Shown here: one piece after another, positions 1-64,000 of the stretch
How the letters are laid out: every line of letters begins with the position of its first letter
How positions within the stretch are numbered: position 1 is the stretch's first letter
Assembly (NCBI GenBank): GCA_002946415.1
Contig: NJPS01000053.1
Location: 55,200 to 119,199 of the forward strand
DNA from: Rutstroemia sp. NJR-2017a BVV2
Taxonomy: Eukaryota > Ascomycota > Leotiomycetes > Helotiales > Rutstroemiaceae
Length of the DNA stretch: 64,000 nt
Direction: 5' to 3'
Translations under genes and position numbers: made by a program
Notes under the pieces: generated by a model
Seen by the model: only the letters and a program-made list of their open reading frames with translations
Database searches by the model: none
What the model was told of the DNA's origin: nothing

Positions 1-440
1 ATCGAACTATTATATAAAGATTATATAATAAAACAAAAGTTAAATATTTATATTTATAATATAGAAATAGAGAAAAGATATTTATAATTATTAATATATC
101 TTTATAAAAAATAATATTATAAAAATAAAGTATCTGAAAATAAATAGATATCAAAGTAATTAATAATATTTTTAGTAAAACTTTAGATTAGAATTATATA
201 ATATCTTAATAATATTTAATAATCTTAATAATAGGAATTATTAAAATTAATAAGATAATAAAGAATAAAAATCTATATAACTAAATAGTTTTTCTTAATA
301 TATAGAATTTTATATTTAATAATAATTATTACTTATTTATTTATTATTGTAAATAAATAATTGATTTTCTATATAATTATTATTAATAATAAACTTTATA
401 ATAATATTATTAATTATTATAATCGATAATATTCGAGATT
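1..440 (+). repeat. Partial LTR copy of the Gypsy-1 family, cut by the window edge
   Basis: The sequence runs in parallel with about 990-1,430 of the Gypsy-1 5' LTR, sharing for example the cgaactattatata block and the cgataatattcgagat block. It is more mutated than either Gypsy-1 LTR. No internal region can be attached to it here, so it may be a solo LTR or the end of a neighbouring element. The right boundary is blurred beyond about 436. Confidence 0.7.
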
Positions 441-921
441 CTACTTTATTATTTCAAAATAAATAATAATTATTTATTCCAGATTCTAAATATAAATTAA
501 CTAAAATACTTTAATAAAGCGAAAATTAATTTTGATTTATTTTAGTTTATAATTCTAATTTGTTCTAATCTATATAGTAATATTATAATTTATTATAATA
601 GTAAATAATAATATAAATTATATTTACAGATTTCTTTATATTTTTGTTATCTAATAATATCTTTATAATATTGATAATAATCAGATAATAAATATAAAAC
701 TAGATAATATAGAAAATATCTAATATTATTATTATTCCTTAATATAAAAAAATATAGATAATTTATATATTATAATTCTAGTTTATTCTAATATAGTTTT
801 AATTTATTTTAATATATATAATAATATAATAATATATAATAAAGATAAAAGATAATATATTATCTATATATAGATATCTCTATATCTCTATTTTCTAGTT
901 ATATTTTTTTATCTTATTATT
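441..921. other. AT-rich stretch with no recognisable gene
   Basis: Almost pure A/T with simple TA-rich runs. No coding frame, RNA gene or clear repeat family was recognised. It is the left flank of Gypsy-1. Confidence 0.6.
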
Positions 922-1473
922 TGTTACGATATATCTAAATAAAAGTTTAAGAACTTTAGGTTTAGAGAATAGTTAATTATTATTTGATAAAGTCGAACTA
1001 TTATATAGAGATTATATAATAAAATAGAGTTTAAATATCTATATTTATAATATAGAGATAAAGAAAAGATATCTATAATTATCGAGATACCTTTATAAAG
1101 AATAATATTATAAAAATAAAGTATCTAAAGATAGATAAATACTAGAGTAATTAATAATATCTTTAGTAGAACTTTAGATAAAGATTATCTAATATCTTAA
1201 TAATTCCAGCAATTTTAGTATTATTAGAATCGATAGAACTAATAAGATAGTAGAGAATAAAGATCTATATAATTAGATAATTTTCCTTTATATATAGAAC
1301 TTCGTATTTAATAACAATTATTACTTATTTACTTATTATTGTAAATAATGATCGATTCTCTATATAACTATTATCAATAATAAACTCTATAATAATATTA
1401 CTAGTTGTTATAATCGATAATATTCGAGATCTTGACTATTTCTATATAATTCAGAAGATAAATATTTGTAATA
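922..1473 (+). repeat. Gypsy-1 5' LTR (552 bp)
   Basis: Starts TGTTACGATATATC and ends GTAATA, the expected short inverted termini (TGTTAC/GTAACA) after C-to-T change. It matches 35,722-36,239 along its length. The 34-bp length difference is explained by one internal deletion in the 3' copy near the ttatcaagatacc block. Confidence 0.8.
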
Positions 1474-1561
1474 CTTTAAATATCTTTGTTATTTTATATA
1501 CCGAATCGATATAGCTTTAAACAATATTATAATAGCTAGATCTATAAGCTAACTACTAGCT

Positions 1562-2640
1562 TTGTTGCTTATTATAAATATAACTATATCTTCACTAAAT
1601 TGTAATAGTAATATTGTTATAGCTTATAGCAATACTAATAACAAAGAAAGTAATAACGATAATAACAAACTGAAGAAATTCAGATTTCAAGAAACCTTGA
1701 AAGTTATACTACTAGATAAATATAATAGTAATAGAAAGAAATTGGAAATCTTTCTTTTATAATTAAGAATATATTTCAAATTCAATATTAACAAATTCGA
1801 TATCCGAGATACTAAGAATCTCTAGATTATCTCTTATCTAAGAGATAAAATAGCTAAATAGATTAAATCTTTTCTAACTAATTATTTCGAGAATAGTTAT
1901 AACCTAGTTATTATAATAGTAACTACTATAGTTATATTCGCAAATTACAAAAGATTCTGTAAAGAAATCAAATAAATATTTGGAGATATCGATATTATAA
2001 GAACTATAGAATAATAACTTTTTAATTTATAATAAACCGGATCTATAATCAATTATATAACAGAATTTCAAAAATACAGAAATCAAATTAACTAAGAAAT
2101 AATAGCACTACTTAATTATTATATAAAAGAACTAAAGAGAAATATTAAACTCGAATTATCTTGAAGAAACTCGATCGATAATATAAATAACTTGATCGAA
2201 GAAACTATTTATATCGATAATAGAAATTATAAATTCCAAAGAGAAATATACTTTAGTAATATAAATTAATACTCTCAATAATATCGATAGAATAAGAAAA
2301 GATCAAAGTTTTCCAAAAAACAATATACTAGAAAAAAGATTTATAATAATTCTATATAACTAGATATAATAAACTCAAAAAACAATTTTTTCTAAAATAA
2401 ACAAAACTACTAATAAAAACAGAAACTTTATTTCAAATACAAATTCCTAGAATACTAAATAAAAGATTACTAAAGGAAATCTCAAAAGATAAAATCTAAA
2501 TAAACTAATTAGAAAGAAAAGAAATAACTTAAATTTATAGTAGAATAAAACAATAGCTAGATTATATCTAGATACTAATTAAATATAATAAATAGTTATC
2601 AAATTATTTAAGAAATAGATTATATATAACTAATATAGAT
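1562..2640 (+). pseudogene. Gypsy-1 gag relic
   Basis: An open stretch of 66 codons begins at 1,562. The frame continues through TAA/TAG codons at Gln/Trp-like positions with a gag-like pattern (KVILLDKYNSNRKKLEIFLL near 1,700, then a helical region to about 2,220 and a Lys/Gln-rich basic tail). Retrotransposon Gag is the structural particle protein and the position just after the LTR fits. No intact zinc knuckle is visible because Cys codons have been mutated. The exact end and the junction to protease are uncertain. Confidence 0.6.
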
Positions 2641-5600
2641 TATTTATTATAAAGATTTGTATTTAGTTTATAAAATAAATAAAAAGAAAATAGATTAGTA
2701 TCTAAAAAAGCCTAGTAATAAGAAAATTATTATTTAAAACAAATCTCCAAAATAAGAAGAGATATAATTTTTAGAAAAAATCAGTTATTATAAAACTAGA
2801 TCTTGAAAATAAAAGATATTTATAAACTTATTAAATAATAATAGATTCTAGAACAATACTCGAAATATCCGAGATCAACTAATTATAAATTACTATTATA
2901 AGTTGGAACTTGAGATTGGTTCTACTAAGATATAATAAAAAACTCGAACTTATAAAAGATTTAGAGAATTCCAATAATATAATCTATCAAGTAATAAAGA
3001 AACTTAGGAAGTTATTTACCAATATAGTTATAAAGATCAATGAAATATATTATTATAGAAATTGATTTAATTATAAAAGATAGTATTATAGATCTTCAAA
3101 TATAAAATATCTATCAAATATATTGATATTCCTATTAGATAAATCCTCAAAATAAAGATTAAAATAAATCTAAATATAGTCTAGAAAGATATAATTGATA
3201 TCTAGAAGAGATTCTTTGATTTTATAAAAAATAGCAAGTTTAAAATTATAAACCGAAACCAGAAAAGAATTAATTAGAAATAATTTACCGAAAATATAAA
3301 TAAAGAACTAACTAGGAAGTTTAGAGCTATTTTAGGATTAAAATAGATTCTTTACAAAATATATATAAATAGATACTTACTCTAAATAATAATAGATTTA
3401 GGAATAATAAAGAATTTTATAATACTAGAAACTATAGTATTAGTAAAATTGTAAATTCTCGAGAAATTAGTTCTATATAGACTCTATCTTATTAATAAAC
3501 AATTAGCTAAAAGAGATAAATTAGTTTAATATAAAATATAAGAATTTGAGATATAACTAAAATAGTATTCTGAATAAATAAAAATAAATTTGATTTTATT
3601 AGAAGAATACTAACTAATTTTGGGAATATTATAGCTAAAAAGCTATAACTTATATATCAACTAAATTGTAATAACTATATAATATAATAAATATAAATAT
3701 AAAACAAAGTTTATATAAAGTCTCGTAAAACTAATATCTAATTAAGAACTAAAAACAATATATTTACTGAAGTTGGATATCTTAACTTAAGATCCTTTAC
3801 TAAAAGATATATTAATATAATATTAGAAATATACCAAGATTTTCAAAGAAAAATCTTATAAAGATATCTTATCAAAATACTAGTTTTGGGATTATAAAGT
3901 AAAATTGGAAGAAGGAAAAAAACTACTATTTTTACTAATTATATTATTATTAGAGAAAAAGCTTAGAATACTTCAAAAATATATTATAGAAAATTTAACA
4001 AAAAGATTTATTAAGAAATCCTATTTATTTACAAATATATCAATCTTTTTTATACCTAAAACTTATAATACAAAATTAAAACCAGTTATCGATTATCGAA
4101 AACTGAATATTATTACTATTAAAGATCGATATATATTATTATTAGCTAGTAAGTTATAAAATCGAATCGGGAAAACTAAATATTTTACTAAATTGAATCA
4201 ATATATAGAATTTAACTTAATCTGAATCAAGGAAGGAGATAAATAGAAAATAATATTTTATATATAATATAGATATTATAAATACTAAGTTATATCTTTC
4301 GGACTTATTAATATATCTATAATATATATATATTTAGTTAATAATTTATTAAGAAAGTACCTCGATAACTATTATATAATATACTTGGATAATATCTTAA
4401 TTTTTACCAAGATCTTTGAAAAATATATCAAGATTATATAGGAAATATTATAGATTCTAATAGATATAAGTATTTTACTAAAACTTTCGAAATACAAATT
4501 TTATATTATTAAAACCGAATTCTTAAAATATATTATTAGAATTCACAAACTCGAAATAAATCTAAGAAAAGTAAAAGAAGTTTTAAAATAGATATAATCT
4601 ACTATAATTAAAGAAATATAATTATTTTTGGGATTTGCAAATTTCTATAAATAATTTATTAAAAGTTATTTGAAAATCGCAATACTATTTATAAAGTTAA
4701 CCAAGAAAGATTATAAATATAAATAAAATAATATAGTATAAAAAATATTTGAGATCCTCAAATAAATCTTTATATAGATACTAGTTTTTATTATCTTCGA
4801 TCTAGAATTACCGATTATTATTAAGATAGATATATTAGATTATATATTAGATATAGTCTTTAGCTAGCTAAATAAAGATAAGAAACTATAACTAATAATA
4901 TATTATTCAAGAAAGCTTTAGTTAACCAAATTGAACTATGAAATTTATAATAAGAAATTTCTAGCAATTATTGATACTTTTAGAAAATAGAGAGTTTATT
5001 TCGAAAGATCTAAATATATAGTCCAAGTTTATTTAGATTATAAGAATTTGATATACTTTATAATAACTAAAGTTCTAAATAGATAATAAATATAATAAAT
5101 AGAAATATTAGCTATATATAATTTCAAGATATTATATATTAAAGAAAACGAAAATATTAGAACCAATATATTTAGTAGAAAACTAGAATATTTAAAGAAT
5201 AAGATATATAAATTATATATTATATTTTGCTAGAATAGAGATTTATTAATATTCAACTTAGTCTAATTAGTTATAATAATATTATTTTATAATAACTATT
5301 TAGAAAAGTAAATATAAAAGTACTATAGAAATAATTCTACTATAAAACAAATACTAGAATAATTAGATAAAAGATTTATAATCAAAGATAGTATTATATA
5401 TTTCTATAGAAAGATATATATTTCTTCGATCTTAACTAAATAGTTTATTTAGAAATAATATAAACTATTAGTTTATAGATATCAAAGAATTATAAAAATA
5501 TTTACAAGAATTAAAGTAAATTTATATTTTCCACAAATAAAAAAGATAGTTAAAGAAGTTATCAAAAACTATAATATCTATATATAGAATAAAACTTTAC

Positions 5601-6446
5601 AATATACTTTATATAATTAATTCAAAACTCCGAATATATTTCCTTAGTTATAGAAATCCATTATATAGAACTTTGTAGTTAAATTACTATCTTCGAAGAA
5701 CTTAATAATAGAAGTAATATATAATTCTATTCTAATTATAGTAAATTGATTAACCAAGTTTAGATATATAGTTCTATATAAAGAAAGTAATATAACTAAA
5801 GATTTAATTTATATATTTTTACAAACAATAATTAATATATATAATATACTAGAAAAAATTATTTCAGATTAAGATAAACTCTTTATATCAAAATTTTGAT
5901 AGATATTTATAATACTATTAAAGATCAAAAGAAAGTTTTCAATAGTATTCTATTTATAAATAGATAACTAGATAGAATAATTAAATTAAATTATAGAACA
6001 ATATTTATATTATTATATAAATTATCAATAAGATAATTAAGTAGAACTACTATTATTTATATAATTTATATATAATATATCTGAAGCTACAACAACAAAT
6101 ATATTATTAGTATATACTAACTTTAGATTCGAGCTAAAAATATATAATATCTAGTTTCCAGATATAGTAAACTTAGATATCGATATAACAAAGATAAAAG
6201 ATTTAAAGAATTTATATAAATAACTATTACTTGATATCAAGTTCATTATATAATAAATAATATAATATTATAACCAGAAATATAATATAAAATCAATATT
6301 TAAAAAATAAAATAAAATTTACTTTCTTAAATAAAATATCAATATAAAAAAACCAAATAATAAACTAGATTATAAGAAATTAGGATTCTTCAAAATTAGT
6401 AAAATAGTTAGATTAGTTAATTACTATTTAGAGTTATTACAAATAA
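2640..6446 (+). pseudogene. Gypsy-1 pol relic: protease, reverse transcriptase, RNase H, integrase
   Basis: The reverse transcriptase is clear. The frame near 3,905-4,160 reads PVIDYRKLNIITIKDRY, a Ty3/Gypsy RT signature. The catalytic YLDD box appears near 4,381 as YLDNILIFT, with the second Asp codon changed GAT to AAT. RNase H follows to about 5,200 and integrase from about 5,350. The integrase C-terminal part (KLDYKKLGFFKISKIV near 6,370) runs up to the Copia A1 insertion and resumes at 34,832. Dozens of in-frame TAA/TAG codons make it non-functional. Confidence 0.8.
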
Positions 6447-6451
6447 TAAAT

Positions 6452-6785
6452 TATTATAAAAACTAATTAACTGATATAAACTATAAAGATTACTAATTTA
6501 AATTAGAATTTCTCTATAACTATAGATTTATTTAATAAACAATTTATATATTTGGACTTTAAAGATTAATAATCTCTTTATATAAATCTTCGGTATTAGT
6601 AATCCTAGAACTTTATTATTTAGATATTACTTTATATTTTAGATCTCTCTTATGAAGATCATCAACTTATAAAAGAGATTGAGAAGATTAGCTTAAGAAG
6701 ATTAGATAATTATTACTTAATTATATAATTATTTAATATTATTCTTATTTAATTCCTTTTTGCTTAGTTATCATAATATATAATA
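6452..6785 (+). repeat. Copia-A1 5' LTR (334 bp)
   Basis: Aligns without a gap to the A2 LTR at 14,787-15,120, with differences that are nearly all transitions. The start TATTATAAAAACTAATT corresponds to A2 TGTCACAGAAACTGATC. Confidence 0.93.
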
Positions 6786-6799
6786 GTTATAAATCTGAT
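6786..6799 (+). promoter_or_regulatory. Copia-A1 primer-binding site (mutated)
   Basis: GTTATAAATCTGAT directly follows the LTR and is the RIP-altered form of the A2 primer-binding site GTTATAAGCCCGGT. Confidence 0.7.
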
Positions 6800-6928
6800 A
6801 TAATATATAATTCTTTTATATAACTATCTATTAGCTTATTTGATAATTACCTTTATTTATTTATTATTTTATCTGTTATATTACTTTTACTATTATTATT
6901 GATCTTTATAAATATATCGAACCTCAAT

Positions 6929-9900
6929 ATAATCGGTAATATCAAGTTTATTATCTATACCTAGTAATTAATATAGTATTTGGAACTCAAATAATAATAT
7001 CTAGTTAAAGATATTTAGTATCTTATCAATCCTAATCTTATTTCTAATTTTATATATCTCAAAGTAATTAGTATAAATCAAAATAATACTTTCAACTAGT
7101 TTATTATTTCTATATTATCTCTATCTATCTTCAACAAATTCAGAATATAGTATAATACTAAATTCTATAAAAAATACTATATTGATCTCGATAATTTCAA
7201 ATCTATAATACTATCTGATACTTAGATAACTAATATTGAAGATATAGATAAAAATAATATCTTTAGTTTTTCTAATCTAAATAGTTAGTAATCTTTATAA
7301 ACAACTTTATCTATTTAGAAACCAAAGTACTTAGTATTATCAATTATTAATAATATCAAGGATATTTTCAAGTTTCTTGAAAGAGAATATAGAAGTTATA
7401 AAGCTAAATAGGAAATAATATATAAAGTATATAAAGAAGTCTATATATAGATTTTATCAATAATCGATATAATTTACTTTATTGATATCTCTCAACAAAT
7501 ATCAATAACTAATAAAATCATTTTATATAATATAATTCTTTCTTTTAAGTAATATTTTGTATTTATAGATTTATCTATTATATTCGGTCTTCAATATAAA
7601 TATAGAGATATATTTCAATAAGTATAATAAAATTATACTATATCTTCAACTTAGTTCAAGAAATAGATTATTATCTATACCAAGACTAAAAGTTATAGAT
7701 TTCTCGAGATTTAGAGAATTCTTATAATTATTACTTTCCTCAAAGTAATTAAGGAAAAAATCTATTTTATTTAGATTGAAAACTAGTTAATTAAAATAGA
7801 AATAAATTAGTAATTTAGCTTACTATATAAAACTTTTGATAACTATATTAATATTATTAATAGATTTATTGAAATAAGATCTCGCGATACCAAAAACAAG
7901 AATATATATATAACTAATATATCTATAGATAATAATATATTTATAAAAGTAGTACCTAATAATTAGCAATTATCAGAACTATCTACCGAAAATAGCTAAA
8001 GCTAACAAAATAAGAATAATAAAACTAAATTACTTTATCTTTATTATCTTACTACTTAGTTTGAAGAAACTAAAAATCGATATAACTAGAAACTAGAAAA
8101 CTATATTAACTTAAATAATCTATTATAAGGTAAATCTCCAAAAGATACCTTTATAGATATCAAGATCAAATAAATAAAAAAGTAGATTAATAATCCAAGA
8201 TAGAAAGATCTAAAGAAACTATTTATTAATAAAAGAATCAAATTACCAAATAAGAAAACTTCTATAAGTACTTAATTATTTTTCTCTAATAAAGTTATTA
8301 ATATAATTATTTTATTTATTTTTATATAAATTAGTAATCCTAGTATATTCTCTATCTTAGTTATTACTAAAAAGTATTATCTAGTAAACTTAATATTTCT
8401 CGATAATTATAATATAATATATTTGATCAACAATATTTCATTTCTTAATAATAGCAAAATCATAAATACTAATAATAATAATATTATCGAATATAGTACT
8501 TTATTGCTCCAAATCATTAGATATAGTATTTATATAATTAAGAAAATTCTTAATAAAGTAAATAATTCAAAAACTGAAGATCTTATATTAATTAATATAA
8601 TAGTTATTTCTAGATTTCATATAAATATCGTTTCTGAATTATATTTACAGAAATTAGATTTATAAGTATATAGTTTTGATAGTATATTAAGATATAATCC
8701 AATAAAGAAAAATATAATTATTATTACTCTTCTTTATATATATAATCTAATTTTCTTGAAATTCAAGAAAATTTCTTTTTATCCAATTATTATATATCCT
8801 ATATTTATAAATTATATTATAATAATATATCTAACTATAAATTATAAAATCAGAAAATACTATAACTGATCTCGAGACTCTATACTAGTATAATCAAATT
8901 CAGCTCAAATATAGTATAATTATATAGAATATCTTAATAAAATTACTTTGGAGAAATTGATAGATAAAGTAAAAGAAGTAAAAATTAAGAAGATTCTTTG
9001 AATTGATTATAAAAATTATTTTCTAATATATACTAAATAGATTATTAACTATTAGTTTAGAAATCGGTAATCTAGATAATCCTTTTATAAGATTATATAA
9101 GATCTTTTCAATTTTCCGAAAGTATTTAATAATTATATATAGCTCTTAGTAATCAAGAAGATATATAATAAAAAAATCTTTGGATTTCCACTAATCTAGA
9201 AAACTTATCTAGAAGTATTTTATATTATTATTATTTTTAAGATATAGATAAAATATCAATATAACTTATCTATATATATTATCAAACAAGATAATAATAT
9301 TTCAATAATTAGAATCAAAAACTATATCGGTTTTGAGATCTAGATTAAATAAGAAGAGATTGAGATAAAACTATTACTAGTAAATATCTATTAATCAAAT
9401 AGTATTATAGAAAGAGTAAAGTAGAAGATTATTACTAAATCAATTAAGATATAAATCTAAACAAACTTTCTTTCTAATTTTTAACTTAAGATTATAACTA
9501 TAGTAATATATCTCTATAATATTAACTTATTGGAAATAAGAGATTTCAGAACTCTAAATAAGATTCTTAACTTGTAATTTCAGTAATACTTTAGATAGTA
9601 TAATCTTATATTAATTATAAAAATCTATATAAATCTATAACCAAATTAGAATAGAATATACTAATTTAGATATTATATTTATTTTCTTAATAAAGATAGA
9701 GAATTAGATATAAATAAGAAATTATATAAAGTAAATCTTCGAGTTTATTTAGAATATCTAATAGATTATATATCTAATATACTAATTTATAGAATTTAGG
9801 TTTCTATATTTAAATAAATTATTATTACTCGAAATATTAAGTTCAATAAGAATATTCTTTATTCTAAAGAAGCTAAATCTAAGAAAACTATTTCTAAAGA

Positions 9901-10729
9901 GTATTTAAAAGAAATATCTCGATTATTAGATATTTATATAATTGAAAACCTTAATAGATCAATTCTCGAAAATAATAATATAACTAATTTTATAGTTACT
10001 ACTAAGAAGATTACTTTGCAATTTACTAATTAATAAGAAGTCTATAAGTAGAACTCGAAGATAAATAATAATCTTAATAAAGATAATAATAAGAATCTTC
10101 TTAATAATCTATAACTTGAAGATAATAATCTATATCTCAAAAGAAGTAATAAAAATCTAGATAAATATTAACCTGAAAATCAGTTTTCAGATTAGATAAT
10201 TAGTAATATTATAATTTAATTCAATATTAGTAAAAAGTTAACTAATCTTTATAATATCCTATTAGTAATTATAATAGATAACTAGATACTAAATAATTCT
10301 ATATCAACCGATAAGTTGGAAATTAGGATACTAACTAAGTTTAGAAGTAAAATAGATTTCAAATATTATAATATTATCGATATTCTATATAGAGAATATA
10401 AAGATAATTCAGATAATGAATTCTTCTAACTAATATACTTTATAATTGAAGATACTTTATATAATCCTATATATATTATATATAATAGTGATAATTTGTA
10501 TAAATAGAAAGAGATTAAGATAGTTCAATTTAATAACTCTCTATTATTAAATGAAAAAGGTTAATTATTTAAGAAATTAAGATTCGTTATTGAAATCTTT
10601 ATAAGAAAATCAGATATATCTAAAAAGGCTTTTCTGGAGATTAGACTATTTATTTATAAAATAGATAAATTTATCTCTAAGTTCGAAATATATAAATAAA
10701 GATATTATTATTAAAGATATAATAGAATA
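6929..10729 (+). pseudogene. Copia-A1 gag-pol, 5' part (gag, protease, integrase)
   Basis: Follows A2 gag-pol codon for codon. The A2 start ATG (15,264) is ATA here at 6,929, so the start itself is lost. Gag, protease and integrase parts are recognisable by alignment to A2, with TAA/TAG at Gln/Trp codons throughout. The frame stops at the Copia-B insertion in the linker between integrase and reverse transcriptase, equivalent to about 19,065 in A2, and continues at 29,299. Confidence 0.9.
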
Positions 10730-10734
10730 ATTAT

Positions 10735-11052
10735 TATTACGGAAGTAGGTAGTGAAGTTAGTGAAATTAGGTATAAGCAGATCAGATTAACTAGTTAAAC
10801 TAGTCAATAATCTAATCTAAATAATTATACTTTCTAAGTTATAGAAGTTACAAACTATAACTTAAAAATACTAACTTGATAGATTATTCTAAGATAAAAA
10901 TCTTCTCTTCTTTTCTAAGTTCGGAGAGTATAGTAATTATTGATCAGATATAAATATTTGCGAAAAGATTATTAGATAGAAAATAATCAACTAATTCTAC
11001 TATCTTAATTTCTTTCTTTATAATTTAGCTATAAGGTATTTGTAATATAATA
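10735..11052 (+). repeat. Copia-B 5' LTR (318 bp)
   Basis: Starts TATTACGGAAGTAGG, from TGTTACGGAAG before mutation, and ends ATAATA. It aligns along its length with 28,976-29,293, with mostly C/T and G/A differences. Confidence 0.92.
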
Positions 11053-11066
11053 GTTATAAGTCTGGT
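11053..11066 (+). promoter_or_regulatory. Copia-B primer-binding site, half-tRNA-iMet type
   Basis: GTTATAAGTCTGGT starts directly after the LTR. It matches the family A site GTTATAAGCCCGGT apart from transitions. Both resemble the complement of the anticodon stem-loop of initiator tRNA-Met (GGTTATGAGCCC type), the internal priming site used by Drosophila copia. Confidence 0.7.
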
Positions 11067-11189
11067 TTAGTGAAACTCTTTTACTATATATAATTGCTAC
11101 TACTTATAAATATCTTTACTTACTTTATTTACTTCTTATATAATTATTGTATCAAACCAATCCTGTTACTCTATCTATTTAAGATTATT

Positions 11190-14100
11190 ATATCCAAAGA
11201 TATCGGTAAAGCTAAGCTAGTTACTAAATCAGATTAACTAATATAGTATCTCCAACTTCGGCGAATTTGCCAAATTAATAATATTTGGAATTTAGTTAAT
11301 CCTATCAAATTCGAGAAATAGATCGATTAGCTTACTACTACTCTATTTACTATACTAACCTTGGTTCAACTTATATCTGGAGAAGATTATAAATACTATA
11401 TTTAGTATAAGTAAATACTTTCAGAATATATTGAAGTTATTAAAAATACTATTATAACTAATACCGAAGATAGTACTTCCAATACTCTAGAATCGAATAG
11501 AAAAGTTAACTAGCTAGTATCATTAATACAATTATAACTAACTATTCTTAATAATATCAAAGATCTTTATTTGATCCTCAAAAAGGAATATTGTAAGTTT
11601 AAAGCCAATTACAATATTTATTATCAAGTATTTAAAGAAGTATATTAATAGATTATTAATATAGTGGATAATATATATATATTGGATATTTCTCTTGAAA
11701 GAGATAACTCTTCTGAGATTACTTTTAAAGAGATAATTATTTCTTTCAAAGAATATTTTGCTTTAATAAATATAGCTATTCTAAACAAAGTATAGTTTGA
11801 ATATCTTGATATACTTAATCAAGTAAAATATAATATAATCGATCCCAACCAATAGTATCTAAAGTAAAATAGAGTATTTATATAAATCTCTATCTATAAA
11901 ATCTCTAATATCGAAGAAATCCTTAATATTATAGCTTTCCTCAAAGTAGTATATAAAAAGATAACTCTTCTATAAACTAAGAATCAGTTTAATAAAGTAA
12001 TTACAAATACTTAACTAAGAAAACCTATTATAATCTTGAAATAATATAGTTTTATTTTCGGAAACTTAGTTACTATCTATATAAAGAATCCAAAAAATAA
12101 AATAATCTTTATATTTATCAATTCGGCAAATAATTCGAATAATAGTTTCTAAAAGGATAATTATATCAATAATAATCTAGATAATAAGAACAAAGGATCA
12201 AATTCAAGAAGATAATTTTATAGATATCAAAAAATCAGTAACCCTACTTAGGTTAAATATCTATATCGACTTTATATATAGTAGATAGAAGAACCAGAAA
12301 ATAGTAAATATAGATAAATATCTAAAGATTGCAAATATCTTCTTTTAGTAATCCAGAGAAAAACCTTTATAAGAAAAAATAATATTCTAACTAAGTAGAA
12401 TATCAAAACGATTCTAGAATATCTTAATTTTCTATACTGGAATTCTTTATATATTATACTTGCTAGCAAAGGATATAAGATCAATAATTAAATCAATAAT
12501 ACAATCTTATTACTATTTCCTAGAAAGATTATTAATATAATTATTAATCTACAATTAGTTAAGAAGACTGATAGTATAGGAATCTATATTATATCAATTA
12601 TTACTAACTACTACTATCTAATAGATAGTATCTTTTTAGATAACTATAGAACTATATACTTAGTTAATAATATCAATCTTCTAGATAATAACAAATATAA
12701 TTGAATGATCTCAAATAATATTATAAAATATAGAACCTCTTCCCTCGATATCATAAACTATAGAATATATATAATCAAAAATTGTCTTTATAGTATATAT
12801 AGATCCAATACTAAGAATCTAGTTTTTATAAATATAACTTTGGTACCTAGTTTTTATATCAATATCGTTTCAGAAACTCGACTTCGTAATTCGGATTTAT
12901 AAGTTTATAAACTAGATAGTATTTTAAGAATCGGAATACTAAAGTCAAGTATTATTATAGCTAACTTAGAATATAAATTCAATCTAATATTCCTTGAATT
13001 CAAGAAGCCTTCTATCTCCTACTTAACTATCTTATCAAATATACTAATAAGTAACTCTATAATAGTATATCTAATATTAAGTTATAAAATCCACTATTTA
13101 TATTATAAATCAAAGAACCCTTTACTACCAAAAGAAGATAATATAAACCGATAATATAACTAAGTAAGTTATCTAGAATAAAAAGTATTCGAAAAACTTA
13201 TATATTTTGCAAGAGATATTCGAATCAAAGATTTGAAATATATTGATTATAAGAATTATATATAAGTATATACTAAGTAGATCATCAAATATAATTCAAG
13301 TAACTGATCTTCTCTGTAACTATTTTATAAAATCATATAGGATCTATTCGACTTCTTAAACTTATATAATAGAATATTATAATTGTTATTGATTAAAGAA
13401 GTATTTAGTAGAAAACTCTTCGGATTCCCACTATATCAGAAATTGTACTTTGAGGTATTCAGTATAATAATTATATTCGAGGTCTAGATATAATACTAAT
13501 ATAGATTAGCAATCTATATAATTAAGTAGAACAATAATACTTCTGTTATTTCAATTATAGATATAACTCTATATTAGAGATAGACTATAAAGCAAAATAT
13601 CGAAATTGAATTATCCTTATTTAATATCTATAAATCGAATAGAGTTATAGAACAAACCAATTAGGAAATAATTATAAAAGCGATCAAAATATATATAAAT
13701 ATAAACTTACTAGAGAACCTTTAGATCGAAATTGTTCAGACTACAATTTATCTTTATAATATTAATCTATTCTAAGAACGAGATTTCAAAACCTTAAATG
13801 AAATACTTGAATTATAGTTCCAATTATATTTTCGCTGGTATAACTCTATATTAGTTATCTAGATTACTTCAGATCTTCGACCTAATTAGAATAGAATTTA
13901 CTATTATAGATACCAAGTTTACTTCTTAGATAAAGATAGAGAAGTAAATAAAAAGAGAAAATAGTATAAATTAAATTCTAGAATATATATTGGTTATCTA
14001 GTAGGTTATATCCTGGAAATATCAATTTATAGAATATAGATATTATAGCTCAAATAGATCATTATTATGAGAAATATTATATTCAACAAGGAACTAATAT

Positions 14101-14786
14101 ATTTCTACGAAAACAAGTCTAGTTTGATACTACTAGTTGATCAAACTATAGAATTTATTTATAAGCTTAATGAAAAAGTAGATCTTCAACCAAATAGATC
14201 TATCTTAGAGAATAATAATATAGTTCACCAAATAGATATTATAGTAGAAATCTTATAACTCTCTATTTCATTAGGAGATCAAAATACTATATCAAGCTAT
14301 TCTTCGATCTCGGAGATAAGTATTACTAGTGAAGATAATAATAAAAGATTAAATAGTAGTTCTAAACTTAATAGTATACCAGACTATCTAGATAATAATA
14401 AAGAACTATAAATAAGAAAATCAAACCTATCTATATTAGGTAAAAGATCAAATATAGAGGAATTATATCTATTTACTTAAGGTAAAGGATTACTAAAGAT
14501 TAGTCTATATCTTCTTATTATAGATAAAGAAATTAAAAGCCAAACTTATATATAACTATCAAGAAAAGGCCTATTTCCTTTTATTATAGGAAAAGGAATT
14601 AAAAGTTATATACTTACTTAATAAAGATTCAATGATTTGAAGAACGATAATATAATAGATATTGTAATATATATAATACTAATACTTAGAAATAGGAATA
14701 GTTATAAATACCAAGATAAAGATAATATCGATTTGAATGAATCTAATACTACTATAGATTTTGAGCTTACTAATACTATAGATATA
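11190..14786 (+). pseudogene. Copia-B gag-pol, 5' part (gag, protease, integrase)
   Basis: The frame begins at an ATA (probably a former ATG) at 11,190 and reads a gag-like N-terminus resembling family A (IGKAKLV against IGNVKLT). A basic region with zinc-knuckle-like spacing lies near 12,230. A protease-like segment follows (LIDSIFLDNYRTIYLVNN near 12,615). The integrase core lies about 13,320-13,830, including SNRVIEQTNQEIIIKAIKI, the Copia NG..ER motif region. The integrase C-terminal strand IYRIQILQLKQIIIMRNIIF is near 14,030. The frame runs into the A2 insertion at 14,787 and continues at 24,602. Stops are all of the Gln/Trp-derived kind. Confidence 0.85.
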
Positions 14787-15120
14787 TGTCACAGAAACTG
14801 ATCAGCTGATATAGGCTATGAAGGTCACTGACCTGGATTAGAGTTTCTCTACAACTGCAGGTTAACTTGGTAAGCAACCTGCAGGCCTGGACTTTGGGGA
14901 TCAATAATCTCCTTATATAAACCTTCGGTATTAGTAACCCCAGAATATTATTACTTAGATATTACTTCGTACTTTAGACCTCTCTTGCGAAGATCATCAA
15001 CTTATAAAAGAGGTTGAGAAGATCGGCTTGAGAAGGTTAGACAATTATCACTTATTTATACGATTACCTAATATTATTCTCACCCAATTCCTTTTTGCCT
15101 AGCTATCACGATACGTGATA
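14787..15120 (+). repeat. Copia-A2 5' LTR (334 bp)
   Basis: Starts TGTCACAGAAACTG and ends ATACGTGATA, giving short inverted ends TRTCAC/GTGATA. It contains a TATA-like ccttatataaacc segment about 130 bases in, a plausible promoter for the element. Confidence 0.95.
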
Positions 15121-15134
15121 GTTATAAGCCCGGT
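15121..15134 (+). promoter_or_regulatory. Copia-A2 primer-binding site, half-tRNA-iMet type
   Basis: GTTATAAGCCCGGT follows the LTR with no spacer. It fits the complement of the initiator tRNA-Met anticodon arm if one G has become A. This indicates priming from an internal tRNA site rather than the tRNA 3' end. Confidence 0.75.
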
Positions 15135-15263
15135 ATAACACACAATTCTTCTGCACAACTATCCGTTAGCTTATTTGATAGCTACCCTTATTCTGTTATT
15201 ACTCTACCTGTTATATTACTCTTACCATTATCGTTGACCTTCGCAAGCATATCGAACCTCAAC

Positions 15264-18200
15264 ATGATCGGCAACGTCAAGCTCACCACCCGTGCCCAGT
15301 AGCCTGCATAGTACTTGGAACTCAAGCAACAGTATCTAGTTAAGGATATCTAGCATCTTGTCAATCCTAACCTTATTTCTGATTTCGTATATCTCAAAGC
15401 AATCGGCACAGATCAGAATAATACTCTCGACTAGCTTACTACTTCTATACTATCTCCACCCACCTTCGACAAACTCAGAGCACAGCACGATACTGAACTC
15501 CGTAAGAAATACTATATCGACCTCGACAACTTCAAATCTACAACAGCACCTAATACTCAGATAACTGGTACCGAGGGCATAGATAGAAATGATACCCCTA
15601 GTTCTTCCAATCCGAGTAGTCAGCAACCTTCACAAGCAGCTTCACCTACTCAGGAACCAAAGTATCCAGCACCATCAATCATTGATAATATCAAGGATAT
15701 CTTCAAGCTTCTCGAAAGAGAATACAGAGATCGCAAAGCTAAATAGGATATAATACATAAGGTATATAAAGAGGTCTATATATAGATCTTATCAATAATC
15801 GATATAGCTTACCTTATTAATATCTCTCAACAAGTATCAATAACCAACAAAATCATCTTATATAGCACAATTCTCTTTCTTAAACAATATCTTACACCTA
15901 CCAATTTATCTATTATACTCGGTCTTCAATACAAATATAGAGATATACTTCAACAAGTACAATAAGGTTATACTATACCTTTAGCTTAGTTTAAGAAATG
16001 GACTATCATCTATACCAAGGCTAAAAGTTATAGGTTTCTCGAGACTCAGAGAATCCTTGTAGTTATCACCTTCCTCGAAGCAATCAAGGAAAAGATCTAT
16101 CCTATTTGGGCTAAAAACCAGTTAATTAAGGTGGAAACAAACCAGCAACTTGGCTTACTATATAAGACTCTTAATAACTATACTAATATTATTAGTAGAC
16201 TTATTAAAATAAGATCTCGCGATACCAAAAACAAAGATATATATATAACCAGTATATCTACAGATAATAATATATCTACAAGAGTAGTATTTAACAGTTA
16301 GCAACCGCTGGAACCATCTACCGGAGGTAGCTAAGGCCAACAAAACAAGAACAACAAAACTAAACCACTTTGTCCTTATCATCCTGCTACTTGGTTCGAG
16401 GAAACTAAAAATCGATATAACTGGAAGCCAGAAAACTGTATCAACCTGAATAATCTACTATAAGATAAATCTCTGAAGAACATCTTTACAGATATCGAGA
16501 TCAAACAGATAAAAGAGCAGATCAATAATCCAAAATAGAAGGATCTACAAAAATTACTTACTGATAAAGGGATCGAATTACCAAATGAGAAAACTCCTAT
16601 AAGTACTCAATCACCTTTCCCTAACAAAGTTATTAATACAATCATTTCACCTACTCTTATATAGATCAGTGATCCTAATATATTCTCCACCTCGGTTATT
16701 ACTGAAAAGTATTATCTAGCGAACTCAATTCTTCTCGATAATTGTAATATAATATACTTAGTCAACAATATTTCACTCCTTGACAACAATAAAATCACAA
16801 GTACTAATAATAATAATATTATCGAATATAGTACTTTATCGCTCCAAATCATTGGATATAGTATCTATATAATTAAGAAAATTCTCAATAAAGTAAATAG
16901 TCCAAAAACTAAAGACCTTATATTAACTGATATAGCAGTTATTCCTGGATTTCATATAAATATTATCTCTGAATCGCGTTTATAGGGATCAGATTTGTAG
17001 ATATACGGTTTTGATAGTATATTAAGATATAGTCCAATAGAGAAGAGTACAATCATTGTTACTCTCCCTTATATATACAACCTAATCTTCTTGGAATTCA
17101 AGAAAGTTTCTTTTTATCCGACCATTATATATCCTATCTCTATAAGTCATATTATAATAATATATCCAACTATAAGCTATAAGATCAGAAAATACTATAG
17201 CCGATCCCGAGATCCTATACCAGTATAGTCGGATTTAGCTCAAATATAATATGACTATACGGGATATCTTGATAAGGTTGTTTTGGAAAAACTGGTAGAT
17301 AGAGTAAGAGGAGTAAGAATTAAGGGGGTCCCTCGAATTAATTATGAAGACTGCTCTCTGGTATATATCAAGCAGGTTATTAACCATCAGTCTGGGGATC
17401 GGTAATCTGGATAACCCTTTTATAAGGTTGTATAGGATCTTTTCGACTTTCCGAGAGTATTTAATAATTATATATAGCTCTTGGTGATCAAGGAGGTATA
17501 TAATAGGAAAATCTTTGGATTTCTATTGATCCAGAAAACTTATCTAGAAGTGTTCTATACTATTACCATCTTTGAGATATAGGTAAAACATCAATACAAC
17601 TTATCTATATATATTATTAAGCAAGATAATAACACTTCAGTAATTGGAATCAAAGACTATACCAGCTTTGAGACCTGGACTAAATAAGAAGGGATTGAGA
17701 TAGAGCTATTACTAGCAAATACCTATTAATCAAACGGTATTACAGAAAGAACAGAGTAGGAGATTATTACCAAATCAATTAAGATATAGACCCAAGCGAA
17801 CTTCCCTCCTGATCTTTGGCCTGAGATTGTAGCTATAGCAATATACCTCTACAATATTAGCCTATTAGAAGCGAGAGACTTCAGGACCCCAAATAAGGTT
17901 CTCGATTTATAGTTCTAGTAATACTTTAGATAGTATAATCCTGCACTAATTACTAAAATCTGTACAGACCTATAACCGGATTAAAGTGGAATATACCGAT
18001 TCGGATACTATACTTACCCTCTTGATAAAGACAAGGAGTTGGATACAAACAAAAAATCATATAAAGTAAATCCTCGAACTTATTTAGGATATCTAATAGA
18101 TTATATACCCGGTATATTGATCTACAGAATCTGGGTTCCTATACTCAAACAGATTATCATTACTCGAAATATTAGATTCAACAAAAACATCCTCTATTCT

Positions 18201-20894
18201 AAAGAAGCTAAGCCCAAAGAAACTACTTCTAAGGAATACTTAAAAGAAATATCTCGGTTATTAGATACTTATATAGTCGAAAACCCTGATAGATCAATTC
18301 TCGAGAGTAATAATATAACTGATTTTACAGTTACCGCTAGGAAGGTTACTTTGCAATCTACCGACCGGCAGAAAGCCTACAAGCAGAACTCGGAGGTGAA
18401 TAATAATCCTAACGAAAGTAATAGCAAAAGTCCTCCTAGTAGTCCATAACCTGAAGATAACAGCCCACATCTCAAAGGAAGTAATAAAAGTCTAGATAAG
18501 TACTAACCTGAAGATCAATCTTTAGATCAGATAGTTAATAATATCATAACTCAATCCAATACCAATAAAAAGTTAACTAATCTTTATAATACCCTATTGG
18601 CAGTTAGAATAGATAACTGGATACCAGGTGATTCTATATCAATCGATAAGTCAGAAATTAGGATATTAACTGAGCTCGGGGGTAAGATAGACTTCAAATA
18701 TCATGATACTATCGATATTCTATACAGAGAATATGAAGATAGTTCAGATAATAAATCCTCCTAGCTAGTATATCTTATAATTGAAGATACCCTGTATAAT
18801 CCTATATATACTACACACAATAGTGATAGTTCATATAAACAGAAAGAGATTGAGATAGCTCAATCCAACAATCCTCCACTATTGGACGAAAAAGGTCAAC
18901 TACTCAAGAGATTAAGATTCGCTATTGAAATCCTTATAAGAAGATCGGATATACCTAAGAAGGCTCTTCTAGAGATCGAACTATTTGCTTACAGAGCAGA
19001 TAGATTTATCCCTAAGTTCGAAATATATAGGCAAAGATGCTACTATCAGAGATACAATAAGAAGATCGTTAATATATTTATTAGGATAATTATTGCTCAA
19101 CTATCTAAGAGAAGCATTAAGAAGCTTAACGAGTTTCATAATATATTCTGGCCTGATCAGCCGAATATAGATAGAGACGAAGAGAGCAGAAATTTTGTAA
19201 TACTCCATAATATAGTGGCTGCTACGATCACAAACAAACAAAAGAAACCTGTATCGGATATAACATAATTACCCAAAATCCATATTAGCCAAGCCCAAAA
19301 GCTTCCGAAGCGCTATTATAACCTTAACAACTATCTTCTGGAAGTCGCTTTCAAAGCAGACTATAACCAGAAGATCGGTAATCTGAAGGTATAAAATATA
19401 TAGAGAGAGATACCGACCAATATAGCTAATACTAAGCTGATCCCTCTCGAATAGGTATTTGTCTATAAAACAGACCAGGATAGGTATATAATATATTGTA
19501 GATCGCATCTTGTAGTCAGGGATGACCTTCAGGCCAAGAATATAATTGAATCAATCTATACAGTGATACTTACTTCCTATTCTTTTCGAATTATTATAGC
19601 TATTATTGCTAAGCTCGATCTAGAGACCAAGTAATATAATATAGTAAATGCTTTTGTGAATATACTAAGAGATCCAAGTAGTGAACCAGTTATATATTAT
19701 CTTCCTGATAGGTACAAGATAGAAGACAAGATTGCAATTATCGACTATATACTCTATAGTCTCCGAGATTCCCCAGCGATCTGGTTCAAAGATTTTACCA
19801 ATATACTCAGAGGACTTGGAATGAAACCATACTCTAACGAGCCCTATATCCTTATCAGCAATAACTATAAGGTTTTAGTACTGTTTTTTATCGACGATAT
19901 TCAGATTATTTATAATAAGTCCTATATTGCTGAAGCCGAAAAGATCATTGATAGAATCCGATCTATATACGAACTGTATAAGATAGGTAACATAGAATAG
20001 TTCTTAGATATATATATTATCAGAGATCGTATCTAAAAGAAGCTATAGCTTATATATAATACTTATATTAAGAAAATCGCTCGGAAATTTGACCTTACTA
20101 GTAGCAAAGTAGCAAGTACCCCACTTCCTATTATGGAGTTCAAGAAAAATGATAGTATAGCGGTCAAGTCTAAGGTTAAGGAATACCAGGAGAAGGTTGG
20201 ATCGATTTTATATACTATAATAACCTTATATACGGATATCGCTTTCGCTGCCTCTTAGCTAAATCACTTCCTAACCAATCCCTCGGAGGAGTATATTATA
20301 GCTACTAACCATTATATCTGGTATCTATAGGATACAAAGTATCTTGCTATCGAGTATAGTACAGATTCATCAGCACAACTACTTATTACTTCAGATACTT
20401 CCTTTATAGATAACAATGAAACGAGATAATCATCCCAAGGATATATTATATCGTTGTACAGTAGACTAATTATCTGGAAAGCATCCAAACAAAATATAGT
20501 CACTACTTCTACTACTGAGGCAGAGCTTCTAAGTATAGAATATATAGCGAAAGAAACAATAGCAACAAAAAGACTACTTAAAGAACTCGAACTAGTTATC
20601 CTAGAACCTATAACGATCTACTATGATAATATCCAGATAATCTAGCTGATAGTTAGCAAGAACAAGCGAATTTCTACCAAACTATATTATATTGATATCC
20701 AGAATATATAGTTTCGATAGGAGTATACAAAAGGATCATTTGATATCATATATCTCCCTATATAGGATATATCTATAGATGGACTTACTAAGAACCTTAT
20801 ATACCAGCAATTCGAATACTTCCGCACTTACCTAAACCTGTAGGATATAAGGAATAAGATAGAAAAAATCACCAAAGTAGTCAAAACCTTATAA
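15264..20894 (+). pseudogene. Copia-A2 gag-pol relic, nearly continuous
   Basis: One frame runs from the ATG at 15,264 (MIGNVKLTTRAQ...) to about 20,894, broken by TAA/TAG codons at Gln/Trp positions, with long open stretches at 18,039-18,449, 18,882-19,268, 19,656-20,000 and 20,454-20,645. In order: gag to about 16,600, ending in an unusual Cys/His segment CPYHPATWFEETKNR...C (about 16,370-16,440); protease and pre-integrase about 16,700-17,300; integrase core about 17,380-17,830 with SNGITERTE; integrase tail with IYRIWVPILKQIIITRN; reverse transcriptase about 19,260-20,200 with the catalytic box FIDDIQIIY near 19,890; RNase H about 20,220-20,890 including SRLIIWKASKQNIVTTSTTE. The RT catalytic Asp pair is intact, but the stops make the copy inactive unless read through. 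Confidence 0.93.
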
Positions 20895-21477
20895 AATATA
20901 TTTTCATTTATTATATTCTATTATTAATACTAACAAGATCTCTGAGATTATCAATACTATCCTACTAACTATACCACCAATATTGTTTTTGGTATAAGGA
21001 TAAGCAGAATATAGAAGTGATACTTAGAAAGATAACCCAATACGAGCTGACTATAACAACCGACTAGCCGAATTCACTTAAGACTAATAAGTATTACTAA
21101 GATTCGCAGCCAGGATAGAGAGGTAAATAGCTGATACTGATAGAGATACCCTTAAGATAAGTGACCAATACTAAGCCAACCTCCAGAATAAACCTTTAGA
21201 TAACCTCGAGACCGGCACTTAATACTATAGTTATCAGTCAGATAGTAATCTGACCGGCATAAGATAAGCGATCTTTATAGCTATAACTATATAGATATAT
21301 TGATAACAATATATAATTCGCTAAGTATATCGGCACTTTTATATAGATAACTAATCCCTACAAATACCTTTTTGGTAGTACTAAGATTAGTTATTTATCC
21401 TATTTATTTACTTTACTTTTATAATACTTTCATATACTTTTTCATAATCATTTCACGAAAACAATAATAATTTAAGC
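20895..21477 (+). other. Copia-A2 spacer between pol and the antisense gene
   Basis: No convincing coding frame was recognised on either strand. It is conserved in Copia-A1 (about 31,124-31,707), so it belongs to the element. It probably holds the convergent 3' ends of pol and the antisense gene. Confidence 0.55.
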
Positions 21478-23860
21478 TTAATATATCTATTTCAACTACT
21501 TAGCAAAACCGAAGCTATCTACGAAAACTATTTACAAAAGGTCTTCGTACTATTCTTGGTTAATCTCCCTATACTTCAATCTATTATCCAAACAGCGTAT
21601 TACTAAATAGAAAGCCTTATTATAATCTTTGCCCTGATTCTGGAATTGCTGAACAAGCTGAGTCAAAGTCTCAGTAGCACTACCAGAAGATATATAAGAA
21701 CTAGTTAATCTATATAAGGATTGGATAGCAGAATGGTAAGATAAGCCAATATCCGATCGACGAGAAGTAGAAGGAGAACCAGAAGGAAGAGAAAAGAAGG
21801 AAATAGTAGGCTTCTTACAGAATAAAGAACAAGCCGAAAAAGACTTTTGAAGTTACTCACGTTCGGAGCAGCGGAGAGGAGTACCCAAGGTTCCAGGAGC
21901 AGGCGAATATATATGGCCACCACGAGAAGCAGGACTGGGGCGGTCGTAAGAGGGAGTTTTGAGCCAGAGATAACTCAATGAGGGAGATGCCTTACTATAA
22001 GTAAGATGGTAAGAGCTTTGAGAACAAATCTTGATAGGATCTCTGATAATAAAGATATCATCATCATCCTTGTCATCATTATTATAAACCTCACTACTAT
22101 CCAACTCGGCTATAGTCGTACCCAAATCAGCTACAATCTGTTTCAACTAATAAACTGGCAAGTCCTTGATATATTCAGACAGACCAATCATTTCAAGCTT
22201 AGTCTTCCAAAATTTGCAAGTAGCACCAAACTCCTGTTTAAGTATTAGCGACAATATATTTGAAAAGGATAGATTAATCTATAGTTGAACTACTCTCAAT
22301 CCTGTTCTCAGACTTAGTAGTAAGGAAAGTGGTAGCTTCGAGAAGTTGATCAGGTCTTGGAATCGGTCTATACTTCTTTGTAGTACAACCCCAGTAATGT
22401 TTTCCTTTGCCACTATTCTTTTTGTCACAACAAAAACCCTTCCCAGTATATTTCGAAGCAGCAAGAATACAAGCAATATACAGAATCGTACAATACTTTC
22501 TACGGTTATTGATATCACTATACTCCCACCAACGAACAACTGAGCCAGCAGATTCCGAACCACCCGCTATAGCCTTCACTTTGCATTCAGTGACCGGTAG
22601 AGTATTATCCTCAAGCTCAAACTTTTGAGGGGACAAAGCAGAAGCTTATTATAGAGCTATTGATTGGAATGGCAACTAGTAATTCTTATAACGCAAGGTC
22701 GGAGAATTGAACTGAGCTCCAGGATAAGGAACCGGAGATATATTGTAACCACCAAAGCCAGAGTAGCTACCTTGACCGAAGTAAGGATCTTGTAGAGAAC
22801 TCACTATACCAAGTATCTGACTCTTACTATATCCAGGTGGAAAACCTATAAGTTGTTGATGATACTATTGGCCAAAGTTCTTATAACAGTCACTCGACTA
22901 CAGAAAACTTGATGGCAACCTTATAGAAGGTAATACAGGTATATTACAAGGAGAACCTTATATCGCAATAGATAGTATACTTAGCAAATACCCTTATTAT
23001 TGATTAACCGATATGAAATTCGAAAATACTACCTGCGGAAAGGCAGCTGTAGAGGGTACTAACCACGGCAAATTGCTTGCAAGGTTGGGCTCGATACTAT
23101 TTCGTAGAGATTGCAACTAAAAACAGGTGCAAAAGTATAGTTAGTATCTGGAGGATGAATAATAAGATCAAAGATAAAATTGAAAAGAAAACTTACCTTG
23201 CTCAGACTGGAAGTGATTATATCAATAGTGGTACAATTATCGATAGCAGAACCAGCTCCAAGCTGACCGGTAGGAGGAGATTCTTGACCGGTAGGAGCTT
23301 GGTATCCAGCACGGGAAGGTCGAGGCTTGGATTCTCGAGAAAGTGAAGGATTAACAGAAAGAATTATATCAATAATATATTCTTTACCACCTTGCTTACG
23401 AAATACACATTGAGCATGAAAATTCTCAAGGCGCTTTGCAGGAGGAGGCTTGGGAGAGTTTTGTGCAGAATACTCCCCAGAAGATTAGCGACTATACTTA
23501 CTAGACTGACTATCAGATATAGTGAAGACTTGAAAATGAATAGGTTAAACTATGGAAAATAGTAGATTTCAAGTGAAACAAGTAGAAAAGAAGCAGAATA
23601 TATTGGTTGTATTGTAGTTGTAGTAGTATACAAGTGAGAATCATATATACGATTATAAGGATTACTTTATACCTACTACTATAGAAACGAATCACTATAT
23701 ACTAGTATATATTCAGGCGACAATAAGGTACCAGTACTACGATTTACGATTTTAATCCTTATCGATTTATATTTACCAGATCGATTGTATATTTTTGGCC
23801 GAAATCGCAAAGTTTTTGATACTTTTTCCTAGTATCTTCTCTACGAAAATCAGGTATCAT
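21478..23860 (-). pseudogene. Copia-A2 antisense accessory gene, spliced, function unknown
   Basis: A minus-strand gene facing gag-pol. A likely first exon is 23,860-23,777: ATG then 28 open codons (MIPDFRREDTRKKYQKLCDF...) up to donor GTAAAT at 23,776; its acceptor is unresolved. From about 23,550 a second coding segment runs to 23,197, Pro/Ser-rich (ESKPRPSRAGYQAPTGQE). A textbook intron follows at 23,196-23,117: donor GTAAGT, branch TACTAAC at 23,146-23,140, acceptor TTTTTAG. Downstream the same frame continues through a Gly/Tyr/Pro-rich segment (QDPYFGQGSYSGFGGYN) to a Cys-containing module, WWEYSD...YCTILYIACIL then FCCDKKNSGKGKHYWGC near 22,400, loosely like a GRF-type zinc finger. At about 22,270 the frame shifts by one, then reads a 97-codon open stretch with an Asp-rich run, and ends near 21,478 after a helical tail (TETLTQLVQQFQNQGKDYNK). 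Remaining stops are mostly Gln-type TAA/TAG. No family recognised. Confidence 0.7.
23117..23196 (-). other. Intron in the Copia-A2 antisense gene (80 nt)
   Basis: Donor GTAAGT, branch TACTAAC ending 20 nt before the acceptor, and acceptor CCTGTTTTTAG. Reading frame is preserved across it (phase 0). A perfect set of fungal splice signals on the minus strand shows the gene was transcribed and spliced in that direction, since an intron on the element's own RNA strand would not be read this way. Confidence 0.8.
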
Positions 23861-24252
23861 TTGCTGATATATAGGAATATACTGCTATTATTACTTGATA
23901 TCAAACAGATGCTATACTGGAAGGTGTGCTACTAGGTAACCTTGTTGGTGGAAGTCAAGAAAAGTTTGTAAGAAAAACAAATTCTATCTGATTACAAGGC
24001 AATAGTTAAGGAGAATACTGATCTTATAGGCAAATATCTGTAGGGCAGACATTAACAATATAAGCACCATAATATATATTCTTGTTAAAACTAATATACC
24101 TTATACAGAAATGATACCCTGATCTGCTTCCCTATGCTTAGTCTAAAACAATTAGATGAATTCAACCTTTATTTCGTTTGTCATATATATACTAGGATAT
24201 TCCTAGTATAGCTTCACAAATATTTCCTTTATTTTACAGTTCAATATTTGAA

Positions 24253-24262
24253 CTGGGGGGTG
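24253..24262 (+). promoter_or_regulatory. Copia-A2 polypurine tract
   Basis: An aactggggggtg segment lies immediately before the 3' LTR. This is the usual plus-strand priming site for reverse transcription, and the run of G is striking in so AT-rich a region. Confidence 0.65.
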
Positions 24263-24596
24263 TATCACAGAAACTGATTAGCTGATATGGGCTGTGAAGG
24301 TCACTGACCTGGATTAGAGTTTCTCTACGACTGCAGGTTAACTTGGTAAGCAACTTGCAGGCCTGGACTTTGGGGATCAATAATCTCCTTATATAAACCT
24401 TCGGTATTAGTAACCCCAGAACATTATTACTTAGATATTACTTTATACTTTAGACCTCTCTTGCGAAGATCATCAACTTATAAAAGAGGTTGAGAAGATC
24501 GGCTTGAGAAGATCAGACAATTATCACTTATTTATACAATTACCTAATATTATTCTCACCCAATTCCTTTTTGCCTAGCTATCACGATACATGATA
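24263..24596 (+). repeat. Copia-A2 3' LTR (334 bp)
   Basis: Gapless match to 14,787-15,120 with about 14 differences, all C/T or A/G transitions, on both strands. It ends ATACATGATA directly before the ATATA target duplication. Confidence 0.95.
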
Positions 24597-24601
24597 ATAT
24601 A

Positions 24602-26827
24602 TTCTATAGGATATATAAAAGTAGTTCAGATAATAAATCTACTAATCTAAATCAAACGAGATATTTATTACTAGTATAAGTATCTATATAATCTGATTAT
24701 AATAATAACAATATAGAAAATAGACTACTGTTTCTAAAGTATATTTATATTTATAAGGTTACTTAGTTACAAACTAAAGAAAGGATTACTTCTATAAAGG
24801 TCAATATACCTTCAAACCCAATCAAGAGAATTCTAAACCCTTCTTTTGATTATTTATTAGAGTAAATACCAAAACAATCTCGGTTAGAGATTGTTATACT
24901 CTACCAAAAAATCATTCTAGACCGAGATCCTATTTAGCTTACTAAGACCTAAATATCTAGCTAATAGAAAAGTAGACGAATTCAATATCTCAAATCTAGA
25001 TATAAAGAATAATATATCTATACTTTCATCAGTATCTTAATTACTTAGTATTTAGGAAATCAAGATATTAATCTGTTTAATAATTTTTATTCTATTTTAT
25101 AATCTAATTAGTTTAGAATAAATAAGAATAAAGAACAAAACCGATATATAACTCTATATAATATTATTATAGTAGCTATTATCCAAAAACCCAAGATTGT
25201 TAATTTATGATCTCGACTACTATCTCGAGTTTATATAAGCAATATCGCCAAATTACTTAAGTATCACTATCAATTATAGAATTATCTTTTTGAGTATTGG
25301 TTTAAGAAGAACTATAATTAGGAGATCAAAATATTTATATTATATAATACTTGGTGGGAAGTCCTACTCGACTTAATAACAATCAAATCTATTCTACTAA
25401 AGTAGATATTTAATTATAAAATAAATTAGGAGAGTTATATAATATAATACCGATCCTAACTAGTAGTCAAAAACGATTTTCAAGTAAAGAATATAATTGA
25501 ATCTATCTATATAATTACCTTTATATTATATTTCTTTAGAATCATTATAATAATTATAGCCAAACTTGATCTCGAGAGCAAATAGTTTGATATAATCAAT
25601 ATATTTGTAAATATACTATATAATCCAAGTAGTAAACCAATATATTATAGATTACTAGATAGATACTGAATTCTAAAAGTATATATTATTATTGATTGTA
25701 TTCTTTATAGATTATAGAACTTATCTACTATTTGGTTTAAGGACTTTACTATTATACTGATATCTCTAGAAACAATTCCTTATAAAGAAGAACTATATAT
25801 CTATCTATATTATAATAGAAAGATTCTTATTTTCTTCTTTATTAATAACTTCTAAGTACTCTACTACAAAAGAAATAAGTAAGTTATTAAAATACTTATT
25901 AAGAAGATCAAAACAATATATAAGTTTCGAGAACTTGGAGATATAATTTAGTTTCTAAGTATATAGATTCTCAAAGACTGATAATAAAAGAAACTATAGT
26001 TAGTTTATAATACTTATATTGAGAAGATTATATATAAGTTCAACCAAATTGATAAGTAACTAATCTCAATACTATTTCTAACTATTAAGCTTAGAAAGAA
26101 TACCGAAATAGCTTATCTATCCAAAATCAAGGAATTTCAGAAGAAAGTTGATTCAATTCTATATATAGCAATTATTCTATAAGCAGATATAATATTTGTA
26201 GTATTATAGTTTAGTTATTACCTAACTAACCCAAGCTAAGTCTATATTAAAGCTACTGATTATTGTATCTGTTATCTATAGAGAATATAGTTTTTAGTAA
26301 TCGAATATAGTATAGACTATATAACTCAACTCTTAGTTATATCAGATATATTATTTACAGATAATCAAATAACTAGATATTTATCCTAAAAATATATTAT
26401 AAACTTATTTAGTAGATTAATCTTATAGAAAGCTATTTAGTAAGATACTATTATTATATCTATAATCGAAATAGAATTACTTAGTATAGAATATACTACT
26501 AAAGAGATTATAGTAATAATGAAATTATTTAAAGAAATCAACTTATAAATCAAGGACCTTATTACAATCTATTATAATAATATATAAGCAATCTAGTTGG
26601 TTATAAGGATAAATAAGCAAATCTTAATAAAGCTCCAATATATTGATATCCAGAATATATAGTTGAGATAGGAGTATAAAAAGAAAAACTTTGATATTGT
26701 TTATTTCTCTATCAATAATATATTAGTAGATAGATTAATAAAGAACTTTACTAAACAAAACTTCGAATATTTCAAAGTATTACTTAATCTATAAGATATC
26801 TAGAGCAAGATCGAAAAGGTCAAATAA
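24602..26827 (+). pseudogene. Copia-B pol, 3' part (reverse transcriptase and RNase H)
   Basis: Continues the frame broken at 14,786. The first bases (ttctataggatatata) align with A2 at about 18,717. Reverse transcriptase spans about 25,440-26,150; its catalytic box is degraded to FFINNFQVLYY, with both Asp codons changed to Asn by G-to-A. RNase H lies about 26,200-26,800, with IEIELLSIEY matching the Copia TEAEL..E motif. The frame ends KIEKVK at 26,827. Clearly dead. Confidence 0.85.
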
Positions 26828-27689
26828 TCTATTTATTATTAAGATATAAAGATAATAAAGGATATCTATAATATTTTATTAAATTATATACTAGGGTATC
26901 AGTTCCAACTATTTAAAACAAAACTAGCTACTAACTAAGCAAAAAACCTACAAAATAATTAGTATTTACAAACAAATAAAGCAAACTTATTTATTATTTC
27001 TGATAATATCTCTTGAAGATAAGTGATTATTATATAACTTCTTCTTCAATTCTCAATATTCATCTTACTAACCTTATACTCCTCTACCTCAGTATCCTCA
27101 ATAATATTATCTTTACTATTATAAAGATACTCTATTATCAAATAGAGAGTAATATAATACTTTTTCTCAACCTAATCAATAAGTTAGCTAACTTAGTAGA
27201 TTATAAATACAAACCAATCTTACTTTTTTATTTCTATCTAATTGATAAATCAAATATCTATAAGCAATCTTCTGAAGTACTAGATACAAAGGCTTACAAG
27301 AATAAGTTTTATATTAGAAATAATAATAACTCTAAGTCTTAGCTATATTAGTATTGCAAAACTCCTACCTAGAGCAAAATTTACTTATAATAGATCAGAT
27401 ATAATACCAATAAGGATATTCAAACTTATTATCTTTGATACAAATAGGTAAATAAGATAAATAATAAAATTGTTTTTTAGTACAAATAGTAGTTATAGTT
27501 TAAGATAACTAGCAAATAGAAGAAATCTTAGAATAAGAAGGAAACTTAGAGTAGATAATAGAAAGATAACAATAAGAAGTAGATAATAATAAATCGTTAC
27601 TGGATTTAGAATCTATATTACCTTTATCAGTATACTTACTAGAACTTACTATCGAAGTTTAATTATCTCTAAGCTCGGAGATAGAATTA

Positions 27690-27790
27690 TTCTCTATAAT
27701 AGATACAAACTTATTTTCTATAATAGATACAAATCTATCTTCTATAATAGATATAGATCTATCTTCTATAACAGATATAGAACTATCTTT
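27690..27790 (-). repeat. 24-bp tandem repeat, four copies, inside the Copia-B antisense gene
   Basis: Four consecutive 24-bp units of the form tctataatagatacaaact. Each is a whole number of codons and encodes variants of SIIEDRFV on the minus strand. Units differ only by a few, mostly transition, changes. Confidence 0.8.
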
Positions 27791-28030
27791 AATAGATTAC
27801 TTATTATTTATAACTCTATTAATAGATTGTATAATAATATAACTAATATAACCAAAACTGATTTATCTCTTTTAGAGATCAGTAAATTCAAGATTTTTAT
27901 TTTAAAGAAGTATTCTATTCTCTCAATCCTAAAGAATATCAATATCCAAAAACTTATCTACTTTATCTTCAATAGGAAGATTACTTTATATAGAAATATT
28001 ACTTATAAATAATATCTTATAGTTATTCTA

Positions 28031-28108
28031 CTAAAGTGGAAAAATTAGTATATAAAGATAAAGATAAGAAAAGTGAAAATATAAGAATAATCCAGAAAAC
28101 CTATTTAC
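28031..28108 (-). other. Intron in the Copia-B antisense gene (78 nt)
   Basis: Donor GTAAAT, branch TACTAAT (28,050-28,044) and acceptor CCACTTTAG. Both degraded bases are the expected RIP changes from GTAAGT and TACTAAC. The length is a multiple of three, so frame alone does not prove it; the splice signals do. Confidence 0.6.
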
Positions 28109-28975
28109 CAAATAATTATTAAGATATATCTTTTCTATTTCACCTTCAAAATCGTAAGAAGGACTAGTAATTACTTTACCTTCAGAATCGATTATAACTA
28201 TTCTAGAATTATTTTTCAAATAATTAGTAGTCAATTAGTTTCCAAACTACTAGATCAAATCTATATAAATAATTAGGAAAACTTATTTCTAGAAGACTAC
28301 TAGCCAAAGATAAAGAACTATTATTTCTATTATAAATAAGATACTTTAATTATTGATATTGAAAGTACCTATTCTATTACTTTCGCTACTTACGATAATA
28401 CTTCACTAGATTATATATAAGTATAATTGAAATGAAGTATTGATTATAAAAAAAGATAGTAACTAGAAGCAGAATATAGTGGTGGTGGTAGTGGAAAATG
28501 GTATATAAAAGAGAAGAAAAGGTTTAGGAAAAGAATAAGAAGAGAAAAGTATTTAAACTTACCAAGTACAGAGCTAGTGAATATATCGTCGCCCAAAAAT
28601 CATAACAAATAATAACTATAATAGATATAGTATCGATAGTCACTATCGCAATTATAATTTGATCAACAAATATTTATCTAAAAGATCTATCGAAAACAAA
28701 CCAAATATTTATTATTAAAGCTATTTACTCTTTATATAATATAACAAATACTCTTAAATAAAGATAACTAGAGATTGAGGTTTTCATTTCTATAATATAT
28801 TTACTATTAAATCGGGATAGCAGTAATATATATAGTAGTATATATTTCTGTATATAAGGCAAACAACCAAGTATTAGTATATAGAACTAGATCTGATTTA
28901 TTACAACTAAATACCAGCTGGATATATTATATAGTTTGCAAAGTAAAATAGATTGAATACTTAATCTAGAGGATA

Positions 28976-29293
28976 TATTATAGAAGTAGATAGTAAAGCT
29001 AGTGAAACCAAGTATAAGTAGATCAAATTAACTAGTCGAGCTAGCTAATAATCTGATCTAAATAATTATACTTTCCGAGTTACAGAAGCTATAAGCTATA
29101 ACTTAGAAATACTAATTTAATAAATTATTTCAAAATAAAAGTCTTCTCTTCTTCTCCAAGTTCGGAGAGTATAGTAATTATTGATTAGATATAAATACTT
29201 GCGAAAAGATTATTAGATAGAAAATAATTAACTGATTCTATTATTTCAATTTCTCTCTTTACAATTTGGCTATAAGGTATTTATAATATAACA
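28976..29293 (+). repeat. Copia-B 3' LTR (318 bp)
   Basis: Starts TATTATAGAAGTAG and ends ATAACA, preceded by a mutated polypurine tract (ctagaggata, 28,966-28,975). Same length as the 5' LTR. Confidence 0.92.
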
Positions 29294-29298
29294 ATTAT

Positions 29299-31123
29299 CA
29301 ATATATTTATTAGAATAATTATTATTCAACTATCTAAGAAAGATATTAAGAAGTTTAACAAATTTTATAATATATTTTGATCTAATTAGCTGAATATAGA
29401 TAGAGATAAAGAAAGTGGAAATTTTATAATATTTTATAATATAATAACTATTACAATTACAAATAAACAAAAGAAACCTATATTGGATATAATATAGTTA
29501 TCCAAAATCTATATTAATTAAACTCAAAAGCTTCCGAAATATTATTATAATCTTGATAATTATCTTCTAGAAGTTGCTTTCAAAATAAATTATAACTAGG
29601 AAATCAGTAATCTGAAGATACAAAATATATAGAGAAAGATACTAACTAATATAGTTAATACTAAACCAATTTCTCTTAAATAGATATTTGTTTATAAAAT
29701 AGATTAGAATAGATATATAATATATTATAGATTATATTTTATAATCAGAAATAACTTTTAAACTAAGAATATAATTGAATCAATCTATATAATAATATTT
29801 ACTTTCTATTTTTTTCGAATTATTATAACTATTATTGCTAAGCTCGATCTAGAGACTAAGTAATATAATATAATAAATACTTTTGTAAATATATTAAGAG
29901 ATCCAAGTAATAAATTAGTTATATATTATCTTTCTGATAGATATAAGATAGAAAACAAGATTATAATTATCAATTATATATTCTATAATTTCCGAGATTC
30001 TCTAATAATCTAGTTCAAAGATTTTATTAATATATTTAGAAGATTTGGAATGAAATTATATTCTAATAAGCTTTATATCTTTATTAGTAATAACTATAAG
30101 ATATTAATACTATTTTTTATCGACGATATTTAGATTATTTATAATAAGTCCTATATAGCTGAAACCGAGAAAATTATTAATAGAATTCGATCTATATACA
30201 AACTATATAAGATAGATAATATAGAATAGTTCTTAGATATATATATTATTAGAGATTATATCCAAAAGAAGTTATAACTTATATATAATATCTATATTAA
30301 GAAAATTATTTGGAAATTTGATCTTACTAGTAGCAAAGTAGTAAATACTCTATTTTCTATTATAGAGTTCAAGAAAAATGATAATATAGTAATTAGATCT
30401 AAAATTAAGAAATATTAAAAGAAGATTAGATCGATTTTATATATTATAATAACTTTATATATAGATATCGTTTTCGCTATCTTTCAATTAAATTATTTTC
30501 TAACTAATTCTTCAAAGAAGTATATTATAGTAGCTAATTATTATATTTAGTATCTATAAGATATAAGATATCTTATTATCGAGTATAGTATAGATTTATC
30601 AATATAACTACTTATTACTTCAAATATTTCCTTTGTAGATAATAATAAAATAAGATAATTATCATAAGGATATATTATATCTTTATATAGTAAACTAATT
30701 ATCTAGAAAGTATCTAAATAAGATATAATTACTATTTCTATTATTGAAGTAGAGTTTCTAAGTATAGAATATATAGCAAAAGAAATAATAATAACAAAAA
30801 AACTATTTAAAAAACTTGAATTAGTTATACTAGAATCTATAATAATCTATTATAATAATATCTAGATAATCTGGTTAGTAGTTAGTAAGAATAAGCGAAT
30901 TTCTATCAAACTATATTATATTAATATCTAGAATATATAGTTTTGATAAAAGTATATAAAAGGATTATTTGATATTATATATCTCTCTATATAGGATATA
31001 TCTATAGATAAACTAACTAAGAACCTTATATATCAGTAGTTCGAATATTTCTATATTTACTTAAACTTATAAGATATAAAGGATAAGATTGAGAAGATTA
31101 CTAAAGTAATCAAAATCTTATAA
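29299..31123 (+). pseudogene. Copia-A1 pol, 3' part (reverse transcriptase and RNase H)
   Basis: Resumes A1 pol after the Copia-B insertion and aligns to A2 19,072-20,894 throughout. The RT catalytic box FIDDI at about 30,119 is intact as Asp-Asp. The rest carries many stops. RNase H ends at the same codon as in A2. Confidence 0.9.
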
Positions 31124-31707
31124 AATATATTTTCATTTATTATATTCTATTATTGATATTAATAAGATTCCTGAGATTATCAATATTATTCTATTAACTA
31201 TATTACTAATATTGTTTTTAGTATAAGAATAAGTAAAATATAGAAATGATATTTAGAAAGATAACTTGATATAAACTAACTATAATAATCAATTAGCCAA
31301 ATTCATCTAAGATCGATAAGTATTATTAAGATTCATAACTAGAATAGAGAAGTAAATAATTAATATTAATAAAGATATCTTTAAGATAAATAACTGATAC
31401 TAAACTAATCTTTAGAATAGATCTTTGAATAATCTTGAAACTAGTACTTGATATTATAGTTATCAATTAGATAGTAATCTAACTAGTATAAGATAAGTAA
31501 TTTTTATAACTATAATTATATAGATATATTGATAATAATATATAATTCGCTAAATATATTAGTATTTTTATATAGATAACTGATCTTTATAAATACCTTT
31601 TTGATAATACTAAGATTAGTTATTTATTCTATTTATTTACTTTATTTTTATAATACTTTTATATACTTTTTCACAATTATTTCACGAAAAACAATAATAA
31701 TTTAAAT

Positions 31708-34100
31708 TTAATATATCTATTTTAATTACTTAGCAAAAACCGAAACTATCTATAAAAACTATTTACAAAAGATCTTTATATTATTCTTAATTAATCTCTT
31801 TATATTTCAATCTATTATCTAAATAATATATTATCAAATAGAAAACCTTATTATAATTCTTACCCTGATTCTGGAATTACTGAATAAACTAAGTTAAAAT
31901 CTCAATAGTATTATTAGAAGATATATAAGAGTTAGTTGATTTATATAAGAATTAGATAGCAAAACAGTAAAATAAGTTAATATCTGATTAGTAAAAAGTA
32001 GAAGAAGAACTAGAAGAAAGAGAAAAAGAGAAAATAATAAGTTTCTTATAAAATAAAAAATAAACTAAAAGAGATTCTTGAAGTTATTTATATTCAAAGT
32101 AATAAAGAGAAATATCTAAAGTTCCAGAAGTAAACAAATATATATAACTACTATAAGAAGTAGGATTAAGATAGTTATAAGAAAGAGTTTTGAATTAGAG
32201 ATAACTTAATATAAAAGATATTTTATTATAAATAAGATAGTAAGAGCTTTGAGAATAAATCTTAATAGGATCTCTATTAATAAAAATATTATTATTATCT
32301 TTATTATTATTATTATTAAGTTTAATATTATCCAACTTAGTTATAATTATATCTAAATCAACTATAATCTATTTCAATTGATAAACTAGTAAATCCTTAA
32401 TATATTTAAATAAACTAGTTATTTCAAGTTTAGTTTTTCAAAATTTGTAAATAATATCAAATTCCTATTTAAATATTAATGATAATATATTTGAAAAAGA
32501 TAGATTAACCTATAATTAAACTATTCTCAACTCTATTCTTAGATTTAGTAATAAGGAAAGTAGTAGTTTCGAGAAGTTGATCAGATCTTAGAATCAGTCT
32601 ATATTTCTTTATAATATAATCTTAGTAATATTTTCCTTTACTACTATCTTTTTTATTATAATAATATCCCTTTCTAGTATTCTTCGAAATAATAAAAATA
32701 TAAATAATATATAGAATTATATAATATTTCCTATAGTTACTAATATCACTATATTCTTATTAACAAATAACTAAATTAGTAAATTCCGAACTATTTATTA
32801 TAATCTTCACTTTATATTCTATAATTAGTAGAATATTATCCTCAAATTCAAACTTTTAAGAAAACAAAGTAAAAACTTATTATAAAGTTCTTGATTAAAA
32901 TAATAATTAGTAATTCTTATAATACAAAGTCGAAGAATTGAACTGAGTTTTAAAATAAAAAACTAGAAATATATTATAATTATTAAAACTAGAGTAACTA
33001 TCTTAATTAAAATAAGGATCTTATAAAGAATTTATTATACTAAGTATCTAACTTTTACTATATCTAGGTAGAAAATCTATAAGTTATTGATAATACTATT
33101 AACCAAAATTCTTATAATAGTTACTCGACTATATAAAACTTGATAATAACTTTATAGAAGATAATATAAATATATTATAAAGAGAATCTTATATTATAAT
33201 AGATAATATACTTGATAAGAATTTTTATTATTGATTAATTAATATGAAATTCGAAAATACTATCTATAGAGAGATAGCTATAAAAAATACTAACTATAAT
33301 AAATTGTTTATAAAGTTAGACTCGATACTATTTTATAGAGATTATAACTAAAAATAGATATAAGAATATAATTAGTATCTAGGAAGTGAATAATAAGATC
33401 AAAGATAAAATTGAAAAGAAAACTTATCTTGCTCAAATTAGAAATAATTATATTAATAGTAGTACAATTATCGATAACAAAATCAATTCTAGATTAACTA
33501 GTAGAAAAAGGTTTTTAACTAATAAGAGTTTAGTATCTAGTATAGAAAGATTATAGTTTGGATTCTCGAGAAAGTAAAGGATTTATAAAAAGAATTATAT
33601 CAATAATATATTTTTTACTATCTTGTTTATGAAATATATATTGAATATAAAAATTCTCAAGATACTTTATAAAAAGAGATTTAGAAGAGTTTTATATAGA
33701 ATACTCTTCAGAAAATTAGTAATTATATTTACTAGATTAATTATCAGATATAGTGAAGACTTGAAAATAAATAGATTAAATTATAGAAAATAGTAGATTT
33801 CAAATAAAACAAATAGAAAAGAAATAGAATATATTAGTTATATTATAATTATAGTAGTATATAAGTAAGAATTATATATATAATTATAAGGATTACTTTA
33901 TACTTGCTATTATAGAAACAAATTATTATATACTAGTATATATTTAGATAATAATAAAGTACTAGTACTACAATTTACAATTTTAATCTTTATCAATTTA
34001 TATTTATCAGATCGATTATATATTTTTAACCGAAATCGCAAAGTTTTTGATACTTTTTCCTAGTACCTTCTTTACAAAAATCAGGTATTATTTGCTAATA
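31708..34100 (-). pseudogene. Copia-A1 copy of the antisense accessory gene
   Basis: Aligns to the A2 antisense gene along its whole length. The span from the equivalent of 23,553 to the equivalent of 21,478 is 2,077 bases here and 2,076 in A2, so the gene has been kept at constant length in two separate insertions. It is heavily RIP-mutated, and the A2 intron region is recognisable around 33,350-33,420. It shows the gene is part of the family and not a one-off capture. Confidence 0.7.
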
Positions 34101-34492
34101 TATAGAAATATACTATTATTATTATTTAATATCAAATAGATATTATATTGGAAGATATATTATCAGATAACTTTATTAATAAAAGTTAAGAAAATTTTGC
34201 AAGAAAAACAAATTCTATCTGATTACAAGATAATAGTTAAAGAGAATACTGATTTTATAAATAAATATCTATAAAGTAGATATTAACAATATAAATATTA
34301 TAATATATATTTCTGTTAAACTAATATACCTTATATAGAAATAATATCCTGATCTACTTTTCTATATTTAATCTAAAACAATTAGATAAATTTAACCTTT
34401 ATTTCGTTTATTATATATATATCAAGATATTTCTAGTATAGTTTCACAAATATTTCCTTTGTTTTACAGTTCAATATTTGAACTAAGAGATA

Positions 34493-34826
34493 TATTATAA
34501 GAACTAATTAGCTAATATAGGCTATAAAGATTACTAATCTAGATTAGAGTTTCTCTATAATTATAGATTTACTTGGTAAGTAATCTATAGACTTCGATTT
34601 TAGAGATCAATAATCTCTTTATATAAATCTTCGGTATTAGTAACCTTAGAATTTTATTACTTAGATATTACTTTGTATTTTAGATCTTTTTTGCGAAAAT
34701 CATTAATTTATAAAAGAGATTGAAAAGATCGATTTAAGAAAATTAGATAATTATCACTTGATTATATAATTATTTAATATTATTCTTACTTAATTTCTTT
34801 TTATCTAGCTATTACGATATATAATA
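34493..34826 (+). repeat. Copia-A1 3' LTR (334 bp)
   Basis: Gapless match to the other three family A LTRs, followed by target duplication TAAAT at 34,827. Confidence 0.93.
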
Positions 34827-34831
34827 TAAAT

Positions 34832-35180
34832 ATATATCTAATATTTTATATTTCATTCTTTAAATCAGTATTACTAAGAATACTAAATATATTTTATATC
34901 GAAATTAAACTAATTAATCTAAATACTGAATATAAAGTTGAAAAGATACTAGATTAAAAATATATTAAAGAAAAGCTTTATTACTTAATCAAATAGAAAG
35001 AATATCTATATTCGGAAAATATATAGAAACCAATCAAGAATCTGAATTATCTATAAAATTTAAAGAAATTCTATTTAAGGAATTCTCGGTTTCCAACTAA
35101 GTAGCTAGTTTAGAATTACTTATCAGAAAGAGTTCAAAAATCGAAAAATCAATTTTAGAAAAATTAGATATTTAAAAAAC
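34832..35180 (+). pseudogene. Gypsy-1 integrase tail with chromodomain
   Basis: Resumes the Gypsy-1 frame interrupted at 6,446. After NINIYLIFYISFFKSV (the HPVFHVSLL-type end of Gypsy integrase) comes EYKVEKILD then KYIKEKLYYLIKWKEY and NTWKPIKNLNY-like residues. This is the classic chromodomain (VEKIL...YLVKW.GY....TWEP) that in chromoviruses targets integration to modified histones. One Gln-type stop lies inside the domain. Confidence 0.85.
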
Positions 35181-35721
35181 TTATTTAGTTTATTTAATTT
35201 ATTCTTTTTCTAATCTTTTCTTCTCTTTAAATTCCTCTAATATATCAATTATATATAAATTATATTATAATATTTTTCCAGTCTTTTTCTTTAAAACTTT
35301 TTGTTATTTCTTTAAATATATATAATATACAAAAACTTCCTATTTTTATTAAATAGTTACTTCTTCTTTAATCTCGAATTAGATTTCTTCTTAATAAATA
35401 CTTTTCTATAAAAATACCGAATTATTATATATATTATAAGAAGATCTTCTGATATTTCTTATATATTTTCTATACTAATCGGAATCAAGAAAAATATAAT
35501 ATTTGAGATTCTTCGATATATAACAAAAGTATTTTATAAATATTATTTTTCCTTTTTCCTTAGAATGAAGATATATATTATAACGACTTTTTGTAGATTT
35601 GGAAATATACTTAGATATAATAAAGAAAAGAAAAAAAACAAGATATTTATTATAAGTTTAAATAGATACTTTATATTATTATAATAAATATCGAGGCGAT
35701 ATTAAACTAGAAAGAGGATAA
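35181..35721 (+). other. Gypsy-1 3' untranslated region and polypurine tract
   Basis: AT-rich sequence between the chromodomain and the 3' LTR, ending in a mutated purine tract (aaagaggata, 35,711-35,720). The minus strand has two coding-like frames, neither convincing. Confidence 0.5.
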
Positions 35722-36239
35722 TATTATAATATATCTAAATAGGAACTTGAGAACTTTAGATTTAGAGAATAACTAACTACTATTTGATAAAGTCGAATTG
35801 TTATATAGAGATTATATAATAAAGTAGAGTTTAGATATCTATAATTATCAAGATACCTTTATAAAGAATAGTATTATAAAAATAGAGTATCTAAAAATAG
35901 ATAGATACTAAAGTAATTAATAATATCTTTAATAGAATCTTAGATAAGGATTATCTAATATCCTAATAGTTCTAATAGTTCTAGTACTATTAGGACTAGT
36001 AAGACTAATAAGATAATAGAGAATAAAAATCTATATAACTAGATAGTTTTTCTTTATATATAGAGTTTTATACTTAACAACAATTATTATTTATTTATCT
36101 ACTATTATAAATAATAATCGATTCTCTATATAACTATTATCAATAATAAACTTTATAATAATATTACTAATTGTCGCGACCAATAATATTCAAGATCCTA
36201 ATCACTTCTATATAACTTAGAAGATAAATATTTATAATA
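35722..36239 (+). repeat. Gypsy-1 3' LTR (518 bp)
   Basis: Starts TATTATAATATATC and ends ATAATA. It matches the 5' LTR apart from transitions and one 34-bp deletion. Confidence 0.8.
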
Positions 36240-38990
36240 TTAAGTTTATATATTTCTAGTTATATCTCTTTATATTCGGTAGATTAGTTAGTTTTTTATA
36301 TTTGGAAATTATCTTTTTAATAATATAGAATAATTAATAGTAGTTTATATAATAATTACTATCTCTTCTATATATCTATCTAATATAGTCTTTATCTTAA
36401 GATATCGAGTTTTTAGTAATTTATATACTAGATATATTCAGAATTCTTTTTTATCTATACTAGACTAATCCTATATATTTATTTCTAACTATTATATATT
36501 TCTAAGATCTAGTATTATTATAATCAGGAAGTAGTTAGAATTATAATCTATATTAAAATTATAACTCTATTTATTAGATCTTAAATACTATAATAAAGAT
36601 CTATATAGCTTTATATATCTTTATTATTATATATAATTATATTAGTTAGTAGAAGATTATCTAATTGAAATTCTTTAATAATATCGATTAGTTCATCTAA
36701 TTCTAGATCAGTTTATACTATTAGATCTTTCTAGAACTTATAATATAGATTAAAGTTTTCTAGAATAATCTATTCTTCTCCATTATATATTTTAAAAGTT
36801 ATTTTAAAATATAGTAAATAATTTATTTATTAGTCTAAAGATCTTGGAAAGTTATATATATTATATATTATAATCTTTGATATTATATTTATATTTAAGG
36901 TTTGTAAAGTAATATCTAGTATAATAAGATCTTAAGTATATTCTATAGTTTTCTAACTACTTAGATTAAGTCTTTTATTAATAAAAAAATAGATTCTTAT
37001 TAATACTTCTTTACTATCTTTTGAGAAATATAAATAAAAGAAATATAAAATTAAATTATAAATAATTAAAATAAATAGATTTCTCTATAATTTTTGGAAA
37101 ACTAGAATATTATATTCTTGGATTTTGAGATTCTATAATAGTATTATTATAATCTTATCTTTTGATTTTATAATATTATATTATAAGATTTTTAGATTAT
37201 ATTTATAATAGTTTATAAATCTTCTATATTCTATTAAGAACTATATAATAAGTTCGTTATAATTAATTCTAATATTCTTTTTGATAATATATATAATCTT
37301 TATAATCTTTGGTTATTTTTAGATATAATTATATCTCTATTCTTATTTTATATATTATTTATTATTGCTTTTATATAGATTCTTTTGGAAGTTTTATCTT
37401 TAGTAAAAAACTTATTTTTAATATTTTATCTATTTGGTAATAATGATAATATTAGTAATAGTTTTATAGAATTAGTATTCGATCTATTTCTTTGATTTCT
37501 ATTAATTATTACTACTGATTCCGCCGATATTATATCGAAAATAATTTATTTATTTATTAGCTTTTCTTTTATCGATAAGACAAAATAATATAATTAATAG
37601 ATATTATATACTACTTTTACTTTATTTAGTTCAGTTTTCTAAACTAGATACTGATTATTCTATATTTTATATATTTCTTTATATATAATATATTTTCTTA
37701 TAATAGATTTATCAATTTTAATAGAGCAATCTTTCGAATTATACTTTTCTATATAGTAGTTATATATTATATTCGTTTTGTATTAGATTTCTATATAATT
37801 ATATTTTTGGCATTTATAATATTGCTTTAGTTAATATTATCTATTATATTTCTTATATTAGAATACCTTATTTTACCAAATAATACTTTTGTTGATAATT
37901 TTGTTTATATCTTCTAGATTGGTAAATTTGATAATAATAGTTAAAGTTATTTTTGTAAATATAGTCTTTAATAGCTATCCGATATATTTGATATCTATAT
38001 TCGGTATAAAAGATCTATTATTATAAAGTAACTTCATTCTGATTTCTTCAAATTTCTCTATATCTATTAAGTTTATCCTGATCTTATATATAAATATACT
38101 ATATATAAGGAACTATATTAATATATCTTTTCTGATCTAGTTTATCTAATTATTTGCAAATTATCTCAATACCTCCACTTTATTTCTATTTGATATCTTG
38201 ATACTGAGATCTCCACTTTTCAATTAGTTAGCTAATACTATATAGATCTTTTTAATATATTCGTTTCTACTTTATTCAATTATATAATTAATATAGTTTT
38301 ATAAGTTTCTAGAGTTCTTTATTTAGAGATTTTTAATAGTAACTGAATCTATAATTTTCACGATAATTTTATATTATATCTAAATAAATAATAAAGTCTG
38401 AATAAATAGTATAATTGGTTTATTAAGAAATATAGTATTATTAGTTAATATCGATATATATAAAATCTTTGAAGATAATATAGATTAAATAGTTTTTATA
38501 ATATTATTTGTTATTTTGGTATTATTATTGATCTCTTTGATAATATTATTTATCTTTTATATAAATATAATTATTATTCTTCTCTCTTTAGCAATAGCTT
38601 TTACAAATTAATTGGTTTTCTAATTTAATATAATAATCTATTAGTAAGTAATTATATTTTCCTATACTTTTATTATTATAAAGTATACTATCTCTATAGT
38701 TATTTTGAAATTGTTTTGAATATTTACAAAGACTTTTATAATTATATTTATATCCGGGATATTCTAGAGTTTAATAATAAGAATATTTATAACTATAATT
38801 ATTATCTTAATTATTAGTATTAGTACTAACTTGTTCTTAGTAAAGTTGATATAAATAAATACTTTTCTAAAGTAATTACTAAGATATATAATATATTTAT
38901 GAAGATCGATAAACTATATTATTATTTAAAATTATAATATTGCTATAATATCTATATTATACTAGATAATATATATAAGCTCGAGTTTCT
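36240..38990 (-). mobile_element. Truncated LINE (Tad-like non-LTR retrotransposon) relic
   Basis: On the minus strand the 5' part of a LINE is readable. ORF1 zinc knuckles lie about 37,830-37,600, with KCQKYN, then C..C...H....C spacing in which several Cys are now Tyr, and a final K.I..A-type motif. Next comes the endonuclease (about 37,090-36,470), where ILENFNLYYRFWKD, then TDLELDELIDIIKEFQLDNL, match the LINE endonuclease GDFN.HHP.W and D.L...I..F.L..LL motifs. No reverse transcriptase is seen: the sequence meets the Gypsy-1 3' LTR at 36,239. All frames are RIP-broken. Confidence 0.75.
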
Positions 38991-39039
38991 CAACTAGCCA
39001 AAAAAAGGATTGCTATATATAGTTCTCGTTACTTAATTT

Positions 39040-39230
39040 CAAAAAATTTGTTCTTGCTTTTTATATATATTTTTTCTCAATTCCCATTACTGGAATTATT
39101 GGGAATTACTAAGATATTATATAATTATTATCTAAAGTTCTACTAAAGATACTAAACTATTTTCTAAATCTAAAGTCTTCAAACTTATATTTATCTATAT
39201 TGTAATAATAATATAGTATTTCGATATTTA
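39040..39230 (-). repeat. Inverted fragment of a Gypsy-1-related LTR
   Basis: The reverse complement contains the atctttagtagaactttaga block and the following tatcttagtaattcc block of the Gypsy-1 LTR, plus its opening ...gaagactttagatttaga... . It is a shortened, divergent copy in opposite orientation. Confidence 0.55.
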
Positions 39231-41138
39231 ATTATTCTCAATTCAAGTTAAATTACAAATTAAAAGTTTAGTTATAAATAACTTTATAGTTTAATTCTAT
39301 TATATCTTCTTAAACCTCGAATTATTTATATAAATATAAATCCTCTTTTAACTTAATATAGTATTATATAATTATAATATAATTTTCAACTAGTTCTCTT
39401 ATATTTATAATAATCCAAATAAGATATAAAAAGTTAAAAATTATTTAACTATTATTAAATAAAGTATAGATTCTCTTTATATTTATATTATATATTTTGA
39501 ATATATTTTATATAAAGTTTATAATAAATAGTAATCTAAATCAAATAAAATCTTTTACTTTAAATAAGAACTTAATAATATATTTAAAAACTAACTTAAT
39601 TAATAATTCTCTTTTTTTTATAAATATAATAGTTATATTTGTATTATATAATAACTAACTATAACTATTATTTATATCTTTTAGATATATTCTTTATTTA
39701 TTAATCTTTTTACTAATCGTTTTATATTAAGTTATTCTTTATATCTAATTAATCTGATAAATTTAAATATTATAAATATAATTAATAATGAAGAAATATA
39801 AAGTAATCTTTCTTAATAAATACTTTTTTATACTTTCCAAGAATATAATAGATTAAGAATATAAAGCAAATATATATAATATAGTGAAGCTAATTATATA
39901 GTTAAGGAATATATAATAGAATTAATAAGAATTAATTTCTTAGAATTTGAATTCGATAAATAAAAATAATAATTCTTTCTTTCTTTATTGATTTATATAA
40001 ATTATATATTCTTTAAACTTTAAACTATTTATTTAATATTTAGAATATACTTTTTGAAGAAAGAAATAGTATAATATATTATATAATTTGTATTTATATT
40101 ACTCTATATTAGGAATCTCTATATAAAGATTTGTTTAAATAATAACTTTAGATTTTCAAAGATATATATAATCTCTCTCTAGATTAGTTAGTTAGTTCTA
40201 TAATTTAATATTGTAAAGTAAAATCGATTTTTTAATAACAGTTTATTATAATTTTTATATAATTTAGAAGATAAATATTTATAATAATAATATCTTTTTT
40301 ATTCTAAAGTTCGTTTATATATATAATTATTAATTCTAATAACTATTTCTATTATAAATTTTAGATTCTCTAATCTTTCGAATTTAATTATTTTATTTTT
40401 AATAATATCTTTGAAGTTTTTATAATATTAAGTTTTTAATAAGTTATTATTCTAGTTAATTTATATAATATATTATTAGAAGATTATAATATAATAAATT
40501 ATAAAACTTTTCTATTTAAAATTTAATAAATTTTTAATTATATTCTAATTTTAATTAATATCTTTAAAGATTTATAATAATTTATTAATAAAGTTATTTA
40601 TAATATAAAATATATATTTTATTTCTTCTTTAATAATAATTAGAATATATTTATCTATATTCTTATTTTTTATATAATTAATAAAGAATAGAGAGAATTA
40701 ATCGAAAGTTAATTTTCTAAAAAATATTTTTATTTAAAGTACTTTTTCGAATTTATATTTAAATAGATAATTATTAAAATTCAAATAGATATTAATTTAA
40801 ATAAAGAAGTAAATAAGAATATTTTTATTATTATTATAAAGATCAGATATTTTAATTTTAGAATATTTCTTTTATTCCTCTTTATTATTATTATTATTAT
40901 TTTAATAAATATTATTCTAAATAATCGGATTTATAATTAAAATAAAAATTATTATCAATATATCTAAAGTTATTATAATTAATATAGAGAATATTATATC
41001 TTTCTAATTCTAATTAACTTGAAAATTATTTATAATAATTTCAATTTAGTATTTGAAATAATATTAATATTTAAAATATTATATTGTCGATTTTCTAATT
41101 ATATAGAAATAATAAAGAAATATAAAGTTTTATATTAA
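39231..41138 (-). other. Degraded minus-strand relic, left half (interrupted by Gypsy-2)
   Basis: Extremely AT-rich. Minus-strand frames have coding-like composition with Gln-type stops but no domain was recognised with confidence. It is continuous with 47,450-48,230 once Gypsy-2 and one ATTAA are removed. Confidence 0.35.
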
Positions 41139-41382
41139 TATAACGATTTGTAGAGAATCGTATCTATATAGAATATAGTTATCTGAGATATTAGACTATA
41201 TCACTTATTATAGTTATTATAGGTTTTGTAAATTATAACTTTAGTAAAGTAAGTAGAAGCTATATAACTAATATATAATCTATATTAACTATAATAAGTT
41301 CTTCGATCTTATTATCTTCTTCCCTCCTTAGTTCTAAATTCTAAAGATTAACTTAAATCTTCTTTACCTACTGAATATTATA
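41139..41382 (+). repeat. Gypsy-2 5' LTR (244 bp)
   Basis: Starts TATAACGATTTG (from TGTAACG) and ends GAATATTATA. Equal in length to the 3' copy, with transition differences. Confidence 0.93.
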
Positions 41383-41389
41383 TTATTTA

Positions 41390-42980
41390 GAACTCAAATA
41401 TCTCTTTAGGCTGATTCGATAGCCATCCAAATTAATATCGAAATCTAATCCCTCTTTGCCTTTAAGTTACTTATAGCTGCTATTATAGTAAGAGAAAGTC
41501 TATTCCGAATACTTCTTGACAAACAACAACTTTTTATAAACCTCTTTATAATATCTCTAATAGACCCCTTTGCGAGAAATAATAAACTTATCTATAACTT
41601 ATAAATAACTACTACTGATACTTCTATTAGTTATTCTCTAAGTTAAACTTCTAGCTAGTAGGAAGACTGTTTGGAAGGATATTTTGATAATATCGACGAA
41701 TTTATCTCTAATATTAATCAATAAAGATATAAATATAAGGGAAAGGGTAAAGCTCTTCTCTCTATAATCTCTCCTTACTGATCTATACTCAAAATACAAG
41801 TTTTAGTAGTAAAAGCCGAATCCTCCGAATTTGTTAATTACTTAGTTACTGAATAATATATATTCTATAAGGAGCTCAATAATCTCAAAATATTATTGAA
41901 GCAACTTATATAACAGTAGTCTACTATTATACTATTGCTATCTATAATAACTATATCAGATTTGCTATACAACCTCTAAATAGAGTAATCTACTTAGTAA
42001 TCTATATTCTTCCTTACTTCTATTCTAGAGCTAGTTCCACTTAAATTGGACCTTATAACTACTAAGCTTATAGATAGTAAGTTTCTATATATTACTCTAT
42101 AGAAATACTTTCTGCAAACTACCTTCGATTTGTTCTTATAGTATAATGAGATATAGAAGCTCTAGTATATAATCTACTAAGTAGATAGTTAAATACTAAA
42201 AGTCCTTGAAGATCAACTACTATTTGCTCTATAACCTCTACTAGATTATATAATCTAGTATCTAGTAAATTACTTTACAGATCCTATAAAGTAATAATAT
42301 ACCTCCGATATATACTATCTATTTACTTAAGATATATATCCTTTCAACAAGTTCTATACTTACTTCTGCAACCTAGCTACTATAATTCAGATCCCTAAAG
42401 GGAATCTATACAAAGATTTTTATTAGAAGATTAATAATTATCTCAAATATATAATATTCTTCGAGTACTATATCAATATAATACTTAAGCAGAACCGAGT
42501 TATATATATTTACTATAAGTAGAACAAGTCCACGATCTACTTGATAAGCTAATTCCAATCAAAGTCCTCTTATTACAATAATATTTATTCATCAAGTAAG
42601 GATTTCCTAAGATCAAATACTAGTAATCTCTCCTTTACAGATAATAATAGTAGAGCTTTTAAGCAAAATATCTTTATCTATACTAATCTTCTAAAGTACT
42701 ACTTTAGTAATACCTCTTAGTAATACTATAGCGATACCTTATATAAAGGTATAGAGTATTTATATAGTTTCCAGAATAGATATATAGTTACCGAAGTCGA
42801 ATATCAAAGTGGAGATAAGAGTAGTAGATCGGAGGAATATAAATCGATACAAGAAGAACCTAAAGTGAGCTAGTTACTATCGATCAAGAAACAGTTATAT
42901 ATACTTAACAAAAGGAGCTTTCGTAAGTAAAAGATTTGTTTTAGGAAAAGTCTTCTTTCTAAAGAAAATACAAGATATAA
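41390..42980 (+). pseudogene. Gypsy-2 gag relic
   Basis: Coding-like plus-strand frame between the LTR and the protease, with a charged segment near 42,800-42,960 (EVEYQSGDKSSRSEEYKS then Lys/Arg-rich) as expected for the gag C-terminus. Assignment rests mainly on position; no intact zinc knuckle was found. Confidence 0.55.
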
Positions 42981-45900
42981 GGTACTTAGACTTATATAAC
43001 CTATTAGAAAAAGACTATATAATAATAGTATATATATTAGCTAAGAATGGATACTCCTATATTACCAAAGCCCTTATAGACTCGGGAGCGAATAGCTTTA
43101 TATTGATCGATAAGATATTCTTATATAAGTTAATATTCTTCTTCAAGCCCTTTATAGTTAATCTATTGAAGCCCCTCAAAGTTAAAAGCTATAATAGCTA
43201 GCTTAGTACTACTATTAAATACTATATATTCCTTACTTTTATAATCGATAACTATATCCAATTCTTTATCCTATTCCTAATTACTTCCTTGGATAGTTAG
43301 AAGATTATTCTAGAATATAACTAACTAGCTAAGAATCATATATTACTTAATTATATAGATCGAAAGCTCTATTAGCTAGTTGATCTATTACTAATTCTTA
43401 ATTATACCGAAAATTTCGATATCGATCTAGTACTTGAGATACCGAATATAATAAATATAAACTATTAACTCGATATATACAAATACGACGAAAAAATAGA
43501 ATAATTAGCAAAAAATCGATATTTTCTATCTACTTTCTTTGGTAGTATCTCTACTATTTTGCGGTATATAGTACCTATATCCGATTTGGTTATAGTTTCT
43601 GAAATTCTCTAGCTAATAGCTATTGAGATTCCGATTTATAGTAGAACCTCTTTATAAGACCCTTATAGAAAAAGTATTACTAAAATGGAAAAAGAGCTTA
43701 AAATCGTTAAAATACCGGTAATCTTACTTTATCGGTATTCTAAGCTCTTATAGTAACTATATATAGAATATAAGTTTACTACTATCAATATCTAGATTAT
43801 TAGTATTACTACTTTAAATCTCTTCTATAAAAAAGATAACAAAGTAAAGTTCTTTATCTTTATTATATAAAAGATAAATAGTCTTATTGAGGAATACTAA
43901 TAAAGCTAGATAAAGCAATAACTGAATATATTTATAATATAACTACTTATTTCTAATAGATACTTTATAGCCTAATAGACTATTATAAACTTAGAAAAAG
44001 ATACTAAATCCTTTATTCTAGATAAGTATTCTAATTATATCTATATCTTCTCTAAGGCAAAGTCCAATATCCTATCTCTATATCGAGCTTACAATTATAA
44101 GATATAACTCGAAAACGAAAGCAAGAAAGATTTAAAATATAGCTTCTTATATAAGATATCTCTACAGAAATTAGAAGTTATAAAAAAGTATATTACCGAT
44201 AATCTAGCAAAAGATTTTATCGAACCTAGCTAAGTACCTTTTATAATCCTAATTCTTTTCGTCAAGAAGCTTAATAGATTGTTATAGCTATATATCGACT
44301 TCTATATACTAAATACCTTAACTTATAAAGATCGTTACCTTTTCCTACTAATTGATAAAATACTTGCGAGAATTACAAATATAAAGATCTTTACTAAGCT
44401 TGATATCTACCAAGTATTCTATCGTATCTATATAGATTCTGCCTCTAAAGAATATATTACCTTCCAGACCTATTACAGAGCTTATAAATATAAAGTTATA
44501 CCTTTTGGACTAACTAACAAACCTGCTATATATCAGCAATATATAAACGATATTCTCTTTAATTATTTTGATATTTTCTATATTACTTACTTAGATGATA
44601 TCCTGATTTACTCTAACAATAAACTCAAGTATAAAGTACAAATATAACTAGTACTATAATAACTTGAAGATATAGATCTACAAACTGACTTAAAGAAGTA
44701 CAAGTTCGATATCAAGTATACAAAGTATTTAAACTTTATTATCTTAATAGATAAGATCGAAATGGATTTAGAAAAGGTAACTGTTATATAATCTTGGATA
44801 TATCCTATAATTATAAAAGGTATTCAATTTTTCCTTGGCTTCTGTAACTTCTATAGATACTTTATATATAATTATAGTATTATCATTTATCTCTTGATCA
44901 ACCTAACTAAAGTAAGAACCTATTTCGACTTCGATTTGAATTACTAGTAGATATTTGATATCTTTAAAGAAATATTTATATCAGCACTGCTGCTATAATA
45001 CTACGATTTTACTTTTCTCTATATAATCGAAACCGATATATCAGATAAAGTAATAACAGATATACTTTCTCAAAAATATAGCAAAGAATAGTTATTTATA
45101 GCTTTCTTCTCAAAAACGATATAAGCTATTGAGCTCAATTATAAAGTATATAATAAAGAAATACTTGTAATTATTTATTCCTTTGGAAACTAGTATATAG
45201 AACTTACTAGTACCTTATATCAGATCTATATCTATATAGATTATAAGACCCTTAAGTACTTTATAACAACTAAAGTATTTAATATATATCAAATATAGTA
45301 AATCGAACTACTAGTAGATTATAACTTCCTGATCTTATATTGTCCTAGTAAAGATAACTTCCTAGCTAATATTCTTATCTATAGAGTCGACAAACTGGAC
45401 TTATAGAATAAACAAAAGCGAGAAATATATATCTACTAACTACTTTATAATAATCAGTTTGATTTTGAAGTACTTATATCCAAGCTCTATTTATATATAA
45501 AGAAGACTAGTATTAATATTTTCGAACTAAATCCAATCTCAAACTCTATAAATATAGTTGCTTATATATTATAGGCGAATTGCAAATATAAGAGTCTATA
45601 AGTACTTAGAAGATAAACAACCTATAAGAATATATACTTCGAACTCTGTAACGGACTACTCCTATACTATAAATAGATCATCATTCTCGATATATCGAAC
45701 TTATAGATATTTCTAATCCACGAGATTTATAATTCTATCATAATAGCCTATTCTAGTACTAAAAAGACTTTATCCTTACTTAGAGATTATTACTATTAGT
45801 ATAGCTTGAACAACAATATTATAATATATATCCGCAACTGCTATATATACTACTATAACTCGGTTCTATATAATAAAAAGCTAGAACTATTCTATCTATT

Positions 45901-47190
45901 ACTGATTCCGATATATATATATAGGAATATATTATTATAGATTATTATAGTTTCAATATAGATAAGTATGAATTCGATAATATTTTTGTTATTATTGACT
46001 ATTTAAATAAGCAAGCTATTACAATTCCATATTATAAAACAATTACTATACAAGAGTAGATTAAGCTTTATCTCTTATATATCTATAGATACTATAGCCC
46101 ACTAACCACTATACTTTCTGATTATAACCTATAGTTTATATCCTCTTTCTAGCAAGAGTTTAACAGCTTCCTAGATACTAAAGTTAAGCTCTCTATAGCA
46201 GACTATCTTCAGATCGATAGCTAAATAGAGATTTATAATTAATATCTCCAAAAGTACTTATAACCCTTTATCAGCTACTACCAAGATAACTAGTTTGAAT
46301 TCCTCCTAATAATGAATTATATATAGCTGATACTACTTTATTTATCTCTTAGAGATCTCCCACCTTACGAAGTACTCTACAGATATACCTTTAGAGTTAT
46401 ATAGATATAGAAAGATAGCTATCTACTAGCGGATAACCTTAATATCCAAGAAGTATATACTTATACCTATTATAACTGCAAAGTACTTGAATATACCTGC
46501 TCTATAATATAAGTTGTATAAGTATATATATTATATATTGCGAACCAATACCAATAATTTATAAACTTCGATATAGGAGATAGTATATAAATAGATATAT
46601 ACTACTTACCTACTTAATATTCTTCCAAGAAGTTGAACTACTCAACTATTGATCTATTTAAAGTACTTGAGAAAATCGGATATTTGTTCTACTTAGAACT
46701 ACTACCGATTATATATATCTATAATGTTTTCCTTATAGACAAATTAAGGAAAGTAGTTTCTAATCTATTACCAAGCCAAGAGAACAAGGAACTGCCTTTA
46801 CTTAATATTACTAATATAGATAAATATATTATAGAAAAGATCCTTATATACCGAAAGTACTATAAGTTGCTTCAGTATTATATATAATAGCAAGATTATA
46901 ATATCGATCTGATATAGTATAAGGTCTCCGATCTAAAAATATCATTTTTTTTCCTTTGTAACTTTTATATCGAGAACCCTATATTGCTAGATCTATCTAT
47001 ACTGTTTCCCGAGTAGATCCGACTTTATAGTAAAGAAAAGAACGATTATAATAATATAGAAAGCGATTATATAATAATATCTACTATAAAAAAATATTTC
47101 TTAAGTTTATTCCTTTAACTCCTCTTTATATCCTTCCCTTACCCTAGTCTATAATACTAACTAATTACAAGCCTAAGGATATACTCTTAT
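42981..47190 (+). pseudogene. Gypsy-2 pol relic: protease, RT, RNase H, integrase, chromodomain-like tail
   Basis: Protease: ALIDSGANSFILIDK at about 43,065, with the catalytic D-S-G-A intact. Reverse transcriptase: about 44,210-44,700, with VIPFGLTNKPAIYQQYIND and YLDDILIYS (44,590), both Asp intact. RNase H: about 45,000-45,420. Integrase core: about 45,960-46,460, with Asp, Asp and Glu visible in VIIDYLNKQ, ILSDYNL and QIDS.IEIYN. The C-terminus at 46,633-46,887 is open for 84 codons and ends KYIIEKILIYRKYYKLLQYYI, a chromodomain-like segment. In-frame TAG/TAA codons are common but frames are otherwise well kept. Confidence 0.88.
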
Positions 47191-47205
47191 TGAAAGAAAA
47201 GGTAA

Positions 47206-47449
47206 TATAACGATTTATAGAGAATTGTATCTATATAGAATATAGTTACCTAAGATATTAGGTTATATCGCCTATTATAACTGTTATAAGCCTTATAGGT
47301 TATAACTTTAGTAAGGTAATTAGGAGTTATATAACTAGTATATAATCCATACCAACTATAATAAACTCTTCGATTTTATTATCTTCTTCCCTTCTTAATT
47401 CTAAATTCTAAAAATTAACTTAAGTCTCCTTTACCTACTAAGTATTATA
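47206..47449 (+). repeat. Gypsy-2 3' LTR (244 bp)
   Basis: Preceded by a purine tract (gaaagaaaaggtaa) and followed by target duplication ATTAA. Confidence 0.93.
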
Positions 47450-48230
47450 ATTAAAGTAATTAAATAGAAGATTGAATATTAAATAATAATAAATAATAAT
47501 TAAAATTATAATTTAAATTGAATATAAAGCTTTAAATATTAATAAAATATATTTTATTTATATAGATTTTCATTTTCTCTAAATTGTTTCTAATTATATA
47601 TAAAAATAAATAATCTAATTATATTAAATTATATATTATCTTATATAATTCTATTTCTATTTAAAGTTCTATTATTTATTAATAAATAACTAAATTTATA
47701 ATTCTTAAATCTTATAATTTATAATATTCTATTAAAGATTTATTTTAGTTATTATTTTGTTTATATATATTCCTTTTCGCTAATATTTAGTTAGCTAATT
47801 CTAATATTTAATTATAAAAGTATAATATATAAACTTCTAAATTATAAAAAGAAAAAACTTCAAATCAAATAAATAATAATAATATCTCTATTATTATTAG
47901 ATTTATAATAATATATAATATATAATCTTAATATTATAAGCTTTTTATATAATTATTTCGAGAGATAGAATTCGATAATTATAATAATTAGTAATCTATT
48001 AAATCATTTAATTAATATACTTATTTTTTATAATATATAATCGATCTAGTTTCTTTATAATAAGATATTATCAAGTTGTATATTCTAATTCTAAAAAATA
48101 AAATCGTTTTATCTATCTTTAAACTATAGTTCTATTGATTCCAAGTTCTTTAGTAGTAGTAGATATAGTTTAACTATATTCTAATATATAAAATAAATAT
48201 AATTTCTTAGGAGTACGATATTGAGGATAT
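47450..48230 (-). pseudogene. Degraded minus-strand coding relic with helix-turn-helix-like start (right half)
   Basis: From about 48,200 down to 47,455 one minus-strand frame is interrupted only by stops convertible from Gln/Trp/Arg codons. Near 48,165 it reads STTTKELGINRTIV, the shape of a helix-turn-helix of Tc1/mariner-type transposases, and the following basic region fits that idea. A DDE catalytic triad could not be identified, so the family is a guess. It continues left of Gypsy-2 at 41,133. Confidence 0.4.
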
Positions 48231-48547
48231 ATATATCTCATATTGAGGTGTTTGTTATAGTGATGATGATGGAAGATTATAGAATTAAAACAGCGGCAAA
48301 ATCCTACACCGCCTTTGTTGCACGAATTATGGAAACCCCCTTCCGTACAATTTAGTCATAGGTTCGGGTCATGTGCCCGCGGGCGGGGGGCTCGGAGTGT
48401 AGAAAAGCTAGCTTCAATCATTTCGCGACTGGGAGTCCCCACCAGAATACCGACTTTGTTCTCTTCAAGTATGATCCGGACCTCGACGTCGAGCACTGGA
48501 AAACTAACGCGGTTGTCATTTGATGCGATTCACGATCAATCAGAACT
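48231..48547 (+). promoter_or_regulatory. Composition boundary and upstream region of the ankyrin gene
   Basis: AT-rich, RIP-type sequence gives way within about 100 bases to balanced sequence containing CpG-rich segments such as gcccgcgggcgggg near 48,375. It presumably holds promoter and 5' UTR of the gene starting at 48,548. No TATA box stands out. Confidence 0.5.
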
Positions 48548-50367
48548 ATGAATTCCGCTCCAGACAGAGAAGAGGACCTCCTTCCGATTCATATCGCAGT
48601 ATCTAATAGAGACACCACCGAGCTGAAAGCTCTACTCAGCCAATCTCACGACTCAATCAATACGCGGGATCCATGGAATTACACACCTCTTCAAATTGCT
48701 GTTGAAGCGAATGATCTACCTGCTGTGCATTTATTGATATCTTCCGGCGCAGATTCAGATCTTGAAGTGCCGAATCACTATTCAGACCTGGTGGAGGGGA
48801 CAAATTCCCTGAGTTCAGCGGCCCAGAGTGGTCATCTCGAGGTTCTGAGATTTTTGGTGGAGAATTCGGGTCGTCTGACAACGAAATCGCTTTACATGGC
48901 AGCCGAGGCCGGGAGATTGGACTGTGTTGCTTTCATACTCTCGTATGTTGATAAAGCCGAGAAAACAGTGTTTGGAGACGGAGTTTCGAAAAATGAAGCT
49001 GTCGGAGAAGCGTTGCGAATGGCAGCTGCGGGGTGGCGGGATGAAATTGTCGAGGTCATCCTTCACAATCGAGAAATCGAGACACGACTCATGGGAACTG
49101 CACTTTTGTGGTTAATTCACGATGAAGAGGAATTCGATGACTATCATGTCATCAATCCAGTTCCTCGCAAAACACCAGAGGGCAAAAAGAAGCGTATCAA
49201 AATCGCCAAGCTGTTGCTCGATGCCGGAGCTGATGTCAATGCCAGAGGAGAGATGCACGGAATTGAAGGCATGACTCCACTTCACAAGACCTCACGAATG
49301 GGGTCACGAATAAGAGAAATTTTTGATATGTTACTAGAGAAGAAACCGAACGTCAACGCAGAGGATGAAGACGAACAGACGCCACTGTTTCAGGCGATTC
49401 TAGCAGACGATGTCTACTTTGCAGAGATGCTCATTGATAACGGCGCGAGAGTCGAACAAATTGATAAGCAAGGGCACACAGTTCTGCATATATCAACGGA
49501 TAACCTGACACCTGCTTGCAAGCACATCGTCAAGTGCCTTTTGGACCATGGGGCCGATATTTCTGCTGTGACTAAACAGGGAGAAAGTCCACTTCACCTC
49601 GCGGCATATCAGGGCAATGCTGCCGCAGTAAGATCCCCATCTATTTGTCACAACCAAGTATTCCATAAAATTCACCTCCCAACTTGTTTCAAGTTTCACT
49701 CGCCCATGTCGTATTTTCTGACGAACATTTAACTGACTATCAATTCATCTAGATGGAGGTTCTTCTTTCCCACTCGGATTCTAAGTTGTTGGGAGTTAGA
49801 TCGGCAACTGGTTTCACTGCTCTTCACTCTGCTGCCCACGGGCCGGCTCAGATAAACATCGATGTGGTGGCTCTCCTGCTTGCCCAAGGAATGGATATCA
49901 ACGAATGTACCGATAGCGGCCTCACACTTCTCCATCTTGCGGCCACCAGCTTCTCCCCGGACAAAATTGATTTCGTCGAATTATTGTTAGAGAAAGGAGC
50001 CGATGTAAATGGATGGACGATTCCAGTAGTTCTAGGAGACTCCACACCTCAGGCCCACGAAAGATCATTGCCTACAAAACAGGCAAATGGCGTGATAGAT
50101 ACACCTTTACATCTTGCTCTGGATCGCGAACCAGTGGATTTCGGTCTCGTGTCTGTTCTCTTGGATGGAGGAGCAAATATCGAAGCTAGAGACAGCATAG
50201 GCAGGACTGCCCTTCTGAGATGCGTGGTAGGGTATGAAGTGGCTCTGCCGAGGCAGGAGGTTGCACTGGAACTCATTAAGAGAGGAGCCAACATTGAAGC
50301 TGTGGATGATCTCGGAAGAAAAATCGATGTTGACGCTTGGAGCGTCATGCCAGGTTGGGGTCAGTAA
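48548..50367 (+). CDS. Ankyrin-repeat protein, 564 aa, one intron
   Basis: The coding sequence is exon 1 (48,548-49,627), a 125-nt intron, then exon 2 (49,753-50,367). Ankyrin repeats, helical modules that bind partner proteins, fill almost the whole length. Clear units include NYTPLQIAVEANDLPAVHLL, the segment from GMTPLHKTSR to ADVNA, DEQTPLFQAILADD, QGHTVLHIST, GESPLHLAAYQGNAAA (joined across the intron), TGFTALHSAAHG, SGLTLLHLAA and DTPLHLALD. Roughly twelve repeats are visible, with no enzymatic domain, signal peptide or membrane segment. The start ATG lies at the first repeat and no in-frame upstream ATG is better supported. Base composition is balanced and there are no RIP-type stops, so the gene looks intact. 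It converges on the LysM gene, with 76 bases between stop codons. The molecular partner cannot be told from the sequence. Confidence 0.9.
49628..49752 (+). other. Intron of the ankyrin gene (125 nt)
   Basis: Donor GTAAGA after GCCGCA, branch-like ttaactgac, acceptor ATCTAG before ATGGAG. Removing it joins two ankyrin halves in phase 0; without it the repeat series would end in unrelated residues and a stop. Confidence 0.85.
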
Positions 50368-50443
50368 TAATGTCAATATTATTTACTCGAAGATGAAGAT
50401 TATCTATGCTTTTGAACCTGCTGCAACAACTGTCTACTACACT
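50368..50443. terminator. Shared 3' region between convergent ankyrin and LysM genes
   Basis: Only 76 bases separate the two stop codons, so the 3' UTRs very likely overlap on opposite strands. No strong polyadenylation signal stands out. Confidence 0.45.
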
Positions 50444-51554
50444 CTACACTCCAATACAAACATAGTATCCCAACCAAAGACTTCCACAAGTACTTCCAAT
50501 ACCCGGATTATATTTGTAGAAATTCGCCAGCGTGATCCCCGCATTCGTAGCAATAACCCCGCACTCATCACCCGAAGCCACCAAGTGGAACTTCTTGCAA
50601 CTGGTAGTCATATCCGTCTGAATAGGCGTTGGTGTCGCGATCCCATTCCCAGCTGCTGTTGTCGTCGGCTTCTGCGTAGAAGTAGGAGAAACACTTGTCG
50701 TTCCCCCAACAACATTAACACAAACATATGTATCCAACCAAAGCGATCCACAGCTGCTTCCCACAGCCGGATTCCAACGATAGAAGTTCGGGAGCGAAAT
50801 TCCCTTTGATGAAGCGATAGTGTCACATTCATCGCCTGATTTCACCAAGTAGAAAGTATTGCAATTCGTTGCCATTCCCGTCTGTATTGGGGTGGGGGTT
50901 GAGATTCCGTTCCCAGCAGCTGTTGTAGTTGCTGGTGCGCTGCTGGTCTTGGTGATCGTAGATGTGACAAAACCAATTGCTCCTACGCAAACATATGTGT
51001 CGAGCCATAGTCCTGTACAGGTGCTGCCCACCGCGGGGTTCCATGCGTAGAATTGTGCCAGTGAGAGACCGAAATTCGAGAGTATTCCTGCACAATCGTC
51101 TCCTGATCTCGTGATGTAGAACGAGTTACAGCTGGTGGTCATGCCAGATTGAATGGGAGAAGGCGTCGTGACACCATTGCCGGCAGATGTCGTGCTTGTA
51201 GGTTTCGCTGTCGAAGTAGTGGTGCCGGCTGGTGGGTTGCCATAGTTTCTCTCAATGCAGTAAGAATTCCCAACAGTCAACTTGCATGATGTTCCGACAG
51301 AGGGATTCTAGAGGAAATATTAGGTTTACTCTGGTAGTATTAGATAATGGAGGACGAACCCATGAATTGAAATCGGCCAATGAAATACTCCAAGTTGTTG
51401 CAAAATTTGCGTAGGTGCTACTCGAAGTTGCAACGTCCCAGTAGGAACAATCTTGGATAGTGTCGGAGGCAGCTGTAGTTGGGGGATTCTCTAAATAAGC
51501 CTGGGTAAAAGGTAGAAAAGTAGCAGCTGCTACAAAAAGAGTATTTGTCCTCAT
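50444..51554 (-). CDS. Secreted protein with four LysM domains, 352 aa, one intron
   Basis: Exon 1 is 51,554-51,360 (65 codons) and exon 2 is 51,307-50,444. A signal peptide is evident (MRTNTLFVAAATFLPFTQA). Four LysM-like modules follow: a divergent first one split by the intron (YWDVATSSSTYANF...FNSW|NPSVGTSC...GNSYC), then three close copies with pattern C..F....GD.C......G.....F...NP..G..C..LWL..YVC. The copies are separated by Thr/Ser/Pro-rich linkers containing GNG(V/I)(S/A/T)TPTPIQ. LysM domains bind chitin and related N-acetylglucosamine polymers outside the cell. In plant-associated fungi such proteins can shield hyphae from chitinases or hide chitin fragments from plant receptors, while others act on the fungal wall. 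No catalytic domain is attached. The gene appears intact and unmutated. Whether it is an effector cannot be decided here. Confidence 0.92.
51308..51359 (-). other. Intron of the LysM gene (52 nt)
   Basis: Donor GTTCGT after TTCAATTCATGG, branch-like tctaatac, acceptor CCTCTAG. Splicing in phase 0 recreates the LysM core F-N-S-W-N-P-S-V-G; without it the frame ends within exon 1. Confidence 0.85.
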
Positions 51555-51750
51555 GATTTCGGTAAGTTAGAGTGATGAAAAGACTTGAGGTTGAAGATAG
51601 ACTTTTATCCTAGGGGAATTTGATCAATAAATGTTCCCATGAAGGCAGCATCGAAATTCAAAATGACGCCGCTTAGAATCTCGAAGTATCTCGCTTTCGT
51701 ACAGTCCATGAGTAGATTTCTCCGTGCCTCTCGTTTGGGCTCACGGCGTA
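51555..51750 (-). promoter_or_regulatory. Upstream region of the LysM gene
   Basis: Balanced composition with no gene on either strand. It presumably contains the 5' UTR and core promoter of the LysM gene. No specific operator recognised. Confidence 0.4.
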
Positions 51751-51870
51751 CCTAACCATAATTGTTGAATGAATCTTATATAAGATTCATTTGATTCCCC
51801 CGCAAAATTTTAGCGTCGATTTGCCGAGGCTATAAGATTCATTTGATAAGATTCATTTGTTAGGGTTAGG
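51751..51870. mobile_element. Possible MITE with telomere-like ends and a perfect palindrome
   Basis: A 120-bp segment begins CCTAACC and ends GGTTAGG. Inside, 51,768-51,791 is a perfect 24-bp palindrome (aatgaatcttat and its complement). The ataagattcattt motif recurs twice more, ending at 51,858. The right end reads TTAGGGTTAGG, nearly two fungal telomere units. Inverted ends, small size and self-complementarity suggest a MITE or hairpin element. There is no clear target duplication. Confidence 0.45.
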
Positions 51871-52345
51871 TCCATACCCGCTGTAATATCGTTCGGATCC
51901 GGCTCAAATTCGAGTATAAGTTAAGTCCAATCCATGCGATACTCATCCCGTTAAGTATTCCCCCCAAACCCCATTAGAAGGTAAATTGTACCAAAAGATC
52001 ATTATCGTCGTCGATTTTTGATGGGGTAAGCCTATGTATAGACTATATCTGCCAGTACAGGGGCCAGTCCATCTATATACAGGCCAAGTCAGTAGAATAT
52101 TAGGGTAAAAGTATAAAAGTATGAATAGAAAATAACAACCAACTATTCCATATATAGAGAGCAGAGTATAGATACCGAATATATAAAGGTAATTAGATAT
52201 AAAAAGGGGGAAAGAGAAGTAAAGAAGGTTTGTTTTTGAAAGAAGAATTGAAATCAGCATTCAAAGTAGCATTCAAAGTAGTATTCAAAGCAGTATTCAA
52301 AGCAGTATTCAAAGAAAGAATCAAATTATAGATCCATTTATTCAT
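51871..52345 (+). other. Transition back to AT-rich sequence, with a short tandem repeat
   Basis: No convincing gene. At 52,256-52,315 a 12-bp unit (agcattcaaagt and variants) is repeated five times just ahead of the helicase relic. Confidence 0.6.
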
Positions 52346-55300
52346 TTGCCTATATTCAAGGTTGTGGTTTGCACTATATGCCAATATACCGTATTACCTA
52401 GCCAGATTGCCCGCTATTTGAGTAGTTCCAACAGTTATAATATAACCAAGGAAGTACAAGAGCGGATTACAGATAAAGTGAACTGGATCGAAGGGTTGAT
52501 TTTAGATCGAGTCGAATTAGATAAGTTACCTATCCCGATTACCCCTACCCTACCCCCTATTCCCGAATTGGGACTATCCTAGATCGATGGGAAGAAGTAC
52601 CCGTTTGTCCTATATATATATATTAGTTGCCAATATTAAGCTATTCAAAAGCATTATCGAGAAGAATACAGTTAGGTCAATATTAGGAAGAGAAGAAGAT
52701 AACAGGTTGGCTACGAAATACCTATACTATGGATTTCTGTCTATTGCTAACAGTTTTTCCCCAAAAGATCTGGTTCCGCATTTTTCGAGGTTCAAGCAGT
52801 AGGATCCTGTCCTGCTATACTATCCGGAGATATCGATTTAGAGGCTATTAAGAAACGATTAAACCAGGAGATACAATAAACTGAAGAGGAAGCCTGTTAC
52901 TAGATCACCGAACCAGAGGAATCCCGAGAGCCCAATCCATAGTTATATCAGGTAGAATAGATCGAGTATTTGGGTATATTGGATCAGAAGGAATTACGAG
53001 TATTGGTTGCCCCTGTAAAGGACGATAAGCCCGAGTTGGAAATGTTATATAAGGTATTTGATTAGTTGATTCAAGATATACAGTATTATTGTATTCGATC
53101 GGTAATAGAGTTGGAGGTATTATTTGAAGCAAACCGAAAGAAGGTAGATAAAGATATCCGGATACTGTTTGATAGTTAGATAAATATCACCACCGTTTTA
53201 CGGTATATAGAGGTTTGTAGGTAGTTAATATATTACATTTTCCGGTATAAAGATATTGAATCCAAGAAGCAGCCGGGATTTAAATTGACGGAGAAGTAGC
53301 AGATAGCTATTACCGAGGTATAGACGAATATAGAGGAGTTTGTATAGTAGAAGAAGAAGTATAGGGGAGATTCAGAAGGCGGAGTAAGAGGCAAGATAGG
53401 AGGTAGGGCAGGAGACGGGGTAGGAAGCAGAGTAGGAAGCAGGACAGGAAACAAAACAGGAAGCAAAGTAGGAAACAGGGCAGGAAGTAGAGTAGGAAAT
53501 AGAGTAGGAAACAGGGCAGGAAACAGAGCAGGGGAGGAGAAGGAAGATTCAGGAAGTAGAATAGAGAAGGAAGAGGGAGATTCAGGAAGCGGAGTAGAAG
53601 AGGGGGGAGATTTAGGAAACAGAGCAGAAAAGGGGGGATATTCAGGGAGCAGGGCAAAGGAGGAAGAAGGAGAATCGGACGAAGAGATTGAATAGATAGG
53701 CCGGATTCAGCAACAGATTTTGCAGATATAGATTATATTGTTAAACTAGCTATTGCAAGATAACGAGTATAAGAGTATATTGATTAATGGATTAGCTGTT
53801 TTAGGTATACGGGAAGATGAAGGGTAGTTGGATACCGAGGATGATATATCCAAATATTCGGTCGTGATCAAGTTAGCCTGGTTGATAGTCGTCCAAGAGA
53901 TATATAAGTATCGATAGGAGGTTATTGTATAATACAAAGAACGTAGGTAGAGTACCAAGGTTGTCTAGGAGAAAGTATCTAGCTATTATATATTAACCCA
54001 GAGGTTAATATATTCGTTCATAACTATAGCTTATAGTAGTCAGGATCTCTGGCCTATATAGTGGTTATATCGTAGCCGGTTATATAGTTTCAAGATCCGA
54101 TATACTACTACTGTCGAAGAGAAGATCTAGTAGATTAGAGATAATATATTATATCCTAAGATCCGGTTTAGTATAAGCTAATTCCGTAGAATAATTTATA
54201 GATTAGTAGAGGAGACCTAAGAGGAGTTATTGGAGAAGTTGATAGTTGTAAGAGTAGATAAAGATAAAGATATAGATATAATATAGATACTCCCGATCCT
54301 ATAGAACTATATAGTGGACTAGCTATCTGAGATCCAGGTAGGGTAGTCGTTTTTGGAGGACAAGCAGAATCCATTCGCTATATACAAGTAGTGGTAATTA
54401 TACAAGAGGATATATAAGGAAAAGCAGTTACAAGGGCAATTTATAGATAGGGCAGGGAGGTGAAAGAGAGAAGCTATCGCTATATATCAGTATTATATAG
54501 AACGGTTCCAGAAGTTATTATAGGTATTAATATATTTGTATAGTAGACAGCCTATCTGTACCTCGGAGTTGTTAGGTATACAGTAGAAGAATATAGTATA
54601 TAGGGGTATCCGGAATATTTTCATCGAGGAGAGATTGGTTGTATTCATAACTATATACTATAAAGGGTATTGGAGTAGTAGTAATATCAAGATTATATAC
54701 TAGTATTTGCTATATAAGGTAGGGGAGTTATTGGTATATTATTTATAATTGGTAGTCCTGTTTTGGGAGAAAGTATAGTTCCAGATAACAGGAAGGTCGA
54801 GTAGTAGTCTATTTATATAGGAAGATAGGAAGAAAAAGAAGTACCAGTAGTAGATAGGACCGAAACAGAAGCTATTACTATCGTCGAAGGAAACCAAAAA
54901 TGTTGTCCGAGAATAGAAGAGGGATAATCTAGGAGATAAAGGTATAGATAAGGGTATAAGTAAGGATATAGACAAGAGTATAGATAAGTTGTAAGGTTAG
55001 CAAAGGTTATAGGCCTAGCAGTAGTCCTATTTGTAGATATCCGAACGAATACAGAAGATTTTAAAAGAAGGTATTATATAATAGATAGAAGTAGATAGGT
55101 TGAATATTAGTATATATCACTAGATTGCTATTACTATATCCTGGCAGTATTATTACAAAGACCGATTCGAGGAGGAGAAGATAGTATTGGACGAGAATAA
55201 GGGGTGGAATAAAGATAATACCGAGGAAGATAATCTATAGGATTTATAAACCGGTTACAGGACCTATATAGCTAGTATGATTTATATCCAGAAGTTGATA

Positions 55301-56437
55301 GAAGATAACAATTCTATTATCAGCTATCAGGAGAAGTTCCGATATATCAGTTATATATAGTATTGTTTTTTGGGGTTTCTATCTACCTATCAAGGGATAG
55401 GTATAAGTAGGAGAGCTAAGCAAAAGCGATAGGTATATAAGGAGGAGATATAGGATATATAGTAGATTTGGTAGAAGCGATTATATGATATCGATATCTA
55501 TACTATATTGGAGAAGATATTAGGAAGTATAGTATAGTTTCGGAGATTGTAAAAGTCTATATTATATACTATTATGAAGTACCAGAGTTCTATTGTAGCT
55601 ATAATAGGTACTAGGGTAGAGAAGATATTATTGTTCTAGTTACCAGCTAAGAGTATAAGTTCCGGGATAACTATCGTTATTAGCCTATTGGTATCATTAT
55701 AGGACTATATAATAGAGCAATATCAGTAAGTAGAGATTTCATATATAAAATAGGATTTCCGCTAGTACTATTCCTCTAGCTAGATAATTATCGTTATATC
55801 GGAGGTTGTAGTTAGTAAGATATTTGGAATATTTTTGGACTAGTTATAAGGGTTATATTTATTAGAGTAGTTTGTATTTAACAAGTATTATATAGTATTA
55901 GATAGTATTACCGAGTTCTGGCCTAAGATATAGTAAGTAGGGGAATTAATAGAATAGAAAATATAGATAGTATATTTGATAGCTATATTACTACCCTATA
56001 CCGAGTCCGAGTTTATGAAGATTATATAGATCCCGGCCGATAAGGTATATATATTCTGATCCCTTACCAGCTATCCCAATATTGTATATACTATAGTGGA
56101 GTATAAGGAGAAGAAAGAGGATATATATAGATAAGAGGAGATTGTAGCTATATATCGGTTAATGGAGCAGAAGTTGGAAGAATATACTATATCTATAAAG
56201 ATTATTATATATAGTAATAGTATTGTTACTATATAGGAAGTCAATTGTATATTGGGATACTATATATATTATTGCGATATAGGGGAAGCTGTTATCAAAG
56301 ATAAGATCTGGAAGGTATAGGAGAGTATCGATAGATAGATAGTTATAGCTACTAATATATTTGGATTAGATATCGACTAGCCGGATATATAGGTAGTAGT
56401 GTATATAGGGCCGATTTACTAGATACAGAATTATAGT
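52346..56437 (+). pseudogene. OrsD/DUF3505-type zinc-finger plus RecQ-like telomere-linked helicase, degraded and truncated
   Basis: The N-terminus, open from 52,346, reads FKVVVCTICQYTVLPSQIARY and later PPIPEL, matching the fungal OrsD/DUF3505 zinc-finger domain (VC..CQYAV.P..I..H...). A second Cys/His region near 52,630 (C...AIQKHYREEY) and QFFPKRSGSAFFEVQ at about 52,750 also fit. A Gly/Asn/Arg repeat and an acidic run follow at 53,380-53,690. The helicase core starts near 55,590 with AIIGTRVEKILLFQLPA, a damaged Walker A (GT.VGKS-like), then TIVISLLVSL. The former DECH box region lies near 55,880 (YYIVLDSITEFWPK). ATNIFGLDIDQPDI then VVYIGPIYQIQNY (56,340-56,430) corresponds to helicase motifs V-VI. 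The coding match stops before QESGRAGR. Such RecQ helicases are commonly subtelomeric in ascomycetes. Many Gln/Trp/Arg stops make it non-functional. Confidence 0.82.
53386..53660 (+). repeat. Purine-rich low-complexity repeat within the helicase relic
   Basis: Runs of ggaagcagagca-like 12 to 15-base units, almost pure purine on the plus strand. They encode repeated GNRAG/GSRVG peptides followed by Glu/Gly/Ser-rich sequence. Confidence 0.75.
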
Positions 56438-56438
56438 C

Positions 56439-57000
56439 TAGTAAGTAAAAAGCAGATTGAGATTTCGGGTAGGTTCATTTAAAATATAATACGATAGTAC
56501 TAAATCTCGTTATTTTTGTTAACTAACTATTAAACTATTATCTAACTATTATCTAATTATCTTCTAATCGCTCTTAATTAATTGATTAATTGTATATAGC
56601 TCTATATCAATTTGCGACTGAGTTATATCAACCTTACCCAAAAAGGTAAACTATTTCATTATATAACTCTCCCCACCTTAAATCAGATTCTAGTAAGTAA
56701 AAAGCAGGTTGAGATTTCGGGCGGGTTCATTTAAAATATAATATGATAGTACTAAATCTTGTTATTTTTGTTAACTAACTATCAAACTATTATCTAACTA
56801 TTATCTAATTATCTTCTAATTGCTTTTAATTAATTAATTAATTATATATAGCTCTATACCAATTTGCGACCGAGTTATATCAACCTTACTTAAAAAAGTA
56901 AACTATTTCATTATATAACTCCTTCTACCTCAAATCAGATTTAGTAAGCAAAATATAAGCTATATCTCAAAAAGGTAAAGTATTTTATTATATAATTACT
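56439..57000 (+). repeat. 251/252-bp tandem duplication with a partial third unit
   Basis: Units start tagtaagtaaaaagcag at 56,439 and 56,691, and a partial, deleted third starts at 56,942. The first two match over their whole length with mainly transition differences. Each contains gatttcggg(t/c)(a/g)ggttcattt and a ttaccyaaaaaggtaaacta stem. It cuts the helicase at motif VI. The nature of the unit is unknown; tandem solo LTRs or a subtelomeric satellite are possible. Confidence 0.8.
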
Positions 57001-57230
57001 ATATAATTACCAAATAATTATCATTACCTTATTGATGATTTGTTATTTACTTCTTATTATTTATCTTTTATATTATCAATATTTCTTCAGATACCTATTA
57101 ATAAATACTTTAATTCTTTATTCTCTTTCTTTTATAATTATATCTCGATCTAGATTCTTATCAGAAAAGCGATGATATCGTAATAATATACGATTAGCTT
57201 GCTAATATAATAAGATTTCTATAGCAAATA
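57001..57230. other. AT-rich spacer, nothing recognised
   Basis: No coding frame or repeat identified between the tandem duplication and the next relic. Confidence 0.5.
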
Positions 57231-60200
57231 GTTCTAATTCTATTCCTAATTCAACTTTATCTTATCCTTTTGTTTATATTCAACCAAGTCTAGTTAGAAC
57301 TATAGAAGAAGATCTATAGAGAATCGAAAGCTTAGAACTACCTACTACTTCTATATCTTATTCCATTCCCGATAATGAAGAGATACTAGATCTCTTAGTA
57401 TTAACTACTTATAATTTAGCTACTATTTCGATACCTACTCAAGAATATATTATATCTGATTTGCTATCTACTCGAGATTATATTATATTTAATTCGGTAT
57501 CTATTCGAGAATATATTATACCTGATTCGAATAATAATTCTATATCTATTATAAGTAACTCGTCTTTAGATCCTTTTCCAAATAATATCGGAATACTTGA
57601 TATATCTAGTCTCAATCTCGATAATTACCTTATTGATAGCAACAGAGATATAGAAGAGTAAGGGATTAGTAGATAGATATCTATAATTGGATCAATAAGT
57701 AATAGATAGCTTTTCATAGATGATATAGGATCTAATATATAACAACTGATAGATAAAGATAAGGATAATAGATCTGACTTTGTAGATAAAGAAGAGAATA
57801 GTAAATCTGGTTCTATAGATAAAGAAGAGGATAATCGATAAAATTAGAATAATGAAAAAGAAGATAAGTTCTTACTATCAATTATCAAAGAAGATAATTA
57901 CTCTATATCTTTCAACAATATAGAGGATAACGAAAGTTAATCGAGTAATAAGTAAAGTACTAGTGATACTAGAGAAGAAGACCAAATTGAAACTCAGTTA
58001 TAACGACAAATTTCAGTATCAAACGAGCCCGAAATGGATTTAGCTAAAGAGCTATATAATTATTTATTTCAATTTAATAGCTGTTATTCAGATAAATATT
58101 TAAAGCAATATCGCTAGTATTCCGATAGTATATCAGTACCAAATCACGAGCAATATCTCAATTTATCTAACTATATAAAACAGTTAGAGGAATCTAATAT
58201 TCCAATAGTTATATACCAACTAGACTTTTTTACTAAAGCTGAATAAGAAAGTTCTCCTATACTAGATTGGTCAAAATGTTTTGATAGATATAATATCGAT
58301 TTACTAGCAAATTGCGAAGAAGTTATTAGCAATAACCAAGCTATTCAAAATAAATATACTTTGTATATATATATTAGATACTCTCAAAGTAAGACTAGTA
58401 TATCAGTAGTTTGCTTCGATATCGATAACTTTCTAGGATTTACTTAAAGTCTTGCTATTACTTACTAGAGGATAGATATCAATCTTTTTCCTCGTTTCTA
58501 TATAAATATTCGAACTGATCTTCATCTTTATATCAAGATCTTTTATGATTTTGGAAAAGGCAAAAAAACGATTAGAGTTAAACTATAGAAGGTTCTATAC
58601 TACTATCTTGGTCGGATATTAGGTTATGAAGATATTAGTCTTTATATCTTCTTTCCTTAGATATATAAGCCTGATAAGCTAACAAATTTCCTTGGAAAAG
58701 GTAGTAATCAGCTATATTATCTCTTGCAAATCTGGACCGATTCGATTCTATTTCCTAGTATTTTTCGCTATATACTACCGATAAGTTGCTAGTATCTACC
58801 TTATTCTTGGAATTATACTTGAATGAAAGTATAAGTCTATTATAGAGAGCGATCTATATATACTAGTACTAATAAGATAGAAGATCAGGTACTATCATTT
58901 CATTATTCTCTATATCCACAAAGCCTTACTGTTATCTGGTAGAAGATTGAACAATAATTAACTGAGCTTGAATATATGATTTATTATAAAGCAAAACTAT
59001 TCTTTTCTAGCAAAAACACCAAACTTCGATTTTCTTATAGTATTCTATCCGAAGTCTGGGAAGTATTTGAAAGATCTCTAATAACTATACTTGACTTGAT
59101 ATATATTGATTATAATGATATCTAGTTAGATCTAGGTAAAGAAGTAACTGCTATCGACTATATATTATATAGCTAGCGAACCGATAGCAATTCGCTACTT
59201 ACTACTTATCTGTTAAAGACCTGCTATCTGAAGTCTTATTCTCGATAAGTCAAGTATAAGAAGCTAGATTGATATATTATTCCTACTCTCTATTCTTCAG
59301 CTATACTACAAGATATAAGTAATTTAGTATTAGATATATCTCTATTATCCTACTATTAACGAGAAGGTTGGGTTTATAATCAAGTCTATAATAGCTTTAA
59401 AGAGCTTTTCGATATAGCCCAAATAAAGCCTTTTAGTAATCCTTACTTAAGATAATTAGTATAGGATTCAAAAATAAAATAGATACTTTAGTAATAAGGT
59501 CGAGCAAGGTTAGTTACAGACTCTATATTATATAAGAGCTATTTAGCTAGTAAAGAGCAGGTAAAGTATTTGATTATAGAAAGATAATAGCTTTCGATTA
59601 GTATTTGAGAGGAGAATCGAATTATATTTGCTTTTATAGATCGAATACAAATTTCGGTAGAGAATATAGGTATTTGGGCCCAAGTTTATAATATTATTTA
59701 TCATAACTCCCAGTATATATACTTGTTGTATACAATTACCTATATGAAATATCTATTATAGAATATAAACAAATTTATAGCAGCTTTCGAGTAGATATTG
59801 AGTTTAGGAGTAAAGACTCGAATAGATTATAAGTATTATAAGCTAATAACTATATTACTATAAGTACTACTATTTGCTTTTGATTCGGGACCTATTATAT
59901 AGCAGAACGATTTCTAGAAGGAAAAGTTTCAATAACGAAGAAGAGGACCTGAAATACTTAGAATAGAGTTATAAGCTATATAAGCTAAGTTCGGATATAT
60001 ATAGTTCAATCTTCGAATCGACTGGAAATCGATAATATTTCGCTCTCAATTCACTAATCAAATAGTATTTAATAGTAGTATATTTTATACAAATTACTAG
60101 AAGAACTTCTTATAAGTTGGAGAAGCTAAGGATAATTATATATATATAGAAGCTACTAGCCGATAGCTAGTACAATATAATGAAGACAAAGATTGCTGGT

Positions 60201-61140
60201 ATATAATAATCGAATATATTCATCTAATAATAATATATATATTCTATAAAGAAGTTTGGAATTACTTCAAGTTAGGATTTCGAGAAGATTGTTATAAAGA
60301 AGCTATTTGAGATACTATTCCTATCTATTATACTAAGATAGAGTATTTATTAATTGCTAAAACGATGAAGAGTTTCTATATAGTTGATATTGGTTAAATA
60401 ACAATTCGATCAATTAAAGTTCTTATTTCACTTATTTGGGATTTCTCAGATTATCAGAATAATAACTATCAATAATAGGATAATATTCCTTTTTATATTC
60501 TCTTTCGTTGAGCTAGTAAGTAGCTTCAATAATAGGATAAAGCTGATATAGCGAAATAATTTCGAGAATAGTTCAAAAGATATTTTATCACAACTACCTA
60601 GTTTATATCTTATCTATAATATAACAAATTCTTTTAGAAAAATCAGGAAAAATATACTATAATAATAGAGGTTTATTATTTATAATTAGTTAACTTACTA
60701 GTGAAAAACCAATGAGATATTAAGTATAATATATAATAGCTATAGAACTTGATAAAGGAGAAACTATAAATATATCGATCTAAGTATCCTAAACAAAGTG
60801 AAAATAGGATCGAATAGATACCGGATTAGTATTTATATAAAGATTGGAAAGGATCTATATTATAATATATACCTAAGGAGCTAACTGATAGTTTTCAGGA
60901 AGTAGATATCAAATTGGAAAAAGTTGGAGAAATAATTACTGAGATATAGAAACTGAATAATCCTTAGGTCGAAGACTAATTGTATAGAGATAGATATATT
61001 TGAGATTTAAGATCGAAATACTTCTTAAAGTTTATAGATAGCTAGAGTAGAGCTAATAGTTGATAATTAAATAGTAGCTCTAGAGTTAAAGAAGAGTAAA
61101 GAGATAAAAGATTAATAGTAGATAGATTATAAATAATTGA
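57231..61140 (+). pseudogene. Long degraded gene of unknown family (about 1,300 codons)
   Basis: One plus-strand reading frame, sometimes shifted, runs about 3.9 kb with coding-like residues and mostly Gln/Trp-derived stops. The N-terminal part (57,300-57,980) is Ser/Asp/Glu/Asn-rich and includes repeats of the type (S/T)REYII around 57,430-57,520. The central part is mixed and globular-looking, for example KPDKLTNFLGKGSNQLYYLL near 58,670, LPYSWNYT near 58,800 and DISLLSYYQREGWVYNQVYNSF near 59,330. The C-terminal part is Gln/Lys/Glu-rich and helical. I recognise no catalytic motif or family. Its position after a telomere-linked helicase suggests subtelomeric gene families, as an inference. 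Confidence 0.55.
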
Positions 61141-61640
61141 TAGTTTATAGTCTAACCAAAATATTTTCACTATCTAATAGCTAAAAGTATTTTTTCTTAT
61201 TAATAACTAATTGCTAGCAAAAAGCTGTAACTTAGCTAGTAATATAAAAGGTTACTAAGATCTATTTCCTTACTTTTTGCAACCGAGATATATTTATCAA
61301 GTTAGTATATCGCGATAAAGTAGCTATATTATTAGTAGCTAATTGCTATTGATAAGCTGAAACCTTGTTAGCGATTTAATATCTTATTAACTATATCTTA
61401 TTCTAATTTATAAGATAATAGTGAATTATATAGTGAATATGATTTATCACTTATTATATAATTTATTTTAAATCTTATTTTCCTAAACTCAAAACTACAT
61501 TTTCTATATTTTCACTTTCTCTTTCCTATATTACAAAATATTATTTCGGTATATAGCTATTTGCTATCTATTTGTACCTAGTCTAATTCGATCTATTTTC
61601 GCTAGCGATTCGACCAACTTATTTTACTTAAATAGTTGAT
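61141..61640. other. AT-rich segment rich in CTAGC motifs, no gene recognised
   Basis: Contains scattered tagctagc and gctagcaa motifs, also found in the tandem block to the right. No coding frame was convincing. Confidence 0.5.
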
Positions 61641-61905
61641 TCGCTAACAACTCGTTTCTCTTGGGATATTTCAATTGAATAGTCGATTTGCTAGCAATTC
61701 GATATACTATCAATTTACTAGTGATTCAGTTCTCTTTGGATATTTCAATTGAATAATCGATTTACTAGCGATTTGTTTCTCTTTTTAATATTTCAATTGA
61801 ATAGTCGATTTGCTAGCAATTCGATATACTATCGATTTGCTAGCGATTTAGTTCTCTTTGAATATTTCAAGGGAATAGTTGATTTACTAGCGAAAATAGA
61901 TCGAA
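61641..61905 (+). repeat. Tandem repeat block with tttcaattgaatag and ttgctagcaatt motifs
   Basis: A composite unit of about 119 bases (a 73-base and a 46-base part, both starting ttctctttggatatttcaattgaat-like) occurs twice. Copies differ by transitions. caattg and gctagc are short palindromes repeated at regular spacing. Confidence 0.7.
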
Positions 61906-62225
61906 TATCTCTCTAAGCTATTCGCTTCTAGCTCGCTTACTACTTACTGTTTATCAGCTTTCGGCTAACTTTTGTTTAGTTATATTTTATCTATTATACT
62001 TCTATTGATTCGTTTTCTACTTGCTAGTACTTTGTTTTTAAATTATCGCTTAGTTACTATCGAAACTATACTATCTTGCAAGCAAGTAGCTATCAAACTG
62101 GCAAAGAAAAGCCAGTTATAACTGGTTGTCAAGTCTAGCAAGAAGATTGTTACTTACTAGTCTTTCGGTGGCAATAGAGTAATAAGTTATCTTCGATTTT
62201 CTATCGAATAGCTATCTAATAAATC
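61906..62225. other. Intergenic AT-rich sequence, nothing recognised
   Basis: Scattered copies of the gcta(g/a)c-type motif continue. No coding frame or repeat unit was defined. Confidence 0.45.
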
Positions 62226-63440
62226 GTGATTCAGAACCTAACTAGTACAAAGGCAGTATCAGACAAAGTATATACTATTGGCTTTTTGATACCAAAAGTT
62301 TGTACAAATTGCCTAAGTACCTTATATTTATATCTTCCTATAAACAAGTTTGGTCGGGGAATAAATAAGGTTAATAAGGTCTTTTGGTTAGTATTTGCTA
62401 GATATTTGTTATTGATTCGCTAGCTAATAGCCGGGTTATAGCTGTATAGCCTATAAGGAATATAGCAATAATAGATAGTAGTGCGGTTACTATCTTGGTA
62501 TAAATAAAGGCCCTTTTTGTATTCTTATTAGTTATTTATCTTCTATAATTTATAATCAATTCACTAATGATTTATTAGCTATTAGCCGAAACTAAGCTAG
62601 CTACTTATACTATAGTTACTGCTATTGTAGAGTATAATCGAATTCTTGTTGCTAATAAAGATAAGGCTAGTAAAGATTTCCTTACTACCAAAAGAGAAAC
62701 AATTCAAAAGATAATTGATATCTCTATAGTATTCTCTTATATTAATACCAGCTTTGTTGTAAATACTACTTGCTGACTATTAGCTAATGATTTATTATTT
62801 ACTTACTAGTAATATAGAAATCAAATACTATTGATACTATACTTACTAAGAAGCGAAAGTATATCGAGTTGGAGATAATTAGTATACTAATCGGTTTCGA
62901 TATGAAGTTTACTATCCAGTATTATAGCTTTGAGGATAAAGTAAGCAAACTAGTAACTGATATCGAAAATATCAATAGAAATTACCGAATTCAGGCTAAG
63001 GAGATTATTAAGCTCAAGGAATAAGTTATCTACTAGATCACTATATAGTATCTATTTGCTAACGAATTGCTAGAATTCTTGCTGTTGTTTGCGGTTGTTA
63101 AGTTGCTATCTTGGAAGATATTAGTAAACTAATTACTATTGTTAACAGGCTAGTTGATACTTAGAATTTTGAGCAAGAGTCTATATATTTGCTAGTAAGA
63201 GCTGAGCTACCTGAATTTGATCTTATAATTATACTTCGCGAAACCGAGTAGGTAGTAGTAGGTAATGATAATAAATCCGATAATAACTTAGAATTGTAAT
63301 AATAGCTTATTGTTCTTGATTCACTAGCTTTACAATATAATGATAATAAGTTTTCGGTCTTAAATTGGTTGGGGATAGTTAGGGGTATAGTGAATTTTTC
63401 TTGCTTTTTTATACTGGAGTTGGTATGTTTAGCCAGCAAA
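62226..63440 (+). pseudogene. Weak plus-strand coding relics, function unknown
   Basis: Three coding-like stretches: 62,226-62,423 (65 codons with VCTNCLSTLY), 62,616-62,778 (TIVTAIVEYNRILVANKDKA...), and 62,852-63,030 (IELEIISILIGFDMKF then a Lys/Glu/Asn-rich, coiled-coil-like segment TDIENINRNYRIQAKEIIKL). Their frames are not obviously joined. They may be pieces of one degraded gene. No family recognised. Confidence 0.35.
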
Positions 63441-64000
63441 TAGCTATTTGAGAACTGGCTTATTACTTGAGGTTAGATATAAGTTAGATAATTATTCAGT
63501 AGCAAATAGTAATAGGTAGGATCTTTTTTTCATAGTAGGTTAATACCAAAATGCGACGGAAATAGTAGCTATTAGATAGTAAATATCTAGTATTTTACTA
63601 GTTGTTTTCTTATAATCTAATAGATAGTAACGAGAACTATAATAATAACTAGATTATTAATAGATAGATTTTAAAAAATAAGAAGTTATATTATTAACTT
63701 CAATATAATCTCGAATAAATTATTTATTGATATTAATTTATAAATGAAATTGTTTCAGTTAAGAGAAAAATAATTAACTTTTAATAATTAAATTTATAAT
63801 AATATTATATCAACTAATTAGCTATAAGATATAATATAAATAGAAAAATATTATTAAAACTATATCTATATAAGATAATTATTATTATTATTAGATTTTT
63901 TATTATTAATAATAAGCTAATTAATAAATCAATTATTGAATATTTAATAAAATCTATTAAATATTTATAAAAATTCTATATATTAATAATATCATTTATA
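63441..64000. other. AT-rich end of the window, nothing recognised
   Basis: Becomes almost pure A/T after about 63,660, with simple tta/ata runs. No gene, RNA or defined repeat seen. Confidence 0.5.

Follow-up and report, generated by a model that had tools for sequence, protein, structure and literature searches.

A candidate intron-containing antisense gene in a degraded Ty1/Copia retrotransposon family of Rutstroemia

Introduction

The gene brtn of Botrytis (Sclerotiniaceae), a genus of the same order as Rutstroemia, was reportedly described by Zhao et al. in 2011. It is an additional antisense gene of the Boty-like Ty3/Gypsy element of Botrytis cinerea (PMC8365987, PMC7264820, PMC4227169), and a transcript similar to BRTN is reported from Monilinia (PMC5987419). 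Antisense genes located between pol and the 3' LTR are known from Gypsy elements, both in plants and in the case of brtn, and from HTLV (PMC7264820, PMC8365987, PMC10186651). Other predicted additional ORFs of Botrytis LTR elements are shown in a figure of PMC8365987, and a Copia case may already be drawn among them. The available text of PMC11963269, PMC5408684 and PMC12477816 describes no Copia element with a spliced antisense gene, and searches of the open-access literature found none in a fungal Copia.

Here we describe a candidate gene of this kind in a 64-kb window (the whole stretch of DNA analysed) from Rutstroemia sp. NJR-2017a BVV2, carried by a repeat family termed family A. Like brtn, it would be an extra antisense gene in a fungal LTR element (the two were compared by description), but the carrier is Ty1/Copia rather than Ty3/Gypsy. 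It shares with the plant aORF-3R genes (Grande gene23, RIRE2, Retand and PvRetro13) the position between pol and the 3' LTR, the opposite strand, the retention in most copies and the lack of known homologues; the examples named there are plant elements, and introns in the antisense ORF are not described in the available text (PMC7264820). The closest working analogy is provided by the antisense genes of deltaretroviruses, among them hbz of HTLV-1, which have a spliced form and lie with the 3' LTR upstream; hbz is expressed from that LTR in both spliced and unspliced forms (PMC10186651). Relative to these known antisense genes, a spliced antisense gene in a fungal Copia element looks like a new form of a known arrangement.

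Results and Discussion

Self-comparison and junction analysis resolved positions 6435–34861 into a three-layer nest of LTR elements, in which a young family-A element sits inside a family-B element that itself sits inside an old family-A copy:

6435–34861: old family-A copy, outermost layer (self-comparison, junctions)
10735–29298: family-B LTR element inside the old family-A copy; LTRs 86% identical
14787–24596, plus strand: young family-A element, 9,810 bp, inside family B (LTR pair, junctions, SH3_retrovirus and RVT_2)
14787–15120, plus strand: 5' LTR of the young element (self-comparison, junctions)
15435–20855, plus strand: gag-pol in one frame, degraded (47 stops in 1807 codons); the gag start at 15435 is provisional
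24263–24596, plus strand: 3' LTR of the young element (self-comparison, junctions)

Decay is far milder in the young family-A copy (GC about 0.33) than in the rest of the nest (0.17–0.24). Its LTRs are 96.4% identical over 332 nt in self-comparison, and ATATA flanks the element on both sides (14782–14786 and 24597–24601) within AT-rich DNA, which gives it the LTR pair and 5-bp target duplication of an LTR retrotransposon. Pfam places an SH3_retrovirus match within 17985–18449 and RVT_2, above cut-off, at 19425–20126 (C49:74624–75325); SH3_retrovirus ahead of RVT_2 identifies family A as Ty1/Copia, in agreement with the Copia-type carrier named in a preliminary description of this DNA. Pol ends near 20855 and is followed by about 3.4 kb of extra DNA up to the 3' LTR. 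That description had given the antisense region as 21478–24262, correctly between pol and the 3' LTR but too short: because pol stops near 20855, the extra region is 20856–24262. A nested DNA transposon was considered for 20700–24300, where the inverted repeats are short and AT-rich and no sign of one was seen. Elsewhere in the window, a host ankyrin gene (48548–49732) matches a Rutstroemia sp. NJR-2017a BBW protein at 99% identity, with 92% of the query covered; the gene adjoins a minus-strand ORF (50444–51307) with repeated Cys-containing units, which presumably resemble LysM domains. Two tandem 252-nt units with 91% identity lie at 56429–56932.

On the minus strand, the region between pol and the 3' LTR contains three open segments, in the order 23520–23197, 23116–22301 and 22233–21551 and in frames 0, 1 and 0, respectively. 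These were assembled into the following model, listed in the direction of the antisense strand:

23777–23860, minus strand: candidate 5' exon of the preliminary description (ATG at 23860, donor at 23776)
23197–23520, minus strand: predicted exon 1, frame 0, Ser/Pro-rich, 1 stop in 108 codons; provisional start
23117–23196, minus strand: intron 1, 80 nt, GC 27.5%; GT in 7 of 14 copies, AG in 9 of 14
22301–23116, minus strand: predicted exon 2, frame 1, 8 stops in 272 codons
about 22234–22300, minus strand: putative intron 2, 67 nt, GC 26.9%; donor lost in the window copy
21551–22233, minus strand: predicted exon 3, frame 0, with an acidic DDKDDDD stretch and a Ser-rich tail; 3 stops in 228 codons

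Predicted exon 2 consists of a Pro/Gly/Tyr-rich part followed by a Cys-containing CC...HYWGC stretch; its 5' part (22660–23116) is weakly supported. The candidate 5' exon spans just 84 nt (GC 33%), over which a frame on the plus strand contains no stop either. The long minus-strand protein described previously thus corresponds to real long frames between pol and the 3' LTR, but in the window copy these are interrupted by 12 stops in the 608 codons of the three-exon model, a density similar to that of gag-pol (47 in 1807).

Searching the 43.4-Mb assembly (79 contigs) with 22300–23500 returned at least 15 matching places, including that of the window, and all 15 were compared. Two places on C43 cover complementary parts of the query and are possibly one interrupted copy. 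RIP-like decay is seen in 15 of 15: transitions relative to the window outnumber transversions by 1308 to 38 in the nearest copy and by 250 to 9 in the shortest, and GC falls from 34% (window) to 13% across the ten loci measured whole, a combination that is the mark of RIP. DNA of exon 3 lies at the matching side of pol in 12 of the 13 places that bear a family-A pol (two C46 pieces were counted as one, and eight family-B rows of 22 were left out), which bears out that the antisense region belongs to other family copies as well. At the remaining place, C46:29469, family-A pol is present and no antisense match was found. The C11 copy lacks about 290 nt (22157–22446), spanning parts of exons 3 and 2. 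In its position, its orientation and its presence in most family copies, the antisense ORF therefore agrees with the definition of aORF-3R.

The openness of the frames was assessed by simulation and by extrapolation across copies. With best frames taken from both strands, the three segments contain 11 stops, against Markov means of 30.3 (order 1) and 23.2 (order 2); none of 3000 simulated sequences in either model reached 11 or fewer, while the best frames of the real plus strand over the same segments contain 18. The copies were also used to regress stop density against GC, and the fit was evaluated at GC 0.46, a value for undamaged DNA that is our own choice. The predicted frame of exon 1 then has −0.2% stops (bootstrap −2.0 to 1.0) and that of exon 3 has 0.8% (−0.2 to 2.6), close to the −0.2 to 0.3% for gag-pol (−0.2% when ended at 20855), whereas the remaining minus-strand frames of these two exons gave 2.5 to 11.5%. 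The plus-strand +1 frame is itself fairly open, with 1.1% in exon 1 and 2.1% in exon 3. Exon 2 gave 2.7% (1.5 to 5.0), and frame 0 is lower there (1.9%). This composite value hides a difference between its parts: the predicted frame is the best one in the 3' part (1.5%), but is not clearly open in the 5' part (3.5% versus 1.7% in a competing frame).

The longest stretch free of stops common to all copies is 249 codons in the exon 3 frame, compared with 182 in the gag-pol frame; common stops are a weak test, as gag-pol itself has 43. In the regression, common-stop, codon-score and selection analyses gag-pol was run to 21200 or beyond, past the end of pol, which dilutes its signal; the stop counts were redone with 20855. 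Base composition follows the predicted structure, with GC of 39–43% in the exons, 27% in both introns and 26–31% in the adjoining parts of the window copy, and the contrast between exons and introns is repeated in two further copies. GC-rich DNA also occurs outside the exons, with 37% in the LTR and 37% at 20970–21270, between pol and exon 3. In the latter stretch, minus frame 1 extrapolates to 0.6% stops, the lowest of the six frames; the stretch could be an additional antisense exon or a second, small gene. Of the small indels in the exons, two are 3 nt long and three, all from two of the most decayed copies, are 1 nt long. Intron 1 has a single 7-nt insertion at its start, none of the roughly ten distinct flanking events has a length divisible by three, and gag-pol has one indel of 21 nt. 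A codon score trained on gag-pol ranks plus frame 0 above the antisense frame for exons 1 and 3, and is not decisive.

RIP transitions are uninformative on selection, so transversions were used. Among copies, gag-pol shows 22 synonymous changes out of 61 (0.154 expected, p 0.0001), with 30 of 59 at third positions, versus 11 of 66 in the antisense exons (0.172 expected, p 0.60), where third positions account for 21 of 64. Restricted to the four least decayed copies other than that of the window, the test gave 11 of 35 for gag-pol (p 0.013) and 4 of 17 for the antisense exons (p 0.33). Purifying selection on the antisense protein, the check suggested in the preliminary description, is thus not seen as a synonymous excess in a test of low power, because old copies contribute neutral changes and the two regions are not equally covered. 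In plant aORF-3R genes, by contrast, conservation similar to that of gag-pol is reported (PMC7264820). The proposed spliced antisense gene of the family consequently stands on its open frames, GC contrast, intron consensus and recurrence among copies, but not on selection.

Database searches gave no relatives. Among about 5.8 billion proteins, the 607-residue antisense protein has no homologue at E 0.001 (best 7992 candidates scored), and its residues 300–420 on their own have none at E 1; the collection includes Helotiales proteins, and the reach of the search is limited by the damaged state of the query and by genes lacking a prediction. Pfam scans of the stop-free antisense pieces found no relative and no bZIP; a sub-threshold match to Herpes_US9 (E 0.14) was taken as chance. 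A 123-aa piece matched nothing in the PDB up to E 10, and its predicted structure has a mean pLDDT of 42. The nucleic-acid-binding or regulatory role suggested previously from the composition of the protein accordingly finds no support of its own in Pfam, the PDB, the protein database or the predicted structure.

Related elements were compared in the same way. The antisense exons have no tblastn match in the family-B copy of the window, and at other family-B loci the only matches are weak or inside a neighbouring family-A remnant. In family B, too, pol and the 3' LTR are separated, here by about 2.1 kb (26700–28960) unlike the family-A antisense exons; its open stretches are only short, and those on the plus strand include a repeated YNRYR-like unit. 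Three other Copia loci (L037, L038 and L039) have long open frames in DNA of normal GC with host-like genes nearby; their fetched DNA contains no counterpart of the antisense module, with weak matches only (E 4.3 and 7.3).

These results bear on a reading in which a host gene was taken up in reverse orientation as a passenger useless to the element and spread with it before RIP, its introns kept because the genomic RNA carried the complementary strand. We retain this chiefly because no sign of selection accompanies the open frames. It also accords with the composition of the exons, which are richer in GC than gag-pol (33%), are separated by AT-rich introns and come closer in GC to the host-gene stretch (40–48%). 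Against it, no undamaged host copy was found among the own-genome matches to the three exon pieces (12, 13 and 11 others, all with stops), the Helotiales proteins in the collection supplied no homologue, and the region recurs in 12 of 13 pol-bearing copies, which are at diverse stages of decay. On this evidence we regard capture as unlikely, if still a serious contender.

Intron 1 was found as previously described, with GTAAGT...TACTAAC...TTTTTAG at 23196–23117. Neither strand of the window contains another intron of strict consensus, and 0.024 are expected on the minus strand of the element (2000 order-2 Markov sequences). Its branch motif reads TACTAAC in 2 of 14 copies and occurs in C-to-T forms in the other 12. 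For the second intron, the case begins with the frame, which shifts from 1 to 0 near 22280, so that the model needs an intron near 22300–22234. An indel near this point was found in one aligned copy only (L010, 72% identical and degraded; at 22309). Of 10 copies, 5 begin putative intron 2 with GT and 6 end it with AG. We consider this intron likely, though weaker than intron 1; it would explain the frame change, for which a frameshift is the alternative.

It could also be that the gene is real and the splicing model wrong, with intron 1 read through, the change at 22280 a frameshift, and separate ORFs in place of one protein. Frame 0 crosses intron 1 without a stop in all 14 covering copies, that of the window included; hence no stop forces splicing and an unspliced product is possible. 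A clear consensus donor of intron 2 is missing from the window copy and four others of the ten, and the 5' part of exon 2 is the weak part of the model. Simple read-through leaves the uniqueness of the strict intron and the AT-richness of both introns relative to the flanking exons unaccounted for, and we judge it improbable. Overall, the evidence gives good support to a fossil antisense gene of this Copia family with intron 1, and moderate support to intron 2 and a single antisense protein. The preliminary description is upheld in its Copia carrier, its minus-strand frames and its intron, but not in an open frame in the window copy.

A further reading holds that the antisense strand works as RNA, convergent transcription giving double-stranded RNA that controls the element, with the protein frame secondary or defunct. 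Regulation by sense–antisense dsRNA has been discussed for such elements (PMC7264820), and the selection data would fit, but a pure RNA function gives no reason for stops to be so few, for exons and introns to differ in GC, or for an intron to match the consensus, which makes this reading quite improbable. That there is no gene at all, and only a GC-richer noncoding stretch, could draw on the degradation of every copy and the weakness of exon 2, but it is disfavoured already and highly improbable in view of the simulations and of a unique consensus intron sitting at the edge of open frames.

Our preferred reading, held tentatively and at a shade under even confidence, is that family A carried an intron-containing antisense accessory gene between pol and the 3' LTR that acted on the life cycle of the element. 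The 3' LTR lies upstream of the gene and may contain an antisense promoter, and the transcript would start in or near it and be spliced at least at intron 1. From what is established about splicing and reverse transcription, an intron that is antisense to the genomic RNA is not removed by retrotransposition. The earlier argument that such an intron outlasts copying is therefore sound, and the same property would have kept the intron of family A. The predicted product would comprise about 600 residues, with a Ser/Pro/Gly/Tyr-rich N-terminal half, a Cys-containing stretch and an acidic and Ser-rich tail. Perhaps together with the antisense RNA, it might adjust the element's own life cycle, a role modelled on HBZ in HTLV-1 and on the proposal for plant antisense accessory proteins.

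The analogy has limits: HBZ is a retroviral bZIP protein, whereas no bZIP and no sequence relation was found in the stop-free pieces of family A, and antisense transcription from the 3' LTR is demonstrated for hbz but would be a deduction for family A (PMC10186651). A stronger version, in which a fungal Ty1/Copia element convergently with deltaretroviruses and plant Gypsy elements evolved a dedicated multi-intron antisense regulatory gene driven from its 3' LTR, the introns being preserved as antisense to the genomic RNA, is possible, and we hold it with more doubt than confidence.

Conclusion

If the accessory gene is real, antisense accessory genes would extend beyond Gypsy elements and retroviruses and would have arisen in fungal Copia elements too. 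Introns would then be a lasting mark of antisense coding, and a search rule would follow: look for introns on the strand opposite gag-pol. If the gene was instead captured from the host, the locus would illustrate a way for intron-bearing host genes to travel in LTR elements.
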